Source of the DNA: Microbacterium kunmingense
Lineage (GTDB): Bacteria; Actinomycetota; Actinomycetes; Actinomycetales; Microbacteriaceae
DNA length: 64,000 nucleotides
Direction of reading: 5' to 3'
NCBI RefSeq assembly: GCF_023155745.1
Contig: NZ_JAKNUS010000002.1
Span: forward strand, 372,001-436,000
In this document: in pieces, positions 1 through 64,000 of the stretch
Numbering within the stretch: position 1 is the first letter of the stretch
Layout of the letters: every line of letters starts with the position of its first letter
Made by a program: the position numbers and the translations under genes
The notes under the pieces: generated by a model
Databases searched by the model: none
What the model saw: only the letters and a program-made list of their open reading frames with translations
Told to the model about the DNA's origin: nothing

Positions 1-103
1 CCGAACGCACCCGTCATGGAGAAAATTCGGATCAGCCACGCTTCTTCCGCTCTTTCAGCCGGCAGACCGGCCGCCTTCTTGCGATTACCCTCACACTAGC
101 TGC

Positions 104-1300
104 ATGGAATCTGCTCACCGCCACCACGACACCGTCGCCGTGCACGCCGGACGGGCCGACCTCGAGGGTCTCGGCGTTCACGCGCTCCCGATCGACCTGT
201 CGACGACGAACCCCATCCCCGACCTGGAAGCCGGCGGGCTGTCGTACGAATCCATGGCGAGCGGGGGGCACCCGCTCGCCGACGGCGGGCTCGTCTACGC
301 GCGGCTGTGGAATCCCACCGTCGCCCGCTTCGAGAGCGCGCTGGCCGAACTCGAGGGCGCCGAGGAGGCAGTCGCTTTCGCCTCGGGCATGGCGGCGATG
401 ACCGCCGCGATCATCGCCCACAGTGCGGCGTCGGGGAGATCCCACATCATCGCGGTGCGCCCGCTCTACGGCGGGACCGACCACCTGCTTTCGTCGGGAC
501 TCCTCGGCATCGAGGTCACGTACTGTCACGAGGACGAGATCGCCGCCGCCATCCGACCCGACACGGGGCTGATCGTCGTCGAGACGCCCGCCAACCCCAC
601 GCTCGACCTCGTCGACATCGCTGCGGTGGTGGCGTCGGCCGGCGGCATCCCGGTCCTCGTCGACAACACGTTCGCCACACCACTGCTGCAGAACCCGGTC
701 GCGCTCGGAGCGACGATGTCGCTGCACAGCGCCACGAAGTACCTCGGCGGACACGGCGACGTCATCGCCGGTGTCATCGCATGCGATGCCGAGACCGCTG
801 CCGCGCTCCGTCGAGTGCGCGCGGTGACCGGTGGGCTCCTGCACCCCCTCGGCGCGTACCTGCTCCACCGAGGACTGCCGACCCTGCCGGTGCGTCTGGA
901 ACGGCAGCAGGGTTCGGCGCGCCGGCTGGTGGAATGGTTGCAGGAGCAGCCGGAGATCGCAGAGGTGCACTACCCCGGACTGGACGGGGATCCGCGCGGT
1001 CTGCTCCGACGTCAGATGCGAGGAACCGGCGCGATGATCTCGGTGAGACTTCGCGGAGGGTTCGAGGCCGCGGCCGCCGCCACCTCAGCGGTCACGCTCT
1101 TCACGCACGCCGTGTCGCTGGGAGGGGTCGACTCCCTCATCCAGCACCCGGCTGCCCTGACGCACCGCCCGGTCCCCCCGCACGCGCGGCCGCACGCGGG
1201 TCTCGTGCGACTGTCGATCGGGCTCGAACACGTTGACGATCTCCGCAACGACCTCGCCCGCGCGCTGCGCGCGATTCCCGCCGAGCTGGTCAGCGCGTAA
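104..1300 (+). CDS. PLP-dependent trans-sulfuration enzyme (cystathionine gamma-synthase/lyase family)
   Basis: The 398-residue protein matches the Cys/Met-metabolism PLP-enzyme family in length and motifs. The SATKY block with the likely Schiff-base lysine near residue 212 is present, followed by the GGHGDV segment. The family carries out beta/gamma elimination or replacement on sulfur amino acids in the cytoplasm. Sequence alone does not separate cystathionine gamma-synthase, gamma-lyase and methionine gamma-lyase. The ATG at 104 has no clear ribosome-binding site, so a leaderless start is possible. The gene converges on the left prophage junction and was probably the original downstream neighbour of nrdF. 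Confidence 0.88.
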   Translation: MESAHRHHDTVAVHAGRADLEGLGVHALPIDLSTTNPIPDLEAGGLSYESMASGGHPLADGGLVYARLWNPTVARFESALAELEGAEEAVAFASGMAAMTAAIIAHSAASGRSHIIAVRPLYGGTDHLLSSGLLGIEVTYCHEDEIAAAIRPDTGLIVVETPANPTLDLVDIAAVVASAGGIPVLVDNTFATPLLQNPVALGATMSLHSATKYLGGHGDVIAGVIACDAETAAALRRVRAVTGGLLHPLGAYLLHRGLPTLPVRLERQQGSARRLVEWLQEQPEIAEVHYPGLDGDPRGLLRRQMRGTGAMISVRLRGGFEAAAAATSAVTLFTHAVSLGGVDSLIQHPAALTHRPVPPHARPHAGLVRLSIGLEHVDDLRNDLARALRAIPAELVSA

Positions 1301-1326
1301 CCCCACCCGGCGTCAGGATCGGGAGG

Positions 1327-1428
<102 letters not shown>

Positions 1429-1504
1429 TCAGCGGCTCACCCGCGGAATTACGCCCATCCGAGCCCGATAGAGCACGGCAAAACCCGATATCGGTCGCCG
1501 AACC

Positions 1505-1525
1505 TGTGGGCAAAATGTGGGCAAG
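1505..1525. promoter_or_regulatory. Candidate integrase arm-type site, left arm
   Basis: Two copies of TGTGGGCAA are spaced 11 bp apart (1505-1513 and 1516-1524), about one helical turn. The whole 21-bp stretch matches 47139-47159 in 18 of 21 positions in the same orientation. Both stretches lie about 90 bp inside their att cores. This fits paired arm-type sites for the N-terminal domain of a tyrosine integrase; binding itself is inferred. Confidence 0.55.
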
Positions 1526-1768
1526 TCACCCCGCCCTGCGCGGCTCGCGCGCCGCTCGTCGAACCTCCCGCACGCGCCGCAGACGGTGCGTCAGCATCGG
1601 GTTAAGCTCGAGCGCCTCACGGGTGTCGATCGCCCGATCGAGAAGCTGGTAATAGCGAGCGGGCGGAACCTCGAAGCGGGCACGGATCGCCTCTTCCTTC
1701 CAGCCCGAGTGACGCGGATGCGCGCCCTCGAAAGCGAGGAGCTCGTCGACGGGGATGGGGGCAGACAT
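1526..1768 (-). CDS. DUF3263-family small protein
   Basis: An 80-residue protein starting at the ATG at 1768. Its centre resembles the actinobacterial DUF3263 family: a WKE-A-IR-F motif, then RYYQLLDR, then a basic C-terminal tail with LNPMLTHRLRR. Members are small, probably helix-turn-helix-like proteins of unknown function. It is the leftmost minus-strand prophage gene, divergent from a zinc-ribbon gene 48 bp away. That places it with the accessory genes at the end of the element, not in the structural operon. Confidence 0.7.
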   Translation of the reverse strand: MSAPIPVDELLAFEGAHPRHSGWKEEAIRARFEVPPARYYQLLDRAIDTREALELNPMLTHRLRRVREVRRAAREPRRAG

Positions 1769-1816
1769 GGCATTTAGGATGCCACCGGCCTCCGACATCG
1801 ACGTAGGCTCACGGTC

Positions 1817-1960
1817 ATGATCGATGACCTCGAGCAGCCGCGCTGCCCCACCTGCCACACGGTGATGCGCGACGACCCGCGCGGGTTCGAGTGCGTCACC
1901 TGCGGCACGGTTCACCTCCGCGACGGGGGACGGTTCCAGCGCGTCGTTGACGCCGGGTAA
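1817..1960 (+). CDS. Small zinc-ribbon protein
   Basis: A 47-residue frame with two CxxC pairs (CPTC near residues 10-13 and CVTC near 26-29), the layout of a single zinc ribbon. No function can be assigned. It reads away from the DUF3263 gene and is followed by a second rightward gene 26 bp on, so the two may be co-transcribed. No clear ribosome-binding site precedes the ATG, so a leaderless start is possible. The paired cysteines are the main evidence that it is real. Confidence 0.55.
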   Translation: MIDDLEQPRCPTCHTVMRDDPRGFECVTCGTVHLRDGGRFQRVVDAG

Positions 1961-1986
1961 CATCATCGTTCTCGGCCGGAGGAAGG

Positions 1987-2343
1987 ATGACCCGGCCACC
2001 CGTGACGAAGAACCGCCGCTACGAAGCGCACTACGACAACCTCAACGACCAACGCATCCAGCAAGGCACCAGTCGCCGACGCGCCTGCACCCTCGGGAGC
2101 AACGCCTACGGACCGCAGCCGATCCAGTGGGCTCCGCGCGGGCAGCTTCCGAAAGTGTGGGCGTGGATCTCTTGGGCGGATGATCCCGCCTCCCGCATCC
2201 CCGCCGAGGCGTCCGGCTGGAACGACCGCGTCGTGATTGTCGAGTGGGAAGACGACGGAGGGCGTCGCAGCGTCGTCGTGTGGCGGAACGCGGTCAGCCG
2301 CAGAAACGACAGAAACGCCCCGCGTCCACCCACCCGAGGGTGA
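1987..2343 (+). CDS. Hypothetical accessory prophage protein
   Basis: A 118-residue protein with a good ribosome-binding site (GGAGGAAGG just upstream of the ATG). The N-terminal half is basic; the middle holds a tryptophan-rich WAWISWADD stretch followed by a beta-strand-like VVIVEWEDDGG segment. I do not recognise the family. It is oriented against the structural genes and next to the prophage end, a position typical of genes expressed from the lysogen. The stop codon lies inside a strong hairpin that probably terminates transcription. Confidence 0.65.
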   Translation: MTRPPVTKNRRYEAHYDNLNDQRIQQGTSRRRACTLGSNAYGPQPIQWAPRGQLPKVWAWISWADDPASRIPAEASGWNDRVVIVEWEDDGGRRSVVVWRNAVSRRNDRNAPRPPTRG

Positions 2344-2357
2344 GGGACGCGGGGCGT
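2315..2357. terminator. Strong hairpin at the end of the 118-residue accessory gene
   Basis: Perfect 13-bp arms (2315-2327 and 2345-2357) enclose a 17-nt loop that itself contains a 5-bp stem (CACCC/GGGTG). No clear U tract follows on either strand. It could end the rightward accessory transcript and block read-through from the opposite side. Confidence 0.6.
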
Positions 2358-2431
2358 CGATGTGTATCTATCTGAGGGAGAAGGTGGCTGCCTGTAGGCG
2401 GACGCGTCCTGTCCGCGGTAGTTTCTTCAGC

Positions 2432-2566
2432 GTGGAGCGGACACCATTCGAGAAGCTTGGGGACTGGATCTCATCCCACCGGGCGACGATTGTCCGCCAG
2501 CGGTGGCAGATCGTGGCCGTGACCGTTCTGGCGGTCTACATCCTCGCGTTGGCAATAGCGAACTGA
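2432..2566 (+). CDS. Possible single-pass membrane micro-protein
   Basis: A GTG-initiated frame of 44 residues, with a short charged N-terminus and one hydrophobic helix of about 18 residues (IVAVTVLAVYILALAIA) at the C-terminus. No good ribosome-binding site is present; in-frame extension upstream to an ATG at 2360 is possible. Its 3' end overlaps the end of the polymerase-like gene on the other strand by 31 bp. The membrane helix is the only support. Confidence 0.3.
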   Translation: MERTPFEKLGDWISSHRATIVRQRWQIVAVTVLAVYILALAIAN

Positions 2567-3897
2567 GGCGCTGTGCCCGCCCTGGGGGAGGCGAGAATCT
2601 GCGCGTTCAGTAGCACCCCGCCAGCGAGAATCAGAAACACCAGATTCTGCGGGTCGCCGATCACCGACGAGTTGTCGCCGAGGCCGTGAACGAAAGCCCA
2701 AAGGAACGCTGTCCCGGCGAGTGCGAAGCCGAGCCGTTCGTGCTTGGTCGCATTGACCGTTTGAGCCCTGAGCATAATCGTCAACACCACGATCACGAGC
2801 GCGACATTCGCGGTGGCGAACCCGAGGCCACCGTCCAGCCAGGCTTGCAGGAGCCAGTTGTGCACCGGGCGTGACGAGAAACCGAGGACAAATGTCCCCG
2901 CTTCGAGTTCGCGGGTCCAGTTCCCGAACCCGAGGCCGAACACCGGTGATCCGCCGATGGCGTTCAGTGCCGCACCCCACAAGATGAGCCGCGGTGTGAG
3001 GGTGTCGGCCGACGCCTGCACGTACTCATCGGCCGTGCTGAGGAACACCTGCGCACCGACCACGGCGACAACGAGGGCGACGAGAACCGCCCCGATCCGG
3101 CCAGCGGGACGCTGCGACCCAGCGGCGCGGGCCAGGAAGAACGCGAACAGCGGCATGACGATCAGCAACGCAAGACCCGTCTTTGACCCCGTCGCAACGA
3201 TGGCGCCCGCGAGCGGCAGCGCCACCCAGATCGGCCACCGCTTCCGCGCAAGCGCGGCGTACGCGAGATAGGTGACGAGCATGATTCCCATCACGAGCGA
3301 TGCGCGGTTGACGCTGACGAACAGGAATCCGCCGGCGCGCTCGAGCGCCACGACGTTGTTGTATCCCTGCTCGGTAGTGAGCGCCTGGCCAGCGCCCCCG
3401 AGGAACGGACGGCTCAGCCCCGACGCGTAGTAGTTCGCTTCAACGGTGGGAACGAACCGGAACAGCACGGTCGTCGCCGCCTGGGCGAGGGCGACCGGCG
3501 CCATAGCGGCGAGTATCTTCCCGGCTGCGGGGAGCCCGTCGCTCTGGATCATGTTCACGGCGACGACGGTCAACGTTCCGAGCGCGAACCATCGAGCCGC
3601 GGTGATGAACGCCAACGGTCCCGGCTCCGACCACACGGCCGACGCGGCAGCGACCACCGCACCGACCATGAGCACAGTCACGAGGGCCGATAGCCCCCTG
3701 ACCGGCTGTGCAGGTCGGCGTCCACGGAGCAGACCCATCAACCCGCCGACGACCGCGAACACGGGGACGCCGAGAGCAGCGACACCCGAGAACAGGGAGC
3801 TCGCCCAGCCCAGGCCGGTGAGCATCCACGACCGCCTGACGGCGATCCCGATCAGCAGCAGGACCGGGATCGCCGCCAGCAAGACTAGGGTCTCCAC
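2536..3897 (-). CDS. O-antigen polymerase/ligase-like (Wzy_C-type) polytopic membrane protein
   Basis: A 453-residue protein made almost entirely of membrane helices (about 11-12), with one large extracytoplasmic loop near residues 280-345 that contains the LTPRLILWGAAL and RPVHNWLLQ motifs. This is the layout of the Wzy/WaaL superfamily (PF04932), which polymerises or ligates undecaprenyl-linked glycans at the outer face of the membrane. It lies directly after the tailspike, at the far end of the late region. This is the classic place for a lysogenic-conversion gene, so it may alter the surface glycan the phage uses. Substrate and reaction are unknown. Confidence 0.75.
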   Translation of the reverse strand: METLVLLAAIPVLLLIGIAVRRSWMLTGLGWASSLFSGVAALGVPVFAVVGGLMGLLRGRRPAQPVRGLSALVTVLMVGAVVAAASAVWSEPGPLAFITAARWFALGTLTVVAVNMIQSDGLPAAGKILAAMAPVALAQAATTVLFRFVPTVEANYYASGLSRPFLGGAGQALTTEQGYNNVVALERAGGFLFVSVNRASLVMGIMLVTYLAYAALARKRWPIWVALPLAGAIVATGSKTGLALLIVMPLFAFFLARAAGSQRPAGRIGAVLVALVVAVVGAQVFLSTADEYVQASADTLTPRLILWGAALNAIGGSPVFGLGFGNWTRELEAGTFVLGFSSRPVHNWLLQAWLDGGLGFATANVALVIVVLTIMLRAQTVNATKHERLGFALAGTAFLWAFVHGLGDNSSVIGDPQNLVFLILAGGVLLNAQILASPRAGTAPQFAIANARM

Positions 3898-3923
3898 CCC
3901 TGCATCTTGCCACGCGCGGTGCT

Positions 3924-6032
3924 CTACGCGACGCCCACCAGCAGGGGGACGCGGTTCATCGACGGTGTGAGGTTCGCGCCCGACGGTGCCGGGTTCGGGG
4001 CGGGATGCGCCGAGACCGACACGCTCCGGTAGTAGAACCCGGCTTGCAGGGAGGACGCGGTGCCGCTCAGACCCGCGAACACCGCGGTGACGTTGTCGCA
4101 GGACAGCGCGAGGAAGTCACCCGGCTCCACGTCGACCGCGGCACCGAGCGAAACCTCCGCGTACCCGACCGCGGGACACGCAACCGCGCCAGACGTCGCA
4201 GCGCGGGCCCCGGGCACCAGCGCACCCCCAGGCCCGCCCGCGCCACGGTAGACGGCGACGCTGATGTTCCCGTTCGACACCATCACCTCGAGAGCGATCT
4301 TCGAGATACGCCCGCCCTCCGTCACAGCGGCGAACGCGATCAGGTTGGACGTCGGCCACGTCTGATTCGTGACGACAGCCGCCCCACGGTCGAAGCCGCG
4401 GAGCGCTAGTTGAGACACGGCCTTCCCCGACGCGATCTCACTCCCCGACAGGTCTCCGACAATCGCGCCCGAGATCCGCTTCGGGGAAACACCGATCGCG
4501 CGAAGCTTCCCCGACAGGCGGATGTTGAGTGCGCCAGCACCGCGGAACCCGTCGCCAACGATTGTCAGATCGCCGCCGTACGTGGTGCCCGTCCCGTCGA
4601 GGTTGGAACCCGCGAACACGAGTTCACCGGAGCCCTCGATACGTCCGGTCTGAACGTCGAGGACGATGTCGGTTGCCTGCTCAATCACCGCGAGCCCGCG
4701 GCCTGAGTAGACGGTTGCCTCGGGCGCCACGATCCGCATCCCGGAGGAGGCGGCGCAAGCAAGGAAGGCGACCCCGCGGCCCGTGTAAGAGGGATCGATC
4801 ACGCGGAAGCGCTTGTCGGGACCGTATTGACCGTTCCCGAACTGCCACCCCGAGGAGAAGGATCGTTCGTTAACGACAGTGTCACGCTTCGAGTAACAGT
4901 CCACGGCGCCGTGACCGTGGGTCTGGAAAGCCCCGAAGTAGGTGTTGTGCGCCGTCGCGTCGACCGAGCCGCACCGCACCGCCTGAACATGCGTTACGTG
5001 GTGGCGGGCGCCGCGCGACTCTCCTCCCACAACCTTTGAATCGGTGGACCGAATGAACCGCACAAGGTGTCCACAGCCTGACGTTGCGGGACGGAATGGG
5101 TCTACGCCGTTGACGTTGATCTCGGCATTCGCGGAGTCCCACACCTTCGCGGCGACGCCCTGCCACCCGATCACGGTGACGTCATCCACACGTGCGTCGA
5201 CCGTGTAACGGAAGCTTAGGAGGTCGGCGTGGCTGCCGTAGATGCTGTTCGCTGTGACCGGGTCGTTCCCCGGGTTCGTGTCTCGGATGGTCCCGTTAGA
5301 AATGCGGGGGGAGGTGATCACGTTCAGTTTCACGAGCTGCGGGCTCACAGTCATACCCCACGGTGCTGGCGCGGCGAGGGTCACCGTGGACGCTCCGATG
5401 GCGACGATGGTTGTGAGGAACCTCTGACCGGTGGAGAACCAGGCGCCCGTGTCCCACTTGAGCAGTTCGGTCGAGTCTCGGATCTGCACCCAGTCACCGA
5501 CAGCGAGTCCGCTGACGCTGTTCACCGACACGGTGAAGTCGCCCTCTGTCACCGAGGCGGTGATCGTCTTGAACGCGCCTTCCGATCCCGCGAACCCGAA
5601 CAGGGGGGCCTCCGTGGATGAGCCCGTCCGGGTGCGGGTGATGACGGTTGAGCCGTTCAGGTCGAAGTGAAGCGCCTTATTGATCGTGATCGGGTCGATG
5701 CGGTAACGCCCCGCGCGGTCGAACAGGATCGTCGCCCCCGCCGGGGCCGCGTCTACTAGAGCTTGCAGTGCCACGGTGTCATTTGTGCCCGAGCCGCTTG
5801 CGTCGTTGCCCACCCAGTTCCCGACGAGTCCGTTCTGCCAAACGGGGATAACGGCGGCGTTGCGACTAGCAAACGCGGCAGAAAGGGCCTCTTTCGCCGG
5901 CCCGTTCTGAGTGACCGCGTCCGCGATCGCCTGCTGCGTCGGAACGGTGTTCGGACCTGCCGGGCCGACGGGACCCGCGGGACCAACCGGACCTGCCGGG
6001 CCGCGAACGCTTCCGATGAGAACCTTGCTCAC
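3924..6032 (-). CDS. Tailspike/tail fibre with collagen-like neck and pectate-lyase-type beta-helix
   Basis: 702 residues from a GTG at 6032, chosen because GGAGG lies 8 nt upstream and GTGA overlaps the stop of the preceding gene. Residues about 10-27 are a Gly-X-Y collagen-like run. Residues about 70-500 resemble the Pectate_lyase_3/right-handed beta-helix fold, opening with a segment on valid 'ALVDAAPAGATILFDRAGRY' lines and continuing with many short beta repeats. The C-terminal 150 residues look like a separate beta-rich head. It should be the receptor-binding or polysaccharide-degrading fibre. Whether it has enzyme activity cannot be read from sequence. Confidence 0.82.
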   Translation of the reverse strand: MSKVLIGSVRGPAGPVGPAGPVGPAGPNTVPTQQAIADAVTQNGPAKEALSAAFASRNAAVIPVWQNGLVGNWVGNDASGSGTNDTVALQALVDAAPAGATILFDRAGRYRIDPITINKALHFDLNGSTVITRTRTGSSTEAPLFGFAGSEGAFKTITASVTEGDFTVSVNSVSGLAVGDWVQIRDSTELLKWDTGAWFSTGQRFLTTIVAIGASTVTLAAPAPWGMTVSPQLVKLNVITSPRISNGTIRDTNPGNDPVTANSIYGSHADLLSFRYTVDARVDDVTVIGWQGVAAKVWDSANAEINVNGVDPFRPATSGCGHLVRFIRSTDSKVVGGESRGARHHVTHVQAVRCGSVDATAHNTYFGAFQTHGHGAVDCYSKRDTVVNERSFSSGWQFGNGQYGPDKRFRVIDPSYTGRGVAFLACAASSGMRIVAPEATVYSGRGLAVIEQATDIVLDVQTGRIEGSGELVFAGSNLDGTGTTYGGDLTIVGDGFRGAGALNIRLSGKLRAIGVSPKRISGAIVGDLSGSEIASGKAVSQLALRGFDRGAAVVTNQTWPTSNLIAFAAVTEGGRISKIALEVMVSNGNISVAVYRGAGGPGGALVPGARAATSGAVACPAVGYAEVSLGAAVDVEPGDFLALSCDNVTAVFAGLSGTASSLQAGFYYRSVSVSAHPAPNPAPSGANLTPSMNRVPLLVGVA

Positions 6033-6460
6033 TGCTCGTACCTCCACACGTTTCCTGTGTCACTGTCAAATCCGAGATCCCCGTTCACGGCGGTCGGCGG
6101 GAAGTCCAGACCTCCCGTGAGATCCCACCAGTAGGGGTTGGCGCCGCCCTCACCGCCGCCGCGGTTGAAAAGGAGCTCGCTGTACGACATCGTCTGGACG
6201 TCGGGGACGGACAGCGTGAAGCGAGCCACATTCTCGCCGTCGAGATCCTGCTCGAGCTCGAGGTACACGCCTTCCGGCGTTGCGGGAAGCGACCATGCGC
6301 CCGACGCGACAGTAGGAATGCCGTCGCGAACGTTGGCGGTGCTGGCGGCCTGGGTCACGTGGCCGGCTCCAGTATCGAAGGGCCGGGATGCGACGACGCG
6401 GAGAATCCCGTTCGCCGGCCTCCCCGCGGAATCGAGAATCGGACCTGTGATCGTAGGCAT
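6029..6460 (-). CDS. Minor tail / fibre-associated protein
   Basis: A 143-residue protein that starts with a PTITGPILDSAGRPA strand, like the first beta-domain of many actinophage tail accessory proteins. It ends in a GDLGFDSDTGNVWRYE motif typical of fibre junction segments that announce a downstream fibre. It overlaps the tailspike start by 4 bp and follows the 401-residue tail protein after 5 bp. The role is inferred from position: likely an adaptor between tail tip and spike. Confidence 0.6.
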   Translation of the reverse strand: MPTITGPILDSAGRPANGILRVVASRPFDTGAGHVTQAASTANVRDGIPTVASGAWSLPATPEGVYLELEQDLDGENVARFTLSVPDVQTMSYSELLFNRGGGEGGANPYWWDLTGGLDFPPTAVNGDLGFDSDTGNVWRYEQ

Positions 6461-6465
6461 CCGGC

Positions 6466-7671
6466 CTACCCCCTGTTCGTTTCGTCAATGCGGCCCTGCA
6501 GGGCGCGCAGCTGGTTGGAGAGCCACTGGCGGTCGCTCGAGGGAACGGGGTAGCCGCCAGCGACGCGCTCGGGCGCGCACTGCAGCGTGACGTCGCCCTC
6601 GGCGTCGAACGAGATCCGGACGATGCGGACGCGGTAGATGCCGGCGGGGACGCGGGCGGTCGCGGCAACCTTGATCTTGGCCCAGTCCCCCGGCCAGTAG
6701 GTTCCGAGCTTCGGGTCCTCGTCGCGCGAGACCTTGAGGGTGAAGGTCTCGGTGAACGCGGAGTAGCGGACAACGGCCTCGTCGACGTACGCCTGCAAGG
6801 TCTCTGCACGGAGGACGCTGTTGCGGTTCTCGACGGTCTCCATCATCGGGAAGCCGGCGTCCAGCAGCGCGGTCGAGGACGCCTTCGCCTCGAGGCGGAT
6901 CTGTGTCTCGTCGTTCGTCGCGCCGACGCCCCACGCGTGCGTGGCGAGATCGCGGCCGTCGCGGTCGAGGTCCGAGATGTAGGCGTTCGGTCCGGGCGCC
7001 GACACGTCCCAGTAGTGGTCGACGCCGCCCTGCGTGAGATCGGGGTCGCCGGTGAGCAGATCCCAGCGGACGTGGCGCGGGCCGTCGAGCTTCGGGCGGA
7101 AGGCGATGTCGGGACCGTCCTCGACCTCCGTGAGGTTCGTGAGGGCCTCGGCAACCCACATGAGATCCGCGCCGGGGTACTCCCGTTCGTTGGTGCCGGC
7201 AAAGTCGGGCTCGTAGTCGATCGGGATGCCGGCGGCCGGCCAGGCACAGGCCTGCTCGACGAGCCGCTTCGCGATCGTGCGGAGCGAAGTGTTGGTCCAC
7301 TTCGAGGTGACGTTCGAGGGAAGCTGCGCGGCCGTGAGGACGGGGAGCACCTTGCGCTTGGCGAAGTACTCCCACGCGCCGGCGGCGGTGAGCGTCGACG
7401 AGTAGGGGAAGGCGAACGGGTCGCCCTGGATCTGGCCGGCGGCGAGGAGGACGCCGTTCTCGACCCAGCCGATGAAGTCGCGCTGCGGGAGCAGCTGGTT
7501 GGGGATGTCGAGGGCGACGTCGGTGGCCGGATCCACGTACGGCAGCTGCAGCTGCGCCCGCAGGGTCTCGGGGGCGTTGAGCGTGAGCTCCACGCCGCAC
7601 GAGAGCGGGACCAGCTTGCGCAGGGTGATCTCTCCGGAGAGGAATCGCCCGCCCACGAGGTATCCGGCCAC
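6466..7671 (-). CDS. Minor tail protein (baseplate-type)
   Basis: 401 residues from a GTG preceded by AGGGAG. The N-terminal third (VELTLNAPETLRAQLQLPY) and the middle (a long alpha/beta stretch with TSKWTNTSLRTIAKRLVEQA) resemble siphophage minor tail proteins that follow the distal-tail gene. It lies between the lysis group and the tailspike. No catalytic motif is visible. I call it structural with moderate certainty, from size, repeat-free beta-rich composition and neighbours. Confidence 0.62.
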   Translation of the reverse strand: MAGYLVGGRFLSGEITLRKLVPLSCGVELTLNAPETLRAQLQLPYVDPATDVALDIPNQLLPQRDFIGWVENGVLLAAGQIQGDPFAFPYSSTLTAAGAWEYFAKRKVLPVLTAAQLPSNVTSKWTNTSLRTIAKRLVEQACAWPAAGIPIDYEPDFAGTNEREYPGADLMWVAEALTNLTEVEDGPDIAFRPKLDGPRHVRWDLLTGDPDLTQGGVDHYWDVSAPGPNAYISDLDRDGRDLATHAWGVGATNDETQIRLEAKASSTALLDAGFPMMETVENRNSVLRAETLQAYVDEAVVRYSAFTETFTLKVSRDEDPKLGTYWPGDWAKIKVAATARVPAGIYRVRIVRISFDAEGDVTLQCAPERVAGGYPVPSSDRQWLSNQLRALQGRIDETNRG

Positions 7672-7688
7672 CGGCGTTCTCCCTTCTG

Positions 7689-8207
7689 TCAGCCGAGCGC
7701 GCGGCGGATCTCGGTCGCGGCTGCCGCGGCGTCGACTCCGCTGTTGCCGGCGATGACCGTGATGGTGGCCACGCGGCCGCTGCCGGCCTCTCCTGCGTCG
7801 ATCGGGGCCCGGGTGGGGTCAGCGGGCAGGGTGGCCAGGATGAGGCGCAGGAGCGAGAGCCCAGCGGCGATGAGGGACGCCTGCAGGACGGTGGACCAGT
7901 CGACGTCGGTCAGGAACGTCGCAGGGGCGATGCCGGCGGCAAGGGCCTGGAAGAACGTCTTGACGACGCGCTCCACGGCGGCGAGCCACCAGGGCAGGTT
8001 CACGCCTTCCACCTCGGGGAGGCCGAACAGCGACGTCGCGAGCGAGGCGATGAAGCCGACCGCGGCCGCGGACAGCATCGCGAGCCACGGGACGTCGGCG
8101 ACGAGCGAGCCGCCGACGTAGGGGATGGCGATCGCGACGGCGGTGTAGAGGCCGCGCAGCGCGGCGTCCTTCCACCAGCTCGCGTTCGCGAGGTTGGACA
8201 GGTGCAT
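7689..8207 (-). CDS. Holin (r1t-like)
   Basis: A 172-residue protein with an ATG 6 nt after AGGAGG. The N-terminus (ASWWKDAALRGLYTAVAIAIPY) has the WWKDA and ALRG motifs of the phage r1t holin family. Three or four hydrophobic segments follow (about residues 20-40, 45-62, 85-105 and 110-128), with a soluble C-terminus. Holins accumulate in the membrane and set lysis timing. It is the last gene of a compact lysis group that starts with the endolysin. Confidence 0.78.
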   Translation of the reverse strand: MHLSNLANASWWKDAALRGLYTAVAIAIPYVGGSLVADVPWLAMLSAAAVGFIASLATSLFGLPEVEGVNLPWWLAAVERVVKTFFQALAAGIAPATFLTDVDWSTVLQASLIAAGLSLLRLILATLPADPTRAPIDAGEAGSGRVATITVIAGNSGVDAAAAATEIRRALG

Positions 8208-8221
8208 GGTGACCTCCTCAG

Positions 8222-8548
8222 TCACGTGGGGTTGATGGTGTCCTCGAGGCCGTCCGGGAGGGCGTCGGGGCTGATGCCGGCCATGCGAAGGCGGAAGGCG
8301 AGAAGGCCGGCGTACTCCTGCCAGGCGATGCGCCGGCGGCGTTCGTCGTCCGCGCGATCGCGTTCGTCGTCGGCGCGCTTGATAGCAGCGTCGCGCTGGC
8401 CGATGATGTCGTTCTTGCGGTTGGTCTCCCGGGTGGAGACACCGCGGCGGACCTTGGAAACGATGTCGGCGATCTCCCTGGCGAACGCGCCTAGTCCGCC
8501 TGCGCCGAGGACCGCGACGATGATGGTGACGAAGTTGACGTTCTCCAC
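8222..8548 (-). CDS. Small membrane protein with coiled-coil tail (lysis accessory)
   Basis: A 108-residue protein from a GTG 5 nt after AGGAG. One membrane helix (about residues 5-24, rich in Val, Ala and Gly) precedes a strongly charged helix (about 30-75) with many Arg, Asp and Glu, probably a coiled coil. One membrane pass plus a cytoplasmic charged helix is common for antiholins and second holins next to r1t-type holins. That role is inferred from position. Confidence 0.6.
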   Translation of the reverse strand: MENVNFVTIIVAVLGAGGLGAFAREIADIVSKVRRGVSTRETNRKNDIIGQRDAAIKRADDERDRADDERRRRIAWQEYAGLLAFRLRMAGISPDALPDGLEDTINPT

Positions 8549-8550
8549 GC

Positions 8551-9042
8551 CTACTCCTCTCGCGGAGCGACGTTGCCCGTTCGCCTCCGTAGCGCTTCCG
8601 CGACCCGATCAGCGAAGCCGTGCACGTTCGGGTCCGTGCCGAAGATCTGCAGCTCGATGTAGCGCCGGAACATCTGGATGAGCGCGTAGAACACGAGCGT
8701 CGTCGCGACACCGGCGGTGACCGATGTGAAGAGCGTGCCGCCGAGCACCACGAAGTAGATCGCGGCGCCGGCGATCGCGGCGACGTCGGCCGGTGGCTCG
8801 AGGATCCAGATGCGGCTGATGCGCCCGACCATGCCGAGCCCGCCGCCGACGAGAAGGAAGCCCGCCCAGAGCGGGACGAGCCACTCGGCGCCCGCGAGCT
8901 CGCGCTGCACGCTGTCAGGCGTCCAGAAGAGCGCGTAGCAGCCGCCGACGAAGATGATGAAGTAGGCGACGATGTCGATGATCCGGATGATCGCCTCGAG
9001 CACGCGCCGCTTCTCCTGCGGGACCGCGTAACGTTCGACCAT
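8551..9042 (-). CDS. Four-helix membrane protein of the lysis group
   Basis: 163 residues from an ATG whose A is the last base of the upstream stop (TGATG). Four hydrophobic segments are visible (about residues 14-36, 46-66, 80-100 and 103-122), followed by a cytoplasmic tail with RRYIELQIFGTDPN. Similar multi-pass proteins sit beside holins in many actinobacteriophages. A direct role in lysis or superinfection exclusion is possible but unproven. Confidence 0.62.
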   Translation of the reverse strand: MVERYAVPQEKRRVLEAIIRIIDIVAYFIIFVGGCYALFWTPDSVQRELAGAEWLVPLWAGFLLVGGGLGMVGRISRIWILEPPADVAAIAGAAIYFVVLGGTLFTSVTAGVATTLVFYALIQMFRRYIELQIFGTDPNVHGFADRVAEALRRRTGNVAPREE

Positions 9043-9194
9043 CAGCGCCCTCCCGTCAGCAACGGCAGCGACCAGGTGAGCTCCCAGATCAGCAGCGGCA
9101 CCATCGCGAGGAGCAGGACGCTCGGTGGCCAGGGGCCGCGCCACCACGAGGTGTGGGGACGCGGCCCCGCGTGGCGCGGACCCTGGGAGCGCAT
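9042..9194 (-). CDS. 50-residue single-pass membrane protein of the lysis group
   Basis: The start codon at 9194 shares a base with the endolysin stop (TGATG), and its own stop shares a base with the next start. The N-terminal 22 residues are basic and rich in Arg, Pro and Trp; a hydrophobic helix (PPSVLLLAMVPLLIWELTW) fills the C-terminal half. The coupled start and stop at both ends are the best evidence that this very short gene is translated. A pinholin-like or accessory lysis role is inferred. Confidence 0.55.
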   Translation of the reverse strand: MRSQGPRHAGPRPHTSWWRGPWPPSVLLLAMVPLLIWELTWSLPLLTGGR

Positions 9195-10180
9195 CAGAGC
9201 GCCTTGTAGTTCTCGGCCTCGGCGCGAGCTGCGGCGGCCTTCATGTTGGGGCCCCACAGGTCGTCGTTGTCCGTGTAACCCCACTTTGCACGGAGCCACG
9301 CAGCGAGCGATCCGCCGTGGTTCTGGTCGAGGAAGCGCTGCAGGCCGGCCTGCGAGCCGCCGCCCCACTTGTTGTCCATCCAGGTCGACTGGGCCTGGCC
9401 CTTGCCGTAGCCGTAGAGGTGCGCGATCTTCTGCAGACCGTTCACCCACTGCAGCTCGGCGAGGTCGGCGACGGTGGCTCGGTGATAGGCGGGGTTGGGC
9501 TTCGGGGTCGTTTGCGCGACCCACTCGGCGTAGCGCTTCTCGTGGCCGGCCTGGGTCTTCGGGCCCCAGGCGTTGTCGATTTCGCCGTCGTACCAGCCGC
9601 GGCCCTTGAGGTACTGCTGGTAGCGGCCGACCGCGGCGCGGTAGAGCGGGCCGGCGAGGCCGTCGACGACGAGCTTCTCGCCCTGCGCGGCGTTGAGGAA
9701 GTTCTGCTCGTTCGCGACCTTCTGGGAGAAGGCGATCGTGATGTCGTTGTCGGCGCCGACCTGTCGGGCGAAGTCGAGCGTGTTGCCGAAGGTGTCGGCG
9801 TGGCCGGGCATGAGGGTGACGTGCACGTGCGCGCCGACGCCCCAGTCCTTGCCGTTTGCGGAGGCGCCCGAGTAGCCGACGACGTCGCCGCGGCGGACCT
9901 TCTGGCCCGAGTTGACGGTGATGCGCGACAGGTGGAGGTAGCGGACCGACTGGCCGTCGTTGAGGCGGATCTTGACGACGCGGCCCATCGCGCCGGACGC
10001 GCTGGTCTTGACGTACTCGATGTAGCCGTCTTCGGGGGCGCGGAGGGTCGAACCGTAGGCGATGCCGTAGTCGGTGCCGGGCTCCTGGGACGGTGGCCGG
10101 CGGTTCTTGTGGTCCTGCCAGCTCGAGCTGACGTAGTTGCTGGTCGCGGGCAGCTGGTAGCCGCCCTTCACTTCGGGCAT
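9194..10180 (-). CDS. Endolysin: M23 peptidase domain with C-terminal wall-binding repeats
   Basis: 328 residues. An LytM/M23 fold spans residues about 30-135 with D37 (GTDYG), H83 (YLHLS) and H118/H120 (AHVHV), matching the metal and catalytic positions of the family. The usual first histidine of the HxGxD motif is a glutamate here (E33). The C-terminal half (about 165-328) holds two related segments, each with a WGPKTQ or WGPNMK motif like peptidoglycan-binding repeats. It should cleave peptide cross-bridges in the host wall at lysis. No signal peptide is seen, so it needs the holin. The ribosome-binding site is AAAGGA. Confidence 0.85.
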   Translation of the reverse strand: MPEVKGGYQLPATSNYVSSSWQDHKNRRPPSQEPGTDYGIAYGSTLRAPEDGYIEYVKTSASGAMGRVVKIRLNDGQSVRYLHLSRITVNSGQKVRRGDVVGYSGASANGKDWGVGAHVHVTLMPGHADTFGNTLDFARQVGADNDITIAFSQKVANEQNFLNAAQGEKLVVDGLAGPLYRAAVGRYQQYLKGRGWYDGEIDNAWGPKTQAGHEKRYAEWVAQTTPKPNPAYHRATVADLAELQWVNGLQKIAHLYGYGKGQAQSTWMDNKWGGGSQAGLQRFLDQNHGGSLAAWLRAKWGYTDNDDLWGPNMKAAAARAEAENYKAL

Positions 10181-10202
10181 TTCGGTGTCCTTTCATGGCG
10201 AA

Positions 10203-10224
10203 GCCCCCGACGGGCGCCGGGGGC
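10203..10224. terminator. Hairpin between tail gene and endolysin
   Basis: GCCCCCG (10203-10209) and CGGGGGC (10218-10224) form a 7-bp G/C stem with an 8-nt loop. It could attenuate leftward transcription into the lysis group. It lacks a U tract. Confidence 0.45.
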
Positions 10225-10242
10225 GGTCGTGCTGTCTGCGGG

Positions 10243-11070
10243 TCAGCGGACGGCGCGCCAGGCGCCGTTCTGCTTCACGTAGGGGCGGGCGCGGCGCCAG
10301 ACGCCGTTGACCTTGATCCAGGGCGTCGCTTCGCGCCAGGTGCCGCCGACCTTGATGCGGCCGCCGGCGTCCGTCGTGAGCGCGATGCTCGCGGACGGGC
10401 TGTTGCCCACGTTGCTGCGGGCGTAGACGTAGACGTGATAGGTCGTGCCGGGCTTGAGCTGCGGAGCGCCGGCGACGGCGCCGCCCTGCGGGTCTGTGTA
10501 GCCCTGCGAGTTGAGGTCGCGCCAGACGAGCGGGTTGTTCGCGTTGTTGATCTCGTACCAGTCGGCGGTGTACCCCTGCGGCGAGGATCCGCGCCAGTCG
10601 GCGGGGCCGTCGTAGCGGACGCCGGCGCTGATCGGCGACACGTTCTCGACGCGCAGGTTGCGTGGGGCCGTCGGGGGCTTCGGGATGCGGGGGGCGTCGA
10701 CCCAGGCCTGCCCGGATCCGCCTTCGCCGATGTTCGAGTGCGGGACTTTGATGTAGGCGTCGCTCGCGAAGCCGGGGCGGAAGCCCTCGCCGTCGTGGCC
10801 GTGCCACGTCGACCCTGACAGGACGACGCGGTTCTGACCGGCGGTGCTCTGCGGGATGGTGAAGGTGCCGTAGTAATTGACACCGCCGATCGACGCCCAG
10901 ACCTCACAGGTGCTGTTCGTCCACGATCCCCAGCCGGCAGCGTCGATGAGCTGCACGTTCCAGTCGAACCGGGAGCGGTTGCCGGGCCAGTCCTGGACGC
11001 CCGAGTACCAGATGTCGATGCGCGCGCGGTAGTCGCGCGCGCCGTTGAGCTGTCCCTCGGATACGGCCAT
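10243..11070 (-). CDS. Minor tail protein with fibronectin-III domain and C-terminal Trp-Arg repeats
   Basis: 275 residues. Residues about 1-130 form a beta-rich domain (IWYSGVQDWPGNRS). Residues about 138-232 match a fibronectin type III domain (PTAPRNLRVENVS to TYHVYVYARSNVG). The last 40 residues hold three 13-residue units of the pattern P-W/Y-I/V-K-x-N/G-G-x-W-R, ending at the C-terminus. Fn3 domains on virion surfaces are thought to bind carbohydrate. The gene lies between the distal tail genes and the endolysin, so it is probably displayed at the tail tip. Confidence 0.72.
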   Translation of the reverse strand: MAVSEGQLNGARDYRARIDIWYSGVQDWPGNRSRFDWNVQLIDAAGWGSWTNSTCEVWASIGGVNYYGTFTIPQSTAGQNRVVLSGSTWHGHDGEGFRPGFASDAYIKVPHSNIGEGGSGQAWVDAPRIPKPPTAPRNLRVENVSPISAGVRYDGPADWRGSSPQGYTADWYEINNANNPLVWRDLNSQGYTDPQGGAVAGAPQLKPGTTYHVYVYARSNVGNSPSASIALTTDAGGRIKVGGTWREATPWIKVNGVWRRARPYVKQNGAWRAVR

Positions 11071-11083
11071 GTCGACCCCCTAC

Positions 11084-11761
11084 TCAGAGCGGCTGGAAGT
11101 ACACGTCGCCGTCGCGGCCGAGCGTGTTCGCCGGCGCGCCGGATCCGCTGTGGGTGGTGGGGATGCCGAGGGCGATGCGGGCGTCGCCGGGGCTGGTGGA
11201 GCCGGTGCCGCCTTGTGCGACCGTGACGACGCCGACGTTGAGCCCGGACAGCGGTGCGATGTTGGTGAACGGCTTGCCGGCCTGGGTGTTGGTCGCGCCG
11301 GCAGCGATCTCCTTGCGTGCGAGCTCGAAGGCGCCGGCGGGGAGTGCTGGGGGCAGCGGGGAGGCTGCGGGGTCTCCCGACACGACGTCGATGATGAACT
11401 CGGTGTCGACGGCGGCACCGTCGATCGGCGGGTCGGGCTGCTTCGCGTAGATCCGGTCGATGCGCGGGTTGACGCCGTCGGCGGGATCCGTCGGCACGGT
11501 GACGCTCGAGGGCATCCCGACGAGGTAGGCGCCGCCGGACGCGGTCCGCACGAGAACCAGGCCGCCGCCGCTGACGGAGTACTCCATCGACGCCGGCGCA
11601 CCGGCGACGACGAAGTGATCGGCGCCCATGCGGCCAGGTGTGGCCACGCCGGGCGCGGACTGCTTGAGCAGGACCGCGAGCGCTCGGCGGAAGCCGATGC
11701 TCGTCGTCCCGTCGCCGTCGTCATTCAGGTCGATCGCCAGTCCGGCGGTCACGGTCACCAT
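11084..11761 (-). CDS. Minor tail / fibre-like protein
   Basis: 225 residues starting at an ATG that shares a base with the upstream stop (TGATG). A beta-rich body (ALAVLLKQSAPGV, then YLVGMPSSVTVP) is followed near residues 185-200 by a GGTGSTSPGDARIALG motif. This is the common phage-fibre motif placed just before a terminal knob. It continues the distal tail operon and is probably part of the tail tip. Confidence 0.68.
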   Translation of the reverse strand: MVTVTAGLAIDLNDDGDGTTSIGFRRALAVLLKQSAPGVATPGRMGADHFVVAGAPASMEYSVSGGGLVLVRTASGGAYLVGMPSSVTVPTDPADGVNPRIDRIYAKQPDPPIDGAAVDTEFIIDVVSGDPAASPLPPALPAGAFELARKEIAAGATNTQAGKPFTNIAPLSGLNVGVVTVAQGGTGSTSPGDARIALGIPTTHSGSGAPANTLGRDGDVYFQPL

Positions 11762-12621
11762 CAGAGCCACGCTCCTTCCGAGTAGTCGATCGCCAGCTGC
11801 GAGCCCGGCTGCGGGTCTTCGGGGCTGAACAGGTAGCCGCGGGTCTCGCCTGGCCGGATCGGGACCCAGTCGGCGCGCAGCAGGTTGTGGGACACGTCGG
11901 CGCCGGCGAGGTGTGCGCGGCCGCCGGCGTAGGGCGTGATCGTGAGCTCCTGACCTCGGCCGATCGCGGCGTCGTACTCGATGACGCTGGACTCCGACGT
12001 GATCGCGAACCGTGGGATCGGCCCGCGGACGGTGAAGCGCTCGGGCACCAGGTCGGCGGTGCCCTGGTTGTGGATGACGAAGACACCGGGGAACAGCACT
12101 CCCCCGGACGTGCCGAACGACACGGCGCCGTCGACGAGGGGGAACTGCAGGCCGCCGGACGGTTCGATCGCGGCGTCCATCTCGATGCGGGCCTTGGGTC
12201 CGAACTTGCGCGGATCCGCGGCCCAGATGGGGATCTCGAACTCGGTGAAGGTCTCGTCGAGGTCGCGGACCTTGATCTGTCCGCGGATCTTCGCGTTGCG
12301 CAGCGACAACCACTGACCGCCGACGAACGCCCGGAAGCCGAGATCCTTCTTCTTGACGAGCGACGCGAGCCACGGCCGAACGACTCGGTCTGCCCAGGCA
12401 CCGGACGAGGCCTCGCAGAAGCCGCGCACGACGACGCGTCGCGGCTCGAGCAGGATCTCGCTCGGGTCGAAGGCACCATCCTCCCCGGGGATGAGGTTCT
12501 CGTCGAACCGCGTCCCCGGGGAGTCGTAGAAGCCCTCGAGCTCAGTGAGCCACCATGCGCCGGGGCTGCCCGGCTCGATGTGGAGCCGGCGCCCGTCGAT
12601 CTCGACCATCAGCGCGTCCAT
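11761..12621 (-). CDS. Distal tail (Dit-like) protein
   Basis: 286 residues. The gene directly after the tape measure in siphophages normally encodes the distal tail hub, and the N-terminal DGRRLHIEPG to FYDSPGTRFDENLIPG segment fits that family. The ATG at 12621 was chosen because GGGAG lies 5 nt upstream; a second in-frame ATG at 12609 would give a TGATG junction with the tape measure stop. It should attach the tail tube to tip and fibre proteins. Confidence 0.72.
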   Translation of the reverse strand: MDALMVEIDGRRLHIEPGSPGAWWLTELEGFYDSPGTRFDENLIPGEDGAFDPSEILLEPRRVVVRGFCEASSGAWADRVVRPWLASLVKKKDLGFRAFVGGQWLSLRNAKIRGQIKVRDLDETFTEFEIPIWAADPRKFGPKARIEMDAAIEPSGGLQFPLVDGAVSFGTSGGVLFPGVFVIHNQGTADLVPERFTVRGPIPRFAITSESSVIEYDAAIGRGQELTITPYAGGRAHLAGADVSHNLLRADWVPIRPGETRGYLFSPEDPQPGSQLAIDYSEGAWL

Positions 12622-15600
12622 CGGAACTCCCTCGCGATGAGCTCGGCCTGCTCCTGCGGGCTCATGCCCGGCAGCGCCTGCACGGTGATGTTGGTGTCCC
12701 CGCCGCCGCGGCCGGCGACGTAGGCCGCCGATTGCTCCGGGGTGAGGACGGCCTCGGGGCGGCCGGACAGGTTCACTGCCATGCCGCCGTGAGGGATCCA
12801 TCCGCCCTGGTCGTAGAGCTTCGGGACGACGCCGCCGTTCGCCATCGCCCAGTGGACGTGGTTGAAGTGCTGCGCGCGGACCGCGCCACCCCAGAGGTGT
12901 TCCTTGCCGTTGAGCAGCTGTCTGCTGCCGGCCGGGGAGAAGATCAGCTCGCTCGAGTTGGGGAACGCGCTCTTGAGCCAGTTGAAGATCTCCATGCGGG
13001 GCGGCAGGTCGATCGCGCGCCCAAGGGCGTGGTACGACTGGCCACCGTTGACGGTGCGGGCGCCGGGACGCAGCGCCGAGTTGAGCGTCGCGTCGGGGAA
13101 GCGGCCCCGGACGATGTCCCACATCGCCTGCCAGCCCATCCCCTTGCCTCCCGGCACGGTCGGCGCTGCGGCCTTGAACAGGTCGGCCATGCTCTTCACG
13201 GTGTTGATCGCGAGCCCGCCGACGGTCTGCCCGAAGATGTTCTGCCCCGCGAGCATCGGCTTGAGGAGCCCGTCGACGACGTGCGTCTGGATCGCGGCGG
13301 CGGGGTTGGAGAGGAACTCCCACGCGACCGATGCGGCCTTCTGCACGTTCTCCCACACGTCCCCGACGAAGTCGCCGAAGCCGTCGCCGATCTCGCCGCG
13401 GCGCGCGGCCGCGTTGAGCGCGTCGACGCCCGCCGGCCCGCCCACTGCGCGAGTGAACTCGGGCCGCATGATGGCCTCGCCGCCAGAGAGCGCGAGACCG
13501 CCGGCGGTGGGCGACCAGAACCGGTGCACGTCGCGCCCGGGCGTGTAGCCGGGCAGGACGCCACCGGAGGCGAACTTCACGAGGTCTGCCTTCGGCAGCT
13601 TCATGTCGTCGAGGCCGAGGGTGCCGACAAGGTCGTTCCAGAACGAGCGGAGCCCGTTGTTCCAGATCGTGTCGAGCACGAAGTTGATCGGCGTGGCGGC
13701 GGCGGCCTTGATGCCGTCCCAGGCGACGCCGATGGCCTTCGCTACGCCCTCGAACGCCTTGCCGACGAGGTCGATGCCGATCTTGAACGGGGTGAAGACG
13801 TTCTGGTCGATCCAGTTCCAGACCGTGCTGATGGTGCTCGAGATCCCGTCCCATACGGGCTTGATGACGTTCGCGTACAGCCAGTCGAAGACGATTCCGA
13901 GCCCGCGCAGAGCGAGCGCGATGTAGTCGACGACCGGCTGGATGACTGTCTGCCAGACCCAGTTGAAGACCTCGCCGATCGCCGCGAATACCGGCGACAG
14001 CACGTTCTCCCACAGCCACGTCGCGACCGCGCCCCAGAACCGGAAGTAGTTCACGACAAGCCCCACGATGGGGCTGATGACGTTCTCCCAGATCCAGGTG
14101 AACACGGCCCCGATGGCCTCGAACACCGGCGACAGGACGTTCTCCCAGAGCCAGGTCGCCGCGGTGGCGAGCGCCTGGAAGCTGTCCTCGACGAGCCAGA
14201 TGATGACGTCGGCGACGACCTGGATCGCTCCGGTCAGGATGCCGAGCACCGGTGTCAGCACGGCCGCGATGATCTGCGCGACGACCGTGAGGATCGGTGC
14301 CAGCGCCTGCACGAGCGCGCCGATGAGCGGCATGATCGCGCCGAGCAACGACATGATGACCGGGACGATCGCGCCGAGGATCGGCTCGAGCGAGCTCAGC
14401 AGCACGTCGACGAGCGGCATGACTGCCACGAGCACGTCGGCGAACAGTCCGGCGAGCATCGTCACCAGCGGCAGCACCACCGGCAGCACCTGGCCGGCGA
14501 GGTCCGTGAGGATCCCGATGACCATGCCCAGGGTGGGCAGCACCGCCTGCAGCGCGCCGCCGAGCGCGGACGCGATGACGCCGGCCGCCTGGCCGAGGGC
14601 CGACCCGATCTGCGGCAGCAGCGGCGCGAGCACCTGGAAGACGAGCCCCAGCGGGGTGACGTACTGCAGCAGCTCGGCGAACTGGCTGACGTCGACGCTG
14701 CCGGACAGCGCGTCCCAGAAGCCGAGGACGGCATCGCGGAGGCTGAGCAGGAAGTCGACGACGGGAGAGTCCTCGGCGACGCCGAACGCCTGCGCGAACG
14801 CGCCGGTGAAGTCGCCGGCGACGATGATGTCGCGGAGTCCTCCGAGTGCGCCGCCGGCCCATCCGATGAAGCCGCTGAGGACGTCGGCGGCGCCGGTGAT
14901 GGCACCGGTCAGCATGGGCTTGAGCGCGGTGAGCGCGTCCGACATGCCGCCGATGACGACGGCCTTGAGGGAGCCGAGGGCGCCCTCGAGGGTTTCCGTG
15001 GACTTGGCGGCTTCGACGGCGACGGGTTCGGAGCCGAGTTGCAGCAGCGCGGCGTTGAACTCCTCCGCGGTGATCTCGCCCTTCTCCATCGCCTCGCGGA
15101 AGTTGCCGGTGTAGGCGCCGTTTGCGAGCATGGCCGCCTGCAGCCGCCCGGAGGCTCCCGGGATGGCGTCCGAGAGCTGGTTCCAGTTTTCCGTCGTCAG
15201 CTTCCCGGCGCCGGCGGTCTGCGTGAGCACCATGCCCAGGGACTTGAAGGTGTCCGCGTTGCCGCCGGCGACGGCGTTGAGGTTGCCACCGGCCTCGACG
15301 AGGCGGTCGTAGTCCTTCACCCCGTTCGCGGCGAGCTGCGCCGTGGTGTTCTGGATGGTGGTGAGGTCGTAGATCGTCGCGTCGGCGTAGGCCCGCGTGG
15401 ATGCCGACAGCCGGTCGATGGTCCCCGAGTCGATGTTCGCGAACTCGAGGGTCTTGGCGAACTTCTGGACGCCGTCCGACGTCGCCGCGGCTTCCGCGCC
15501 GAAGGATGACAGCGCGGAGAACGCGCGGTCGGCCAACTGGGACGCCACACCGGCCACAGCACCCGCGAGGGTGCCCATCCAGACGCTCGAGGAACGGACC

Positions 15601-16154
15601 TTCTCCTCGACGCCGCCGAGGGCACCCTTCATGCGGCCCCACAGCGACACCTGGCGGCCGCCGGCCGATTCCACGGCCTGCGAGGCGGACGACTGTTCGC
15701 GCTGCGCGTCAGCGACCGACCGGGCCGCGCGCTCGTGGCCGCGCTCGGCGTCGGCGAGTGCGACCTTCTTGAGCCGGACGCGCTCCTCCGCGGCGGCCAG
15801 CGTGGACGCAGACGCGGTTCCCTTCGCGCGCAGCTCGTTGAGCCGGATCTCCGCGATCTCGACCTGCTTGGCTGCGGCGGTGCGAGCGTTCGCTGCACGG
15901 GTGAGGCCGTCCTCGGCCTTGGCGAGCGAAGCGGTCGCCTTCTCGAGCGACTCCTTCGCGGCCGAGGAGGCGGCCGCGGAGGCGGCCTTCATCGCCGACG
16001 ACATGCGCGAGCCCATTGCCTTGCCGAGCGCCTGGCCCATGTCGCCGCCGACGCCCGATGCGTTGACTGCCGAGGCGATGTCGCGGGCGGCGTTGGGCAG
16101 TCGGACGGTGAGTGCGACGTACGCGTTGGCGATCTCGAGCGCGTTCTTCGGCAT
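12609..16154 (-). CDS. Tail tape measure protein with embedded M15-type peptidase-like domain
   Basis: 1181 residues, the longest gene of the prophage, directly after the tail chaperones. Residues about 30-170 form long Ala-rich helices. About 200-400 match the phage tape-measure core (EFANIDSG to LTTENWNQLSDAIPG). A long hydrophobic stretch covers about 480-650, and WxWxNVxxPV-type repeats cover about 665-795. Residues about 1037-1105 carry SYHALGRAIDL and later HVHW, the metal-binding pattern of M15 D,D-carboxypeptidase-like domains. It sets tail length and probably helps DNA cross the wall. The ATG at 16154 follows GGGGG by 5 nt; a GTG lies two codons earlier. Confidence 0.93.
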   Translation of the reverse strand: MPKNALEIANAYVALTVRLPNAARDIASAVNASGVGGDMGQALGKAMGSRMSSAMKAASAAASSAAKESLEKATASLAKAEDGLTRAANARTAAAKQVEIAEIRLNELRAKGTASASTLAAAEERVRLKKVALADAERGHERAARSVADAQREQSSASQAVESAGGRQVSLWGRMKGALGGVEEKVRSSSVWMGTLAGAVAGVASQLADRAFSALSSFGAEAAATSDGVQKFAKTLEFANIDSGTIDRLSASTRAYADATIYDLTTIQNTTAQLAANGVKDYDRLVEAGGNLNAVAGGNADTFKSLGMVLTQTAGAGKLTTENWNQLSDAIPGASGRLQAAMLANGAYTGNFREAMEKGEITAEEFNAALLQLGSEPVAVEAAKSTETLEGALGSLKAVVIGGMSDALTALKPMLTGAITGAADVLSGFIGWAGGALGGLRDIIVAGDFTGAFAQAFGVAEDSPVVDFLLSLRDAVLGFWDALSGSVDVSQFAELLQYVTPLGLVFQVLAPLLPQIGSALGQAAGVIASALGGALQAVLPTLGMVIGILTDLAGQVLPVVLPLVTMLAGLFADVLVAVMPLVDVLLSSLEPILGAIVPVIMSLLGAIMPLIGALVQALAPILTVVAQIIAAVLTPVLGILTGAIQVVADVIIWLVEDSFQALATAATWLWENVLSPVFEAIGAVFTWIWENVISPIVGLVVNYFRFWGAVATWLWENVLSPVFAAIGEVFNWVWQTVIQPVVDYIALALRGLGIVFDWLYANVIKPVWDGISSTISTVWNWIDQNVFTPFKIGIDLVGKAFEGVAKAIGVAWDGIKAAAATPINFVLDTIWNNGLRSFWNDLVGTLGLDDMKLPKADLVKFASGGVLPGYTPGRDVHRFWSPTAGGLALSGGEAIMRPEFTRAVGGPAGVDALNAAARRGEIGDGFGDFVGDVWENVQKAASVAWEFLSNPAAAIQTHVVDGLLKPMLAGQNIFGQTVGGLAINTVKSMADLFKAAAPTVPGGKGMGWQAMWDIVRGRFPDATLNSALRPGARTVNGGQSYHALGRAIDLPPRMEIFNWLKSAFPNSSELIFSPAGSRQLLNGKEHLWGGAVRAQHFNHVHWAMANGGVVPKLYDQGGWIPHGGMAVNLSGRPEAVLTPEQSAAYVAGRGGGDTNITVQALPGMSPQEQAELIAREFRWTR

Positions 16155-16166
16155 CAGCACCCCCGT

Positions 16167-16562
16167 CTAGGTCTTGCTTGCCCGCCGTTTCTGGCGCGCG
16201 GCGTGGCGCTCGGCCTTCGCCGTCTGCTTGGCCTGCTCCTTGCGCACCTCGTGCGCGGGACGCGGCAGGTCGATTCGCTTCGGCGGGGTGCCCTTGGATC
16301 CGCCGTTGTGCCAGTCGATGACCTCGAGGCGGAAGATCGCCTCGCGCAGGAGGTGCGCCTCGTCGGTGAGCGCGATGGGCCCACCGGCAGCGCGCCAGAG
16401 CGCGCACCCGTGCGGGAGGCCCGCGACGAGGTCGCCGAGCTCGCTCGGCGTACGCTCCGGGTCGGTGCGGCCGTCGCGGAGCAGGCGAATACCGTACTCG
16501 GCTTGGAGCGATGCCCGCAGGGCGCCCTCGTGGTCGTCGAGGGCGCCCGCGAGCACGATCAG
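16167..16562 (-). CDS. Tail assembly chaperone C-terminal extension (gpT part of a gpGT-type frameshift product)
   Basis: This frame lies one base back from the upstream chaperone and is entered by -1 slippage at CCCAAAC. The extension adds 131 residues to the 124 of the first frame, giving about 255. It is rich in Ala, Arg and Lys with a strongly basic end (about the last 35 residues), as in other T domains, which recruit the tail tube subunit. A GTG at 16556 could also start it alone, but no ribosome-binding site is visible. Confidence 0.8.
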   Translation of the reverse strand: MIVLAGALDDHEGALRASLQAEYGIRLLRDGRTDPERTPSELGDLVAGLPHGCALWRAAGGPIALTDEAHLLREAIFRLEVIDWHNGGSKGTPPKRIDLPRPAHEVRKEQAKQTAKAERHAARQKRRASKT

Positions 16563-16933
16563 TTTGGGTTGAGCGCCTGGAACAGGTCGAGGACGAACTG
16601 CGCGCCGTCCGACGTCGTCACGCGGCCGTTGGGGCCACGGAGCTGGTCGAGGACGCTGCGGTACTGCTCGCCGACGAGGCGGCGCAGCAGGGACGGCAGG
16701 CGCGATGCGTCGTTCGCGTCCTGGACGGCGCGGATGTCGTCAAGGACCTCGAAGTCGTCGAGGGCCTCGTCGGCGACCTCGACGTCGATGCCGCGGAGCG
16801 TGACGCGCCGGCCGGGGATGGTGCGCTCGTCACCGTCCTCGGTGATCGTGATGGTGATCTTCTCGACCTTGGGCTTCTCGGTCTTGGGCTGGTGGTCCTG
16901 CGGTGCCTTGGCGGCGGTGGGCCTGGTGGCCAT
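16559..16933 (-). CDS. Tail assembly chaperone (gpG-like)
   Basis: 124 residues from an ATG preceded by GGAGGAG. The protein has a Lys- and Pro-rich start, then an acidic and basic helical body (RGIDVEVADEALDDFEVLDDIRA to LLRRLVGEQYRSVLDQL). Position and size match lambda gpG: between tail tube and tape measure, ending in a slippery heptamer. It should coat the tape measure during tail assembly and be absent from the mature virion. A strong hairpin upstream may reduce its expression relative to the tail tube. Confidence 0.85.
   Translation of the reverse strand: MATRPTAAKAPQDHQPKTEKPKVEKITITITEDGDERTIPGRRVTLRGIDVEVADEALDDFEVLDDIRAVQDANDASRLPSLLRRLVGEQYRSVLDQLRGPNGRVTTSDGAQFVLDLFQALNPN
16562..16568 (-). 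promoter_or_regulatory. Programmed -1 ribosomal frameshift site (CCCAAAC)
   Basis: Read on the minus strand, the zero frame is C CCA AAC followed at once by TGA. This is an X-XXY-YYZ heptamer, so both tRNAs can re-pair after slipping back one base. It sits at the last codons of the first chaperone, exactly where lambda-like phages shift between G and GT. The downstream frame is open through 16167. Confidence 0.85.
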
Positions 16934-16976
16934 GATGTGTCTCCTCCGACTGTGTTCTCCGACTGGTGGATGGGGG

Positions 16977-17013
16977 CGGTGGGCGGAGCCGTCGGAGGAA
17001 GCTCCGCCCACCG
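16977..17013. terminator. Strong hairpin between tail tube genes and tail chaperones
   Basis: Perfect 13-bp arms (CGGTGGGCGGAGC at 16977-16989; its complement at 17001-17013) with an 11-nt loop. It lies after the tail tube gene and its 49-residue partner. Many siphophages have a terminator or attenuator here to give high tail tube and low chaperone levels. No U tract is present. Confidence 0.65.
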
Positions 17014-17027
17014 GTCTGTGGGCGCGG

Positions 17028-17177
17028 TCAGTCGGCCGCCGGCAGCGCGGGCTGCGTGGGCGGCTCGGCCTCGGCCGCAGCGGCGGCCTCCGCGTCGAGG
17101 GTGTGCTTGTTGCCGAACCGGTCCTGACGGTAGACCTCGCCAACCTTCGGCTGCTGCGTGCGCTTGCGGGCGGCCAT
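17028..17177 (-). CDS. Small protein coupled to the major tail protein
   Basis: A 49-residue frame whose ATG shares a base with the tail tube stop (TGATG). A basic start (ARKRTQQPKVGEVYRQDRFG) is followed by an Ala/Glu/Pro-rich tail. Short proteins in this position recur in actinophages without known function. Start-stop coupling and the terminator just downstream support it as a real gene. Confidence 0.5.
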   Translation of the reverse strand: MAARKRTQQPKVGEVYRQDRFGNKHTLDAEAAAAAEAEPPTQPALPAAD

Positions 17178-17737
17178 CACGCACCTGCCTCTTCGAGATC
17201 GGTGGCGAGATGGGTGTAGTCGCCGATGATCTCCCCGAGGAAGGGGTAGGCGGCGATGTCCGACCCGACGAACGTGCGATCGCCGTTGGGGGCGATTTCG
17301 AAGCGCGGGATGATGAAGCGCTCCTTGACGTCGTCGTCGTCCGCGTCGAAGAGGTCGATAACGGCCGCGCGGACCTGGATTCGCTGGCCGGCCCCGCGGG
17401 TGGCCTTGCGCACGCCGGCTGTCGTGGTGTCGACGACCTTCTCGTGGTAGCGCAGCGAGTTGGTCTGCGCCTTGGACTCGAGGCCGACGAACGCGATCTG
17501 CGTGCCGGACTCGTTCATCAGGGTGCGGACGACGCCGCGGCCCTGGTGCCCGCGCCGACGCTCGACGGAACCGGTGAGGGTCTCGGTGAGGCCGTCCTCC
17601 GACAGCCAGCCGACGTCCTCGAAGGCGGGATCGAGCGCGCCGTCGATCGTCGTCGGCAGCGTGGTGCCGAACGGCGCGAGGTGGATCGCGTCGGAGTCCG
17701 ACCCGAAGATTCGGGCGAGCTCAGCTTTCACGGTCAT
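17177..17737 (-). CDS. Major tail (tube) protein
   Basis: 186 residues from an ATG behind AAAGAGAG. It has the beta-rich composition and size expected of a tail tube subunit, including DVGWLSEDGLTETLTG near residues 40-56 and an RFIIPRFEIAPNGDRTF strand pair. It lies between the tail terminator gene and the frameshifting chaperones, the normal place for this gene. The product should polymerise into the tail tube. Confidence 0.82.
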   Translation of the reverse strand: MTVKAELARIFGSDSDAIHLAPFGTTLPTTIDGALDPAFEDVGWLSEDGLTETLTGSVERRRGHQGRGVVRTLMNESGTQIAFVGLESKAQTNSLRYHEKVVDTTTAGVRKATRGAGQRIQVRAAVIDLFDADDDDVKERFIIPRFEIAPNGDRTFVGSDIAAYPFLGEIIGDYTHLATDLEEAGA

Positions 17738-17802
17738 GGTGTCTCTCTTTCGTGTGAGCCGGGGCATGACCGGCGTTGTGGACTCCCCTGGACCGGGGAG
17801 GG

Positions 17803-18168
17803 TCAGCGGGCCGCGCGGACGCGCAGCTGGACGGTGAACCGGTAGACGGGGGTCTCCGTGTCCTCGTCCGGGGTGAAGTAGGGGCCGGTGACGTCCTCGA
17901 CGCGGCGAACCAACGGCATCGCCGTGTACTGCTGCAGGAGCGCGTCGCGGGCCTCGTTCGCGAGGCGTGCCGCGGTCTCGTCGTCGCTGGCCCAGGCCTC
18001 GACGGTGATCTGCGGCTGGTCGAGGACGCGGTTCGCTGCAGCGCCGCCGTTGCGCCAGGCGCGCAGGAAGGCCGGCGGCCGCGGCGACGGCACGCGCAGG
18101 GACACGGGCGCGTCGACGCGCTCCTCGAGGAAGGCGATGACGGCCGACTCGATGTCGGTGAACCTCAC
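17803..18168 (-). CDS. Tail terminator/completion protein
   Basis: 121 residues from a GTG that overlaps the previous stop by GTGA. The pattern DIESAVIAFLEERV, then TVEAWASDDETAARLANEARDALL, then the closing YRFTVQLRVR strand resembles siphophage tail completion proteins that cap the tube at its head end. Position immediately before the tail tube gene agrees. Confidence 0.68.
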   Translation of the reverse strand: MRFTDIESAVIAFLEERVDAPVSLRVPSPRPPAFLRAWRNGGAAANRVLDQPQITVEAWASDDETAARLANEARDALLQQYTAMPLVRRVEDVTGPYFTPDEDTETPVYRFTVQLRVRAAR

Positions 18169-18413
18169 TGCCGGACCGCCCCGATCGCGCGCTCGAGCAC
18201 GGCGTCGCGGGCCTGCCGGCGACGGGCGCGCGCGGTGGTCGCCTGCACGTAGCCGCGCGCCATCCAGCGGTGCGGCCGGGGGACGTACTCGAAGCCCTCG
18301 CCGGCGGCGGCGGCCATCTTCCGGCCAGCGGAGTCGACGACGGCCTGGACCGGCGCCGAGCGCATGAGCGTGTTGATCGCGGCGAGGTTGAGCTTGACGT
18401 CGTGCGCTGCCAT
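18165..18413 (-). CDS. HK97 gp10-like head-tail joining protein
   Basis: 82 residues, basic, with an N-terminal helix (LAAINTLMRSAPVQAVVDSAGRKMA in part) and a PHRWMARGYVQATT segment. Short HK97-gp10-type proteins of this kind precede the tail terminator in many siphophages. It overlaps the downstream gene by GTGA. The assignment rests on size, order and composition. Confidence 0.6.
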   Translation of the reverse strand: MAAHDVKLNLAAINTLMRSAPVQAVVDSAGRKMAAAAGEGFEYVPRPHRWMARGYVQATTARARRRQARDAVLERAIGAVRQ

Positions 18414-18422
18414 GAGGGCCTC

Positions 18423-18755
18423 CTATCCGTCGGTGCGGCCGGCCTCGCTGGGGCGGTTCCAGCGCGTGGGCGCCTGGGTGTACGCCTGCGGGTCGCCGAT
18501 GATCGTCACCGGCTCTCCCCCGCGGATCCGCACGCGGCATCCGGCGAGGCTCTTCGTGTAGGTCTTCGGCCAGTAGAGGGACCACTCGACGCGCACCCCG
18601 GCCGGGCGGGCAGCGTCGGACACGTCGGCGAGCGGGCCGGGGAACACGAGCACGTTGTGCACGTCCTCGTCGGCCCACTCGAAGCGCGGTTCGTTGCGGG
18701 AGTTCTTCCCGACCTGCGTCGGGCGCTCGACCACGACCGTCTCGCCGCGGATCAT
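18423..18755 (-). CDS. Head-tail connector (stopper-like)
   Basis: 110 residues from an ATG that overlaps the previous stop by ATGA. The sequence is mostly beta (GETVVVERP, then a WSLYWPKTYTKSLAGCRVRIRG stretch in part, then EPVTIIGDPQAY). This matches small stopper-type connectors that seal the portal before tail joining. Placement between adaptor and gp10-like genes agrees. Confidence 0.6.
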   Translation of the reverse strand: MIRGETVVVERPTQVGKNSRNEPRFEWADEDVHNVLVFPGPLADVSDAARPAGVRVEWSLYWPKTYTKSLAGCRVRIRGGEPVTIIGDPQAYTQAPTRWNRPSEAGRTDG

Positions 18756-19117
18756 GTGTACGTCTCCGGCCACAGGCGACTCACCAGGCCCGGATCGGGG
18801 AACGACCCCATTGGGAGGCCCGGCGAGGAAGTCAGGCCGCACAGCGAGCGCAGAGACGCCTTGTCGTCTTCGGTGAAGCACGAGCCGATGTCGCGGTACG
18901 TCTCGCGCATCGGGCCGACGCCCGTCGAAGCGAGCGACCGGGGCGGAAGAGCGGCCGCCTCGGCGGCCACGCCGCGGAGGACGGCGATCGCGTCCTCCCG
19001 CAGCGGGCTGTCGTCGGGCAGCGTCTCGACGCAGGGGGCGATGATCCGCGCGAGCACGAGGATCCGGCGGGCCAGATCGGGATCTACCCCGAGGTGCTCA
19101 GGCTTGATCGGCATCAT
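18752..19117 (-). CDS. Head-tail adaptor protein
   Basis: 121 residues, largely helical, in the first connector position after the capsid genes. It opens with a motif (LGVDPDLARRILVLARIIAP) reminiscent of the HK97 gp6/gp15-like adaptor family, which docks to the portal ring. Two ATGs are adjacent; the first follows AAGGGGGG. Confidence 0.62.
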   Translation of the reverse strand: MMPIKPEHLGVDPDLARRILVLARIIAPCVETLPDDSPLREDAIAVLRGVAAEAAALPPRSLASTGVGPMRETYRDIGSCFTEDDKASLRSLCGLTSSPGLPMGSFPDPGLVSRLWPETYT

Positions 19118-19129
19118 CGCCCCCTTCTG

Positions 19130-19468
19130 TCAGGACTGCTGCTTGGCGTCGTCGGCGACGAGAGCCGCGACCAGCTCCGGCCGGTTGCCCGGCTCGGCGA
19201 CGCTGATCTTGTCGGCGTCCTCGCGGCTCTCGTTCCGCTTCTCGATCGCGGCCTTCAGGTCCGCGACCTTGACGCCCTCGTACGGCTCGTCCTCTTCGGA
19301 CTCGTCGGGCTCGACGACCTCCGGCGGCGCCTCTTCCGGGTTGAGCCGGTCGAAGCGCTCGAGGTCGTCGTCGTGCACGTCCACCTCGTCGCCGAGGTAG
19401 CCGGTCTGCGGGCGGCCGGCCGCGTCCGTGAAGACGATGAAGCCGGCCCGGACGGTGCGGGCGGCCAT
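19130..19468 (-). CDS. Capsid-associated protein with C-terminal SAP/HeH-like helices
   Basis: 112 residues whose ATG shares a base with the capsid stop (TGATG). The N-terminal 30 residues are beta (VRAGFIVFTDAAGRPQTGYLG); a very acidic linker follows. Residues about 65-105 (VKVADLKAAIEKRN, then RPELVAALVADD) look like the helix-extended-loop-helix fold seen in SAP/HeH and Rho-N domains. Similar small proteins follow capsid genes in actinophages. Function is not known. Confidence 0.6.
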   Translation of the reverse strand: MAARTVRAGFIVFTDAAGRPQTGYLGDEVDVHDDDLERFDRLNPEEAPPEVVEPDESEEDEPYEGVKVADLKAAIEKRNESREDADKISVAEPGNRPELVAALVADDAKQQS

Positions 19469-20373
19469 CAGCCGGCCAGCCCCGTCAGCTTGAACACCGA
19501 GTACGGGTCGGTGATGTACGAGACGAAGCGGGCGTCGGTCTGCACCCACGTGCGCTGCGTCTCGGGCTCGCGCCACGTCTCGGTCGAGAGCGCCTTCTCG
19601 GGGCGGATCTCGCCGGGCTGGCCCGCGGCGAGCGCGTAGCCGGTGCCGGCGGCGACACGGTTCGAGACGCGGAAGTTCTCGATGCCGTACGTCTCCAGCA
19701 GCGACGACAGGTCGTCGCCGTAGACGATGCGGAGCTGCAGCGCCTGCGCCGGGTTCAGGATCAGGGTGTCGATCTCGACGCCCAGCTCCTGCGTGTCGGC
19801 GAGGGTCTGCACCCGCGCGATGTCGGACGCCGGCCACAGGGCCGCGTTCGTCTGGCCGGAGCCGCCGGTCACGACGTTGTTCCAGTTCGTGCCGACCACG
19901 ACCTGCGACGAGAACTCGGCGAGCGCCGCGTCCACGATCGCGATCGAGCGCGCGTCCTGGCGTCGCACCATCGCGTTGATGAGCTTGCGGCCCTCGCGCT
20001 GGATGACGCCCTGGTCGTTGCGGTCGCGAGCCTCGTCGAGGACGAAGAACTTGCCACCGTGCTTCTCGACGGCAGCGGTCTTCGGCGTCGGGTTCTCGGA
20101 CGTGATGTTCGGGAACTCGCTACCGGGAGCGACCTCCTGCACATCGCGCGTCGGGAACAGGTCGTTCAGCGTGAGCTGGTCGTAGACGACCGCACCGCCG
20201 GACACACCGCCCGGGCTGGAGAAGAACAGCCCGCTGATGTAGTTCCGGAGGGTGATGTCCGACAGGTATCGGGTGATACGCGTCGGCTGGTTGAGCATCG
20301 TCTCCACCGTGATGGTGGAGCCGTTGACGCTCGGCGCCGCGAGAGGGTACGCGACCGAGTTGGGAGTGGGCAT
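19468..20373 (-). CDS. Major capsid protein
   Basis: 301 residues from an ATG behind AAAGGAG. The order protease-scaffold, decoration, capsid, connector fixes its role. The sequence fits an HK97-fold capsid: N-terminal SVNGSTITVETMLNQPTRI, a VVVGTNWNNVVTG loop, and an ILNPAQALQLRIVYG spine helix region. There is no long N-terminal delta domain, consistent with a separate scaffold from the protease gene's 3' end. Confidence 0.85.
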   Translation of the reverse strand: MPTPNSVAYPLAAPSVNGSTITVETMLNQPTRITRYLSDITLRNYISGLFFSSPGGVSGGAVVYDQLTLNDLFPTRDVQEVAPGSEFPNITSENPTPKTAAVEKHGGKFFVLDEARDRNDQGVIQREGRKLINAMVRRQDARSIAIVDAALAEFSSQVVVGTNWNNVVTGGSGQTNAALWPASDIARVQTLADTQELGVEIDTLILNPAQALQLRIVYGDDLSSLLETYGIENFRVSNRVAAGTGYALAAGQPGEIRPEKALSTETWREPETQRTWVQTDARFVSYITDPYSVFKLTGLAG

Positions 20374-20386
20374 GCGCGGGCTCCTT

Positions 20387-20773
20387 TCAGTAGAGCTCGA
20401 TGAAGACGTCGGATCCGGACGTTCCGGCCGACCAGGCGCGGCCGCGGGCCTTGCCGGAGGCGAGCGTGACGGCACGCCCGTTGGAGCCGACCTCGACCTC
20501 GGCGCCGACGGCGATGGTGCCGCCCGCCGTGACGGGGACGACGGTGCCCTTGCCCCGGAGGACATGGAGCTTGGCGCCGGCCGCGGTGTCGCGCGAGGCG
20601 ACGCCCACGGAGAGCCCGGCGGCGGTGGCGGGGCCGACGGTGATCGGCGTGCCGTTCGCCACGTTGAGCGCGGCGGTGATGTCGACGAACGTCTTACCGA
20701 CGACTCCGCCGGCAGCGGCCGTCGCGGTGAGGTCGGCGCCCGGGCGGTACGCCGGGATGCTCTCGTTGGTCAT
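20387..20773 (-). CDS. Capsid decoration protein (DUF2190)
   Basis: 128 residues, Ala/Gly/Thr/Val-rich and beta throughout. The N-terminal YRPGADLTATAAAGGVVGKTFV and the ASRDTAAGAKLHVLRGKGTVVPVTAGGTI pattern (each shorter segment visible) match DUF2190, a family of capsid cement proteins. It lies between the scaffold and capsid genes, as cement genes usually do. Confidence 0.82.
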   Translation of the reverse strand: MTNESIPAYRPGADLTATAAAGGVVGKTFVDITAALNVANGTPITVGPATAAGLSVGVASRDTAAGAKLHVLRGKGTVVPVTAGGTIAVGAEVEVGSNGRAVTLASGKARGRAWSAGTSGSDVFIELY

Positions 20774-20788
20774 GGTTCAGTGCTCCTC

Positions 20789-21253
20789 TCAGCGCTTCCA
20801 GTGCGCGGGGTAGGCGTCGTCGCGGGGCTCGCCGGCGGCGTGTCCCAGCTCGGAGGTGGGCAGGGCGGTGTTCTCGGGCAGGCCCGCGAGCACGCCCGCG
20901 AACTCGGCCTCGTCCTTGTCGAGACGGGCACGCCAGGTGGCGCGCGACTCGGCGGTGATGCGGCCGGTACGAAGCGCCTCCGCGACGATGCCGTCACGGC
21001 GCACACGGTCCTGCTCGGCAGCCGCCTCAGCGCCGCGCGTGGCGTTCGCCTGGAGCTGCGCGAGCACCGTGGCGTCGACCGCGACGACGCCCTCGGGCAG
21101 CGCGGCGGTGGGAGCCGGAGTCTCGGCGGTTTCGGTGGTCGGCTCGGCGCGCTCTTCGAGCGCCTCATCGACCGCGGCGAGGATCTCGTCGTCGGTGGCC
21201 TCGGCGCGCACGCCGAGCCGCTGGACGAGGCCCGCCTTGATGGTGTCGCTCAT
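20789..21253 (-). CDS. Nested scaffold protein from an internal start in the protease gene
   Basis: An in-frame ATG at 21253 lies 8 nt after GGAGG and would give a 154-residue protein, identical to the last part of the protease. It starts SDTIKAGLVQRLG, is helical and acidic, and ends in a short basic tail. This matches the lambda C/Nu3 arrangement, where scaffold is made in excess from a start inside the protease gene. Expression is inferred from the ribosome-binding site. Confidence 0.65.
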   Translation of the reverse strand: MSDTIKAGLVQRLGVRAEATDDEILAAVDEALEERAEPTTETAETPAPTAALPEGVVAVDATVLAQLQANATRGAEAAAEQDRVRRDGIVAEALRTGRITAESRATWRARLDKDEAEFAGVLAGLPENTALPTSELGHAAGEPRDDAYPAHWKR

Positions 21254-22126
21254 CGTGAGCGCCTCCTTCGTGTTGGGTTCTCCCGGCTCGGACGAGCTCG
21301 GGGGCTTTGGAGCCGCGGCGCGCGCGGATGCGGCGGCGGCACGGACTCGGGCGGAGCGCGCTTCGGCGTCCGCGTCGTCGGGTTCGTCGGGCAGGTACAC
21401 GACGTCGATCTCGTCGTCCTCGTCGGCGCCGACCGTGGTGGAGGTGCCCGCATCCGGCACGACGGTGACGGCGTCGGCAAGCCCGAGCGCGACGGTGTCC
21501 GCGGCCGTCAGCCACGTCTCGTCGGCCAGCAGCGTCGGCCAGTCCTGGTCGCCCGCCTTCGCGGTGTAGACCTCGACCATCGACTCCTGGAGCTTGTCCA
21601 GGAAGTCGGCGTTCTTCCGCATCTCGGCGGCGTTGCCCCACGCGATCGCGGACGGCGAGTGGATCATCATCTGGCTGCCGGGGCTCATGAACGTCTTGTC
21701 GCAGCTCGCGGCGATGAACGACGCTGCCGACGCGGCGAGCCCGTCGACGACGGCCGTCACGCTCGCGCGGTGTGCGCCGAGCATGTTGAGGATCGCCATC
21801 GCCTCCCACACCTCGCCGCCGGGCGAGTTGATGCGGAGCACGATCTCCTCGACCGACTCGGGCAGGGCGTCGAGCACGCGGCCGACGTCTTCGGTGGAGA
21901 TGCCCCACCAGCCGCCCCACGAGTCGATCGGCCCGTACATCCGGATCGTCGCGACGGTCGCGTCGCCGTCCACAGCGGACGGAGCGGTCACGGCGCTGAA
22001 GAAGTCGGCCTTCGCGGTGGGCGGCTCGACCGAGCCCCAGTAGCGGCGAGCCTGGCGCTCGTCGCCCTGGGCATCCTTCGCGTTCGGGCGGGCGCGCCCG
22101 GGGGCGGCCGATCGGATGGTGGTCAT
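20789..22126 (-). CDS. ClpP-like (S14) prohead protease with C-terminal scaffold domain
   Basis: 445 residues. Residues about 55-220 form a ClpP/crotonase-like protease with INSPGGEVW near 100-107, the nucleophile region GLAAS with Ser133, and His156 in MMIHSPS. An acidic Pro/Ala linker (about 225-290) leads to a helical scaffold region (about 292-445). The protease should cleave scaffold and capsid proteins during prohead maturation. The start overlaps the portal stop by ATGA. A strong internal start (21253) probably also makes the scaffold alone. Confidence 0.88.
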   Translation of the reverse strand: MTTIRSAAPGRARPNAKDAQGDERQARRYWGSVEPPTAKADFFSAVTAPSAVDGDATVATIRMYGPIDSWGGWWGISTEDVGRVLDALPESVEEIVLRINSPGGEVWEAMAILNMLGAHRASVTAVVDGLAASAASFIAASCDKTFMSPGSQMMIHSPSAIAWGNAAEMRKNADFLDKLQESMVEVYTAKAGDQDWPTLLADETWLTAADTVALGLADAVTVVPDAGTSTTVGADEDDEIDVVYLPDEPDDADAEARSARVRAAAASARAAAPKPPSSSEPGEPNTKEALTMSDTIKAGLVQRLGVRAEATDDEILAAVDEALEERAEPTTETAETPAPTAALPEGVVAVDATVLAQLQANATRGAEAAAEQDRVRRDGIVAEALRTGRITAESRATWRARLDKDEAEFAGVLAGLPENTALPTSELGHAAGEPRDDAYPAHWKR

Positions 22127-23466
22127 GCGGCCTCCTCAGGCTCTTCGGTCGAATCAGGGTCGGCGGCGGGCTCCGGCGTCGGCTCGGGCGTGGTATCCAC
22201 GCGCACGGGCAGGCCATAGAGCCCGCGGAGGTGCGCCTCGAGCGCCGGATCCCACCGGACGGCGCCGGAGTCGAGCAGGGCCCGGATGGCTTCGGCGGTG
22301 GCGGGGTGCTCGGCGCCGATCTTCGGCGGGACGAGGCGGGGTGCAGGTTCGTTCGGTCCCCAGTTCGCGTCCACGAGGTCTTCGATCACGTGCTGTTGCG
22401 TCGTCGTGGCGATGTGCCGCGCGAGCGCGTTGAGCGAGTTCGTGAAGAAGTTGGCGAACGTGTCACCGAGGGCGTACGAGCCGGTCGAGTTGTCCCCGCC
22501 GAGGTTCAGGAAGTTCGCGAGTACTGCGCGCGCGATCTGCTCGTCGTAGTATCGGATCTGCTTGTCGAGGTCCGGCACCTTGCCCGTGACGCCCTCGAAG
22601 CGGAACGTCGCGCCGTGCGGCAGCGAGGCGCCGGCGGCGTCGCCCGCACGCGCACCCTTGGCGATCGCGAGGCCGCGCGCGATCTCGTCGTCGAGCCACT
22701 GCTTCTTCTGCTCGTAGCTGGCGTTGTCGGGCGGCGGAGCGCTCGTGTACACCGGCAGTCCGAGCCCGTTGCGTTCGGCGGCCAGGGCCTGGACGCGGAG
22801 CGTGCGGTCCTTCAGGAGCCACATCTTGTAGGCCGCGCGCAGCAGCGAGACGCCGATCCAGTTCGCGCCCTCGCGCTCGTTGACGTAGACGACGAGGCGG
22901 TCGACGGGGATGCGCACGCCCGCGATGGCGTTGATGAAGTTCGAGCGCCCGACGGAGGGGCCGAACGCGACGCCGTGCTGGCGAACGGAGACCAGGCCGC
23001 CGTCGGCTGCGACGTCGAAGCTCTCGATCGTGCGCGGCGGCCGCCATGCCAGCTTCGACAGGTGGGCGCGACCGAACGCGTCGATCGAGTAGACCTGCTC
23101 GAACACGGAGTGCCCGAACACCAGCTCGAGCAGCGCGAGGCGTAGGAACTCGTCCCACGAGAAGCGGCCCTTGGTGCGCAGCGGCGCCTTGCGGGGCTGG
23201 CCCTTGATCGCGAGGCCGAGGTCGTCGGCGACGTGCTGCGCGACCTCAGGCCGGACGCCGCTGTCGTCGAGCTGCCATTCCGTCTCCTGGATCGGGAGGG
23301 TGACGGCGCGCAGCACCGACATGACCTGAGGATCCTCGCGGCGCATCCGGTCGTAGACGATGTTCGACTGCGGCCACTGCAGCTCGGGGTTCGTCTCGGC
23401 GGCGGCCTCAGCGAGCATGCCCGCCCACCCCTGGAGCGGGGCGGTCTGGTATCCGATCTCTGCCAA
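22123..23466 (-). CDS. Portal protein (DUF935/Mu gp29-like)
   Basis: 447 residues from a TTG 6 nt after GGAGG. Key segments are SVLRAVTLPIQETEWQL (about residues 50-66), FGHSVFEQVY (about 115-124) and VPDLDKQIRYYDEQIARAVL (about 290-309), typical of DUF935-type portals. A Pro/Glu-rich tail closes it. It forms the dodecameric DNA channel at one capsid vertex. It sits between terminase and prohead protease, as expected. Confidence 0.87.
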   Translation of the reverse strand: MAEIGYQTAPLQGWAGMLAEAAAETNPELQWPQSNIVYDRMRREDPQVMSVLRAVTLPIQETEWQLDDSGVRPEVAQHVADDLGLAIKGQPRKAPLRTKGRFSWDEFLRLALLELVFGHSVFEQVYSIDAFGRAHLSKLAWRPPRTIESFDVAADGGLVSVRQHGVAFGPSVGRSNFINAIAGVRIPVDRLVVYVNEREGANWIGVSLLRAAYKMWLLKDRTLRVQALAAERNGLGLPVYTSAPPPDNASYEQKKQWLDDEIARGLAIAKGARAGDAAGASLPHGATFRFEGVTGKVPDLDKQIRYYDEQIARAVLANFLNLGGDNSTGSYALGDTFANFFTNSLNALARHIATTTQQHVIEDLVDANWGPNEPAPRLVPPKIGAEHPATAEAIRALLDSGAVRWDPALEAHLRGLYGLPVRVDTTPEPTPEPAADPDSTEEPEEAA

Positions 23467-23479
23467 AGCGGGCCTCCTG

Positions 23480-25144
23480 TCAGAATCGGGCGTAGGCGAG
23501 GTTCACCTCGCTCCGGCCGTCGACGTCGTCGCGGGTGATGATCTGCGCGGCCGGGGGCGGCGGCGACTGTTCGGGCGGCGCCGGCGGCGTCAGCACTTCG
23601 AGCCCGTAGAGCGCTTCGCTGAGCGCCACGAGCCCGGAGATGTCGACGGGCATCGACTTGCGTCGTGACCACGCCTTGTTCTCGGCGTACTCGGTGACCA
23701 CGCCGCCCTCGATCGCGGTGTCGATGTCGGGCTGCTCGACGACGACGAGGCGCCGATCGAGCACGCGGTCACGGGTGCGGCCGGTGGCGGAGGCGAACGC
23801 GCCGCCATCGAGTGCGTGTACGGTCAGCCCGGCCTCTTCGAGCAGCGGCACGAACTCGGCCGCGGGGCATCCGCGGGCCTGCACGACCACCTCGCGGTGG
23901 CCGGACGCTTCGGCCAGGTCGGTCATGTACTTCGGGAGCCAGAGCATGCCGGCGCGGCGCATCCTCACCGTGGCGAACGGGCGGCCGTCGGCGGTGAGTA
24001 CTGCGGCGCCCACCCAGGTGGTGGAGCGGTCCTCCGAGGTGTCGACCGCCCAGACGGTACGCGCGCCCTTCGGGATCGCGACCTCCGCGACGGGCACACG
24101 GCGTGGGCGCCAGTCCCGCGGTGAGATGAACGACTTGACCTGCGACGTCACCCACTGGCACAGCACCTCGGTGCGGTAGGACGCCTCGAGCATGTCGCGG
24201 GCGTCCTGGAGGCACATCTCGACGGTGATCTCGCCGTACCCGATGCTCGGGTTCGCCTGGAGGATCGCGTCGATGTCGTCGAGCGCGCAGCCGTCCGGCG
24301 CCGACCACTCGAAGAGCGCGGCCGTCGGGGCGACGAGCTCGCCGTTGGCGTAGGCCTCCAGCTCGTCCACGCCGCGGGCGAGCCAATCCTCGATCTCGGC
24401 GATGCGCGTCTCGCGCTGCTTCCGGAGCACGACCGAGCGCACGTCGCCGGCGTTCGAGATGCCCCAGAGCTGCGAGTTGAACACGGCCTTGGTGGTCTGC
24501 GCGACGGAGTCCCATGCGTCCCACGTCTGCTGCTCGCGCATCTCGTCCATCAGCACGCGCGCGGCCGACTTGCCGCGGCCGCCCTTGCGGGATGCCGCGC
24601 GGACTTCGTAGTGCGCGCCGTTGCGGAGGTAGATGCCGGGCTGGCCGTTCTTCCGCTGCAGCTTCTGTACGGCCTTCGCGAGCTCGGGCACGTGGCCCTC
24701 GTTCTCCTTGTCGCACCAGCGCCCGGTGAGGTTCCAGACGTCCTGCGCGGTGTCGAGGTTCTGGGCGGTGCCCAGCACCTTGAACCGGAACGGCGGCAGC
24801 CGGTCCTCGAAGCGGTCAGCGTCGACGAACAGCCACCAGGCGGCGAGTACTGCGGCGAGCATCGACTTGCCGTTCTGGCGCGCGACGAGAACGATCACGC
24901 GGCGGAAGCGGAACGTCCCGTCGGGGTTAAGCTCGAGCGCGTGGATCAGGAGCCACTTCTGCCAGGGGTAGAGGTCGATGCCGAGGAACAGCAGCGCGAA
25001 CTCGATGACCTCGAAGCCGAGCGACGTCTCCGGGGTGAGCGGGCGCAGCGGCCGCGTCCACAGGCGAGGCTCCTCCGAGCCCTTCAGGTCGGCGTAGTCA
25101 GACGGCGCCTCCACGACGGCGGTTCTTGAAGTCGTCGAGGTCAA
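23480..25144 (-). CDS. Terminase large subunit
   Basis: 554 residues. The ATPase half has a Walker-A-like VLVARQNGKSML near residues 85-96 and a DEMREQ Walker B region near 200. The nuclease half begins with AVDTSEDRSTTW near 370 and has further conserved acidic residues. It packages DNA into the prohead. The start is a TTG at 25144 with AAGGAGGGGAG upstream, overlapping the small subunit by 47 bp; a GTG at 25114 is an alternative with a weaker site. Confidence 0.92.
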   Translation of the reverse strand: MTSTTSRTAVVEAPSDYADLKGSEEPRLWTRPLRPLTPETSLGFEVIEFALLFLGIDLYPWQKWLLIHALELNPDGTFRFRRVIVLVARQNGKSMLAAVLAAWWLFVDADRFEDRLPPFRFKVLGTAQNLDTAQDVWNLTGRWCDKENEGHVPELAKAVQKLQRKNGQPGIYLRNGAHYEVRAASRKGGRGKSAARVLMDEMREQQTWDAWDSVAQTTKAVFNSQLWGISNAGDVRSVVLRKQRETRIAEIEDWLARGVDELEAYANGELVAPTAALFEWSAPDGCALDDIDAILQANPSIGYGEITVEMCLQDARDMLEASYRTEVLCQWVTSQVKSFISPRDWRPRRVPVAEVAIPKGARTVWAVDTSEDRSTTWVGAAVLTADGRPFATVRMRRAGMLWLPKYMTDLAEASGHREVVVQARGCPAAEFVPLLEEAGLTVHALDGGAFASATGRTRDRVLDRRLVVVEQPDIDTAIEGGVVTEYAENKAWSRRKSMPVDISGLVALSEALYGLEVLTPPAPPEQSPPPPAAQIITRDDVDGRSEVNLAYARF

Positions 25145-25730
25145 CCGGGCTCCCCTCCTTCGGAGGCTCAGCCGGCGCGTCAGGGCTCGGCGTCGGCATC
25201 GATGCGTTCAGGGCGGCGCGAGCGGCCGGCGTCGCGCCGAGCTCTCGGAGCCCGTTCCACAGGTGCGGCAGCAGGTACATCGCCTTCGTCGCTTCGAGCG
25301 ACGTCCCGTTCGCGACCGCGTGGTCGATCTGGCGCGCGACCTGCCGACACGACGCGATGAGCGCCTCGTCGGCGGCCGTCGTCGTGATCTCGGCGAGCGT
25401 CTTCTCGAAGGCGTCGGTGATCGCGTCCTTCACGCGCGTGGGCTCGCCCAGCAGGCGCTCCCGCTCCTGCATGAGCTTGATCACGCGATCGGTGGATGCC
25501 GCATCGCCGTTGATCGCCTTCTGCCAGTGCGCGCGGTGCAGGGCGTCGATGCGCTCGAGGTGCAGGATCCGCGCGGCGGTCTGGTCGAGAGCGACGGGCG
25601 ACTCGTCGATCGCCTTCGCGACGGCCGACTTCGCCTGTGCGACCGTGCAGCCGAGCTGCACCGCGATCTGCTCGTACGGCACCGCGGCACGGAAGAGCGC
25701 GAACGCCTTCTTCCGGTCAGGCGCCGGCAT
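25098..25730 (-). CDS. Terminase small subunit
   Basis: 210 residues with an N-terminal helix-turn-helix-like segment (FRAAVPYEQIAVQLGCTVAQAKSAV in part, about residues 12-38), a long central helix and a Pro-rich C-terminus that overlaps the large subunit start. The small subunit recognises the packaging site and recruits the ATPase. It overlaps the upstream methyltransferase by 14 bp. Confidence 0.78.
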   Translation of the reverse strand: MPAPDRKKAFALFRAAVPYEQIAVQLGCTVAQAKSAVAKAIDESPVALDQTAARILHLERIDALHRAHWQKAINGDAASTDRVIKLMQERERLLGEPTRVKDAITDAFEKTLAEITTTAADEALIASCRQVARQIDHAVANGTSLEATKAMYLLPHLWNGLRELGATPAARAALNASMPTPSPDAPAEPPKEGSPVDLDDFKNRRRGGAV

Positions 25731-27009
25731 CGGTCACCGTGAAGTCGACGGCCGCTCCATCGCGCACCGGCAGGACGCCCGTGTGCTCCTGAAAGCGGCG
25801 GCAGATGACGTCCGCGTAGGACGGGTCCAGCTCGACGAGGAACGCCTTCCGCGCGAGGCGGTGCGCCGCGATGAGCGTGGAGCCGGATCCGGCGAAGCCG
25901 TCGATCACCCACGCGCCCGGAGCGCACGAGTTGACGAGCATCGCCTCGACCAGCTCGACCGGCTTCATCGTCGGGTGCACCGCCGACTTCGACGGCCGCG
26001 CGACGTCGAACACGGTCGATGACCGGTTGTCGCCGTGCCAGTGGTCGCCGCCGCGCCCGAGACGGCCCTCGCCGCCGGCGGTGAAGCCGTAGGCGATCGG
26101 CTCGAACTCGCGCTCGATCTCGCCTTCGATGATCGGCTCCGACTGGTAGTGGTAGTCGGCGCGCGACAGCACGAAGCGGTCCTTCACCCACATCAGCGTC
26201 TGCCGGTACCGGATGCCGAGCCGCTCCATCGCCGCCTGCAGCGGGACGCGGAGCACGTCGGAGTGCGCGACGTAGATCGGGGCTCCCGGGCGGCACACCT
26301 TCGCGGCGACTTCGAGGAACGCGACCGAGACGGCGATCGCGGCATCCTCGCCGTCGTTCTGGATGCGCAGGCCGGTGCCGCCGACGTACTCGACGCCGTA
26401 GGGCGGGTCGGTCCAGCAGCAGTCGAACGTGATGCCGGCGGCCGCGGCGCGCACGGCGTCGAGGTCACCTGACGATCCGACCAGCAGCCGGTGCTCGCCG
26501 AGCTGCCACACGTCGCCGACGCGCGAGATCGCGTCCGCGGGCTCCGGGCGGTCGGGCACGTCATCCGGGTCGGTCAGCGACACCGGCGTGGACAGCTCCG
26601 CGATCAGCGTGTCCAGGTCGCCCTGCGTGTAGCCCGTCCCGTCGAGGTCGCCGGCCGCAGCGAGAGCCGTCACGAGGTCCGCGTCATCGTACGAGCCGAG
26701 ATCCGCGAGCCGGTTGTCCGCGAGCACGATGCGCGTCGCCGTGGCGTCGTCGACGTCGACCGTCGTCGCCTGCACCGTCTCCCACCCGAGCGAGCACGCC
26801 GCGAGGTACGTGTGATTCCCCGCGAGGATCTCGTTCGGCCGTCCGGTGAGCGTCCCGACGTTCACGACGAGCGGGCGGTACTGCCCGTGCGCCGTCAGCG
26901 ACTCCGCGATCGCGCGCACATCGCCGCGGCGCGGGTTCCGGTGGAACAGCGACAGGTCAGCGACCGCGAACTGGACGACCTCGAGGCGTCGGAGGGTCGA
27001 TTCGTCCAC
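25717..27009 (-). CDS. ParB-like domain fused to beta-class DNA methyltransferase
   Basis: 430 residues from a GTG. Residues about 10-100 match a ParB/sulfiredoxin-type domain (FHRNPRRGDVRAIAESL, then EILAGNHTYLAA). The methyltransferase has catalytic TDPPYGVEY near 198-206 and the AdoMet-binding DGFAGSGST near 368-376, so motif IV precedes motif I (beta class, N6-adenine or N4-cytosine). No restriction partner is nearby. Such orphan enzymes beside terminases probably protect phage DNA from host nucleases; specificity is unknown. Confidence 0.85.
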   Translation of the reverse strand: MDESTLRRLEVVQFAVADLSLFHRNPRRGDVRAIAESLTAHGQYRPLVVNVGTLTGRPNEILAGNHTYLAACSLGWETVQATTVDVDDATATRIVLADNRLADLGSYDDADLVTALAAAGDLDGTGYTQGDLDTLIAELSTPVSLTDPDDVPDRPEPADAISRVGDVWQLGEHRLLVGSSGDLDAVRAAAAGITFDCCWTDPPYGVEYVGGTGLRIQNDGEDAAIAVSVAFLEVAAKVCRPGAPIYVAHSDVLRVPLQAAMERLGIRYRQTLMWVKDRFVLSRADYHYQSEPIIEGEIEREFEPIAYGFTAGGEGRLGRGGDHWHGDNRSSTVFDVARPSKSAVHPTMKPVELVEAMLVNSCAPGAWVIDGFAGSGSTLIAAHRLARKAFLVELDPSYADVICRRFQEHTGVLPVRDGAAVDFTVTDAGA

Positions 27010-27153
27010 CAGATCACCGTCCTTCGAGGGTCGTGCGCGTGCGCGCGTGCGATGGGGGTTACCCGAAAGGCCCGGGGAGAGAGGAACACAGCCTCCGGGA
27101 GTGGTCCGTGGGTCGGGCGAGGGCTGGATTTTCTGTGGGGGGGCCTCGGTGGG

Positions 27154-27498
27154 TCAGGCGCGGATGATCTCGGCGTGGGGTGAGGCGGCCAGGGTGGCGC
27201 GCAGGGAGTCCCACGCGGCCGTGTCACGCACCTGGGCGTCCACTCCCCCGTCGAGGTACAGGACGTCGGCGCTGTGGCCTCTCGTCCCCTGGCGGTGGGA
27301 CCGGATGGTGACGCGTCCTCCGCTGGGGTAGCGGATGCTCTCCAGTCCGTTCGCTCTCCGCGCTGATGCTTCGGCGGGGGCGAGGGCTGCGATCTCTTCG
27401 AGCGCCGCCCGTGACTCGGTGGTGGTGACGGTGAGCACGATGATCCGCTTCCCCAGCTCGGCGTCCTGGTTGATCCCGACGGCGGCGTATCGGTTCAT
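27154..27498 (-). CDS. Hypothetical protein with terminase-like beta segment
   Basis: 114 residues from an ATG overlapping the previous stop (ATGA). Residues about 50-85 (SIRYPSGGRVTIRSHRQG, then SADVLYLDGG) resemble the segment before and including Walker B in phage terminases, but no Walker A is present, so it is not an ATPase by itself. I do not assign a function. A 144-bp gap with no gene separates it from the methyltransferase. Confidence 0.5.
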   Translation of the reverse strand: MNRYAAVGINQDAELGKRIIVLTVTTTESRAALEEIAALAPAEASARRANGLESIRYPSGGRVTIRSHRQGTRGHSADVLYLDGGVDAQVRDTAAWDSLRATLAASPHAEIIRA

Positions 27499-27695
27499 CG
27501 TCCCCGCCCTCTGCTCGGCACGTTCAGTCCCGCCGGGGCGTAGAGCCCGACGACGACGCGGGCGCCGGTGCGCTCGCACTCGTCCTTGTGCTCGTATCCC
27601 TGGCCGCCGTCGGTCGCGACGATCTCGCCGTTCGCGGCCTTCAGCCTCCACGCCCACTTCCCGTCGGCCCGCTGGTACACCTCGAACTCGGTCAT
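27495..27695 (-). CDS. DUF1508 (YegP-like) protein
   Basis: A 66-residue protein whose FEVYQRADGKWAWRLKAANG motif and repeated GY-x-KDECE segment match DUF1508, a small beta-beta-beta-alpha fold often found as tandem repeats. Here a single copy is present. The ATG at 27695 follows GAAGGAG by 6 nt, preferred over a GTG 18 nt upstream. Function is unknown. Confidence 0.72.
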   Translation of the reverse strand: MTEFEVYQRADGKWAWRLKAANGEIVATDGGQGYEHKDECERTGARVVVGLYAPAGLNVPSRGRGR

Positions 27696-27706
27696 CCCTC
27701 GCTCCT

Positions 27707-28066
27707 TCACCACCAGTCGGGGACGAGCTCGCCGAGCCCGCCCGAGTTGATCGCCCCCGCGCCGCGCTGCTGGTTGCAGAGCGTGTGCGCGTGGCGGAAG
27801 TTGTCCCAGTCCTCCTGCAGCTCGGGGTGCGTGGAGACGGGGTAGTAGTGGTCGAGGTTGTGGGAGTCGGGCGTGGTGCCGGGCTCGGCGTCGTAGTCGA
27901 TCAGGCCGTGGCAGATGTGGCAGTTCGCGTCCGGGTCGCCCTCAGCGTCGAGCCGCTTCCCTTCCTCGAAGAAGTCGGTGCGGAGCTGGTGCATCCGGCG
28001 GCTGTTCTTGCGGGCCTTCTCGACGCCGGGGCCGAGCTTCGCGCCGGCGGGGAAGTCGTCGTCCAT
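27707..28066 (-). CDS. HNH endonuclease
   Basis: 119 residues with C-HIC near residue 50, the HNLDHYYPVS core near 70-79, then NFRHAHTLCNQQRG near 89-102. This is a full HNH metal site with paired cysteines. HNH proteins next to terminases take part in DNA packaging in several siphophages. The gene lies upstream of the terminase region, separated from it by two small genes and the methyltransferase. Confidence 0.82.
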   Translation of the reverse strand: MDDDFPAGAKLGPGVEKARKNSRRMHQLRTDFFEEGKRLDAEGDPDANCHICHGLIDYDAEPGTTPDSHNLDHYYPVSTHPELQEDWDNFRHAHTLCNQQRGAGAINSGGLGELVPDWW

Positions 28067-28088
28067 CGTCCCCCGATCGGTGGGTGTG

Positions 28089-28124
28089 CGGGGCGCCGGC
28101 GCCGTGGGTCGGTTCGGCGCCCCG
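28089..28124. terminator. Hairpin upstream of the HNH gene
   Basis: Perfect 10-bp arms (CGGGGCGCCG at 28089-28098; its complement at 28115-28124) with a 16-nt loop, in the 209-bp gap between the 121-residue protein and HNH. No U tract. It could separate transcription of the upstream gene from the packaging operon. Confidence 0.5.
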
Positions 28125-28275
28125 CTCGGGGTGGTGCAGGTACCCCTAGCTCCGAGGAATCCCGAGCATCGTGAGGGCCCTTCGCGGCAGGCAGCTCCGC
28201 GTTGACACCGGTCTGACCTCGGCCGGGAGGAGCGGGCGCGACGGCTGTTCCGTGCCGTAGGGCGCCACGGTCAGC

Positions 28276-28641
28276 TCAGAACTCCCGGCCGAGGGTCGAT
28301 ATGGCGACGTCGTCGCCGTGGTTCGTGGTGGCCGTGCGGCCGTCAGTGTCGATCACGACGCCCTCGAGGGGGTAGCCGTCGCGGTCGTACCGGAGGATGT
28401 CCCCCACGCGGATGCCGTGAGCGTCGGAGGCGTCGAACGTGCGAGGTGTGGTCGCGTCAATCCAGGCGACCGCGGCGCGGGCCTGATCGGCGAGCATCCG
28501 GCCGTCGACGTGCGGTGACGTGTCGAGCACGTCGGCGAGTTGAGTGAGGCCCGCACGGTCGCGTTCGTCCTGCAGCCGGGCGATGTTCGCGCGGTTGATG
28601 GAGGCGAAGTCGCCATGTCGGTGCCCGTGGGTAGGCTCCAC
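28276..28641 (-). CDS. Hypothetical protein
   Basis: 121 residues starting at a GTG 6 nt after GGAGGG. The same frame runs open to 28809, but that longer version would start at a TTG without a ribosome-binding site and run through two strong hairpins. The protein is mixed alpha/beta with a SINRANIARLQDERD helix and an HGIRVGDILRYDRDGYPLEGVV-like beta end (segments shown in part). I do not recognise it. It is the first gene after the early-operon hairpins. Confidence 0.5.
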   Translation of the reverse strand: MEPTHGHRHGDFASINRANIARLQDERDRAGLTQLADVLDTSPHVDGRMLADQARAAVAWIDATTPRTFDASDAHGIRVGDILRYDRDGYPLEGVVIDTDGRTATTNHGDDVAISTLGREF

Positions 28642-28678
28642 GGCAGCCCTCCGATCGATTCCCGTCGATGGTGGGTCA

Positions 28679-28713
28679 GACCCCGGCGAGCGTTCCCGCG
28701 CTCGTTCGGGGTC
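28679..28713. terminator. Strong two-part hairpin at the early/late operon boundary
   Basis: GACCCCG (28679-28685) pairs with CGGGGTC (28707-28713); inside it CGAGCG (28687-28692) pairs with CGCTCG (28699-28704). With a second hairpin 22 bp away it marks the end of the leftward early operon. No clear U tract. Confidence 0.6.
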
Positions 28714-28735
28714 GTCTACGTCTAGTGACGCCGAA

Positions 28736-28767
28736 GGCCCCGCGAGCGTCGTGTGCTCTTCGGGGCC
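28736..28767. terminator. Second hairpin of the tandem terminator
   Basis: GGCCCCG (28736-28742) pairs with CGGGGCC (28761-28767). On the minus strand it is followed by TTCGGCG. Paired with 28679-28713 it probably stops transcription of the early region coming from the WhiB/nuclease genes. Confidence 0.6.
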
Positions 28768-28827
28768 CTCAGCGTTGGTGTCTCCGTCCGACACCGTTCC
28801 AAGAATCAAGGTAGGGGTGTCAAGTAC

Positions 28828-29097
28828 TCACGGGGGCGGAGGTGGAGAAACACGGCGTGTCGCGTCCTGTGCGGCTGCCTCCGCGGCTCGCAGGGCGCGC
28901 ATGCGGTAGCGGTGCGTCGGCCAGTTGCCGAGGCGCTCACGGAAGTACGCCTGGAGCACGTGGAGCTCGACGACGCGGACCTGCTGCCCGTTCCGTTCTT
29001 CCCAGCCCATGACCATGCCGCTCCGCCGCCAATGGCGGATCGTGTTGACCGCGCGCCCGGTGAGCTTCGCGGCCTCACGGTAGGTCAGGGTCGGCAT
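28828..29097 (-). CDS. MerR/excisionase-type helix-turn-helix protein
   Basis: 89 residues. The N-terminus (LTYREAAKLTGRAVNTIRHWRRSG, about 4-27) is a winged helix-turn-helix of the MerR/HTH_17 type. Residues about 40-50 (QQVRVVELHVL) form the wing. A helical tail and a proline run follow. It is the last gene before the tandem hairpins. The position suits a regulator of late genes as well as an excisionase; sequence does not decide. Confidence 0.68.
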   Translation of the reverse strand: MPTLTYREAAKLTGRAVNTIRHWRRSGMVMGWEERNGQQVRVVELHVLQAYFRERLGNWPTHRYRMRALRAAEAAAQDATRRVSPPPPP

Positions 29098-29100
29098 GGA

Positions 29101-29925
29101 TTAGCGGCTCACCCCTGCGGCCTTGATCGCCTTCTCCGCCGCGGTCGCCGCGTCGCGGACGGCGCGAATCTGCATGAGCTTGTGCTGCAGCGCGGCATCG
29201 ACCTGCTTGCCCGCGATGAGGTAACGCCCGAAGGACTCCCGCAGCTCCTTGACGGAGACGGCCGAAGATCCCCACGCGTACTCGCCGTCGACGACCCGGA
29301 TGCCGAGAATCTCTGTCACCTCGGCCAGGAGAGCATCGGTGGCCTCCGCGCGGCGCTTCCAGTGCTCGGCGGTGCTGTTGTCGTACGACAGCCGGCGTTC
29401 GACCTCGGCGTCGATCGAGCCGCGGTGCTCGTCCTGCAGGGCACGAACGCGCTCGCTGATCGCCCGCATCCGCTCGGAGTCAGCCTTCTGGATGATGGCG
29501 TGCGTCGCCTCCCAGGACGGGTTCCGGTCCTCGTGGCGAGCGGCCTTCACCACGACGTTCATCCGTGTCTTCGTGCGCGGATTCGGATCGGGAACGATCA
29601 GCCCCCATCCGTGCGGTAGCTCCTCGGGGCGAACGATGCTGGTGTCGGGTGCGACGATCCACCACTCGTGCACGTTCTGTTCCCACGTCTCCGCCTTGGC
29701 GGGCTGGTCGAGTTCGGCCAGCCAGTCCGAGCGGGCGACCTTCACCTCGTACCCGCGAAGGTACCGGCCGCGCGAGCCGAAGAACCCGCAGTAGAGGCCG
29801 TCGATGCGGCGCGAGCCGAGAGCTACCTCAGTCATGAACATGCCGCCGGGCATGTCGTCGCCAGGCTTCACCAGCGACGCCCGCAGACGCTCGACGAGCA
29901 CCTTCGCTGTCATTCGGCTAGCCAT
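29101..29925 (-). CDS. MmcB-like protein with PD-(D/E)XK nuclease fold
   Basis: 274 residues, ATG coupled to the previous stop by TGATG. Residues about 35-110 have a nuclease-like pattern: RIDGLYCGFF, then GYEVKVARSDWLAEL, then EWWIVAPDTSI. The D..E-V-K arrangement matches the PD-(D/E)XK core of MmcB-type proteins. The rest is helical with coiled-coil potential (about 140-215). It may act in phage DNA processing or host DNA repair interference. Catalysis is inferred from the motif. Confidence 0.65.
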   Translation of the reverse strand: MASRMTAKVLVERLRASLVKPGDDMPGGMFMTEVALGSRRIDGLYCGFFGSRGRYLRGYEVKVARSDWLAELDQPAKAETWEQNVHEWWIVAPDTSIVRPEELPHGWGLIVPDPNPRTKTRMNVVVKAARHEDRNPSWEATHAIIQKADSERMRAISERVRALQDEHRGSIDAEVERRLSYDNSTAEHWKRRAEATDALLAEVTEILGIRVVDGEYAWGSSAVSVKELRESFGRYLIAGKQVDAALQHKLMQIRAVRDAATAAEKAIKAAGVSR

Positions 29926-30137
29926 CACATCCACCCCGTTCCGATGCCCCACACCATCGCGATCACCGCAGCGACGATCAGCGCCAGCGCCGAAGCGAAG
30001 AGCCCGCGAGCGGCGGCGACGGCCGGGCCGCTGACGATGCCCCGAGGTGCAGCGATCGCGGCGATGGTGAACACCGCGACGACGCAGAGCACGATGCCGG
30101 CGAGCGAGCACAGCAGCAGCGCAGCCGGGGCGCTCAC
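29925..30137 (-). CDS. Two-helix membrane protein
   Basis: 70 residues from a GTG overlapping the previous stop (GTGA), itself ending in a TGATG junction. Two membrane helices (about residues 4-28 and 42-65) with a short basic loop. There is no recognised family. The coupled junctions show that it belongs to the early operon. Confidence 0.55.
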   Translation of the reverse strand: MSAPAALLLCSLAGIVLCVVAVFTIAAIAAPRGIVSGPAVAAARGLFASALALIVAAVIAMVWGIGTGWM

Positions 30138-30397
30138 CGGATGCTCCCCGGCTGCGCACGATCGACGGCCGTCCACCCTCGCCCGAAGGCCTCCGCGAAC
30201 GCAACAAACGCATCGTGGAGGGCTCGCAACTGCTGGCCGGCCGCCTCAGCCGGGTTGGCAGGCGGCTCTACGACCAGGGGCGGATTGATCAGCGACGGCC
30301 ACCTGTCATCCATCCGCTGCAGCGCCTCGCGCGCCCTCGTGTCGATGAGAGCGCGCACGCGCGCGTTGCTCAGCAGGATCTCCTTCTCGACGTCCAT
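30134..30397 (-). CDS. Hypothetical early protein
   Basis: 87 residues, helical and acidic/basic, no motif recognised. Its ATG shares a base with the WhiB stop, and its stop overlaps the next start. The segment RVRALIDTRAREALQRMDDRWP suggests a single long amphipathic helix followed by a proline-rich linker and a second helix. Confidence 0.5.
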   Translation of the reverse strand: MDVEKEILLSNARVRALIDTRAREALQRMDDRWPSLINPPLVVEPPANPAEAAGQQLRALHDAFVAFAEAFGRGWTAVDRAQPGSIR

Positions 30398-30675
30398 CAG
30401 GCCGCCCCCTTCCTCTTCAGCGCCCGGCGCTCTCGCTCGGACTTCCCACCCCAGATCCCGAAGCGCTCATCGTTGCGAAGCGCATATTCCAGGCACTCCG
30501 CCACCACCTCGCAGTCGGCGCAGATGCTCTTCGCCTCCTTCGTCGATCCGCCCTTCTCGGGGAAGAACGGCTCGGGGTCGACCTGCGAGCACAGAGCGTC
30601 TTGCGTCCACGGCTCCGGCGACACGAACCCGCCCGACGCCCACGGCATCCCCGGCGCCCCCTCTGTCGCGAACAT
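30397..30675 (-). CDS. WhiB-family Fe-S regulator
   Basis: 92 residues with the full WhiB signature: an isolated Cys near residue 29, CADC-x5-C near 52-61, then GIWGG near 73-77 and a basic tail (ERRALKRKG). WhiB proteins bind a [4Fe-4S] cluster and act with the principal sigma factor; they exist only in actinobacteria and their phages. In mycobacteriophage TM4 a phage WhiB affects host division and superinfection. Here it is in the middle of the early operon, so early expression on induction is likely. Confidence 0.9.
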   Translation of the reverse strand: MFATEGAPGMPWASGGFVSPEPWTQDALCSQVDPEPFFPEKGGSTKEAKSICADCEVVAECLEYALRNDERFGIWGGKSERERRALKRKGAA

Positions 30676-30899
30676 CACTTCCCCTTCCCGGCGGCCTCGA
30701 GGTCTGCGCGGCGAGCTGCCTCGCAGTCGGAGCACACGACGGCCGCCCAGTCGGACGTGAGCTTCGAGCTGGTCATCTTGCGGCCGCAGTAGCCGCGGCC
30801 CTTGGTCGCGCTCGTCGCGCAGATGCGCTCGGAGTCGGTGGTGGACGCCTTCCGCGGCTTCCATGCGTCGCGGTGCGCCTTGATCGGACCCTCGCTCAT
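30675..30899 (-). CDS. Small cysteine-containing protein
   Basis: 74 residues with Cys pairs ICATSATKGRGYCGRK and VVCSDCEAAR, suggesting one zinc finger. It overlaps both neighbours (ATGA upstream, TGATG downstream). Similar short zinc proteins surround WhiB genes in actinophages. Function is unknown. Confidence 0.58.
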   Translation of the reverse strand: MSEGPIKAHRDAWKPRKASTTDSERICATSATKGRGYCGRKMTSSKLTSDWAAVVCSDCEAARRADLEAAGKGK

Positions 30900-31516
30900 G
30901 CCGCGCCGCCGTACTTCGTTCCGCACACCGTGCAGGCCTTCGCGAGCATCGATCGCCCGTCGGCCGTCTCGATCCAGTCGATGAGCACCGCGCACTTCCC
31001 GCAGACGTCGCAGCGCTCCATCTCGACGGACTCGGGCTCAGCGCGCGCGACCGGCGCAGGCTCGGGGCGACGTCCGCTAGTGCGGCGGATGAGGCTGAAG
31101 AGCGTCTCTTCCAGCTCGACGAGATCGGGCCAGGCCCGGATGTCGTCCACGATGCGCGCGAGCCACGCGCGGGCCTCGTGCGCCCACCAGCGCGCGGAGT
31201 CGAGATCCTCGGGCAGCACCGCCGGCAGCGACACCCCTACCGCCTCGAGGTGCCGCGCGGCCGTCGTGAGGTACGCCCTCAACGCCGCCCAGAGCGCGAG
31301 CGTGTCGCGGGTGCCGGGCCCGTCGACGATCGGGATGTTGTCGATGTAGCCGCCGCCCGACACCTTCTCCTGGAGCTTCGCCGCGCGGAGGTGCGGGAGC
31401 ACGAGCACGCCCGTCGTCTCGATGACGACCGGGAGCTGGTCGACGTGCCACAGGAAGCTCTCGCGCCACTGCCGGTAGCCGGCGTCCGGGTCGATCGCGT
31501 CGAGAGGGATCGTCAT
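30896..31516 (-). CDS. Hypothetical protein with C-terminal zinc ribbon
   Basis: 206 residues. The N-terminal 150 are helical (YRQWRESFLWHVDQLP, then LWAALRAYLTTAARHLEAV); the last 40 contain CDVCGK and CTVCGTKY, a two-CxxC zinc ribbon. Actinophages often have this arrangement of a helical body and terminal ribbon in the early region. No enzymatic motif is visible. The start overlaps the previous stop by ATGA. Confidence 0.6.
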   Translation of the reverse strand: MTIPLDAIDPDAGYRQWRESFLWHVDQLPVVIETTGVLVLPHLRAAKLQEKVSGGGYIDNIPIVDGPGTRDTLALWAALRAYLTTAARHLEAVGVSLPAVLPEDLDSARWWAHEARAWLARIVDDIRAWPDLVELEETLFSLIRRTSGRRPEPAPVARAEPESVEMERCDVCGKCAVLIDWIETADGRSMLAKACTVCGTKYGGAA

Positions 31517-31712
31517 GTCATCACCCCGCAGCCGCACGCGCCGTTCAGCGCGATCTCCACGAAGCACTCCCCGCACACCGGCCGTGGCGGGCGCGAGGAC
31601 GGGCAGACGTCGTGCACCCACCCTTCGGCCGTGCGACGGATCGGCTCGCTGAGTCGAAGGTGTCGTGGCACGCGCGGCAGACGCCCGGGTGCTTGGCCTG
31701 GATCACGGTCAT
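31513..31712 (-). pseudogene. Frameshifted small zinc-binding protein
   Basis: The start (ATG 31712, ATGA overlap) opens MTVIQAKHPGVCRACHDTF in one frame. The rest (EPIRRTAEGWVHDVC, then PVCGECFVEIAL, ending at 31513 with an ATGA overlap) lies in another frame. The two parts together match one typical phage zinc protein with CxxC pairs. The interval is 200 bp, one base short of a multiple of three. The break lies near the CTTCGACTCAGC stretch. A base deletion, a sequencing error or an unusual -1 shift could explain it; no slippery heptamer is present. Confidence 0.7.
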
Positions 31713-32272
31713 GAGGTCGCCAACAAGCGCGCGACCGGCTCGAACTCACACCCCGGCTCGCATCCGTAGGGCGTGCACGAGCCAGGCCCGTGCCCCCACG
31801 GCGCGACGAGGTGCTCGCCGATGATGTCGAGGTCGGTCTTTCGCAAGCCGAGCCCGCCCTTCCAGGGAACCGGCTCGTCGAGCGCCCGCGCGTTCGTCAG
31901 GACGAGGTGGTGCACGTCCCGGTCATGCTCGTAGTCGGCCCACTCGGAACAGCAGTCCATGTCCGGATCGTCCTCGTGCCCCTGGTAGACGCCGAGCTGC
32001 GCCAGGCAGTCGTCCGCGAGGTGCACGTCGACGAGATCGACCACGCCGATGATGTGCCCGAGATGCAGCGCATCGCCGTCAACCCGATCGGTGTCCATGC
32101 CGTGCGACGCGACCCGCGACCACGACGGGTCGCCGGCGGGCATCGGCCTCAGCGAGACGTGGATCGCGACCGGCCCGCGGTAGGGACCGAGCGACCGCGA
32201 CCGGTTCTCGACGTCCTTCCCGCCGTGGACGATCGCCCAGGCCCAGGGCTGTCGAACGGTGAGGACTCTCAT
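31709..32272 (-). CDS. ASCH-domain protein
   Basis: 187 residues. The N-terminus (MRVLTVRQPWAWAIVHGGKDVENRS visible in part, LTVRQPW and KDVENRS) is the ASCH beta-barrel signature, related to PUA domains and thought to bind RNA or modified nucleotides. The C-terminal part has scattered cysteines and VPWKGGLGL. It overlaps the helicase-methyltransferase stop by ATGA and ends at the frameshifted zinc gene. Target is unknown. Confidence 0.75.
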   Translation of the reverse strand: MRVLTVRQPWAWAIVHGGKDVENRSRSLGPYRGPVAIHVSLRPMPAGDPSWSRVASHGMDTDRVDGDALHLGHIIGVVDLVDVHLADDCLAQLGVYQGHEDDPDMDCCSEWADYEHDRDVHHLVLTNARALDEPVPWKGGLGLRKTDLDIIGEHLVAPWGHGPGSCTPYGCEPGCEFEPVARLLATS

Positions 32273-34851
32273 GCTGCGCTCCATTCGCTGTCGAGGAGGT
32301 CGAACAGAGTCGGGATGCTCTGCTCGCGGTCGTGGCGCTCGAGGTAGACGAGCGAGTCGGCGACGGATGCCGGGTTCAGCTCGGATCCGTAGCCGCGGCG
32401 GCCCTGGCGCACCGCTTCGAGCACGGTGGAGCCGAGCCCGCTGAACGGGTCGTAGACAAGGTCGCCGGGGTTCGAGTACGTCGCGATGAGGCGGCGCGGG
32501 ATTTCCAGGGGGAAGGGGCAGATGTGGTTCTCGACGGCGCGGCGCTTCTGCTCGCTGTTCAGCGTCTCGATGCGCAGGACGTCGTGCCACACGTTCGGCG
32601 CCCACGAGCCGGGCACCAGCGACGCGAAGGTGCCAGGGAGGGCATTGGCGGCCGCGAGGCGCTCGGCGAGGGCGACGTGCTGCTCGTAGTCGTAGACCGA
32701 GCGGAGCGACTGCTCGGTGAACAGCTTCGAGCGCGTGCCAGGGTCGAGCACTGCGAGCTCGTCGAGGGCGAGCAGCCGATCACCGGACGACCGCCAGTCC
32801 GCGGCCGCGTCGATCTGCCACCGGCCGACCGAGTACTGCTCGCGGTCCTTCACGACCCGCTCGTCGGCCCAGCCCTTCGACCGGTCGCTCTGCGGCTTGT
32901 GGAACAGGAGCACGTACTCCGGCGAGCCGACGCCCATCGGGGTGTGGTCGCGGAGCATCTTCGAGTACGACAGCCGGTAGGTCTGGTTGTTCTCGCGCAC
33001 GACGTCGGTCGTGACGGTGATGGCGCCGTAGTAGTCGAAGCCGTGCTGGCGGTAGTGCGCGATCGCTTCGGCGTGCAGCTCGCTGACCGTGTAGACGCCG
33101 GCGCCCGTGACCGAGCCGAAGAGCTGCCGGTCCTTCACGTGGACGGCGAGGATCCGGCCCGGCATGAGCGCGCGGTAGAGCGACGGCGTCAGGTAGTCCA
33201 TCTGCCACCAGAAGTGCGCGTTGTCGTCGGTGTGGCCGAAGTCGGCGTAGTTCGGCGAGTACTCGTAGTGGTTGCCGAACGGGATGCTCGTCACCATCAG
33301 CCCGATGGACTCCGCCTCGAGGTGCTCGCGCGCCTCCAGCACCGAGTCGTTCAGCGCGATCGTCCACGCCTCGCCGGTGTGCACTTCGCGCTCGACGCCC
33401 ATCGCCCGCGTCAGCTCGGCGGAGATCGCCGCGGCCGACAGCCCGAACTCGCGGAGAACGTCGGACATGGTGTCGGTCAGGCGGTCGTCCTCCGCCCACT
33501 TCGTCTCCAGCACCGAGCGCACCTCGGACTCCGTCTCGGCGTAGATCAGGTGCACGTCGCACTCGCGCGTCTGGCCGAACCGGTGGATGCGGTGCACGGC
33601 CTGCACGACCTGCTCGTACTTGTGCGTGATGCCGACGAACACGGCCGTGCTGCACTGCTGCAGGTTCAGGCCGCGACCGAGCTGCACCGGCTTCCCGATG
33701 AGCGCGTACGTCTCGCCGGCGAGCCACGCACCGAGCTGCTGCTCGATCTGCTCATCAGTGAGGCCGCCGTGCACCGACGAGAACGTGCGCCCTGCGGCCG
33801 TGAGCGCCCGCTCCAGCGCCTCCTGCTCGTCGTTGAGGTCGCACCACAGGAGGATCTGTCCGTCGCCGTGACGGGCCACGATCTCCATCGCCCGGGCCAC
33901 GCGAGCGTCGAGGGTGCGGCGCTTCTCGCGCGCGGCATCCACGAGCGACATCGCGCCGCCTCGGACGAGCACGCCCTGCCCATCACGGTCGATCTGGTCG
34001 GAGAGGATGCCGACCTGCACCTCGTCCCAGTGCACCCGGAGTTCGGGCAGCGCGTAGCCGGCGTCGGAGTAGCCGAGGTCGGACGGCCGCTGCAGGAAGC
34101 ATGCCCAGGTGTTGAGCCACAGCCAGAACTCGCGCCGCTTGTGCGGGTAGAGGGTGAGGTTGCCAGCCTTCGTCGAGTCGCGCTGGAAGAACCGCGTCAG
34201 CGCCGCGCCGGTGTCCATGATGCCGAGGAAGCCGGCGTAGTGGATCAGCTCCTTGTGCCGGTTCGGCGAGGGCGTCGCGGTGGCGACGAAGCGGAACGGC
34301 ACGTCGGCGAACAGCGGCAGGAACCGCTGGTACGTCTCGGATCCGAACGAGCGCAGCACGGCCGCCTCGTCGAGCGACACCGCGGTGAAGAGCCCGACGT
34401 CAAGCTTCCCGTCGCGCACGCTCTCGTAGTTCGTGACGTAGATCCCTGACCAGTCGGGGTCCACCTCCGCGGTGGTGCGGACGAATCGCACCTCGATGTC
34501 GAGCAGGTCGCGGCCGTCACGCACGATGTCGAAGCGCACGCCGAGCGGCGCGACGATGAGCGCGCGGCCGCCGAGGCGAGCGACGATCAGCCGGAGTACT
34601 TCGAGCTGCATCACGGACTTGCCCATGCCGTAGCGGGCGAAGATCGCGCGCCGGCCGCCGGCGACGGCCCACTTCACGACGTCGGCCTGATGCGGCTGGA
34701 ACAACGGATGCCCGGGGCGGAAGATCGGCGACAGCTCGTCGTCGGTCACCTCGAAGCCGAACGTCCGGTCGAACGCGACCTTGTCGCGCAGGAACGCGTC
34801 GTAGTCGAGCGAGCCGTCGTTGCCCGTGTTCAGGGTCAGGAGCGTGCTCAC
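32269..34851 (-). CDS. SNF2-type helicase fused to DNA methyltransferase
   Basis: 860 residues from a GTG overlapping the previous stop (GTGA). The N-terminal half is an SF2 helicase: Walker A GMGKS (75-79), a DEAA box near 166, ATATPSP near 195, and the C-terminal helicase motif QAVHRIHRFGQT near 450. The C-terminal half is a beta-class methyltransferase with SIPFGNHY near 520 in place of a typical (D/N/S)PPY and DPFSGLGST near 801. It is the largest early gene, next to ASCH and zinc proteins. Likely role: modification of replicating phage DNA. Confidence 0.87.
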   Translation of the reverse strand: MSTLLTLNTGNDGSLDYDAFLRDKVAFDRTFGFEVTDDELSPIFRPGHPLFQPHQADVVKWAVAGGRRAIFARYGMGKSVMQLEVLRLIVARLGGRALIVAPLGVRFDIVRDGRDLLDIEVRFVRTTAEVDPDWSGIYVTNYESVRDGKLDVGLFTAVSLDEAAVLRSFGSETYQRFLPLFADVPFRFVATATPSPNRHKELIHYAGFLGIMDTGAALTRFFQRDSTKAGNLTLYPHKRREFWLWLNTWACFLQRPSDLGYSDAGYALPELRVHWDEVQVGILSDQIDRDGQGVLVRGGAMSLVDAAREKRRTLDARVARAMEIVARHGDGQILLWCDLNDEQEALERALTAAGRTFSSVHGGLTDEQIEQQLGAWLAGETYALIGKPVQLGRGLNLQQCSTAVFVGITHKYEQVVQAVHRIHRFGQTRECDVHLIYAETESEVRSVLETKWAEDDRLTDTMSDVLREFGLSAAAISAELTRAMGVEREVHTGEAWTIALNDSVLEAREHLEAESIGLMVTSIPFGNHYEYSPNYADFGHTDDNAHFWWQMDYLTPSLYRALMPGRILAVHVKDRQLFGSVTGAGVYTVSELHAEAIAHYRQHGFDYYGAITVTTDVVRENNQTYRLSYSKMLRDHTPMGVGSPEYVLLFHKPQSDRSKGWADERVVKDREQYSVGRWQIDAAADWRSSGDRLLALDELAVLDPGTRSKLFTEQSLRSVYDYEQHVALAERLAAANALPGTFASLVPGSWAPNVWHDVLRIETLNSEQKRRAVENHICPFPLEIPRRLIATYSNPGDLVYDPFSGLGSTVLEAVRQGRRGYGSELNPASVADSLVYLERHDREQSIPTLFDLLDSEWSAA

Positions 34852-35156
34852 AGCGGCACCACCCTCACGATCGCGTCGTACGACATCGGGTGCCGGAACA
34901 CCGTCCCGCATACGGCGCACTGCGCGGCGCCCGCCCAGATGAGCGACCACCCCAGACGCGAACGCGACACGAAGTAGTGCGGGGTGCAGAGGAACGTCGA
35001 ATCGCCGCAGCAGCGGAGGCTGACGCGCCAAGCCGCCTCCTTCTCGCACGTCTCGATGCCGCACGCGATCGGCTCGTCGAGGTGCTCTTCCATCTCGGTG
35101 ATCACGTCCTCGTCGAAGATCGCCGAGTCAGCGGGCGTCAGGGCCGGGGCGCTCAC
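34848..35156 (-). CDS. Hypothetical zinc-binding protein
   Basis: 102 residues from a GTG overlapping the J-domain gene stop (GTGA). Cysteines CGIETCEKEA, LRCCGD, and CAVCGTVF suggest one or two zinc sites. The N-terminal 35 residues are acidic. No recognised family. Confidence 0.55.
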   Translation of the reverse strand: MSAPALTPADSAIFDEDVITEMEEHLDEPIACGIETCEKEAAWRVSLRCCGDSTFLCTPHYFVSRSRLGWSLIWAGAAQCAVCGTVFRHPMSYDAIVRVVPL

Positions 35157-35791
35157 AGCAGGCCCGCCTCTCGGAGCTTCGCCTCGGCGAGCGAGACGCG
35201 CTGGAACGTCGCCGCGTCGCCGCTCATGTCGGGGTGCGTCGTGCGCTGGGCTTCCCGGAACACGCGTCGAAGCGGCTGATCCGCCCAGGCTGGGCCGCAC
35301 CAGCTCCGCAGGAACGCCTCGGCATCCGCTGCCGTGGAGAAACCCGCTGGCGCCGCGGTCGCCTCGATGGCGAGGAAGCCGCGGTACTGCTCGCCGCGCT
35401 TCGTCACGCCGTAGCGGTCGACCTTGCGCAGAGCCTCGAGCGCGAGAGCGATCGCGCGGAGATTGTCCTGCCAGGTCGTGAACGTGTCGCAGGGGTACGA
35501 CAGCGCCCCGAACTTCGACTCGATCGAGAAGATGACGCCCGGGTGCTCAGCGACGGCGGATGCGCGCGGCCGTCCATCGAGCCGCCACGCGTCTCCCGCA
35601 GGAATCGCTACCAGCAGCTCCGCGGACTCCCGCTGCGAGCGGTTCTCCGTCAGGTGCCACACCTCGCGGTCGAGCAGTTGCAGCGTGTCGCTGAGGCCGG
35701 CCTTGAACATCGACCGGCTGCGGGTGCGGGTCAGCTCGCCCGGCCACTCGCGGATCGGCGCGACCTGCAGGGTGTTGGGCCAGTCGCTCAC
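35153..35791 (-). CDS. Protein with C-terminal J domain
   Basis: 212 residues. The last 45 residues (PLRRVFREAQRTTHPDMSG, then FQRVSLAEAKLREAGLL) contain the HPD triad between two helices, the signature of a J domain (DnaJ), which stimulates Hsp70 ATPase. The N-terminal 150 residues are a separate fold with GVIFSIESKFGALSYP and no zinc-finger motifs of full-length DnaJ. A phage J protein could recruit host DnaK for replication or assembly. The start overlaps the next gene by GTGA. Confidence 0.68.
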   Translation of the reverse strand: MSDWPNTLQVAPIREWPGELTRTRSRSMFKAGLSDTLQLLDREVWHLTENRSQRESAELLVAIPAGDAWRLDGRPRASAVAEHPGVIFSIESKFGALSYPCDTFTTWQDNLRAIALALEALRKVDRYGVTKRGEQYRGFLAIEATAAPAGFSTAADAEAFLRSWCGPAWADQPLRRVFREAQRTTHPDMSGDAATFQRVSLAEAKLREAGLL

Positions 35792-36165
35792 GGCCGCACC
35801 TCCCCGACCCGCGCGGGATGCCCGGCCGCCGAGCACCGGCACTCGACCTCGTCGATCTCCTCGCCTCGCTCCACGAACGCTGAGCCGATGCACGCGCCGT
35901 GCTTCCCCTCGGTGCAGTCGCGGCACGACGGCGCGAGATCGAACGCGTGCGCCGCGGCCCTCCACTCCTCCGCCTGGTGCTCGGACATCTCCGAGCGCAT
36001 CGCGCTCTCGGCCGCGTCGGCGGCCGCTCGGAGCTCGTCGGCGAGCTGGCGCGCCTCGGCGGGCATGTAAGCCACCTTCCGGCGCCGCTGCCGCAGCTTC
36101 ACCATGTAGTCGTCGGTCCAGTCGACCTTCGCCAGAGTGACGGGGATCTCAGCCTCGATCGCCAT
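35788..36165 (-). CDS. Hypothetical protein with cysteine cluster
   Basis: 125 residues from an ATG 6 nt after GGAGG. Helical N-terminal half (AEARQLADELRAAADAAES), then a Cys-rich segment CRDCTEGKHGAC and later VECRCSAAGH. The family is not recognised. It overlaps the gene before it by 17 bp. Confidence 0.55.
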   Translation of the reverse strand: MAIEAEIPVTLAKVDWTDDYMVKLRQRRRKVAYMPAEARQLADELRAAADAAESAMRSEMSEHQAEEWRAAAHAFDLAPSCRDCTEGKHGACIGSAFVERGEEIDEVECRCSAAGHPARVGEVRP

Positions 36166-36388
36166 CTCGCACCTCCTCCATCCCGAGCGCCACGCGCGCC
36201 TCCGCGCGCAACGCATTCCGCTTCGCGGTGCGCTCGATCGCCTGCGGCGTCGTCGCCCGCTTCCCCTCGTCGTGCTCCAGCGCGGTCACGCCCATCCCGA
36301 GCACGGCGAGGATGTTCGACAGCCGGATCTCCGCGGTGAGCGCGTCGATCGCTTCGACCTGCGTGCGGCGCCCCGTCGAGGCGGCCAT
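36149..36388 (-). CDS. Small helical early protein
   Basis: 79 residues, ATG coupled to the SSB stop by TGATG. It begins AASTGRRTQVEAIDAL and is helical throughout, with an ERTAKRNALRAEARVALG basic segment. Function unknown; position between SSB and replication-adjacent genes suggests a small accessory. Confidence 0.5.
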   Translation of the reverse strand: MAASTGRRTQVEAIDALTAEIRLSNILAVLGMGVTALEHDEGKRATTPQAIERTAKRNALRAEARVALGMEEVRDGDRG

Positions 36389-36774
36389 CAGAACGGCTCT
36401 CCCGAGTTCGCCGGCGTGGCCCACGAGCTGCCGCCGGACGGCTGCTGCGCCGGAGCATCCCGCACGACCGTGCCGACGGTGCGAGCGCGGATCACGATCT
36501 TGCGGACCTGCTTGCCCTCGCGGTTCTCGTACGAGGCGTCGCGCTCCTCGCCCTCGACGATGACGAGCGTGCCCCGGGCGAGCTGCGCGAGCGCATCCGG
36601 TGCCTGCCACGACTCGACGTCGTGCCAGATCGTGAACTCGTCCTCCCACTGGTTCGTCTCACGGTTGAAGCGACGCTTCGTCTCCGCGACGCTGAACGTC
36701 GCGACGTGCTTCCCGCCGGCGGCGCGCACCTCCGGAACGTTCCCGAGGCGCCCGGTGATCGTCTTCACTGCCAT
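36388..36774 (-). CDS. ssb: Single-stranded DNA-binding protein
   Basis: 128 residues with an OB-fold matching bacterial SSB: ITGRLGNVPEVR, ATFSVAETKRRFNRE, WHDVESWQAPDALAQLA, and LVIVEGEERDASYENREG. The C-terminus ends in SGEPF, a variant of the acidic DDDIPF tip that recruits partner proteins. It lies right after the replicative helicase (10-bp overlap), so it probably covers single-stranded DNA at the phage fork. Confidence 0.9.
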   Translation of the reverse strand: MAVKTITGRLGNVPEVRAAGGKHVATFSVAETKRRFNRETNQWEDEFTIWHDVESWQAPDALAQLARGTLVIVEGEERDASYENREGKQVRKIVIRARTVGTVVRDAPAQQPSGGSSWATPANSGEPF

Positions 36775-38105
36775 GTGCTGTTCCCTTCGTTGTCGTCGAT
36801 CAGGGCCGACGGTGACCATGCGCGCGACACGACGCGGGAGAAGGTGCCCTCCCACTGCAGCGACACGCGCCCCTGCTGCCCCTGGCGGTTCTTCGCGATG
36901 TCCACGTCGAGCCGGTTCGGGGAGTTCTTCTCGTCGCGGTGCAGCAGCAGCACCGCGTCGGCGTCCTGTTCGATCGCGCCCGACTCGCGCAGATCCGCGA
37001 GCGTGGGGCGGTTCGAGCGGCGCGTCGTCGAGCCGCGGTTGAGCTGCGAGAGCGCGATGACCGGCACGCCGAGCGACTGCGCCAGGAGCTTCAGCGACCG
37101 GGAGAAGCCAGCCACCTCGACCTGACGGGACTCGACGCGCTCGCCCGACGTCAGGAGCTGGAGGTAGTCCACGACGACGCCGGCGAGACGCTGACCCTTC
37201 GGTGCACGCCGGGCGACCGATCGCGCGAACGCGCGCACCTGGGTGATGGTGGACACCTCGTCGGACGTCGAGACGAACAGCGGCATCTGCTGGATCTGCG
37301 AGCGGACCATCGCGATGTTCTGCCAGCTCGACTTCGTCACCTCGTGGTTCACGAGCGAGTGCAGCGACACCTGAGCGAGCTGCGAGACGAGACGCGCCAT
37401 GAGGTCGTCGCGCGACATCTCCAGCGAGCAGAAGGCCACGGGGCCCTCCTTCGCCAGCCGCAGGGCGACCTGCAGGCCGACGATCGACTTGCCCTGGCCG
37501 GGGCGGGCGCCGACGACGTACAGGCCGCCAGCGCGGAGGCCTCCGAGGTGGTTGTTGATGTCCCACCAGGGCGTGGGGATGTAGCGCGGCTTCTCGTCGA
37601 GCCCGCGCACGAACGAGTCGAACGCGGCGCCACCGAACTGCTCGATCGAGGGCGCCGTGGTGGCGCCGACGCCGTCGACCTTCTCGCGCGAGATCTCCAC
37701 GGCGTCGAGAGCGCCGATGCCGGTGTTCGACGCGACCTGCGCGATCGACGTGGCGGCATCCAGAAGGCGCCTACGGATCGCGTGCTCGTGGACGATGTTC
37801 GCGTAGTACGAGCCGTTCGATGCCGTCGGCACGATCGACGTCAGCTCGTGCAGATACGAGGCGTCGAGCGTGCCCTTCAGGTCGCCTGCCGCCAGCAGCT
37901 CGTCGGTGGTCGCGACGACGTCGGTCGGGGCGTTGCGCTCGTGCAGGCGACGCACAGCGGCGTAGATCGTCGCGTGCTTCGGGTCGAACATGTCGCCCGG
38001 CTCGACGATCGACAGCACGTCGTCCAGCACGTCAGGCGACAGCATCACGGCCCCGAGCACCGACTGCTCAGCGGTCTGGTCGTAGGGCAGGAGCACCTCG
38101 GTCAC
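36765..38105 (-). CDS. Replicative DNA helicase (DnaB-like)
   Basis: 446 residues with the DnaB N-terminal domain (about 5-105, beginning PYDQTAEQSVLGAVML) and RecA-type helicase core: Walker A ARPGQGKS near 197-204, DYLQLL near 318-323, and the ALSQLNRG sensor near 350-357. It unwinds the phage replication fork as a hexamer. It follows a probable loader and a winged-helix replication protein. A GTG start overlaps the loader stop (GTGA). Confidence 0.92.
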   Translation of the reverse strand: MTEVLLPYDQTAEQSVLGAVMLSPDVLDDVLSIVEPGDMFDPKHATIYAAVRRLHERNAPTDVVATTDELLAAGDLKGTLDASYLHELTSIVPTASNGSYYANIVHEHAIRRRLLDAATSIAQVASNTGIGALDAVEISREKVDGVGATTAPSIEQFGGAAFDSFVRGLDEKPRYIPTPWWDINNHLGGLRAGGLYVVGARPGQGKSIVGLQVALRLAKEGPVAFCSLEMSRDDLMARLVSQLAQVSLHSLVNHEVTKSSWQNIAMVRSQIQQMPLFVSTSDEVSTITQVRAFARSVARRAPKGQRLAGVVVDYLQLLTSGERVESRQVEVAGFSRSLKLLAQSLGVPVIALSQLNRGSTTRRSNRPTLADLRESGAIEQDADAVLLLHRDEKNSPNRLDVDIAKNRQGQQGRVSLQWEGTFSRVVSRAWSPSALIDDNEGNSTWQ

Positions 38106-38464
38106 GAGCCCGCCCCCGCGCCGAGCTCGCGCAGAGCCCGCGACGGGCGGTCGCCGGCGGCGAGCCGAGCCTCGAAGGCGACCGGGTCGATGCCGCGAGA
38201 GCTAAGCCACGCGCGCCCGTCTACGTCAGCGGCGTCGCCCGCGGGCAGCTCATCGACGAGAGCCGCGATGTCGGCCGGCATCACCGAGCGCGTCTGCTCG
38301 CGGTAGTGCGCGGCCAGCGCCTCGAGCGCAGGCTGCAGCGGCACGTCGCCGAGCACCTGGGCCCACGCCGTCGCCATCTGCGCGCGCTCTTCCGGCTCGC
38401 GACGGAGACGGCCGTCGAGCAGCGCCGCCTGGGTCAGCAGCACGTTCGCCTCGCGCGGGGTCAT
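38102..38464 (-). CDS. Probable helicase loader (G39P-like)
   Basis: 120 residues. The N-terminal 60 residues (MTPREANVLLTQAALLDGRL, then VPLQPALEALAAHYREQTRSVMPADI in part) resemble the loader/inhibitor family of phage SPP1 G39P, found before phage DnaB genes. The tail has DVDGRAWLSSRGID. It overlaps DnaB by GTGA and the DUF4406 gene by ATGA. The role follows from position and size more than sequence identity. Confidence 0.6.
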   Translation of the reverse strand: MTPREANVLLTQAALLDGRLRREPEERAQMATAWAQVLGDVPLQPALEALAAHYREQTRSVMPADIAALVDELPAGDAADVDGRAWLSSRGIDPVAFEARLAAGDRPSRALRELGAGAGS

Positions 38465-38772
38465 GCGCCGGCCTCGATCCACTCCACGAGCGGCGCGACG
38501 CGCATCCCGAGGGTCGCTCCGACGTTCACCTCGAGGCGGGCTCCGCCGGATGCTTCCCAGCCGTCCAGCAGGGCGACCGCGTCGCAGCGGATGAGCTGAG
38601 CGAGGCCGGCGCGGAGCCAGCCGTGGTAGTCGCCCGGCGTCGGGTTCTCGTTCGTCGAGGGGTCTTCGACGTCGAAGCCGACGGCACGGAGCTTCGCCGC
38701 GGCCGCGCGGAATGCCGGGTAGTTGAACTCGGCCAGCCCGGTCATGGGGCCAGCGACGTAGATGCGCGTCAT
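38461..38772 (-). CDS. DUF4406 protein (nucleoside deoxyribosyltransferase-like)
   Basis: 103 residues. YVAGPMTGLAEFNYPAFRAAA, shown here in part as AGPMTG and NYPAFR, with later DYHGWLRAGLAQLIRCDAVALLDGW, matches DUF4406, related to nucleoside 2-deoxyribosyltransferases. Such proteins may help convert nucleotides for phage DNA synthesis. It belongs to the replication region and overlaps both neighbours. Confidence 0.8.
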   Translation of the reverse strand: MTRIYVAGPMTGLAEFNYPAFRAAAAKLRAVGFDVEDPSTNENPTPGDYHGWLRAGLAQLIRCDAVALLDGWEASGGARLEVNVGATLGMRVAPLVEWIEAGA

Positions 38773-39563
38773 GCCGACACCGCCAGACGCTCCTGCTGCG
38801 CGAGGATCGCGTCAGCGGCCCGGCCGGCATCCACCGTCGAGAGGCGGCCGCCGCGAGGCATCGGAGCCTCAGCCGTCCAACGCTCCTGGTTCAGCCACGT
38901 CGTCATCGACGGCACGAACTGCGCCTCCGACGCCGGCCACGAACGCCACACCTCGGCGTGCGTCGCCGCGGCATCCAGGATGACCTTGACGTGACGGATG
39001 CCGCCCACAGCGCGCACGGCCGTCCGGAACGAAGATCCCGACTTCTTCCGAGTCCCCCGACGATGTGACGGCCACAGATCCCAGAGCCGATCGAACGCCG
39101 ATTCCACCGCGTCCCCAGCGGGGACTACAGGGGGTACGTCTACGTCATTACGTCTATAAGAGGAGTGGTTGTTCTCGCTGTCGGTGAATACGCGCACCGC
39201 TGTCGGGGAATCCGTTCCCGGTGTCGGTGAATCCGCCGAAGCGTTCCCCGACAATTTGTCGGCGGAGCCCGACGCCCACGGAACGAGGATCGTGAACTCG
39301 TTCGGGCGGGACTTCGTGCCCCGCGAGTGCTCGACGAGCCCTCGGGCCCGGAGCTTCGGAATCAGCCGCTCGATCGTGCGCCGGTCGACGCGCGCCTTCC
39401 GCGCGAGCCCGCCGTACGTCAGGTCGTCGTCGTCCGTCATGAACCGGCAGCGGCCGTTGTCGTCGGCGACGTCGGCGAGCGCGAGCAGCAGGATCATCTC
39501 GTTCCCCGCCAGCTCGGCTGTCTCGTCGCCGTGCCACACCCAGCTCGATACCTTGACGCTCAC
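38769..39563 (-). CDS. Winged-helix replication protein
   Basis: 264 residues from a GTG overlapping the HNH stop (GTGA). The N-terminal 100 residues have the helix-turn-helix/winged pattern of phage replisome organisers (NEMILLLALADVADDNGRC, then YGGLARKARVDRRTIERLIPKLRARGLVEH in part). A low-complexity Ser/Asn linker follows. The C-terminal 90 residues (AFDRLWDLWPSHRRGTRKKS) resemble the DnaD/initiator C-terminal region. It likely binds the phage origin and brings loader and helicase; the origin was not located. Confidence 0.7.
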   Translation of the reverse strand: MSVKVSSWVWHGDETAELAGNEMILLLALADVADDNGRCRFMTDDDDLTYGGLARKARVDRRTIERLIPKLRARGLVEHSRGTKSRPNEFTILVPWASGSADKLSGNASADSPTPGTDSPTAVRVFTDSENNHSSYRRNDVDVPPVVPAGDAVESAFDRLWDLWPSHRRGTRKKSGSSFRTAVRAVGGIRHVKVILDAAATHAEVWRSWPASEAQFVPSMTTWLNQERWTAEAPMPRGGRLSTVDAGRAADAILAQQERLAVSA

Positions 39564-39964
39564 CAGGAGCCCTCCACTTCCACTGCGCGGCCGCCGTCTG
39601 TCAGCAGCCACCAAGTCCTGTCGTTCCTCTGCACGCGCACGGCCGTCGGCGCGAACGCCGGCCCGACCGCGAGGCGAGAAATGAGCACGCCCATCTCGAT
39701 CGCCTTGTCGCGCTCGCGCTCCGCCCAGCCGTGACATCCGGTCGTCCCGGATCCGCAGAGAGTGAGCGCGTTGGCCGGCGACGAGAACACCTCGGCGCCT
39801 CGCCCGCGCACTCCCCCGGCCCCGCGCGGCTTGCGGTGGTGCATCGACCACCCGTGGCCGCGGTCCTCGAACCGGAGCGTGCGCCGGCAGAGGAAGCACG
39901 CGCTCCCGTCGCGGTCGAAGAACACGAGCCGCACGGTGGCCGGGGTGAATTCGCCTGCGCCCAT
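39560..39964 (-). CDS. HNH endonuclease (second)
   Basis: 134 residues. CFLCRRTL near residue 23, WSMHHRKPRG near 38, and ANALTLCGSGTTGCHGWAE near 63-81 form an HNH site with two Cys pairs. It is in the replication region, distinct from the HNH next to the terminase. It could be a homing-type nuclease or a replication-associated nuclease. ATG coupled to the previous stop by TGATG. Confidence 0.78.
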   Translation of the reverse strand: MGAGEFTPATVRLVFFDRDGSACFLCRRTLRFEDRGHGWSMHHRKPRGAGGVRGRGAEVFSSPANALTLCGSGTTGCHGWAERERDKAIEMGVLISRLAVGPAFAPTAVRVQRNDRTWWLLTDGGRAVEVEGSW

Positions 39965-40434
39965 CAGGCACCCCCGCCATAGCCCTGCGAGTGGGCGCGG
40001 TCCCCGGCGCGAGCGTCGGCCCGGTCGGTGCGGTGGTTCTCCAGCGCCGCGTCGAGCGCGTCGAGGAACTTCCGCATCGCCCGCTCGCGCTGCTCGGCGA
40101 CGAGGTATGAGAGTTTCAGCTCGTAGGCGTCGCGCTCCGCCATCGCCTCGGCCAGGCCGAGCGAGATCTTCTTGCCGTCGAGGTTCGCCTTCTCGGTGAT
40201 CTCGACGACCTTGACGGCGACGGCGTTCTCGTAGTCGGCCTTCGCGGTGCCGTACACCTTGCCGGCGTCGCGGAGCTCCCAGACGAAGTCGAACCGGAGC
40301 GCCACGATCCGCTGGCCGTACGTCGCGCCCGGTCCCAGACGGCGCACCGTCTCAGAGAGCTTCGTGTGCAGCGCGTCGTCCGGGTCCACCTCCAGGCCGA
40401 TCAGGTCGCGGAGTACTTCAGCGGGGGTGCTCAT
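39964..40434 (-). CDS. Hypothetical early protein
   Basis: 156 residues, predicted mostly helical. The central part (TYGQRIVALRFDFVWELRDAG, seen in part, then AVKVVEITEKANLDGKKISLGLAEAMAERDAYELKL) may form a coiled coil. The tail is rich in Asp, Arg and Gly. No recognised domain. Overlaps both neighbours by 1-4 bp. Confidence 0.55.
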   Translation of the reverse strand: MSTPAEVLRDLIGLEVDPDDALHTKLSETVRRLGPGATYGQRIVALRFDFVWELRDAGKVYGTAKADYENAVAVKVVEITEKANLDGKKISLGLAEAMAERDAYELKLSYLVAEQRERAMRKFLDALDAALENHRTDRADARAGDRAHSQGYGGGA

Positions 40435-40739
40435 CGGTCGAACGACCCCACTCCGACGACGTGCACCCGCTCGCTCTCGCGGAACTCGTGCACGATCTCG
40501 GCGCCGTGCTCGTTGCGGGTGCCGATGTAGACGTGACCGGGGACGCCGTGCGCGCGGGTGGTGATCACGAGCACGTCGTGACCGGCGAGGCGCACCGTGT
40601 CGCCGGGCTCGACCGTGGACGCGGGCACGACGCCCGGCACCTCGTTGCCCGGCTTCACGAACCCGGAGATGCGGCGGTAGTCCGGCCCGAGGATCGCGCC
40701 GTCCTCCGTGCGCACGAGGGGCGTGCCGACGAGCGTCAC
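40431..40739 (-). CDS. Hypothetical small beta protein
   Basis: 102 residues with many beta strands (GDTVRLAGHDVLVITTRAHG, then VYIGTRNEHGAEIVHEF). No motif recognised. It lies between RecT and the helical protein; start overlaps the RecT stop by ATGA. Confidence 0.5.
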   Translation of the reverse strand: MTLVGTPLVRTEDGAILGPDYRRISGFVKPGNEVPGVVPASTVEPGDTVRLAGHDVLVITTRAHGVPGHVYIGTRNEHGAEIVHEFRESERVHVVGVGSFDR

Positions 40740-41674
40740 GGCTTCACCTCGGCGGTGGGCCAGTCGTGCACCGGCTCACCCGCGGGCTCGTCCACGATTT
40801 CCGCGTCCACGACGTCTTCGGCCTGCTCGGGGAGGCGCTCGCGCAGCTCCCAGAGGTAGGCGCCGAGCGGGCGGCCGTCGCTGATCATGACGTCGAGGTC
40901 GCCGGCCGCCTGAGCCTCGGCGTAGACGGGGCGCAGCTCGTCGCGGGAGCGCGCGGCGTTCGCGAGCGCCAGCCAGTCCTTCGACGGCTGCCGCGCCTCG
41001 GCGGGAGCCGGGTCGGGGGTCGCGGCCGACGGCGCAGCGGGTGCCGCCTGACTCTGCTGCTCGAGCGGCGCGGGCTTGTCAGCCTGCGCCATCTCCTCGG
41101 ACGAGTAGAGGCCGGACAGATCCTGCGGGAATGCCTTGCGGAGCGCGAGCATCTCGGCGCACTTCGCCAGCATCAGCGGGCCCATCTTCTTCCACATCTC
41201 CGTGACGTCGCCGTTGTACGTGCGCTGCACGTAGGCGTCCCAGAGAGCGATCGCGTAGAGCGCGTCGCGGAAGCCGCGGCGGTACACGCCGACGCGGGCG
41301 GCCTTCGGCGGCTCGGCGGCCAGCCAGACCTGCGTCCAGGTGATGCCGTCGGCGGTGAACTCGGGCGTCGTCTGTCCCTCGTACTGCCCCGACCGCTCAG
41401 CGACGAGGCGAGCGCCGTCGATGCTGATCTGGATCTGCCACTTGAGCTGGCCGCGGGACTTCCGTGCGATCGAGTAGATCTGCCGCGCGATCGGGTCCAG
41501 GCCGGTGCGGGCGCAGTGCTGGAGGAACGCGGCCACGACGGGGCGCTCGGCGAGCGTCTTCGTGTTCGACTGCGTGTCCACGTGCACGAGGCCCGCAGCC
41601 TCGACGAGCGCCCGCTCCTCGGGGCTCCACTTGCTGTCGTCGCTGCTGGTCGGCAGCGTCGCGAGAGCTGTCAT
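40736..41674 (-). CDS. recT: RecT-family single-strand annealing recombinase
   Basis: 312 residues. The core (LQHCARTGLDPIARQIYSIAR, then QLKWQIQISIDGARLVAERSG, then KCAEMLALRKAFPQDLSGLY, each shorter than the full motif) matches RecT/Bet-type annealing proteins. The last 90 residues are an Ala/Pro/Glu-rich extension. Together with the upstream YqaJ nuclease it forms a phage recombination pair. The start overlaps the nuclease stop by ATGA. Confidence 0.9.
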   Translation of the reverse strand: MTALATLPTSSDDSKWSPEERALVEAAGLVHVDTQSNTKTLAERPVVAAFLQHCARTGLDPIARQIYSIARKSRGQLKWQIQISIDGARLVAERSGQYEGQTTPEFTADGITWTQVWLAAEPPKAARVGVYRRGFRDALYAIALWDAYVQRTYNGDVTEMWKKMGPLMLAKCAEMLALRKAFPQDLSGLYSSEEMAQADKPAPLEQQSQAAPAAPSAATPDPAPAEARQPSKDWLALANAARSRDELRPVYAEAQAAGDLDVMISDGRPLGAYLWELRERLPEQAEDVVDAEIVDEPAGEPVHDWPTAEVKP

Positions 41675-42732
41675 TCCGCCTCTCCCTTCGTCTTCACCGC
41701 GGTGACCGTCAAGCTCGGCTTGGTCGGCACCGACTGCGCGGTGGTGGTCGTGTACGCGCCCAGGCATCCGGCCCAGGCGGCTTCGGCGGCGGCAAGCTGC
41801 TCGCGCGCCGTAGTGAGGGCGGACCACACATCGGGATGCGCCGCCCGCGCCGCGCCCTCATCGACCGAGGTCTGTGGCACGGTGGCGGTCCCACCGGGCA
41901 CCCAGGTGACCTGGGCCGACGACGAACGCTGCGACAGCTCCTCGCGGCCGGCGAGCTTCTCCTGCAGCGCCTTCCAGGCCGTCTCCTTCTTGCGCTTTCC
42001 GGAGGCTTCCTCGACACGGCCCGCGAGGACGTCGAGCGCGAGCACGTCGAGCACCGGGTCGATGACGGGCGCGGTGACCTTGCCGGCGTCGACCTCGGCG
42101 CGCTTTTTGTCGAGCGCGGTGAAGAAGCGGCGAGCGACCGTCACGAGGTGCTTGGCCGTGGGCTCGTGGTAGTCGATCCAGTGCTCGAACTGCCGGCCCG
42201 CCTCAAAGCCCGTCTCCGGCGTGCCGAGCCGCTCCTCCCAGATGAACAGGCAGCGGCGCGCGCCGGTGACGTGCATCGCCCACTGCATCTGCTCGAAGTA
42301 GCCGGTGCGCTCAAAGGACGGCGAGCCGGGCGTCAGGTCGTGGCCGGAGGTCTTGTACTCCCCCACCAGCAGCACGCCGTCGAAGTCCGCACCGACACCG
42401 TCGGGCGACGCGAGCCATCGCGAGTCCGTGGCCGCGTGGAACACCCGCGATTCGGCGGCGATCCCACGGCGCTCGGCGACAGCGGCGAGGAACGGCTCGC
42501 GCAGCTTCCCCCACTCGGTGTAGGCGTTGCCGGAGAAGCCGTCCTCCTTCAGCCCCAGCTTCAGGTCGACGAGCTCGCCCTGGCGCTTCTTGCCGATCGC
42601 AAGGTCGCGGATCTCGGTGGCAGTGACGCCGCCGCGGCGCTCGGCGAGCCACGCGGTGCGGTCCTGGTCAGAGGCGCCGGCACGAGACATGAGGTCGGCG
42701 ACGGCAGGCGGAACGAAGGTCGAAACGCTCAT
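41671..42732 (-). CDS. YqaJ-type viral exonuclease
   Basis: 353 residues. The YqaJ-type core includes RTAWLAERRGGVTATEI near 25-41, LREPFLAAVAERRG near 77-90, DGVLLVGEYKTSG near 118-130 (the D and E-x-K of a PD-(D/E)XK nuclease), and YFEQMQWAMHVTGA near 144-157. Such enzymes resect DNA ends so that RecT can anneal the overhang. It is directly upstream of RecT. Confidence 0.88.
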   Translation of the reverse strand: MSVSTFVPPAVADLMSRAGASDQDRTAWLAERRGGVTATEIRDLAIGKKRQGELVDLKLGLKEDGFSGNAYTEWGKLREPFLAAVAERRGIAAESRVFHAATDSRWLASPDGVGADFDGVLLVGEYKTSGHDLTPGSPSFERTGYFEQMQWAMHVTGARRCLFIWEERLGTPETGFEAGRQFEHWIDYHEPTAKHLVTVARRFFTALDKKRAEVDAGKVTAPVIDPVLDVLALDVLAGRVEEASGKRKKETAWKALQEKLAGREELSQRSSSAQVTWVPGGTATVPQTSVDEGAARAAHPDVWSALTTAREQLAAAEAAWAGCLGAYTTTTAQSVPTKPSLTVTAVKTKGEAE

Positions 42733-42989
42733 CAGTCGTCCACCACCTCGGCGTCGATGACGGGCTCTCGCGTCGCGACGACCATCCCGGAGATGGTCGA
42801 TCCCACTGCGGTGATGACGTCGACGATTGCGCCCGTCGTGTAGGACTGGTCGATCGGCAGCGCTACCTTCACGACCGTGGGCTCCGTGCCGCCGCTCGAT
42901 CCCTCGGGGAGCGCGAACGGGTGCCCCGCACCGCGGGTGGACTTGTAGTCACTCCCGCCGATGGACAGCGAGATCTTCAGCGCGCCCAT
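42732..42989 (-). CDS. Hypothetical protein, recombination region
   Basis: 85 residues with a beta start (GALKISLSIGGSDYKS) and acidic end. It lies between the YqaJ nuclease and another small protein, with TGATG coupling at its start. No function assigned. Confidence 0.5.
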   Translation of the reverse strand: MGALKISLSIGGSDYKSTRGAGHPFALPEGSSGGTEPTVVKVALPIDQSYTTGAIVDVITAVGSTISGMVVATREPVIDAEVVDD

Positions 42990-43297
42990 CAGTCGTCGCC
43001 CTCCGGAATGTCGAGCGCGTCCTGGCCGGTGCGCTTCTTGTAGGCGGCGTCGCGGAGCTTCAGCGCGGCTGCGGACGCCTTCTCGTCCCACAGCGGCTCG
43101 AGGTGCTTCATCCCGACGACGGGCCACTCCTCGCCCGCGCGGCGCTTCTCCATGACCTCCTCGACAGAGAAGGTGGTGATGCAGACGATCTGCTCGCCCG
43201 GAGCCATCTCGATGAGCTGCTCCTCGACGCCGTAGAGGCCGTTGGCCTGCTCGGCGGGGACGCCGCGCTTGAACGCGGTCGGCTTGATCTCGGTCAT
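42989..43297 (-). CDS. Hypothetical protein, recombination region
   Basis: 102 residues, mixed alpha/beta with AEQANGLYGVEEQLIEMAPG and TTFSVEEVMEKRRAGEEWPVVG segments, acidic C-terminus. Not recognised. Starts in an ATGA overlap with RusA. Confidence 0.5.
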   Translation of the reverse strand: MTEIKPTAFKRGVPAEQANGLYGVEEQLIEMAPGEQIVCITTFSVEEVMEKRRAGEEWPVVGMKHLEPLWDEKASAAALKLRDAAYKKRTGQDALDIPEGDD

Positions 43298-43764
43298 GCT
43301 GCTGTTCCTCCTTCGACGGCCGCGGCCGCCTTCTCAACCGGCGCCGCGACGGTCGCGACTGCCGAGATCTCGGTGATGGTCACGTGCACGCCGGGCTCGG
43401 CGCCGTAGACCTTCGTGCTGTGGATCTCGACGACCCGGGAGTCGTCGGCCCAGACGTTCCCGGCCTGCGTGATGCCGTCCAGCAGCGCGCGCAGGAGCTT
43501 GTCGAGGTCGGGCGCGACGGTCGGGAGTTCGCGCTTCACCGACGGCTTGCGAGGCAGGACGAACGCCGCCTCGACGCGGCAGGGCCCGTCGATCGGCTTC
43601 TGGTAGGCCCAGGTGCTGAACGCGCGTCGAGCGATCTGCTCGCGCCACGGGTGCAGCGCGGCCTTGTTGTCGTCGACGATCTGCACGAGGGTCGAGCCCT
43701 TCGGCGAGAAGCCCTTCTTCGAGCCCTGCGGGATCGGGATGCCGGCGACGAAGAACGCAGTCAT
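43294..43764 (-). CDS. rusA: RusA-type Holliday junction endonuclease
   Basis: 156 residues. Family features are the N-terminal VAGIPIPQGSKKGFSPKG, the central helix-start DLDKLLRALLDGI and NVWADDSRVV with catalytic aspartates (near residues 87-112). RusA resolves Holliday junctions as a dimer. It fits with the RecT/YqaJ system: joint molecules formed by them need resolution before packaging. Confidence 0.88.
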   Translation of the reverse strand: MTAFFVAGIPIPQGSKKGFSPKGSTLVQIVDDNKAALHPWREQIARRAFSTWAYQKPIDGPCRVEAAFVLPRKPSVKRELPTVAPDLDKLLRALLDGITQAGNVWADDSRVVEIHSTKVYGAEPGVHVTITEISAVATVAAPVEKAAAAVEGGTAA

Positions 43765-43847
43765 CGTGCGGACCCGACGTGCTGCGAGGCGGGGACGGGA
43801 GGGTAGGGCGGGTTCTGGAGGTCGGTGACCTCGGGCTGCTGCTGCAT
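43761..43847 (-). CDS. Possible 28-residue leader peptide before RusA
   Basis: A short frame (begins MQQQPEV, Pro-rich centre) with GAGGAA upstream and its stop overlapping the RusA start by ATGA. Its only role may be to couple ribosomes into RusA. It is too short to judge by sequence. Confidence 0.35.
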   Translation of the reverse strand: MQQQPEVTDLQNPPYPPVPASQHVGSAR

Positions 43848-43893
43848 GGTGGGTTCCTCGGATGGGGTGGAGTGAAAGAAGTGGGACTTGAAG

Positions 43894-44148
43894 TCAGGGG
43901 CGGCTGTGGCGGTACTCCCGTTCGATCGCCGAGAGCTCGGCGTCGATGCGCGAGCAGTGGGCGTCGACCTCGGGGTCGTCGCTGAGCCAGAAGGAGCGGG
44001 TGAAGATGACGCCGGCACCGCAGGTCCAGAAGAGGACGCCGGCGAGGACGAGCGCGGCCGCCAGCAGCTCCCACGAGCGGTGGCCGTAGAAGAACGCCGC
44101 CATGACGGCGAGGAAGAGCACGAGCGAGAGCCAGCGCAAAAGGTTCAA
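43894..44148 (-). CDS. Two-helix membrane protein
   Basis: 84 residues with two N-terminal membrane helices (about 5-23 and 27-48) and a charged cytoplasmic tail. It overlaps the excisionase-like gene by ATGA and is near the start of the early operon. Such proteins may act in superinfection exclusion, but there is no direct evidence here. Confidence 0.6.
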   Translation of the reverse strand: MNLLRWLSLVLFLAVMAAFFYGHRSWELLAAALVLAGVLFWTCGAGVIFTRSFWLSDDPEVDAHCSRIDAELSAIEREYRHSRP

Positions 44149-44384
44149 GACTGCTCCCTCGTGGCGTGACGCTTCGACTGCACCCAGGCCCGCACGTCGG
44201 CTTCGAGGTAGACGACCTTGCGAGGGGTGGGGCGCGAGTACGCGGGGCCCGTGTTGTTCGACCGCATGTCTTCGAGGTCGCGGGGCGTCAGGACCGGCAC
44301 CAGCTCGCAGACCTGCTCCGGCGAAAGGAACACCGGCGCAGCGGCGGCCGGACGGATCCTGGTGACGTTCGCGGGGGCGCTCAT
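44145..44384 (-). CDS. Excisionase-like helix-turn-helix protein
   Basis: 79 residues. The centre (FLSPEQVCELVPVLTPRDLEDMRS, in part) and PRKVVYLEADVRAWVQSK resemble the AlpA/Xis-type winged helix, which bends att DNA during excision. It follows the Cro-like gene by ATGA overlap and lies across the control region from the integrase. That suits expression only upon induction. Confidence 0.65.
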   Translation of the reverse strand: MSAPANVTRIRPAAAAPVFLSPEQVCELVPVLTPRDLEDMRSNNTGPAYSRPTPRKVVYLEADVRAWVQSKRHATREQS

Positions 44385-44662
44385 GACGCGACCGGGACCA
44401 GCTCTTCGGCGTCGGCCCTCTCGCTGACGACGACGACCTCGCCCATCGCCAGGCCGAACGCTTGAGCGATCCCGACGACCGTGCGGAGGCTCGGCTCGTT
44501 GCCCTTCTTCAGGTCGGCGAGCGTCGCCCGGCTGATCCCGATGAGGCGCGCGAAGGCGTCGTCGCTGCGGATGCCGGCGGTGTCCTTCAGTCGGTCCAGG
44601 AGGCCCGGGCGGATCTTGATCGCGGTGGGCTGACTCACCAACTGCTCATCTGTCCGATTCAT
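44381..44662 (-). CDS. Cro-like XRE helix-turn-helix protein
   Basis: 93 residues. The HTH is at about residues 33-64 (DAFARLIGISRATLADLKKG, in part). The gene is divergent from the repressor across 88 bp. It is the first gene of the leftward early operon, where Cro sits in lambda-like phages. A minus-strand TTGACA at 44692-44697 with a 17-bp spacer would start the transcript about at its ATG. Confidence 0.75.
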   Translation of the reverse strand: MNRTDEQLVSQPTAIKIRPGLLDRLKDTAGIRSDDAFARLIGISRATLADLKKGNEPSLRTVVGIAQAFGLAMGEVVVVSERADAEELVPVAS

Positions 44663-44691
44663 GCGTCAACTGTGCGCCGCGTTCGGGGAAG

Positions 44692-44751
44692 TGTCAAGTC
44701 AGAGGAACAAATGACTTGTGTGTCGGACGGTTGTGTCTCATGATTGAGACA
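44692..44751. promoter_or_regulatory. Divergent control region with two inverted repeats
   Basis: Inverted repeat 1: CAAGTCA (44695-44701)/TGACTTG (44712-44718), overlapping a minus-strand TTGACA. Inverted repeat 2: TGTCTCA (44734-44740)/TGAGACA (44745-44751), overlapping a plus-strand -10-like CATGAT (44739-44744) and the repressor start. A TTGTGT at 44716-44721 lies 17 bp before that -10. These are the best operator candidates for repressor and Cro. The repressor transcript would be leaderless. Confidence 0.6.
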
Positions 44752-45209
44752 TGAACTTGAGCATGAAGTGGCTGGACGACGTCCGCGGGACGGACTCGAT
44801 CCGAGAGGTCGCTCGTCGCGTAGGCATGAACCAGGGCACCCTCAATCGCCAGGTGAACCTCGACCAGCTCACGTGGGAGGCGGTGCGAGACATCTCCCGC
44901 GCGTACGGCCGCCCCGTGCTCGCCGACCTTGTGCAGCTCGGCCACCTGAACGCGAGCGACCTTGGCGTGAGCGACATCGACACGGCGCTCCGCTCGGCGA
45001 CGGAGGAAGAACTGATCGTCGAGGTGGGACGCAGGCTCGGAGTCTCCGGCTCGGTGCTCTTCGATGCGCCGATCAGCGCGGCCGTCGCTACCGCGAGCAA
45101 CGTCGTCGGGCACGGCCGCTTCCAGGCCGCCGATGTCGGAGGTTCGGAGGAAGATCTGGAAGCTGTTGCGCGGCCGGCGGATCCGGAGAGCGGGGAGGAC
45201 CGAGAGTGA
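44751..45209 (+). CDS. Prophage repressor-like HTH protein
   Basis: 152 residues. A helix-turn-helix at about residues 15-50 (SIREVARRVGMNQGTLNRQV, then WEAVRDISRAYG) is followed by an acidic C-terminal part without a LexA-type peptidase. The gene is divergent from the Cro-like gene and overlaps the ImmA-like gene by GTGA. That pairing resembles ImmR/ImmA of ICEBs1-type elements, in which the protease cleaves the repressor. Its start sits on the inverted repeat, so autoregulation is likely. Confidence 0.75.
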   Translation: MNLSMKWLDDVRGTDSIREVARRVGMNQGTLNRQVNLDQLTWEAVRDISRAYGRPVLADLVQLGHLNASDLGVSDIDTALRSATEEELIVEVGRRLGVSGSVLFDAPISAAVATASNVVGHGRFQAADVGGSEEDLEAVARPADPESGEDRE

Positions 45210-45685
45210 CGATCGACACGCACCTCGAGGCGATCGCCGCCATGATCGGCGTCCGCATCGAGTACGCACTGCTCCCGCCCGATCGCGACGGTGAGTACCG
45301 CTACAAGCACAACGTCATCCGGCTGCGACGCGGGATGTCCGCGAGGCTGCACCGCTCCGTGCTGGCGCACGAGCTGGCGCACGCGGTCTTCGGCGATGTG
45401 CCGAGCAAGTTCGGCCCAGTGCACGCGAAGCAGGAGCGTCGGGCTGAGGAGTGGGCGGCGCTCCGGCTGATTGACCGGGACGAGTACCGTCGCGCGGAGG
45501 CCCTCCACGAGGGTCACGCGGGGGCGATCGCGCAGGATCTCGGCGTAGTCCGCAGCATCGTCGAGACGTATCGGTCGCTGCTTCTCCGCATCGAGGTCGA
45601 GCCCGTCGATGAGCCCAACCTCGTCTACACGAAGTCGAAGATGGGCGCCGGCAACTGGCTGCACCGCGACGAGGTCGCCTCGTGA
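45206..45685 (+). CDS. ImmA/IrrE-type metalloprotease
   Basis: 159 residues from a GTG with GGAGG upstream. The zincin motif HELAH is at residues 55-59, in SVLAHELAHAVFGD. The family cleaves phage or ICE repressors when activated by host stress signals. Overlap with the repressor gene makes that repressor the likely substrate. This offers an induction route that does not need repressor self-cleavage. Confidence 0.85.
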   Translation: MTIDTHLEAIAAMIGVRIEYALLPPDRDGEYRYKHNVIRLRRGMSARLHRSVLAHELAHAVFGDVPSKFGPVHAKQERRAEEWAALRLIDRDEYRRAEALHEGHAGAIAQDLGVVRSIVETYRSLLLRIEVEPVDEPNLVYTKSKMGAGNWLHRDEVAS

Positions 45686-45736
45686 TGCCCGCTCCGGCCG
45701 CGTGCGCCTCTACGGCGCGCGAAACGGCGGCCTGAC

Positions 45737-46849
45737 ATGGCTGGGTCGATCACGCCCTATGACAGCGCTCAGGGGAAGCGGTACCGCGTCCGCTACCGCA
45801 AGCCCGACGGGCAGCAGACGGACAAGCGCGGCTTCAAGACGAAACGTGAGGCCGAGACGTACCTCGCGGAGGTGACCGTCTCGAAGGCGACCGGCGGCTA
45901 CCTCGATCCCTCGCTCGGCAAGAAGACCGTGACGATGTTCGGCGAGCAGTGGAAGAGCGGCCGCCTGGCTCGCCTGAAGCCGTCGAGTCGGAACACGATG
46001 GAGACGACCTGGCGCGTGCACGTCGAGCCGAAGTGGGGCGCTCGAGGCGTCGCCAGCATCCGGGCATCCGAGGTCGAGGATTGGGTGAGCTCGCTGATGG
46101 TCACTACCGACGACCGGAAGGCCCTTGGCGCGCAGACGGTTCGACGATGCGTGTTCGTCCTGTCGAGCGTCCTCGCGATCGCCGAGCGCGACGGGATCAT
46201 CCGCTCGTCGCCGACGAAGGGCGTCCCGCTGCCGGCGAAGAAGTCGAAGCCGAAGCGATACCTCACGCACGAGCAGGTCGAGCAGCTCGCGGCCGCCGCG
46301 CCCGGGCACGAGACGCTGATGCTGCTGCTCGCGTACGCCGGCCTCCGGTGGGGCGAGGTGTCGGCGCTCCGGGTGCGGCACCTCGACATGCTCCGTCGAC
46401 GGATGCTGATCGAAGAGAACGCGGTGCTCGTGAAGGGCGTCTACGAGATCGGGACGCCGAAGCACGGTGAGTCACGCGAGGTGCCCATCCCGCTCTTCCT
46501 CGTGAAGCCGATCGCGAAGCTCTGCGAGGGAAAGGGCCGCGACGGGTTCGTGTTCTCCGGCGGGGCCTCGCCAATGACGTACCCGCACCGCACCTCGGGA
46601 TGGTTCGTCAAGGCCGTGACGGCGTGCCAGGCCGTCGACACGAGCTTCCCGACGATCACCCCGCACGACCTGCGGCACACGGCGGCGTCGCTAGCTATCT
46701 CTGCCGGCGCGAACGTGAAAGCCGTGCAGCGAATGCTTGGGCACGCCTCCGCGGCCATGACGCTCGACGTCTACGCCGACCTGTTCGACGACGACCTCGA
46801 AGCCGTCGCGGTGGCGATGAGCGAGGCGCGGACGGCAGCCGTCGGGTAG
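45737..46849 (+). CDS. Tyrosine site-specific integrase
   Basis: 370 residues with an N-terminal arm-binding domain (about 1-60), SAM-like core-binding domain (about 65-160) and catalytic domain. Catalytic residues are R204 (AGLRWGE), K242, H310 and R313 (HDLRH), H336 (LGH) and Y346 (DVYADLF). It should recombine attP with the nrdF 3' end. The gene lies next to attR, the usual arrangement. No strong ribosome-binding site precedes the ATG. Confidence 0.95.
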   Translation: MAGSITPYDSAQGKRYRVRYRKPDGQQTDKRGFKTKREAETYLAEVTVSKATGGYLDPSLGKKTVTMFGEQWKSGRLARLKPSSRNTMETTWRVHVEPKWGARGVASIRASEVEDWVSSLMVTTDDRKALGAQTVRRCVFVLSSVLAIAERDGIIRSSPTKGVPLPAKKSKPKRYLTHEQVEQLAAAAPGHETLMLLLAYAGLRWGEVSALRVRHLDMLRRRMLIEENAVLVKGVYEIGTPKHGESREVPIPLFLVKPIAKLCEGKGRDGFVFSGGASPMTYPHRTSGWFVKAVTACQAVDTSFPTITPHDLRHTAASLAISAGANVKAVQRMLGHASAAMTLDVYADLFDDDLEAVAVAMSEARTAAVG

Positions 46850-46867
46850 CCGCCCGCGCCCGGACAG

Positions 46868-47092
46868 TCAGCCTTTCGGGGGGTTGGGGTCGTTCCCGTA
46901 GGAGTTCTTCTCGCCGATCGTGCCGTCCATCTTGCGGATGGTGTGCTCCACGCCGCGATCCTGTGCCATCTGGCGGCCAACCGCCTGCTGCTCAGCCTTC
47001 GTTCCGCCGACGTGGGCGGCACGCGAGCTGCCCTCCACCTTCGACTTCCAGACGCCGTCCTCGTTGTAGGTAGAGATGTCACCCTTGGCCAT
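46868..47092 (-). CDS. DUF2188 protein
   Basis: 74 residues from an ATG with GAAGGA upstream. The sequence (WKSKVEGSSRAAHVGGTKAE, then GVEHTIRKMDGTIGEKNSYG) matches DUF2188, whose members are small and of unknown function. It converges on the integrase and is next to attR, isolated from the operons; probably transcribed from the lysogen. Confidence 0.78.
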   Translation of the reverse strand: MAKGDISTYNEDGVWKSKVEGSSRAAHVGGTKAEQQAVGRQMAQDRGVEHTIRKMDGTIGEKNSYGNDPNPPKG

Positions 47093-47138
47093 GCTCTGAT
47101 CCTTCCCATCGTTTCGGGTGTTGTCGTCTGCTCGCAAA

Positions 47139-47159
47139 TGTGGGCAGAACGTGGTCAAG
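47139..47159. promoter_or_regulatory. Candidate integrase arm-type site, right arm
   Basis: TGTGGGCAG (47139-47147) and CGTGGTCAA (47150-47158) repeat the left-arm motif with the same 11-bp spacing. The 21 bp match 1505-1525 at 18 positions in the same orientation. The distance to the core (87 bp) is close to that on the left (93 bp). Confidence 0.55.
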
Positions 47160-47199
47160 GCCCCCGTCCGCGGCTCGGCGTGAGCTGCGGGCGGGGGCC
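47159..47199. terminator. Long G/C hairpin between DUF2188 and attR
   Basis: GGCCCCCGTCCGC (47159-47171) pairs with GCGGGCGGGGGCC (47187-47199) with a single G-U pair. On the plus strand it is followed by TCTGTGTTCATTG. It may insulate nrdF from prophage transcripts. Confidence 0.7.
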
Positions 47200-47246
47200 T
47201 CTGTGTTCATTGTGCTATCCGATGAAATCGCGTTTGATCAGGTACT

Positions 47247-48251
<1,005 letters not shown>

Positions 48252-50408
48252 TCACAGCATGCAGCTGACGCACTCGGTCATGTCGGTTCCCTCGAGCGCC
48301 ATCTGCCGCAGGCGGATGTAGTAGATGGTCTTGATGCCCTTCTTCCAGGCGTAGATCTGCGCCCGGTTGATGTCGCGCGTGGTCGCGGTGTCCTTGAAGA
48401 ACAGCGTCAGCGACAGCCCCTGGTCGACGTGCTGCGTCGCCGCGGCGTACGTGTCGATGACCTTCTCGTAGCCGATCTCGTACGCGTCTTCGTAGTACTC
48501 GAGGTTCTCGTTCGTCATGAACGGCGCCGGGTAGTAGACGCGGCCGAGCTTGCCTTCCTTGCGGATCTCGATCTTCGACGCGATCGGGTGGATCGAGGAG
48601 GTCGAGTTGTTGATGTACGAGATCGAGCCGGTGGGCGGCACGGCCTGCAGGTTCTGGTTGTAGATGCCGTGCTGCTGGATGCTCGCCTTCAGCTCGCGCC
48701 AGTCGTCCTGGGTGGGAACGGGGATCTCGGCGAACAGCTCCTTCACCCGATCCGTGGCGGGCGCCCAGACCTGCTCGGTGTACTTGTCGAAGAACTCCCC
48801 CGACGCGTAGGTCGAGTCCCAGAACCCGTCGAAGGTGGTGCCGCGCTCGATGGCGAGGCGGTTCGATGCGCGCAGGGCGTGGAAGAGCACCGTGTAGAAA
48901 TAGATGTTCGTGAAGTCCAGGCCCTCTTCCGAGCCGTAGTGGATGTGCTCACGCGCGAGGAAGCCGTGGAGGTTCATCTGCCCGAGGCCGATGGCGTGCG
49001 AGCGGTCGTTGCCGTCCTCGATCGAGCGGACCGAGCGGATGTGGCTCTGGTCGCTCACCGCCGTCAGCGCCCGGATGGCGGTCTCGACCGTCTGGCCGAG
49101 GTTGCCCCCGTCCATCGCCAGCGCGATGTTCATCGACCCCAGGTTGCACGAGATGTCCTTGCCGATCTGGGCGTAGGAGAGGTCCTCGTTGTAGGTCGTG
49201 GGGGTGTTGACCTGCAGGATCTCCGAGCACAGGTTGGACATGTTGATCCGACCCTTGATCGGGTTGGCCTTGTTCACCGTGTCCTCGAACATGATGTACG
49301 GGTAACCCGACTCGAACTGGATCTCTGCGAGGGTCTGGAAGAACTCGCGCGCGTTGATCTTGGTCTTCTTGATGCGGGCGTCGTCGACCATCTCGCGGTA
49401 CTTCTCGGTCACGGAGATGTCGCCGAAGGGCACGCCGTAGACGCGCTCGACGTCGTAGGGCGAGAAGAGGTACATGTCCTCGTCGTTCTTCGCGAGTTCG
49501 AAGGTGATGTCGGGGATCACCACGCCCAGCGACAGCGTCTTGATGCGGATCTTCTCGTCGGCGTTCTCCCGCTTGGTGTCGAGGAACCGCAGGATGTCGG
49601 GGTGGTGGGCCGAGAGGTAGACCGCGCCCGCACCCTGACGGGCGCCGAGCTGGTTGGCGTAGCTGAAGCTGTCTTCGAGGAGCTTCATCACGGGGATGAT
49701 GCCCGAGGACTGATTCTCGATCTGCTTGATCGGCGCCCCGGCCTCGCGGATGTTCGACAGCAGCAGTGCCACACCGCCGCCGCGCTTGGACAGCTGCAGA
49801 GCGGAGTTGATGCCGCGGGCGATCGACTCCATGTTGTCTTCGATGCGGAGGAGGAAGCACGACACGAGCTCGCCGCGCTGCGCCTTCCCGGTGTTGAGGA
49901 AGGTCGGCGTGGCCGGCTGGAAGCGTCCGGAGATGATCTCCTCGACCAGCTGCACGGCGAGCGCCTGGTCGCCGTCGGCGAGTCCGAGCGCGGTCATGAC
50001 CACGCGGTCCTCGAAGCGCTCGAGGTACCGCTTGCCGTCGAAGGTCTTCAGCGTGTAGCTGGTGTAGTACTTGAACGCGCCGAGGAAGGTCTCGAAGCGG
50101 AACTTCTTGCCGTAGGCGAGGTCGTTGAGCTGCTGGATGAACTCGAAGGGGTACTTCTCGAGCACGGCGGGCTCGTAGTACTCCTTCTCCACGAGGTAGT
50201 CCAGCCGCTCCTTGAGCGAGTGGAAGAACACCGTGTTCTGGTTCACGTGCTGCAGGAAGTACTCCCGCGCCGCGCGCTTGTCGGCGTCGAACTGGATCTT
50301 CCCGTCCGGTCCGTACAGGTTCAGCATCGCGTTCAGGGCGTGATAGTCCAGGCCCTCGAATCGCGCGTCGGTCTTGAAGTCCTTCTCGGTCAGTGCAGCT
50401 TCCACCAT
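48252..50408 (-). CDS. nrdE: Ribonucleotide reductase class Ib alpha subunit (NrdE)
   Basis: 718 residues. It contains the substrate-site core [36 protein letters not shown] (seen in shorter parts; paired active-site cysteines), a [11 protein letters not shown] stretch, and a C-terminal ECVSC pair that receives electrons from NrdH. No ATP-cone is seen at the N-terminus, as expected for NrdE. The start overlaps nrdI by 19 bp. It reduces ribonucleotides with NrdF as radical source. Confidence 0.95.
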
Positions 50409-50824
50409 CGTTCCAATCCATCGCTGACGCGTGCCACGTCTTCAGGCGTGCCGAATACTTCGAGCCGGTACAAGTGCGGCACCCGGCACTTGCGGCTGAT
50501 GATCTCGCCGGCGAGGCAGAACGACTCGCCGAAGTTGCTGTTGCCCGCGGAGATCACTCCGCGCAGAAGTCGTCTGTTCCGCTCGTCGTTGAGGAAACGG
50601 ATGACCTGCTTGGGAACCGCGCCCTTCTCTTCACCGCGTCCCTGGCCTCCCCCGTAGGTGGGGGTCACGAGAACGAAGGGCTCGTCCACGACCGGGGTCG
50701 GTTCGGAGGCGGTGATCGGGATGCGGATGGCGGGGAGGTCGAGCTTCTGGATGAAGCGTGCGGTGTTGCCCGACACGCTGGAGAAATAGACCAGGAGCGG
50801 GGCAGAGGTCGCCAGTGCGCTCAC
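50390..50824 (-). CDS. nrdI: NrdI flavodoxin-like activator of class Ib reductase
   Basis: 144 residues from a GTG 5 nt after AGGAGG. Features are [17 protein letters not shown] near 12-28 (FMN phosphate loop), LVTPTYGGG near 51-59 and [18 protein letters not shown] near 89-106. NrdI supplies oxidant for the manganese tyrosyl radical of NrdF. It lies between nrdH and nrdE as in most actinobacteria. Confidence 0.93.
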
Positions 50825-50873
50825 CGTTGCCTCCTGGGCTCGATCCTCGCGGGTCCCCGACGTGACGCCGGGC

Positions 50874-51107
50874 TCAGGCCAGGCGCGACGCCAGTTCGTC
50901 GATCTTGTCGGGACGGAAGCCCGACCAGTGGTCCTCGTCGGTGATGACGACGGGCGCCTGGAGGTAGCCGAGGGCCTTGACCTGCTCGAGCGCGGCCGGG
51001 TCCTCGGAGAGGTCGTGGACCTCGTATTCGATGCCCTTCGAGTCCAGCGCACGGTAGGTCGCGGTGCACTGCACGCAGGACGGCTTGGTGTAAACGGTGA
51101 TCGCCAT
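50874..51107 (-). CDS. nrdH: NrdH glutaredoxin-like protein
   Basis: 77 residues; CVQC at 11-14 is the redox pair, and the C-terminal [10 protein letters not shown] matches the NrdH family. It gives electrons to NrdE, itself reduced by thioredoxin reductase. First gene of the operon; candidate NrdR boxes lie about 60-105 bp upstream. Confidence 0.93.
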
Positions 51108-51167
51108 GTCGATCCGTTCTCCCCTCGTTCTCGGGTGATTCCTCCGGTGACCCCCACCGGGAGACCA

Positions 51168-51214
51168 ATACTACATATGGGTGCCGACATCGGATAGCAC
51201 CACTAGGGATAGTA
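51168..51214. promoter_or_regulatory. Candidate paired NrdR boxes upstream of nrdHIEF
   Basis: On the minus strand CCATATGTAG (within 51168-51183) matches 8 of 10 core positions of the NrdR consensus CwAtATaTwG, and CTATCCCTAG (within 51199-51214) matches 7 of 10. They are about 31-32 bp apart, close to three helical turns, as in known paired NrdR boxes. The gap between nrdH and the MFS gene (51108-51447) contains no gene. Confidence 0.5.
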
Positions 51215-51262
51215 GTTACATCCGTGTAGTTTTCTCACCGTCATCCCCATGTACAACACAGG

Positions 51263-51405
51263 TTGTCCACCGTTTCATCCACAGGCGGCCCGCCCGTTCC
51301 GCGATCGGAAAGCCCGGATTCGCGCGGCTTTCCGAACCGCTCCGAGAACTCCTCCACAGGGAGGACGGTATTCAGGGGTTCCGACATCCGATTTCCTGTG
51401 GACAG
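51263..51405. promoter_or_regulatory. Cluster of DnaA-box-like sites
   Basis: TTGTCCACC (51263-51271), TCATCCACA (51275-51283) and, on the other strand, CTGTCCACA (51397-51405) each differ by one base from the actinobacterial TTGTCCACA or the classical TTATCCACA box. They lie between nrdH and the MFS gene. DnaA is known to regulate nrd in E. coli; the same link here is inferred. Confidence 0.4.
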
Positions 51406-51447
51406 ACGCCGACGGCGTGTCGCGGCGTGTCGCACTACCGTGGTGGG

Positions 51448-52653
51448 GTGGCGGGATATCGAGACCTTCTGCGCACACCCGGAGTGGCGCGCATCATCGC
51501 CGCACAGCTGACCGCCCGGTTCCCCAACGGCATGACGAGCCTTGCCGTCCTCCTTCACATCGAGCAGGTGACCGGATCCTACGGAGCGGCCGGCCTCGTG
51601 CTGGCCGCGACCTCCGTCGGTCAGGCGGTGGCGGGCCCCGTGACGAGCCGCTGGATGGGGCTGTGGGGCATGCGCCGGGTGCTGTCGATCACCCTGGCGA
51701 TCTGCGCGGTGGCGATCGCGACGCTGGCGCTGGTGGAGATGCCGCTTCCCGCCTACATGGCGCTCGGCCTCGTAGCGGGACTGTCCACGCCCCCGGTCCA
51801 GTCGGCGGTGCGCACGATCTACCCGAAGATGGTCAACTCCCGCCAGCTCACGCCGCTGTTCTCGCTCGACGCCTCCCTGCAGGAGATCATCTGGATCATC
51901 GCCCCGGTCCTCGTGACCTTCGTGGCGACCCAGATCGGCACCGTCGAGGCGCTCATCCTCATCGTGGTGATCCTCGTCGGCGGCGGCCTGTGGTTCATCC
52001 TGTCTCCCGAGGTCGGGCGGGTCCGCATCCCGCGGAGCCGCCGCAGCATCGGCAAGGTGCTCACCAAGCCGCCGGTGCTCCTGGCCACGGTCATCGGGTT
52101 CCTCCTGATCGGCGGCTGCGCGGCGGTCGAGGCCGGCGTCGTGGCGACCTTCGGTCACAGCGGACTGGAGGCGGGGCTCGTCCTGGCCGTCTTCTCTATC
52201 GGGAGCCTCGCCGGCGGGCTGGGCTTCGGCCACATCCCGATCGGCCCGTGGGCGATGGCGCGCCGGATGGGGATCTTCACCCTCGGTCTCCTCCTCGCCC
52301 TGATCTCCCTCGATGTCTGGTGGCTCGGCGGCACCCTGTTCCTCGCCGGGATCGGGATCGCGCCGGCCCTGGCGGTGCTCTTCGCGATGACCTCGGCGAG
52401 TGTGAAGTTCAGCGAGACCGCCGAGGCCTACGGCTGGATCGGCACCGGGCAGCTCATCGGCGCGGCAGCGGGGTCGGCGGTCGCCGGCTTCCTGATCGAC
52501 GGCGTCGGGCCGCAGGGCGCGTACATCGCCGCGGCGGGGTTCGCGGGCGTCGGCTTCCTCGTCGCGGTGGTCTTCGTCCGCGGGTTTCCCGATCTCCGCG
52601 GGCGGGACGCCAGCCCGATCCCCGACACCGAACCGGTCTCCACGATCACCTGA
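51448..52653 (+). CDS. MFS transporter
   Basis: 401 residues from a GTG; about 12 membrane helices in two groups of six. Loop 2-3 carries GPVTSRWMGLWGMRRV, a variant of the MFS A motif. No substrate can be named. It diverges from the nrd operon across a 340-bp region with regulatory motifs. The start is supported by membrane-helix position; the upstream in-frame extension is Arg-rich and unlikely. Confidence 0.82.
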   Translation: MAGYRDLLRTPGVARIIAAQLTARFPNGMTSLAVLLHIEQVTGSYGAAGLVLAATSVGQAVAGPVTSRWMGLWGMRRVLSITLAICAVAIATLALVEMPLPAYMALGLVAGLSTPPVQSAVRTIYPKMVNSRQLTPLFSLDASLQEIIWIIAPVLVTFVATQIGTVEALILIVVILVGGGLWFILSPEVGRVRIPRSRRSIGKVLTKPPVLLATVIGFLLIGGCAAVEAGVVATFGHSGLEAGLVLAVFSIGSLAGGLGFGHIPIGPWAMARRMGIFTLGLLLALISLDVWWLGGTLFLAGIGIAPALAVLFAMTSASVKFSETAEAYGWIGTGQLIGAAAGSAVAGFLIDGVGPQGAYIAAAGFAGVGFLVAVVFVRGFPDLRGRDASPIPDTEPVSTIT

Positions 52654-52675
52654 GCGGATGCCGCGGGCCGGCGCG

Positions 52676-53092
52676 CTACTGGATGCGACGCAGCAGCTCC
52701 AAGACCGCGAGCGCGTAGGCGTCGGCGGGTTCGGGGTGCTCGAACACGATGACGTCGCCGCCCAGTTCGATCTCCACCTGGTGGGTGTCCACGAGTCGGC
52801 GCAGCGACCGGAACGCCCCGCGCAGGAGCTCCCGCAGCTGACTCTCGTGCGGCAGCCACAGGGCGTCTTCGAGCGCGACGGAGTCGAGGGCCCACTCGGT
52901 CGTCCCGTTGAAGGCGAGGATGCGACCGGTGGGATAGTCACGCGGTTCGATCGTCATCTCGCTGACGGTGAAGACGTCGGCATCGAACTCGGGTTCGTCG
53001 AGCTGGAAGCGATCACCCGAGGTCGGATGCCACACGAGACCCGCCGCGCGCAGCTCGAGGGCGAGGTCGGTCGAGATCATGCCCTCCATCAT
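52676..53092 (-). CDS. Conserved actinobacterial protein of unknown function
   Basis: 138 residues, alpha/beta, with HPTSGDRFQLDEPEFDADVFTVSEM (in part) and TEWALDSVALEDALWLPHESQLRELL segments. I recall similar proteins in Microbacteriaceae being labelled pilus-assembly-like, but nothing in the sequence supports that. It converges with the MFS gene. An alternative ATG lies four codons in. Confidence 0.6.
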   Translation of the reverse strand: MMEGMISTDLALELRAAGLVWHPTSGDRFQLDEPEFDADVFTVSEMTIEPRDYPTGRILAFNGTTEWALDSVALEDALWLPHESQLRELLRGAFRSLRRLVDTHQVEIELGGDVIVFEHPEPADAYALAVLELLRRIQ

Positions 53093-53133
53093 CCGCCACG
53101 CCGAGGCGGCGGGGCCCGCTTACGCTGAAGAGC

Positions 53134-53916
53134 GTGATGTTCCCGGTGACTCTTCCCCGCATCTCCTGGGGTGAGCCGCGCGCGACGCGGCGGGCCCTTC
53201 TCGTCCACGGCCTGGGTTCCACCGCCGCGCTGATGTGGCGCTACGGGGTGGCGCTGGCCGAGGACGGCTGGCGCGCGGACGCCGTCGATCTGCGCGGACA
53301 CGGCGCGGCCCCGCGCGTGCTCGACTATTCGATCCCCGCCTACGCGGCCGATCTCGTCCACGCCCTCCCCGCTCACGGCGAGCCGACCTGGGACCTCGTC
53401 ATCGGCCACTCGCTCGGCGGGGCGGCGACCGCCCTGGCCGCGGCGGAGGCACCCGGATGGACCCGTCGCGTCGTCCTCGTCGATCCCGCCATCCACCTCT
53501 CCGACCACGACCGGGAGGTCGTGCGTCGCAGCCAGGAGGAGGCCTTCGCCGACCCGACCGAGTCGGCCGTGCGCGCGGCGCACCCCCGGTGGCATCCGCA
53601 CGACATCGAATTGAAAGCCCTCGCGGCGCGCCAGGCCAGTCGCTGGGCGGTCGAGCAGACGAGCCTGCAGAACCCCGCGTGGGACGTGCGCGAGGCCGTC
53701 GCGCGTCTGGACATCGACGTCGACATCCTCGCCGCCGACCCGACCGTGTACAGCATCTTCGACGGCCCGCTCGCGAGCGAGGTGCTCGCGAGCAACGACC
53801 GGGTCCGGATGACGGTGGTCGCCGGCGCCGGACACTCGCCGCACCGTGACAAGCCCGAGGAGACCATCGCAGAGCTGCGCCGGGTGCTGCGGGAGCGACG
53901 GACAATGGGATCGTGA
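53134..53916 (+). CDS. Alpha/beta hydrolase
   Basis: 260 residues. LVHGLG near 24-29 is the oxyanion-hole region, GHSLGG near 90-95 holds the nucleophile, and AGAGHSPH near 228-235 the catalytic histidine. Substrate is unknown. The gene is coupled to the acyl-CoA dehydrogenase by a GTGA overlap, so a shared role in acyl-group metabolism is possible. The start may be GTG 53134 or ATG 53137. Confidence 0.8.
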   Translation: MMFPVTLPRISWGEPRATRRALLVHGLGSTAALMWRYGVALAEDGWRADAVDLRGHGAAPRVLDYSIPAYAADLVHALPAHGEPTWDLVIGHSLGGAATALAAAEAPGWTRRVVLVDPAIHLSDHDREVVRRSQEEAFADPTESAVRAAHPRWHPHDIELKALAARQASRWAVEQTSLQNPAWDVREAVARLDIDVDILAADPTVYSIFDGPLASEVLASNDRVRMTVVAGAGHSPHRDKPEETIAELRRVLRERRTMGS

Positions 53917-55061
53917 CCGAACTCGAGACGATCCTGCCGCCGGAGCTTCTCGAGCGGTTCCGCGAGCGCGCCGCGGTCCACGATCGCGAGAACACCTTCC
54001 CCGCGGCCGATCTCGACGAGCTCCGCGAGATCGGATACCTCGCCCTCCTCGTCCCCGAGGACCTCGGGGGCCGAGGGCTGAGCCTCGCCGACGTCGCCCG
54101 CCTCCAGCAGCGACTGGCCACCGCCGCGCCCGCGACGGCGCTCGCGATCAACATGCACCTGGTGTGGACGGGCGTCGCGCGCCAGCTGTCCGACCGCGGC
54201 AGCGACGACCTGCGCTTCGTGCTCGAGGGCGCGGCGGCCGGCGAGGTCTTCGCCTTCGGCATCAGCGAGGCCGGCAACGACCTCGTCCTCTTCGGCAGCG
54301 ATACCGACGCCGACCCCCGGCCGGACGGCGGGTACGCCTTCACCGGCACGAAGATCTTCACCACCCTGTCCCCCGCGTGGACGCAGCTCGGCCTCCACGG
54401 TCTCGACACCCGCTCGCCAGACGCCCCGCGCATCGTCTACGCCTTCGTCCCCCGGAGCGAGGAGGAGGCGGGACGGGCGCACATCCGCGACGACTGGGAC
54501 ACCCTCGGCATGCGGGCCACGCAATCGCGCACGACCGAGCTGCACGAAGCGGTGGCGCCGCCCGAGCGGGTGGTCAGGCGCCTGCCGCCGGGCCCGCAGC
54601 CCGATCCCCTCGTGTTCGGCATCTTCAGCGTCTTCGAGGTGCTCATCGCCTCGGTGTACACCGGCATCGCCCGTCGCGGCCTCGACCTCGCCGTCGCCGC
54701 CGCGACGCGGAAGGACAGCCAGAACCCGCGTCTGCGCTGGCAGGTGGCCGACATGGCCATCGCGTACGACGCGCTCCCCCCGCAGATCGACGCGCTCTGC
54801 CGCGATCTCGCCGACGGCGTCGATCACGCCGGGCGGTGGTTCTCGCTGCTGTCGGGCCTGAAGCACCGCGCGGTCACGACGGCGAAGGCCGTCGTCGACG
54901 AGGCGCTCATCGTCGCGGGCGGGTCGTCGTTCTTCGCGCGGTCGGAACTGTCGCGGCTGTACCGCGACGTCGCCGCCGGCGTCTTCCATCCCTCCGACCC
55001 CGAGTCGGCGCACTCCACCGCCGCCACGGCGTGGCTCGGGCCCCTGGAGACACCCGCCTGA
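53913..55061 (+). CDS. Acyl-CoA dehydrogenase family protein
   Basis: 382 residues with the three-domain flavoprotein layout: an N-terminal helical domain (about 1-110), a beta domain with FAFGISEAGND and TGTKIFTT (about 115-230), and a C-terminal helical domain (about 235-382). The catalytic base position of the family cannot be fixed by eye. Overlap with the hydrolase suggests one transcript. Substrate unknown. Confidence 0.85.
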   Translation: MTELETILPPELLERFRERAAVHDRENTFPAADLDELREIGYLALLVPEDLGGRGLSLADVARLQQRLATAAPATALAINMHLVWTGVARQLSDRGSDDLRFVLEGAAAGEVFAFGISEAGNDLVLFGSDTDADPRPDGGYAFTGTKIFTTLSPAWTQLGLHGLDTRSPDAPRIVYAFVPRSEEEAGRAHIRDDWDTLGMRATQSRTTELHEAVAPPERVVRRLPPGPQPDPLVFGIFSVFEVLIASVYTGIARRGLDLAVAAATRKDSQNPRLRWQVADMAIAYDALPPQIDALCRDLADGVDHAGRWFSLLSGLKHRAVTTAKAVVDEALIVAGGSSFFARSELSRLYRDVAAGVFHPSDPESAHSTAATAWLGPLETPA

Positions 55062-55101
55062 CTCTCGCGATCCGCACACAGACGCGTGCGAGGATGACCG
55101 G

Positions 55102-56373
55102 ATGGCACGCACCCCGACGGCTCTCCTGAGTCCCGCCGATCAGCAGCGACGCAGGGGCCTGCGCACCATGAAGGCCGTGGCCCTGGGCGCGCTCCTGGCG
55201 ATGGCGGTGGTGTTCGCGGTGGCGTTCTCGCTCCAGGAGCAGGTGCCGTGGCTGGGCTACGTCCGCGCGGCCGCCGAAGGCGGCATGGTGGGGGCGCTGG
55301 CCGACTGGTTCGCGGTGACGGCGCTGTTCCGGCATCCGCTCGGTCTTCCCATCCCCCACACGGCGATCATCCCCAAGCGCAAGGACGAGATCGGCCGCAC
55401 GCTCGGGGAGTTCGTCGAGACGGAGTTCCTGCGCGGCGATGTGGTGCGCACGAAGCTGGCGGCCACCCACATCTCCCGGCGCGCCGGGGAGTGGCTCCGC
55501 CGGCCCGAGCACGCCTCGCGGGTCGGCTCGGAGGCGTCGGTGATCGCGGCCGGCGTGCTCCGTGCCCTGAGCGATGACGACGTGCGCGACGTGATCGAGG
55601 AGCTCGCGCGCGAGCACGTGCTCGTTCCCGAGTGGGGACCGCCGGTCGGCGCGTGGCTCGAGCGGGTCATCGACGCCGGCGCCCATCACGGCGCTGTCGA
55701 TCTCGCCGCCGAGACCATCGAGCACTGGCTGGCGGCCAACCGCGTCGCCTTCGAGGGACTGGTCTCGCGCCGCCTCCCGGCCTGGGTGCCCCGGATCGCG
55801 CAGCGGCTGGTGGACGACACCGTCTACAACGAGGCCGTGAAGTTCGTCGCCGCGGTGCGGGCAGACCCCGACCATCCTGCGCGGCACGCGATCGACGGCT
55901 ACCTCGAGCGCCTCGCCCACAACCTGCAGACCGACCCGGCCACGATCGGCCGGCTCGAGGACGCCAAGTCGGCGGTGTTCGACAGCCCGCGGGTGCGCGA
56001 GCTGGCCGCTCAGGCGTGGGGCACGGCGAAGTCCGGCCTGCTGGCGGCCCTCGACGACCCCGACAGCGGCCTGCGCCGGCGCCTCGCCGACGCGCTGGCC
56101 GACATCGGCGAGCGCCTCGTGACCGACGCGGCGCTGCAGCAGCGCGCCGACGGGTGGGTGACCGAGGCCGCGGTGTTCCTCGTCGATCGGTACCGTCACG
56201 ACATCGCCTCGATCATCACCGACACCGTCGAGAAGTGGGACCCCGAGGAGACGACCGAGAAGATCGAGCTCATGGTGGGCCGCGACCTGCAGTACATCCG
56301 CCTGAACGGCACCATCGTGGGGTCGCTGGCGGGCCTGGTCATCTACACGATCGCCCGTGCCATCTGGGGATGA
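55102..56373 (+). CDS. DUF445 membrane-associated protein
   Basis: 423 residues. The N-terminus has a membrane helix (about 28-48), then AAAEGGMVGALADWFAVTALFRHPLGLPIPHTAIIP, the hallmark of DUF445 (seen in shorter parts). The middle is helical; a second membrane helix is at the C-terminus (VGSLAGLVIYTIARAIWG). DUF445 proteins are widespread but uncharacterised. It overlaps the next gene by ATGA. Confidence 0.85.
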   Translation: MARTPTALLSPADQQRRRGLRTMKAVALGALLAMAVVFAVAFSLQEQVPWLGYVRAAAEGGMVGALADWFAVTALFRHPLGLPIPHTAIIPKRKDEIGRTLGEFVETEFLRGDVVRTKLAATHISRRAGEWLRRPEHASRVGSEASVIAAGVLRALSDDDVRDVIEELAREHVLVPEWGPPVGAWLERVIDAGAHHGAVDLAAETIEHWLAANRVAFEGLVSRRLPAWVPRIAQRLVDDTVYNEAVKFVAAVRADPDHPARHAIDGYLERLAHNLQTDPATIGRLEDAKSAVFDSPRVRELAAQAWGTAKSGLLAALDDPDSGLRRRLADALADIGERLVTDAALQQRADGWVTEAAVFLVDRYRHDIASIITDTVEKWDPEETTEKIELMVGRDLQYIRLNGTIVGSLAGLVIYTIARAIWG

Positions 56374-56747
56374 CGGCCCTCCGGCGCTACAGTGAGCGCG
56401 TGGAATCGGTGGGCGGCGAACTGCTCTTCAGCTACGGCACGCTCCAGCAGCCCGAGGTGCAGCTGGACACCTTCGGCAGGATCGTCGAGGCCGAGCCCGA
56501 CATCCTGCCCGGCTTCACGGTCGACTACGCCGAGATCGTCGACGAACGGGTGGTGGATGTCTCGGGGCACGCGGTGCACCCGATCGTGCGTCCGACCGGG
56601 AACCCCCTCGACAAGGTGGTGGGGAAGGTGCTGCACGTGAGCGAGGACGAGCTCGACGCCGCCGACGAGTACGAGGTGTCGCTGTACCGCCGGATCTCGG
56701 CGCCGCTTGCCAGCGGCCGGGTCGCCTGGGTGTACGTGTCGGTGTGA
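56370..56747 (+). CDS. Gamma-glutamylcyclotransferase-like protein
   Basis: 125 residues with LLFSYGTLQQPEVQ, the family motif for substrate binding, and GKVLHVSEDELDAADEYE containing the likely catalytic Glu. It may act on gamma-glutamyl amines or peptides. A GTG ten codons in is an alternative start. Coupled to both neighbours, which suggests co-expression with the hutG-like gene. Confidence 0.8.
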   Translation: MTALRRYSERVESVGGELLFSYGTLQQPEVQLDTFGRIVEAEPDILPGFTVDYAEIVDERVVDVSGHAVHPIVRPTGNPLDKVVGKVLHVSEDELDAADEYEVSLYRRISAPLASGRVAWVYVSV

Positions 56748-57646
56748 GCGCCCTCTTCCACGACCCCCTCTGGCCGCGGGCCGGTGACTGGCCGTCCGCC
56801 CACGACCCGGCGGAGGCGTCCGAGCCCGTCGATGTCGCTCTCCTGGGCGTACCGACCTGGCGCACCTCGCTCTCGGCCACCGGCGCGCACGCCACACCCG
56901 CCGCCGTGCGCGAGGCGCTCCGTCGCTACAGTCCGACGCTGATCGGACCACCCGCCGTCGATCTCGATGCGGCCCTCGCGATCGTCGACGCCGGAGACGT
57001 CACGGAGCCCGACGGCGATGAGGGCGAGGCGCGCGTTCGCCGCGCCGTGTCGGACCTCGTCACCCGCGGCGCGCTCGTGGTCGCGCTCGGCGGCGACAAC
57101 GCCGCGACCGTCCCGGTCGCCCGGGGGGCGGCGGCCGGCGGCCTCGTCACCCTCGACGCGCACCTCGACCTCCGCGACGGCAGGTCGAACGGCTCGCCGG
57201 TGCGCCGTCTCGTCGAGGACGGACTCGACCCGCGCCGCATCGTGCAGATCGGCATCGCCGACTTCGCCAACTCCCCCGCCTACCTCGCCCGCGCGGCGAA
57301 GCTCGGCATCACCGTGATCACCCTCGACGACGCCCGTCGCCGCCCTGCCGCAGACCTCATGGCCGAGGCGTTCTCGATCGCCGGCGACGGGGCGGGGGGT
57401 GTGCACCTCGACATCGACGTCGATGTGTGCGACCGCGCGGTCGCACCGGCCTGCCCCGCGTCGGTGCCGGGGGGACTGAGCGCCCATGAGCTCCGCACGC
57501 TCGTGAGGGCCGCGGGGTCCTCCGATGCCCTCGTCTCGGCCGATATCGTCGAGATCGACGCGACCGCCGACACCGACGACGGTCGAACGGTGCGGCTGGC
57601 CGCGCTGTGCGTCCTGGAGCTTCTGGCGGGGAGGGCGACCCGATGA
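56744..57646 (+). CDS. hutG: Formimidoylglutamase-like arginase-family enzyme
   Basis: 300 residues of the ureohydrolase fold. Metal-site segments are LGGDNAAT (the usual GGDHS has Asn here), DAHLDLRDG and LDIDVDVCDRAVAPACP. SNGSPVRRLVEDGL and QIGIADFANS match the hut branch. The neighbouring hutI, hutU and hutH make it the likely last histidine-degradation step (formimidoylglutamate to glutamate and formamide). It is on the opposite strand to these genes. Agmatinase-like activity cannot be excluded. Confidence 0.72.
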   Translation: MSALFHDPLWPRAGDWPSAHDPAEASEPVDVALLGVPTWRTSLSATGAHATPAAVREALRRYSPTLIGPPAVDLDAALAIVDAGDVTEPDGDEGEARVRRAVSDLVTRGALVVALGGDNAATVPVARGAAAGGLVTLDAHLDLRDGRSNGSPVRRLVEDGLDPRRIVQIGIADFANSPAYLARAAKLGITVITLDDARRRPAADLMAEAFSIAGDGAGGVHLDIDVDVCDRAVAPACPASVPGGLSAHELRTLVRAAGSSDALVSADIVEIDATADTDDGRTVRLAALCVLELLAGRATR

Positions 57647-58116
57647 CCATCGAGCTGGTGCTGGCACGGCACGCGAAATCGGACTGGGGTGACCCGGGCC
57701 TGCGCGATCACGACCGGCCGCTCAACGAGCGGGGCACCCGGGACGCTCCGCGGATGGCCGCGCGCCTGGCCGAGACGGGTTTCCGCCCCGAAGCGCTGCT
57801 GTCGAGCACCGCGCTTCGCGCGCGAACGACCGCCGACGCCTTCGCGGCTGCCCTCGCCACCACGGTCACCCTCGTGCCCGACCTCTATGGCGCCCCACCG
57901 TCGACGCTCCTCGCCGTCGCGTCGCAGAGCGGTCGGCGCCGGGTGATGCTCGTGGCGCACAATCCCGGGATGACCGAGCTCGCCGAGGCGCTCTCCGGCG
58001 GCGGCATCGGCGAGATGCCCACCTGCGCGGTGGCCCGCTTCCGGTGGGATGACGACGACTGGGCCGTCGTCGGCGCGGTCGACCCGACCGAGTGGCACCT
58101 CGACACGCCGCGCTGA
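57643..58116 (+). CDS. SixA-like phosphohistidine phosphatase
   Basis: 157 residues of the histidine phosphatase superfamily. The RHAK motif near residues 9-12 holds the catalytic His; LLSSTALRARTTA is near 54-66 and the second His lies in VAHNPGM near 106. SixA removes phosphate from histidine in phosphorelay proteins; here the target is unknown. It overlaps the hutG-like gene by ATGA and converges on hutI. Confidence 0.8.
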   Translation: MTIELVLARHAKSDWGDPGLRDHDRPLNERGTRDAPRMAARLAETGFRPEALLSSTALRARTTADAFAAALATTVTLVPDLYGAPPSTLLAVASQSGRRRVMLVAHNPGMTELAEALSGGGIGEMPTCAVARFRWDDDDWAVVGAVDPTEWHLDTPR

Positions 58117-58123
58117 GGCGGCG

Positions 58124-59311
58124 TCACACGACCTGCCGGCCGTCCTTCCAGACCGCCGCGACGAGCGGCACACCCGGGCGATAGGCGAGGTGGGTCCGCG
58201 AGGGCGCGTCCAGGAGCACCAGATCCGCGCGCATCCCGGGGGCGATGCCGCCGATGTCGGCGCGACGCAGCGCCCGTGCGCCGCCCGCCGTGGCCGCCCA
58301 CACCGCCTCGGCGACGGTGAGCCCCATCTCGCGCACCGCGAGGGCGATCATGAGGGGCATCGAACTGGTGAAGCTCGACCCGGGATTGCAGTCGCTGGCA
58401 AGGGCGACGGTGACGCCGGCATCGACGAGTCGCCGCGCATCGGGGTAGGGCTGGCGGGTGGAGAACTCCACGCCGGGAAGCAGGGTCGCAACCGTGTCCG
58501 ACGCTGCGAGCAGGGCGATGTCGGTGTCGCTGAGGTAGGTGCAGTGATCGACGGATGCTGCGCCGAGACCGACCGCGACGGCGACACCCGGGCCCGCGGC
58601 GAGCTGGTTTCCGTGCACCCGGGGCTCCAGGCCTCGAGCGACGCCCGCCTCGAGGACGCGGCGCGCTTCAGCCGCGGTGAAGGCGCCGTCCTCGCAGAAC
58701 ACGTCGACCCACCGGGCGAAGGGCGCGCAGCGCTCGAGCATCGGCCCGCACACGAGGTCGACGTAGCCCGCGCGGTCACCGGCGTACTCCGGCGGGATCA
58801 CGTGCGCGCCGAGGAAGGTCACCTCGTCGGTGACCTCGGCGGCGAGGCGCGCGAGACGCTCCTCGTCGTCGACGCTCAGCCCGTAGCCCGTCTTGATCTC
58901 CACCGTGGTGGTGCCCTGCCGGCGCATCTCGTCGATGAACCCGGCGAGGCGGCGACGCAGCTCGTCGTCGCCGGCGGCGCGGGTCGCCGCGACCGTCGAG
59001 CGTATTCCACCGGCGGAATACGGCGTGCCGGCCATGCGCGCCTCGAACTCGCCCGCGCGATCGCCGCCGAACACCAGGTGGGTGTGCGCGTCGACGAATC
59101 CGGGAAGCACCGCCCGCCCCGCGGCATCCACGCGCTCGGTCGTTGAGCGAGCGAAGCGAGACGAAACGTCCGACGCCGCTGCTTCCCCGACCCACACGAT
59201 CCGCCCGCCGTCGATCAGCACGGCCGCGTCGCGGAGCGTGCCGCACGGATCGCCGTCGGCGCCGACGTTGGTCGTCAGCTCGCCGATGTTGGTGATGAGC
59301 GTCGCCGTCAC
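58124..59311 (-). CDS. hutI: Imidazolonepropionase (HutI)
   Basis: 395 residues of the amidohydrolase fold. [14 protein letters not shown] near 76-89 contains the first metal histidines and the arginine loop; [25 protein letters not shown] and [11 protein letters not shown] follow as family motifs. It hydrolyses imidazolonepropionate to formimidoylglutamate. A GTG start overlaps hutU. An 11-codon stretch near residues 47-58 ([11 protein letters not shown]) is encoded by a palindromic genomic repeat not expected in the family. Confidence 0.92.
59138..59168. repeat. Microbacteriaceae-type palindromic repeat inside hutI
   Basis: The 31-bp unit GGTCGTTGAGCGAGCGAAGC... contains GAGCGAGCGAAGCGAG-type short repeats and is, from memory, a frequent dispersed element in Microbacterium and relatives. 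In hutI it is read in frame and adds about 10 residues before the [15 protein letters not shown] block. Only one copy is seen in this window. Confidence 0.55.
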
Positions 59312-60969
59312 GGCATCGGCACCTTCAGCCCGCGCTCGGCCGCGACCTCGCGCGCCCTGTCATACCCGGCATCCACGTGCCGCATGACACCGGTCCCCGG
59401 GTCGTTGACGAGCACACGCGCGAGCTTCTCCGCCGCGAGCGGCGTGCCGTCGGCGACGGTCACCTGTCCGGCGTGGATCGAGCGCCCGATGCCCACGCCG
59501 CCGCCGTGGTGGATCGACACCCACGACGCCCCCGACGCGGTGTTCAGCAGCGCGTTCAGCAGCGGCCAGTCGGCGATCGCGTCCGAGCCGTCGGCCATCG
59601 CCTCCGTCTCGCGGTAGGGCGAGGCGACAGAGCCGGCGTCGAGGTGATCGCGCCCGATGACGATCGGCCCCGCGAGCTCGCCGGAGGCGACCATCTCGTT
59701 GAACCTCAGCCCGGCGAGGTGGCGCTCCTGGTAGCCGAGCCAGCAGATCCGCGCCGGAAGCCCCTCGAAGTGCACGGCGTCGCCGGCCTTGTCGAGCCAG
59801 CGCACGAGTCCGGCGTTCTCGGGGAACAGCGCCTTCACGGCCTGGTCGGTCTTGCGGATGTCTTCGGGGTCGCCCGACAGCGCCACCCACCGGAACGGTC
59901 CACGCCCCTCGGCGAACTGCGGACGGATGTAGGCCGGCACGAAGCCGGGGAACGCGAAGGCGCCGTCGAAGCCGCCGAGCTGCGCCTCCGCGCGGATCGA
60001 GTTGCCGTAGTCGAACACTTCGGCCCCGGCATCCTGGAATCCGACCATCGCGGCCACCTGCGCCGCCATCGACTCCCGAGCCCGACGCGTGAACGCCGCC
60101 GGGTCGCGTTCGGCCTCGGCGTGCCAGTCGTCGACGGAGACCCCGACGGGCAGGTACGACAGCGGGTCGTGGGCGCTGGTCTGGTCGGTGACGATGTCGA
60201 TCGGGGTGCCGCGCCGCAGCAGCTCCGGGAAGACCTCCGCGGCGTTCCCCACGACACCGACCGACAGCGCCTCCCCCGCCGCGCGGGCGGCCACGACCCG
60301 CGCCACCGCGGCGTCGAGGTCGGTGGTGTACTCGTCGAGGTAGCGGTGGTCCACGCGACGCGCGAGACGCGATTCATCGACGTCGACGATGAGAACCGCG
60401 CCGCCGTTGAGCGTCACCGCGAGCGGCTGCGCCCCGCCCATGCCGCCGCAGCCCCCGGTCAGGGTCAGCGTGCCCGCGAGATCGTCGCGGCCCCGCGACC
60501 GCGCGACGGCGGCGAACGTCTCGTACGTGCCCTGGAGGATCCCCTGCGTGCCGATGTAGATCCACGACCCGGCCGTCATCTGGCCGTACATCGTGAGACC
60601 CAGGTGCTCGAGCCGCCGGAACTCCGGCCAGGTCGCCCAGTCGCCGACGAGGTTCGAGTTGGCGATCAGCACGCGGGGTGCCCACTCGTGGGTACGGAAG
60701 ACGCCCACCGGCTTTCCGGACTGCACAAGGAGCGTCTCGTCGGGCTCGAGCTCGTCGAGCGTGCGGACGATGGCGTCGTACGCCTCCCACGACCGGGCCG
60801 CCTTGCCGGTGCCGCCGTAGACGACGAGATCGTCGGGGCGCTCGGCGACGTCGGGGTCGAGGTTGTTCATGAGCATGCGCTTGGCGGCCTCCGCCCCCCA
60901 GCTCTTCGCGGTGCGCTCGGCGCCGCGGGGCGCGCGGATCATGCGGGCAGGGGCCTGGACATCGGTCAT
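59308..60969 (-). CDS. hutU: Urocanate hydratase (HutU)
   Basis: 553 residues, the family length. [12 protein letters not shown] near 51, [30 protein letters not shown] near 174-186 (NAD-binding) and the C-terminal [15 protein letters not shown] are diagnostic. It hydrates urocanate using NAD+ as an electrophile. It overlaps hutH (ATGA) and hutI (GTGA), so the three are one transcript. GGAGGA precedes the ATG. Confidence 0.95.
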
Positions 60970-62537
60970 GAGTCCTCCTTCAAGGGGGCGGATGAGAAAG
61001 CGGATGCGGCGGCGCGGGCGACGGCGCCGGTGGCGACGAGGTCGGTCACCGCCTCGATCTCGGGCGAGAGGAAGCGGTCGGGACCGGGCCCGCCGCAGGC
61101 ATCCCGCACGAGACCGGCGACCGCGCCGGTCGCGGGCGCCGGGCGGAGCGGCGCCCGCAGCTGCTGCGCGCGCACCCCGACCATGACCTCGATCGCCAGC
61201 ACGCGCGCCAGTCCGTCGACAGCACGGCGGAGCTTCCGCGCCGCAGCCCACCCCATGGACACGTGATCCTCCTGCATCGCCGAGGACGGGATGGAGTCCA
61301 CCGAGGCGGGCGCAGCGAGGCGCTTCAGCTCCGACACGATTCCCGCGGCGGCGTACTGGGCAATCATGAACCCCGAGTCGACGCCCGGCTCGGAGGCGAG
61401 GAAGGGCGGCAGGCCCTGATTCCGCGCCACGTCGAGCGCGCGATCGGTGCGCCGCTCCGAGATCGACGCCACGTCGGCCACGGCGATCGCGAGGAAATCC
61501 AGCACGAAGGCGATCGGTGCCCCGTGGAAGTTGCCGTTGGACTCCACCCGGCCGTCCGGTGTGACGACGGGGTTGTCGATCGCGGCGGCGAGTTCGCGTG
61601 CGGCGACGGTCTGGGCGTGGGCCAGCGTGTCGCGGGCGGCGCCGTGCACCTGCGGGCTGCAGCGGAGCGAATAGGCGTCCTGCACCCGCGTGCACGCCCC
61701 GGGATCGCGGTGGCTGGCCACGATGTCGGAGCCGGCGAGCAGCGCCCGCAGGTGAGCGGCCGAATCGCGCTGTCCCGGGTGGGGTCGCAGCGCCATCAGG
61801 TCGGCGGCGAAGACGGCATCGGTGCCGAGCTGGCTCTCGATCGACAGCGCCGCGGCGATGTCGGCGGTGTCGAGCAGCATCTCGAGGTCGTGGGCGGCGA
61901 GGAGCAGCATCCCCAGCATCCCGTCGGTGCCGTTGATGAGGGCGAGGCCCTCCTTCTCCTCGAGGACGAGAGGCGTGAGGGATGCCGCGGCGAGCGCGTC
62001 ACGCGCGCTGGTGACCTCTCCGCCGCCGACCCGCACCTCCCCCTCCCCCATCGCCGCGAGCGCGACGTGGGCGAGCGGTGCGAGATCGCCGGAGCATCCG
62101 AGAGAGCCGTACTCGCGCACGATCGGGGTGATCTCCGCGTTGAGCATCCCCGCGTAGACCTCGACGACGTGGGAGCGCACCCCGGTGCGGCCGGTCGCGA
62201 GCGTCTGGAGCCGCAGGAGCTGGAGGGCGCGGATCACCTCCTCCCCGACCTCGGCGCCGGTCCCCGCGGCGTGCGACCGGATGAGGCTCGCCTGCAGCTG
62301 GCGACGACGCTCGGGAGCGATGAAGGTGGTCGCGAGCGCCCCGAAGCCCGTGGAGATGCCGTAGTGCGGGTGGGGGTCGTCGGCGAGGCGTTCGATGAGC
62401 GAGCGCGTCCGGTCGACCCGAGCGAGGGTCTCGACGGAGACGCCCACCCTCGCCCCGTGCCGGGCGACCGCCACGACCTCTCCGGGCGTCAGCGGGCGAT
62501 CACCGACGACCACCTCCGTGTGGCTGAGCTGCGACAT
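60966..62537 (-). CDS. hutH: Histidine ammonia-lyase (HutH)
   Basis: 523 residues from an ATG at 62537. The MIO prosthetic group forms from residues 148-150 in [14 protein letters not shown]; the tripeptide is Cys-Ser-Gly instead of the more frequent Ala-Ser-Gly. [13 protein letters not shown] near 59-71 is the other family mark. It deaminates histidine to urocanate, the first step of the pathway. A longer frame runs upstream to 62609, but without alignment to the family. Confidence 0.95.
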
Positions 62538-62590
62538 GTTCCGATTCCACTCCGCGTCATCGCGCCGCACCACGCCCTGGTGGCATCCTG

Positions 62591-62608
62591 TGTCTGTGAT
62601 CTCAGACA
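62591..62608. promoter_or_regulatory. Inverted repeat at the IclR gene start (candidate operator)
   Basis: TGTCTG (62591-62596) and CAGACA (62603-62608) flank 6 bp and cover the GTG start of the regulator, within the short hutH-iclR divergent region. IclR proteins often bind such repeats next to their own gene. Confidence 0.45.
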
Positions 62609-63375
62609 TTTCGACATCGGAGGGCCGGCCGCATGTGCCCGCCGCCGATCAGGCGCTGCGGATCCTGTCGCACCTCGGCCGTCAGCGCGGCCCCGTGCCG
62701 GCGCGGACGATCGCCGATGCGCTCGCGCTCCCCCGCTCGACGGTCTACCACCTGTTGACGACCCTCGAGCGACGCGGGTTCGTCGTCCATCTCGCCGCGG
62801 AGCGGCGGTGGGGCCTCGGGATCGCGGCCTTCGAGCTGGCCGGCGGATACGCCCGTCAGCAGCCTCTCGCCCGACTGGGCCGTCCCCTCGTCGCGGGGCT
62901 GGCCGACCGTGTCGGCGAGAGCGCGCATCTGGCGGTGATGAGCGGCCGCGACGTGCTGTACCTCGTCGAGGAGCGCGCGCCCGGGCGGCCGACCCTGGTG
63001 ACCGAAGTGGGCGTGCGCCTTCCCGCCCATCTCACCGCGACCGGGCGCGCGATGCTCGCCGCCCTTCCCCCCGCGCAGGTGCGGGCCCTCTTCCCCGACC
63101 CGTCGACGTTCGCCGACCGGACCGGGCGGGGCCCGCGGCGTCTCAGCGAACTGCGGCGGATCCTCCGCGACGTGCGTGCGCAGGGCGTCGCCGAGGAGCA
63201 CGGCGAGGTCACCCTCGGCTTCCGGTCGGTCGCCGCCGTGGTGCGCGATCACGCCGGGTGGCCCGCCGCCGCCGTCGCGGCAACCTGGGCCGAGGAGGCC
63301 TCGCCGCGGCATCCCGATGTCGCCGCCGCCGTCCTCGAGACCGCCGGCGCGCTGTCGCGTCGGATCGGCGGGTGA
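62596..63375 (+). CDS. IclR-family regulator of the hut genes
   Basis: 259 residues from a GTG. The winged HTH is at about 15-70 (ALRILSHLGRQRG, then LALPRSTVYHLLTTLERRGFV). The effector domain has GESAHLAVMSGRDVLYL and LTATGRAMLAALP. It is divergent from hutH with 58 bp between starts, so control of hutHUI is likely. Ligand (histidine or urocanate) is inferred from context. Confidence 0.82.
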   Translation: MISDISTSEGRPHVPAADQALRILSHLGRQRGPVPARTIADALALPRSTVYHLLTTLERRGFVVHLAAERRWGLGIAAFELAGGYARQQPLARLGRPLVAGLADRVGESAHLAVMSGRDVLYLVEERAPGRPTLVTEVGVRLPAHLTATGRAMLAALPPAQVRALFPDPSTFADRTGRGPRRLSELRRILRDVRAQGVAEEHGEVTLGFRSVAAVVRDHAGWPAAAVAATWAEEASPRHPDVAAAVLETAGALSRRIGG

Positions 63376-63378
63376 AGG

Positions 63379-64000
63379 TCAGCGGACGACGAGACGCGGT
63401 TCGACGAGCAGTCGCTCGGGCGCACTCCCCCGAGTGGAGATCCGCCGCCCGGAGTCGTCGGTGAGGAGGTCGAGCACCGCACCCGCGACGAGCTCGGGCG
63501 CCTGCTCGACGCTCGACAGGCCCAGGGCCTCGGCGACCGGGGTGTTGTCGAAGCCGATCAGGCCCACGTGCGTCGCGCCGGTGTCGACAGCGGCCAGGTG
63601 CGCTCCGACGGCGAGGGCGTCGCTCACGCACACGAACGCGTCGATCTTCTCGCGCAGCGCCGGGTCGGCGAGCGCCTCGGCCACGACGCTCCGCGCCTGT
63701 GCGACGCTGTCGGGAACCCGGAGGACGGGTCCGGCGAGCCCGGCCGCGCCCATCGCCTCGCGCCACCCCCGCTCCCGGTCATCCCCCGTTCCCGCGTCGG
63801 GCGGCCACCCGAGCCACGCGACGCGCGCGCCGAAGGCCTCGAGGGCGTGGACGGTCGCCGCTCGGGTGCCGGCGGCACCGTCGACGTCGACCCAGGAGTG
63901 ACCCGATCGCCAGACGTCGCCCCCACCCCACGGTCGGCCGAACGCGGCGTAGGGCAGCCCCCGGCCGTCGAGCCACCCGGTGCGCGGGTCGCCGAACGCG
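63379..64000 (-). CDS. LacI-family regulator, cut by the window end
   Basis: About 207 residues of the C-terminal ligand domain; the N-terminal HTH is outside the window. The frame is open to the last base. AFVCVSDALAVGAHLAAVD and HVGLIGFDNTPVAEALGLSSVEQ are typical LacI/PBP1 motifs, and the extreme end has PERLLVEPRLVVR. It converges with the IclR gene. A sugar-responsive role is the family default; no target is visible. Confidence 0.82.
   Translation of the reverse strand, partial: AFGDPRTGWLDGRGLPYAAFGRPWGGGDVWRSGHSWVDVDGAAGTRAATVHALEAFGARVAWLGWPPDAGTGDDRERGWREAMGAAGLAGPVLRVPDSVAQARSVVAEALADPALREKIDAFVCVSDALAVGAHLAAVDTGATHVGLIGFDNTPVAEALGLSSVEQAPELVAGAVLDLLTDDSGRRISTRGSAPERLLVEPRLVVR

Follow-up and report, generated by a model that had tools for sequence, protein, structure and literature searches.

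The closest described counterparts of the gene considered here are polymerases of temperate phages that infect Gram-negative bacteria. Excerpts of one study (PMC4815439) describe Wzy-beta of the temperate Pseudomonas phage D3 as having the Wzy_C motif and essential Arg and His residues, report that D3 infection (Wzy-beta together with Iap) leads to resistance to superinfection in Pseudomonas, and place a Wzy_C protein in the seroconverting Salmonella phage epsilon15. D3 acts on the O antigen of a Gram-negative lipopolysaccharide and has both Iap, which inhibits the polymerase of the host, and an O-acetylase, as set out in passages of a second paper (PMC12373910). Epsilon15, compared here through the literature only, also has a Gram-negative host and carries an inhibitor. 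An excerpt on phage Sf6 states that its O-acetylating enzyme Oac, an AT3 protein, gives immunity to Sf6 (PMC9558356). A Gram-positive case is TarP of Staphylococcus aureus prophages, which alters a surface glycan and hence the phage receptor; according to the excerpted text, podophages were unable to infect bacteria lysogenised by tarP phages (PMC9650247). The suggestion of the sequence-only reading that a prophage surface-glycan switch had not been described in Gram-positive bacteria is thus too broad. TarP differs from the protein described below in being a glycosyltransferase of wall teichoic acid, not a polymerase, and in acting on another polymer.

Our subject is a wzy gene in a prophage of Microbacterium kunmingense, analysed within a 64,000-nucleotide stretch of that genome (the window). 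Microbacterium, of the Actinomycetota, is Gram-positive and has no lipopolysaccharide. To our knowledge the receptors of actinobacterial phages are mostly unknown; a single coat-building enzyme beside a spike points to exopolysaccharide (EPS) as a receptor in Microbacterium and makes a one-gene test possible. The open PMC literature gave no Gram-positive prophage Wzy among the matches listed and nothing joining lysogenic conversion, O-antigen polymerase and Actinobacteria. The excerpted parts of prophage papers on Curtobacterium (PMC9862828), Clavibacter (PMC11856565) and Microbacterium vB_MoxS-R1 (PMC9030533) contain no prophage Wzy. Starting from the family, fold and conserved residues of the protein, its location in a prophage, a nearest relative in an EPS locus and a slot that recurrently holds glycan or defence genes, we assign a probability of about 0.6 to the reading that the prophage captured its Wzy from an EPS locus, and that this protein alters the host coat and excludes related phages. 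If this is true, Gram-positive bacteria would join the hosts of D3 and epsilon15 as a setting for polymerase-based lysogenic conversion. In the Microbacterium prophage we identified neither an Iap-like inhibitor of the host polymerase nor an O-acetylase, both of which D3 has.

The prophage and its left end

The prophage is about 46 kb long, apparently complete, and is located at the 3′ end of nrdF. Its left boundary, attL (1327..1411), is an exact 85-bp repeat of the nrdF 3′ end; attR (47247..47331) is the 3′ end of an intact gene on the minus strand (47247-48224), which we read as nrdF from its sequence. Between the repeats there are family matches to terminase, portal, head protease, tape measure, a DnaB-like helicase and holin. 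A minor tail protein lies among the late genes (6466..7671, minus strand; phrog_1885, 4e-54), and a tyrosine integrase is encoded near attR (45737..46849, plus strand; phrog_1, 2.7e-66). The immunity region (44381..45685) comprises a repressor-like HTH gene (44381-44638, minus strand; phrog_9103), an ORF assigned by position only (44751-45209, plus strand) and an ImmA/IrrE-type peptidase (45206-45685, plus strand; PF06114). The wzy gene (2536..3897, minus strand) sits inside the exact att repeats together with the phage genes and the integrase. Its earlier placement at the end of the late region of a prophage is borne out by the 85-bp repeats and the phage genes, and it lies near att. Membership of a host EPS cluster was considered and is ruled out by the phage-gene flanks and the att sites.

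Two further prophage genes, both on the minus strand, combine a methyltransferase match with another domain, a helicase at 32269-34851 and a ParB-like match at 25717-27009. The late region is matched by 82 phage records, 78 of which are Microbacterium phages, each over a small part and mostly in the tape measure gene. Prophages of Microbacterium repeatedly use the nrdF 3′ end as attachment site (genomes G000, G072, G062, G111 and G086), and four sister integrases at this site are 62-83% identical to the integrase here.

All identified late genes are on the minus strand, and wzy is the last co-oriented one. The last virion gene before it (3924..6047, minus strand) encodes a tail-spike-like protein with a collagen-like GPAGP stretch, and 26 bp separate its stop from the wzy start. 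In tblastn, 57% of the spike query aligns with the Gordonia phage Petra ‘minor tail protein’ (E 1e-52) and likewise 57% with the Turuncu ‘tail spike protein’ (E 1e-43). An IMG/VR search with the spike found nothing. The sequence-only reading had called a beta-helix tailspike directly before wzy: the tail-spike-like character and the adjacency hold, while the Pfam and PHROG matches are weak and a single-sequence structure model of part of the protein reaches a pLDDT of 31.7, so that the beta-helix itself is not borne out.

Past wzy toward attL are small genes and then a DUF3263 gene. A small att-end protein (1987..2343, plus strand), which served as anchor A2, and the DUF3263 protein (1526..1768, minus strand; PF11662 at 3.9e-22 in the longer ORF 1526-1999) are each conserved in several sister prophages, at their att ends. 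A possible 44-residue single-TM protein (2432..2566, plus strand) is convergent with wzy and overlaps its 3′ end; it has no Pfam match and may not be a gene. It could be an Iap-like inhibitor, or nothing. Small TM ORFs occur in sister slots too (L081 6880-7044 and L087 4608-4757), and they are present in the slots of G072 and G188, both of which are without wzy.

Cargo between the late genes and att

The slot between the late genes and att was surveyed in 20 hand-chosen Microbacterium prophage left ends, in two rounds and with borders set by hand. Round one covered 12 ends, the window included, anchored on tail genes or the integrase; these are the ends that suggested the slot idea. An integrase match at E ≤ 1e-60 was present in 139 genomes, of which the seven closest besides the window's own were followed, plus tail-matched ones. 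In round two, 40 places were fetched from the best-scoring matches and eight were kept by eye as prophage ends. L100, a duplicate of one of these, was counted together with it. The other 31 were dropped: three had no called anchor, and beside the rest no tail or lysis genes were seen, although overlooked prophages may be among them. Left out before the count of 20 were L092 and L093 (right ends), L094 (short contig) and L097 and L098 (left end not found), and a tail-protein match at a contig end in G108 is outside the survey. DUF3263 alone was unfit as an anchor because 292 of the 295 genus genomes carry it, in most of them presumably as a chromosomal copy. The A2 family occurs in 161/295 genomes of the genus, also away from tail genes. 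We note that the left ends L099 and L100 (G011, contig C1, at ~43.4 and ~87.2 kb) share one gene layout and are separated by 43.9 kb, either as tandem prophages or through assembly duplication.

A surface-glycan-type enzyme was found in the slot at 7 of the 20 ends (5/12 in round one and 2/8 in round two) and none at the other 13. In round one these are the Wzy of the window, one AT3 acyltransferase each in G061, G086 and G241 and, in G062, a GDSL esterase; in round two G261 added a second GDSL esterase and G028 a polysaccharide pyruvyl transferase. By kind there is thus one Wzy, three AT3, two GDSL esterases and one pyruvyl transferase. The G028 pyruvyl transferase adjoins a spike-like gene on the same strand, as wzy does. 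Among slot ORFs of at least 150 residues, 7/21 are of surface-glycan type. For the five of 21 that are Wzy, AT3 or pyruvyl transferase the binomial p is 1.2e-8, a figure that gives scale only, as the families were picked after the first ends and 3,300 genes were assumed; the GDSL genes are outside it, their background not having been counted. The window's own genome has six AT3 places and two pyruvyl-transferase places, so genes of these two kinds are rare in the background. The slot GDSL esterases could be virion esterases; tail-fibre PHROGs are among the matches of the one at L122. For the esterases of the slot there are precedents: excerpts report SGNH esterases as common in Klebsiella prophage receptor-binding proteins (PMC13123978) and GDSL/SGNH-like deacetylase candidates in Curtobacterium prophages (PMC9862828).

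The slot of G111 (L095 11051-13143), also at the nrdF site, contains no glycan-type enzyme and holds the two genes of PD-Lambda-5 (A, E 4.6e-168; B, E 4.1e-112), a defence system that a selection in E. coli had uncovered, according to an excerpt of PMC9519451. PADLOC gave no clear defence match for ten further slot ORFs; two weak ones, at E 0.00036 or worse, were not counted.

Isolated phages have comparable cargo. In the Arthrobacter phage MrSmee an annotated O-acetyltransferase, gp26, lies past the last annotated tail gene toward the integrase module, with one small hypothetical gene between, and is 42.7% identical to the AT3 of the G061 prophage. It is an AT3 acyltransferase, not a Wzy, with its function given by annotation only, but it already occupies this slot in an isolated phage. 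The Halomonas phage YPHTV-1 carries an ‘O-antigen ligase’ (PF04932, 85.0 bits) and an AT3 O-acetyltransferase among its tail genes. Its host is a Halomonas, and its match to the window Wzy covers only 97 columns at 25% identity.

Because the slot recurrently holds glycan-type enzymes or a defence pair, surface-glycan conversion with superinfection exclusion is the role we favour. The earlier idea of a surface-glycan switch is in part sustained: sister prophages fill the slot with glycan-type enzymes or defence, and a second actinobacterial element has a Wzy. More tentatively, and at somewhat less than even odds, temperate phages of Microbacteriaceae and Micrococcaceae may share a swappable ‘exclusion slot’ between spike and att, whose contents would be in turn a polysaccharide polymerase, an acyltransferase, an esterase, a pyruvyl transferase and an intracellular defence pair; the present gene would then be the first polymerase-based conversion in a Gram-positive lysogen. 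On this proposal the neighbouring spike and coat-changing enzyme would be exchanged together, each phage shutting the receptor that its relatives use. The slot marks a place to look for more glycan-modifying or anti-phage genes.

The strand and spacing of wzy also suggest a different use. The gene is on the late-gene strand behind the 26-bp gap, and a sigma-70 consensus scan of 1400-4300 gave 0 matches vs 0.3 expected, which is weak evidence; wzy may thus be read only in lysis. Terminator-like sites in the same scan number three vs 1.4 expected. Wzy would then be made with the spike and remodel the dying cell's surface, keeping progeny from binding debris or a second phage from entering, and it would be silent in the lysogen. 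Cargo on the late strand is also seen in G028, G241, MrSmee and YPHTV-1, cases collected by hand. In G061, G062, G086, G261 and an Arthrobacter element (L147), likewise collected by hand, the cargo however lies on the other strand from the late genes, suggesting a separate promoter in these cases, and coat remodelling minutes before lysis seems slow. We regard a late lytic role as the main rival reading and as rather unlikely.

Family, fold and probable origin of the Wzy protein

The wzy ORF begins with GTG, encodes 453 residues of a Wzy_C (PF04932) polymerase-like, polytopic membrane protein and has a codon-position GC of 0.68/0.50/0.83; the coordinates given by the sequence-only reading are exact. 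The PF04932 match is 45.3 bits (E 1e-11), above the curated cut-off of 31.7 bits. The oligosaccharide repeat unit polymerase model TIGR04370 scores 18.8 bits, under its cut-off of 40, and PHROGs and PADLOC gave no useful match. An AlphaFold2 model built from 17 sequences has a mean pLDDT of 75.8 and a pTM of 0.79, with the first ~60 residues poor. Foldseek returned the O-antigen ligase WaaL (7TPG) as the top match (E 4.5e-4) and the sole one below 0.001. In VIA the model superposes on 7TPG with Z 22.8 and rmsd 4.6 over 349 residues, followed by FtsW (Z 14.5) and RodA (Z 12.4); absence of a structural family from this list is not taken as exclusion. The HMM search and the predicted WaaL fold together confirm the earlier identification of a Wzy_C-type polytopic protein. 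The sequence profile of the protein also reaches 7TPG (E 1.7e-10), and in the alignment R303 falls on chain R265 and His346-Asn347 on a His-Asn pair. R303, H346, N347 and G357 are invariant in both alignments (A1, 12 rows; A3, 17 rows), giving the conserved Arg and the His-containing HX(9-10)G of PF04932. The segment H346-G357 reads HX10G, the motif named for polymerases in an excerpt of PMC4815439.

The protein shares with WaaL the fold and the aligned Arg and His-Asn, with an identity of 12%. WaaL is a ligase that joins glycan to lipid A-core. As WaaL is the best structural match and PF04932 is common to Wzy and WaaL, the product might be a WaaL-like ligase, or another wall-polymer enzyme of the same fold, that moves finished glycan to another acceptor. 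Further, 15/38 homologue locus rows (some loci are listed twice) have no EPS marker of the chosen set, so part of the wider family may act otherwise. Several markers of that scan came from loci under test; it was repeated with four Pfam-matched markers from the host's own locus, and the neighbours of the near relatives were scanned too. The fold alone does not separate ligase from polymerase. The nearest relatives (L023, L025 and L139), however, have PF02397 and Wzx-type PF01943 genes as neighbours, a setting expected for a polymerase, and Gram-positive bacteria have no lipid A-core acceptor. A ligase or other wall-polymer enzyme is thus quite improbable, and the product looks like an exopolysaccharide-type Wzy polymerase.

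Homologues at E ≤ 1e-5 were found in 16/295 genomes of the genus, the window's own included. The nearest, 47% identical, is in a chromosomal EPS locus of G047 (L023) and is joined to the window Wzy at 100/100 in the tree. It directly adjoins a PF01943 gene, and glycosyltransferases, a PF02397 initial transferase, an AT3 and a Ugd-like match are nearby. The loci of two further relatives, L025 and L139, have PF02397-like and PF01943 genes, and in L026 PF02397-like and Wzx-like matches were obtained by tblastn only. A Wzx/Wzy-pathway setting with initial transferase, Wzx and glycosyltransferases is a feature of the near relatives and does not extend to the family as a whole. An apparent second copy in G047 was rejected: the two matches belong to one repeat of about 11 kb, 99.8% identical, near both ends of its single contig, so one EPS locus appears twice (L023 and L024). 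Since its nearest relative lies beside Wzx in an EPS locus, the best interpretation of the gene is capture of a Wzy polymerase.

A tblastn search of 50,697 phage records gave no phage relative, nor, within the limits of such scans, did IMG/VR pattern scans, so the capture appears rare and perhaps recent. A phage-only Wzy family was also looked for in PHROGs, the phage records and IMG/VR, and none was found. At the level of the order, 10/218 genomes matched: the window's own, one of the same genus and eight of a single genus (g17). The six g17 loci inspected out of eight gave no sign of phage markers (0/6).

The host genome has five PF04932 places, among them the prophage wzy and three others over the cut-off. 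A region of ~37 kb contains a PF02397 initial transferase, a PF13440 Wzx-type gene, PF04932, PF04230 (PS_pyruv_trans), a glycosyltransferase and Ugd. The host's own Wzys are very distant from the prophage Wzy in the tree. As this region has Wzx, a glycosyltransferase and an initial transferase, substrates for a lone phage polymerase are plausible, and the host repeat units may fit it.

Under the conversion and exclusion reading, the phage would have taken a Wzy-type polymerase from the EPS locus of a Microbacterium relative, this being the probable direction of transfer. The host initial transferase, glycosyltransferases and Wzx would make and flip undecaprenyl-pyrophosphate-linked repeat units. 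The prophage Wzy, presumably expressed in the lysogen, would join these on the outer side of the membrane with Arg303 and His346 at its active site. Competition with the host Wzy may then change the linkage or chain length of the surface polysaccharide, and the changed coat would serve less well as a receptor for related phages with spikes that recognise the unaltered polymer.

A second Wzy in an Arthrobacter element

A scan of genome contigs gave 17 loci, one of which is L147 of Arthrobacter sp. zg-Y769. An exact 35-bp repeat, which is the 3′ terminus of a tRNA-Leu gene, flanks the element (5880-12285, ~6.4 kb) on both sides. Its Wzy is 32% identical to the window Wzy over 304 columns, scores 33.7 bits against PF04932 (cut-off 31.7) and is on the strand opposite to the spike. 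The spike-like protein matches, over part of its length, gp24 of Arthrobacter phage Pitbull (E 5e-30) and Microbacterium phage Min1 (E 4e-21), and has the stretch GPAGPNTVPT in common with the window spike. An integrase fragment (PF00589) is also present. In the tree the L147 Wzy is apart from that of the window; its weakly supported partner (85/76) is a Mycobacterium sequence from a locus with glycosyltransferase-like and Wzx-like matches. As the tree does not join them, the two captures look independent.

That the Microbacterium gene is a passive passenger, gained from the host by imprecise recombination near att and without a selected role, would fit the single Wzy among 20 ends and the lack of phage relatives, but is very improbable given an intact ORF with all conserved residues, a slot repeatedly filled by glycan-type enzymes of four kinds and a defence pair, and the open Wzy frame kept in the seemingly decayed Arthrobacter element. 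L147 holds little beyond the Wzy, the phage spike and the integrase fragment, and is either the remnant of a prophage, with its Wzy retained, or a mobile unit of small size.
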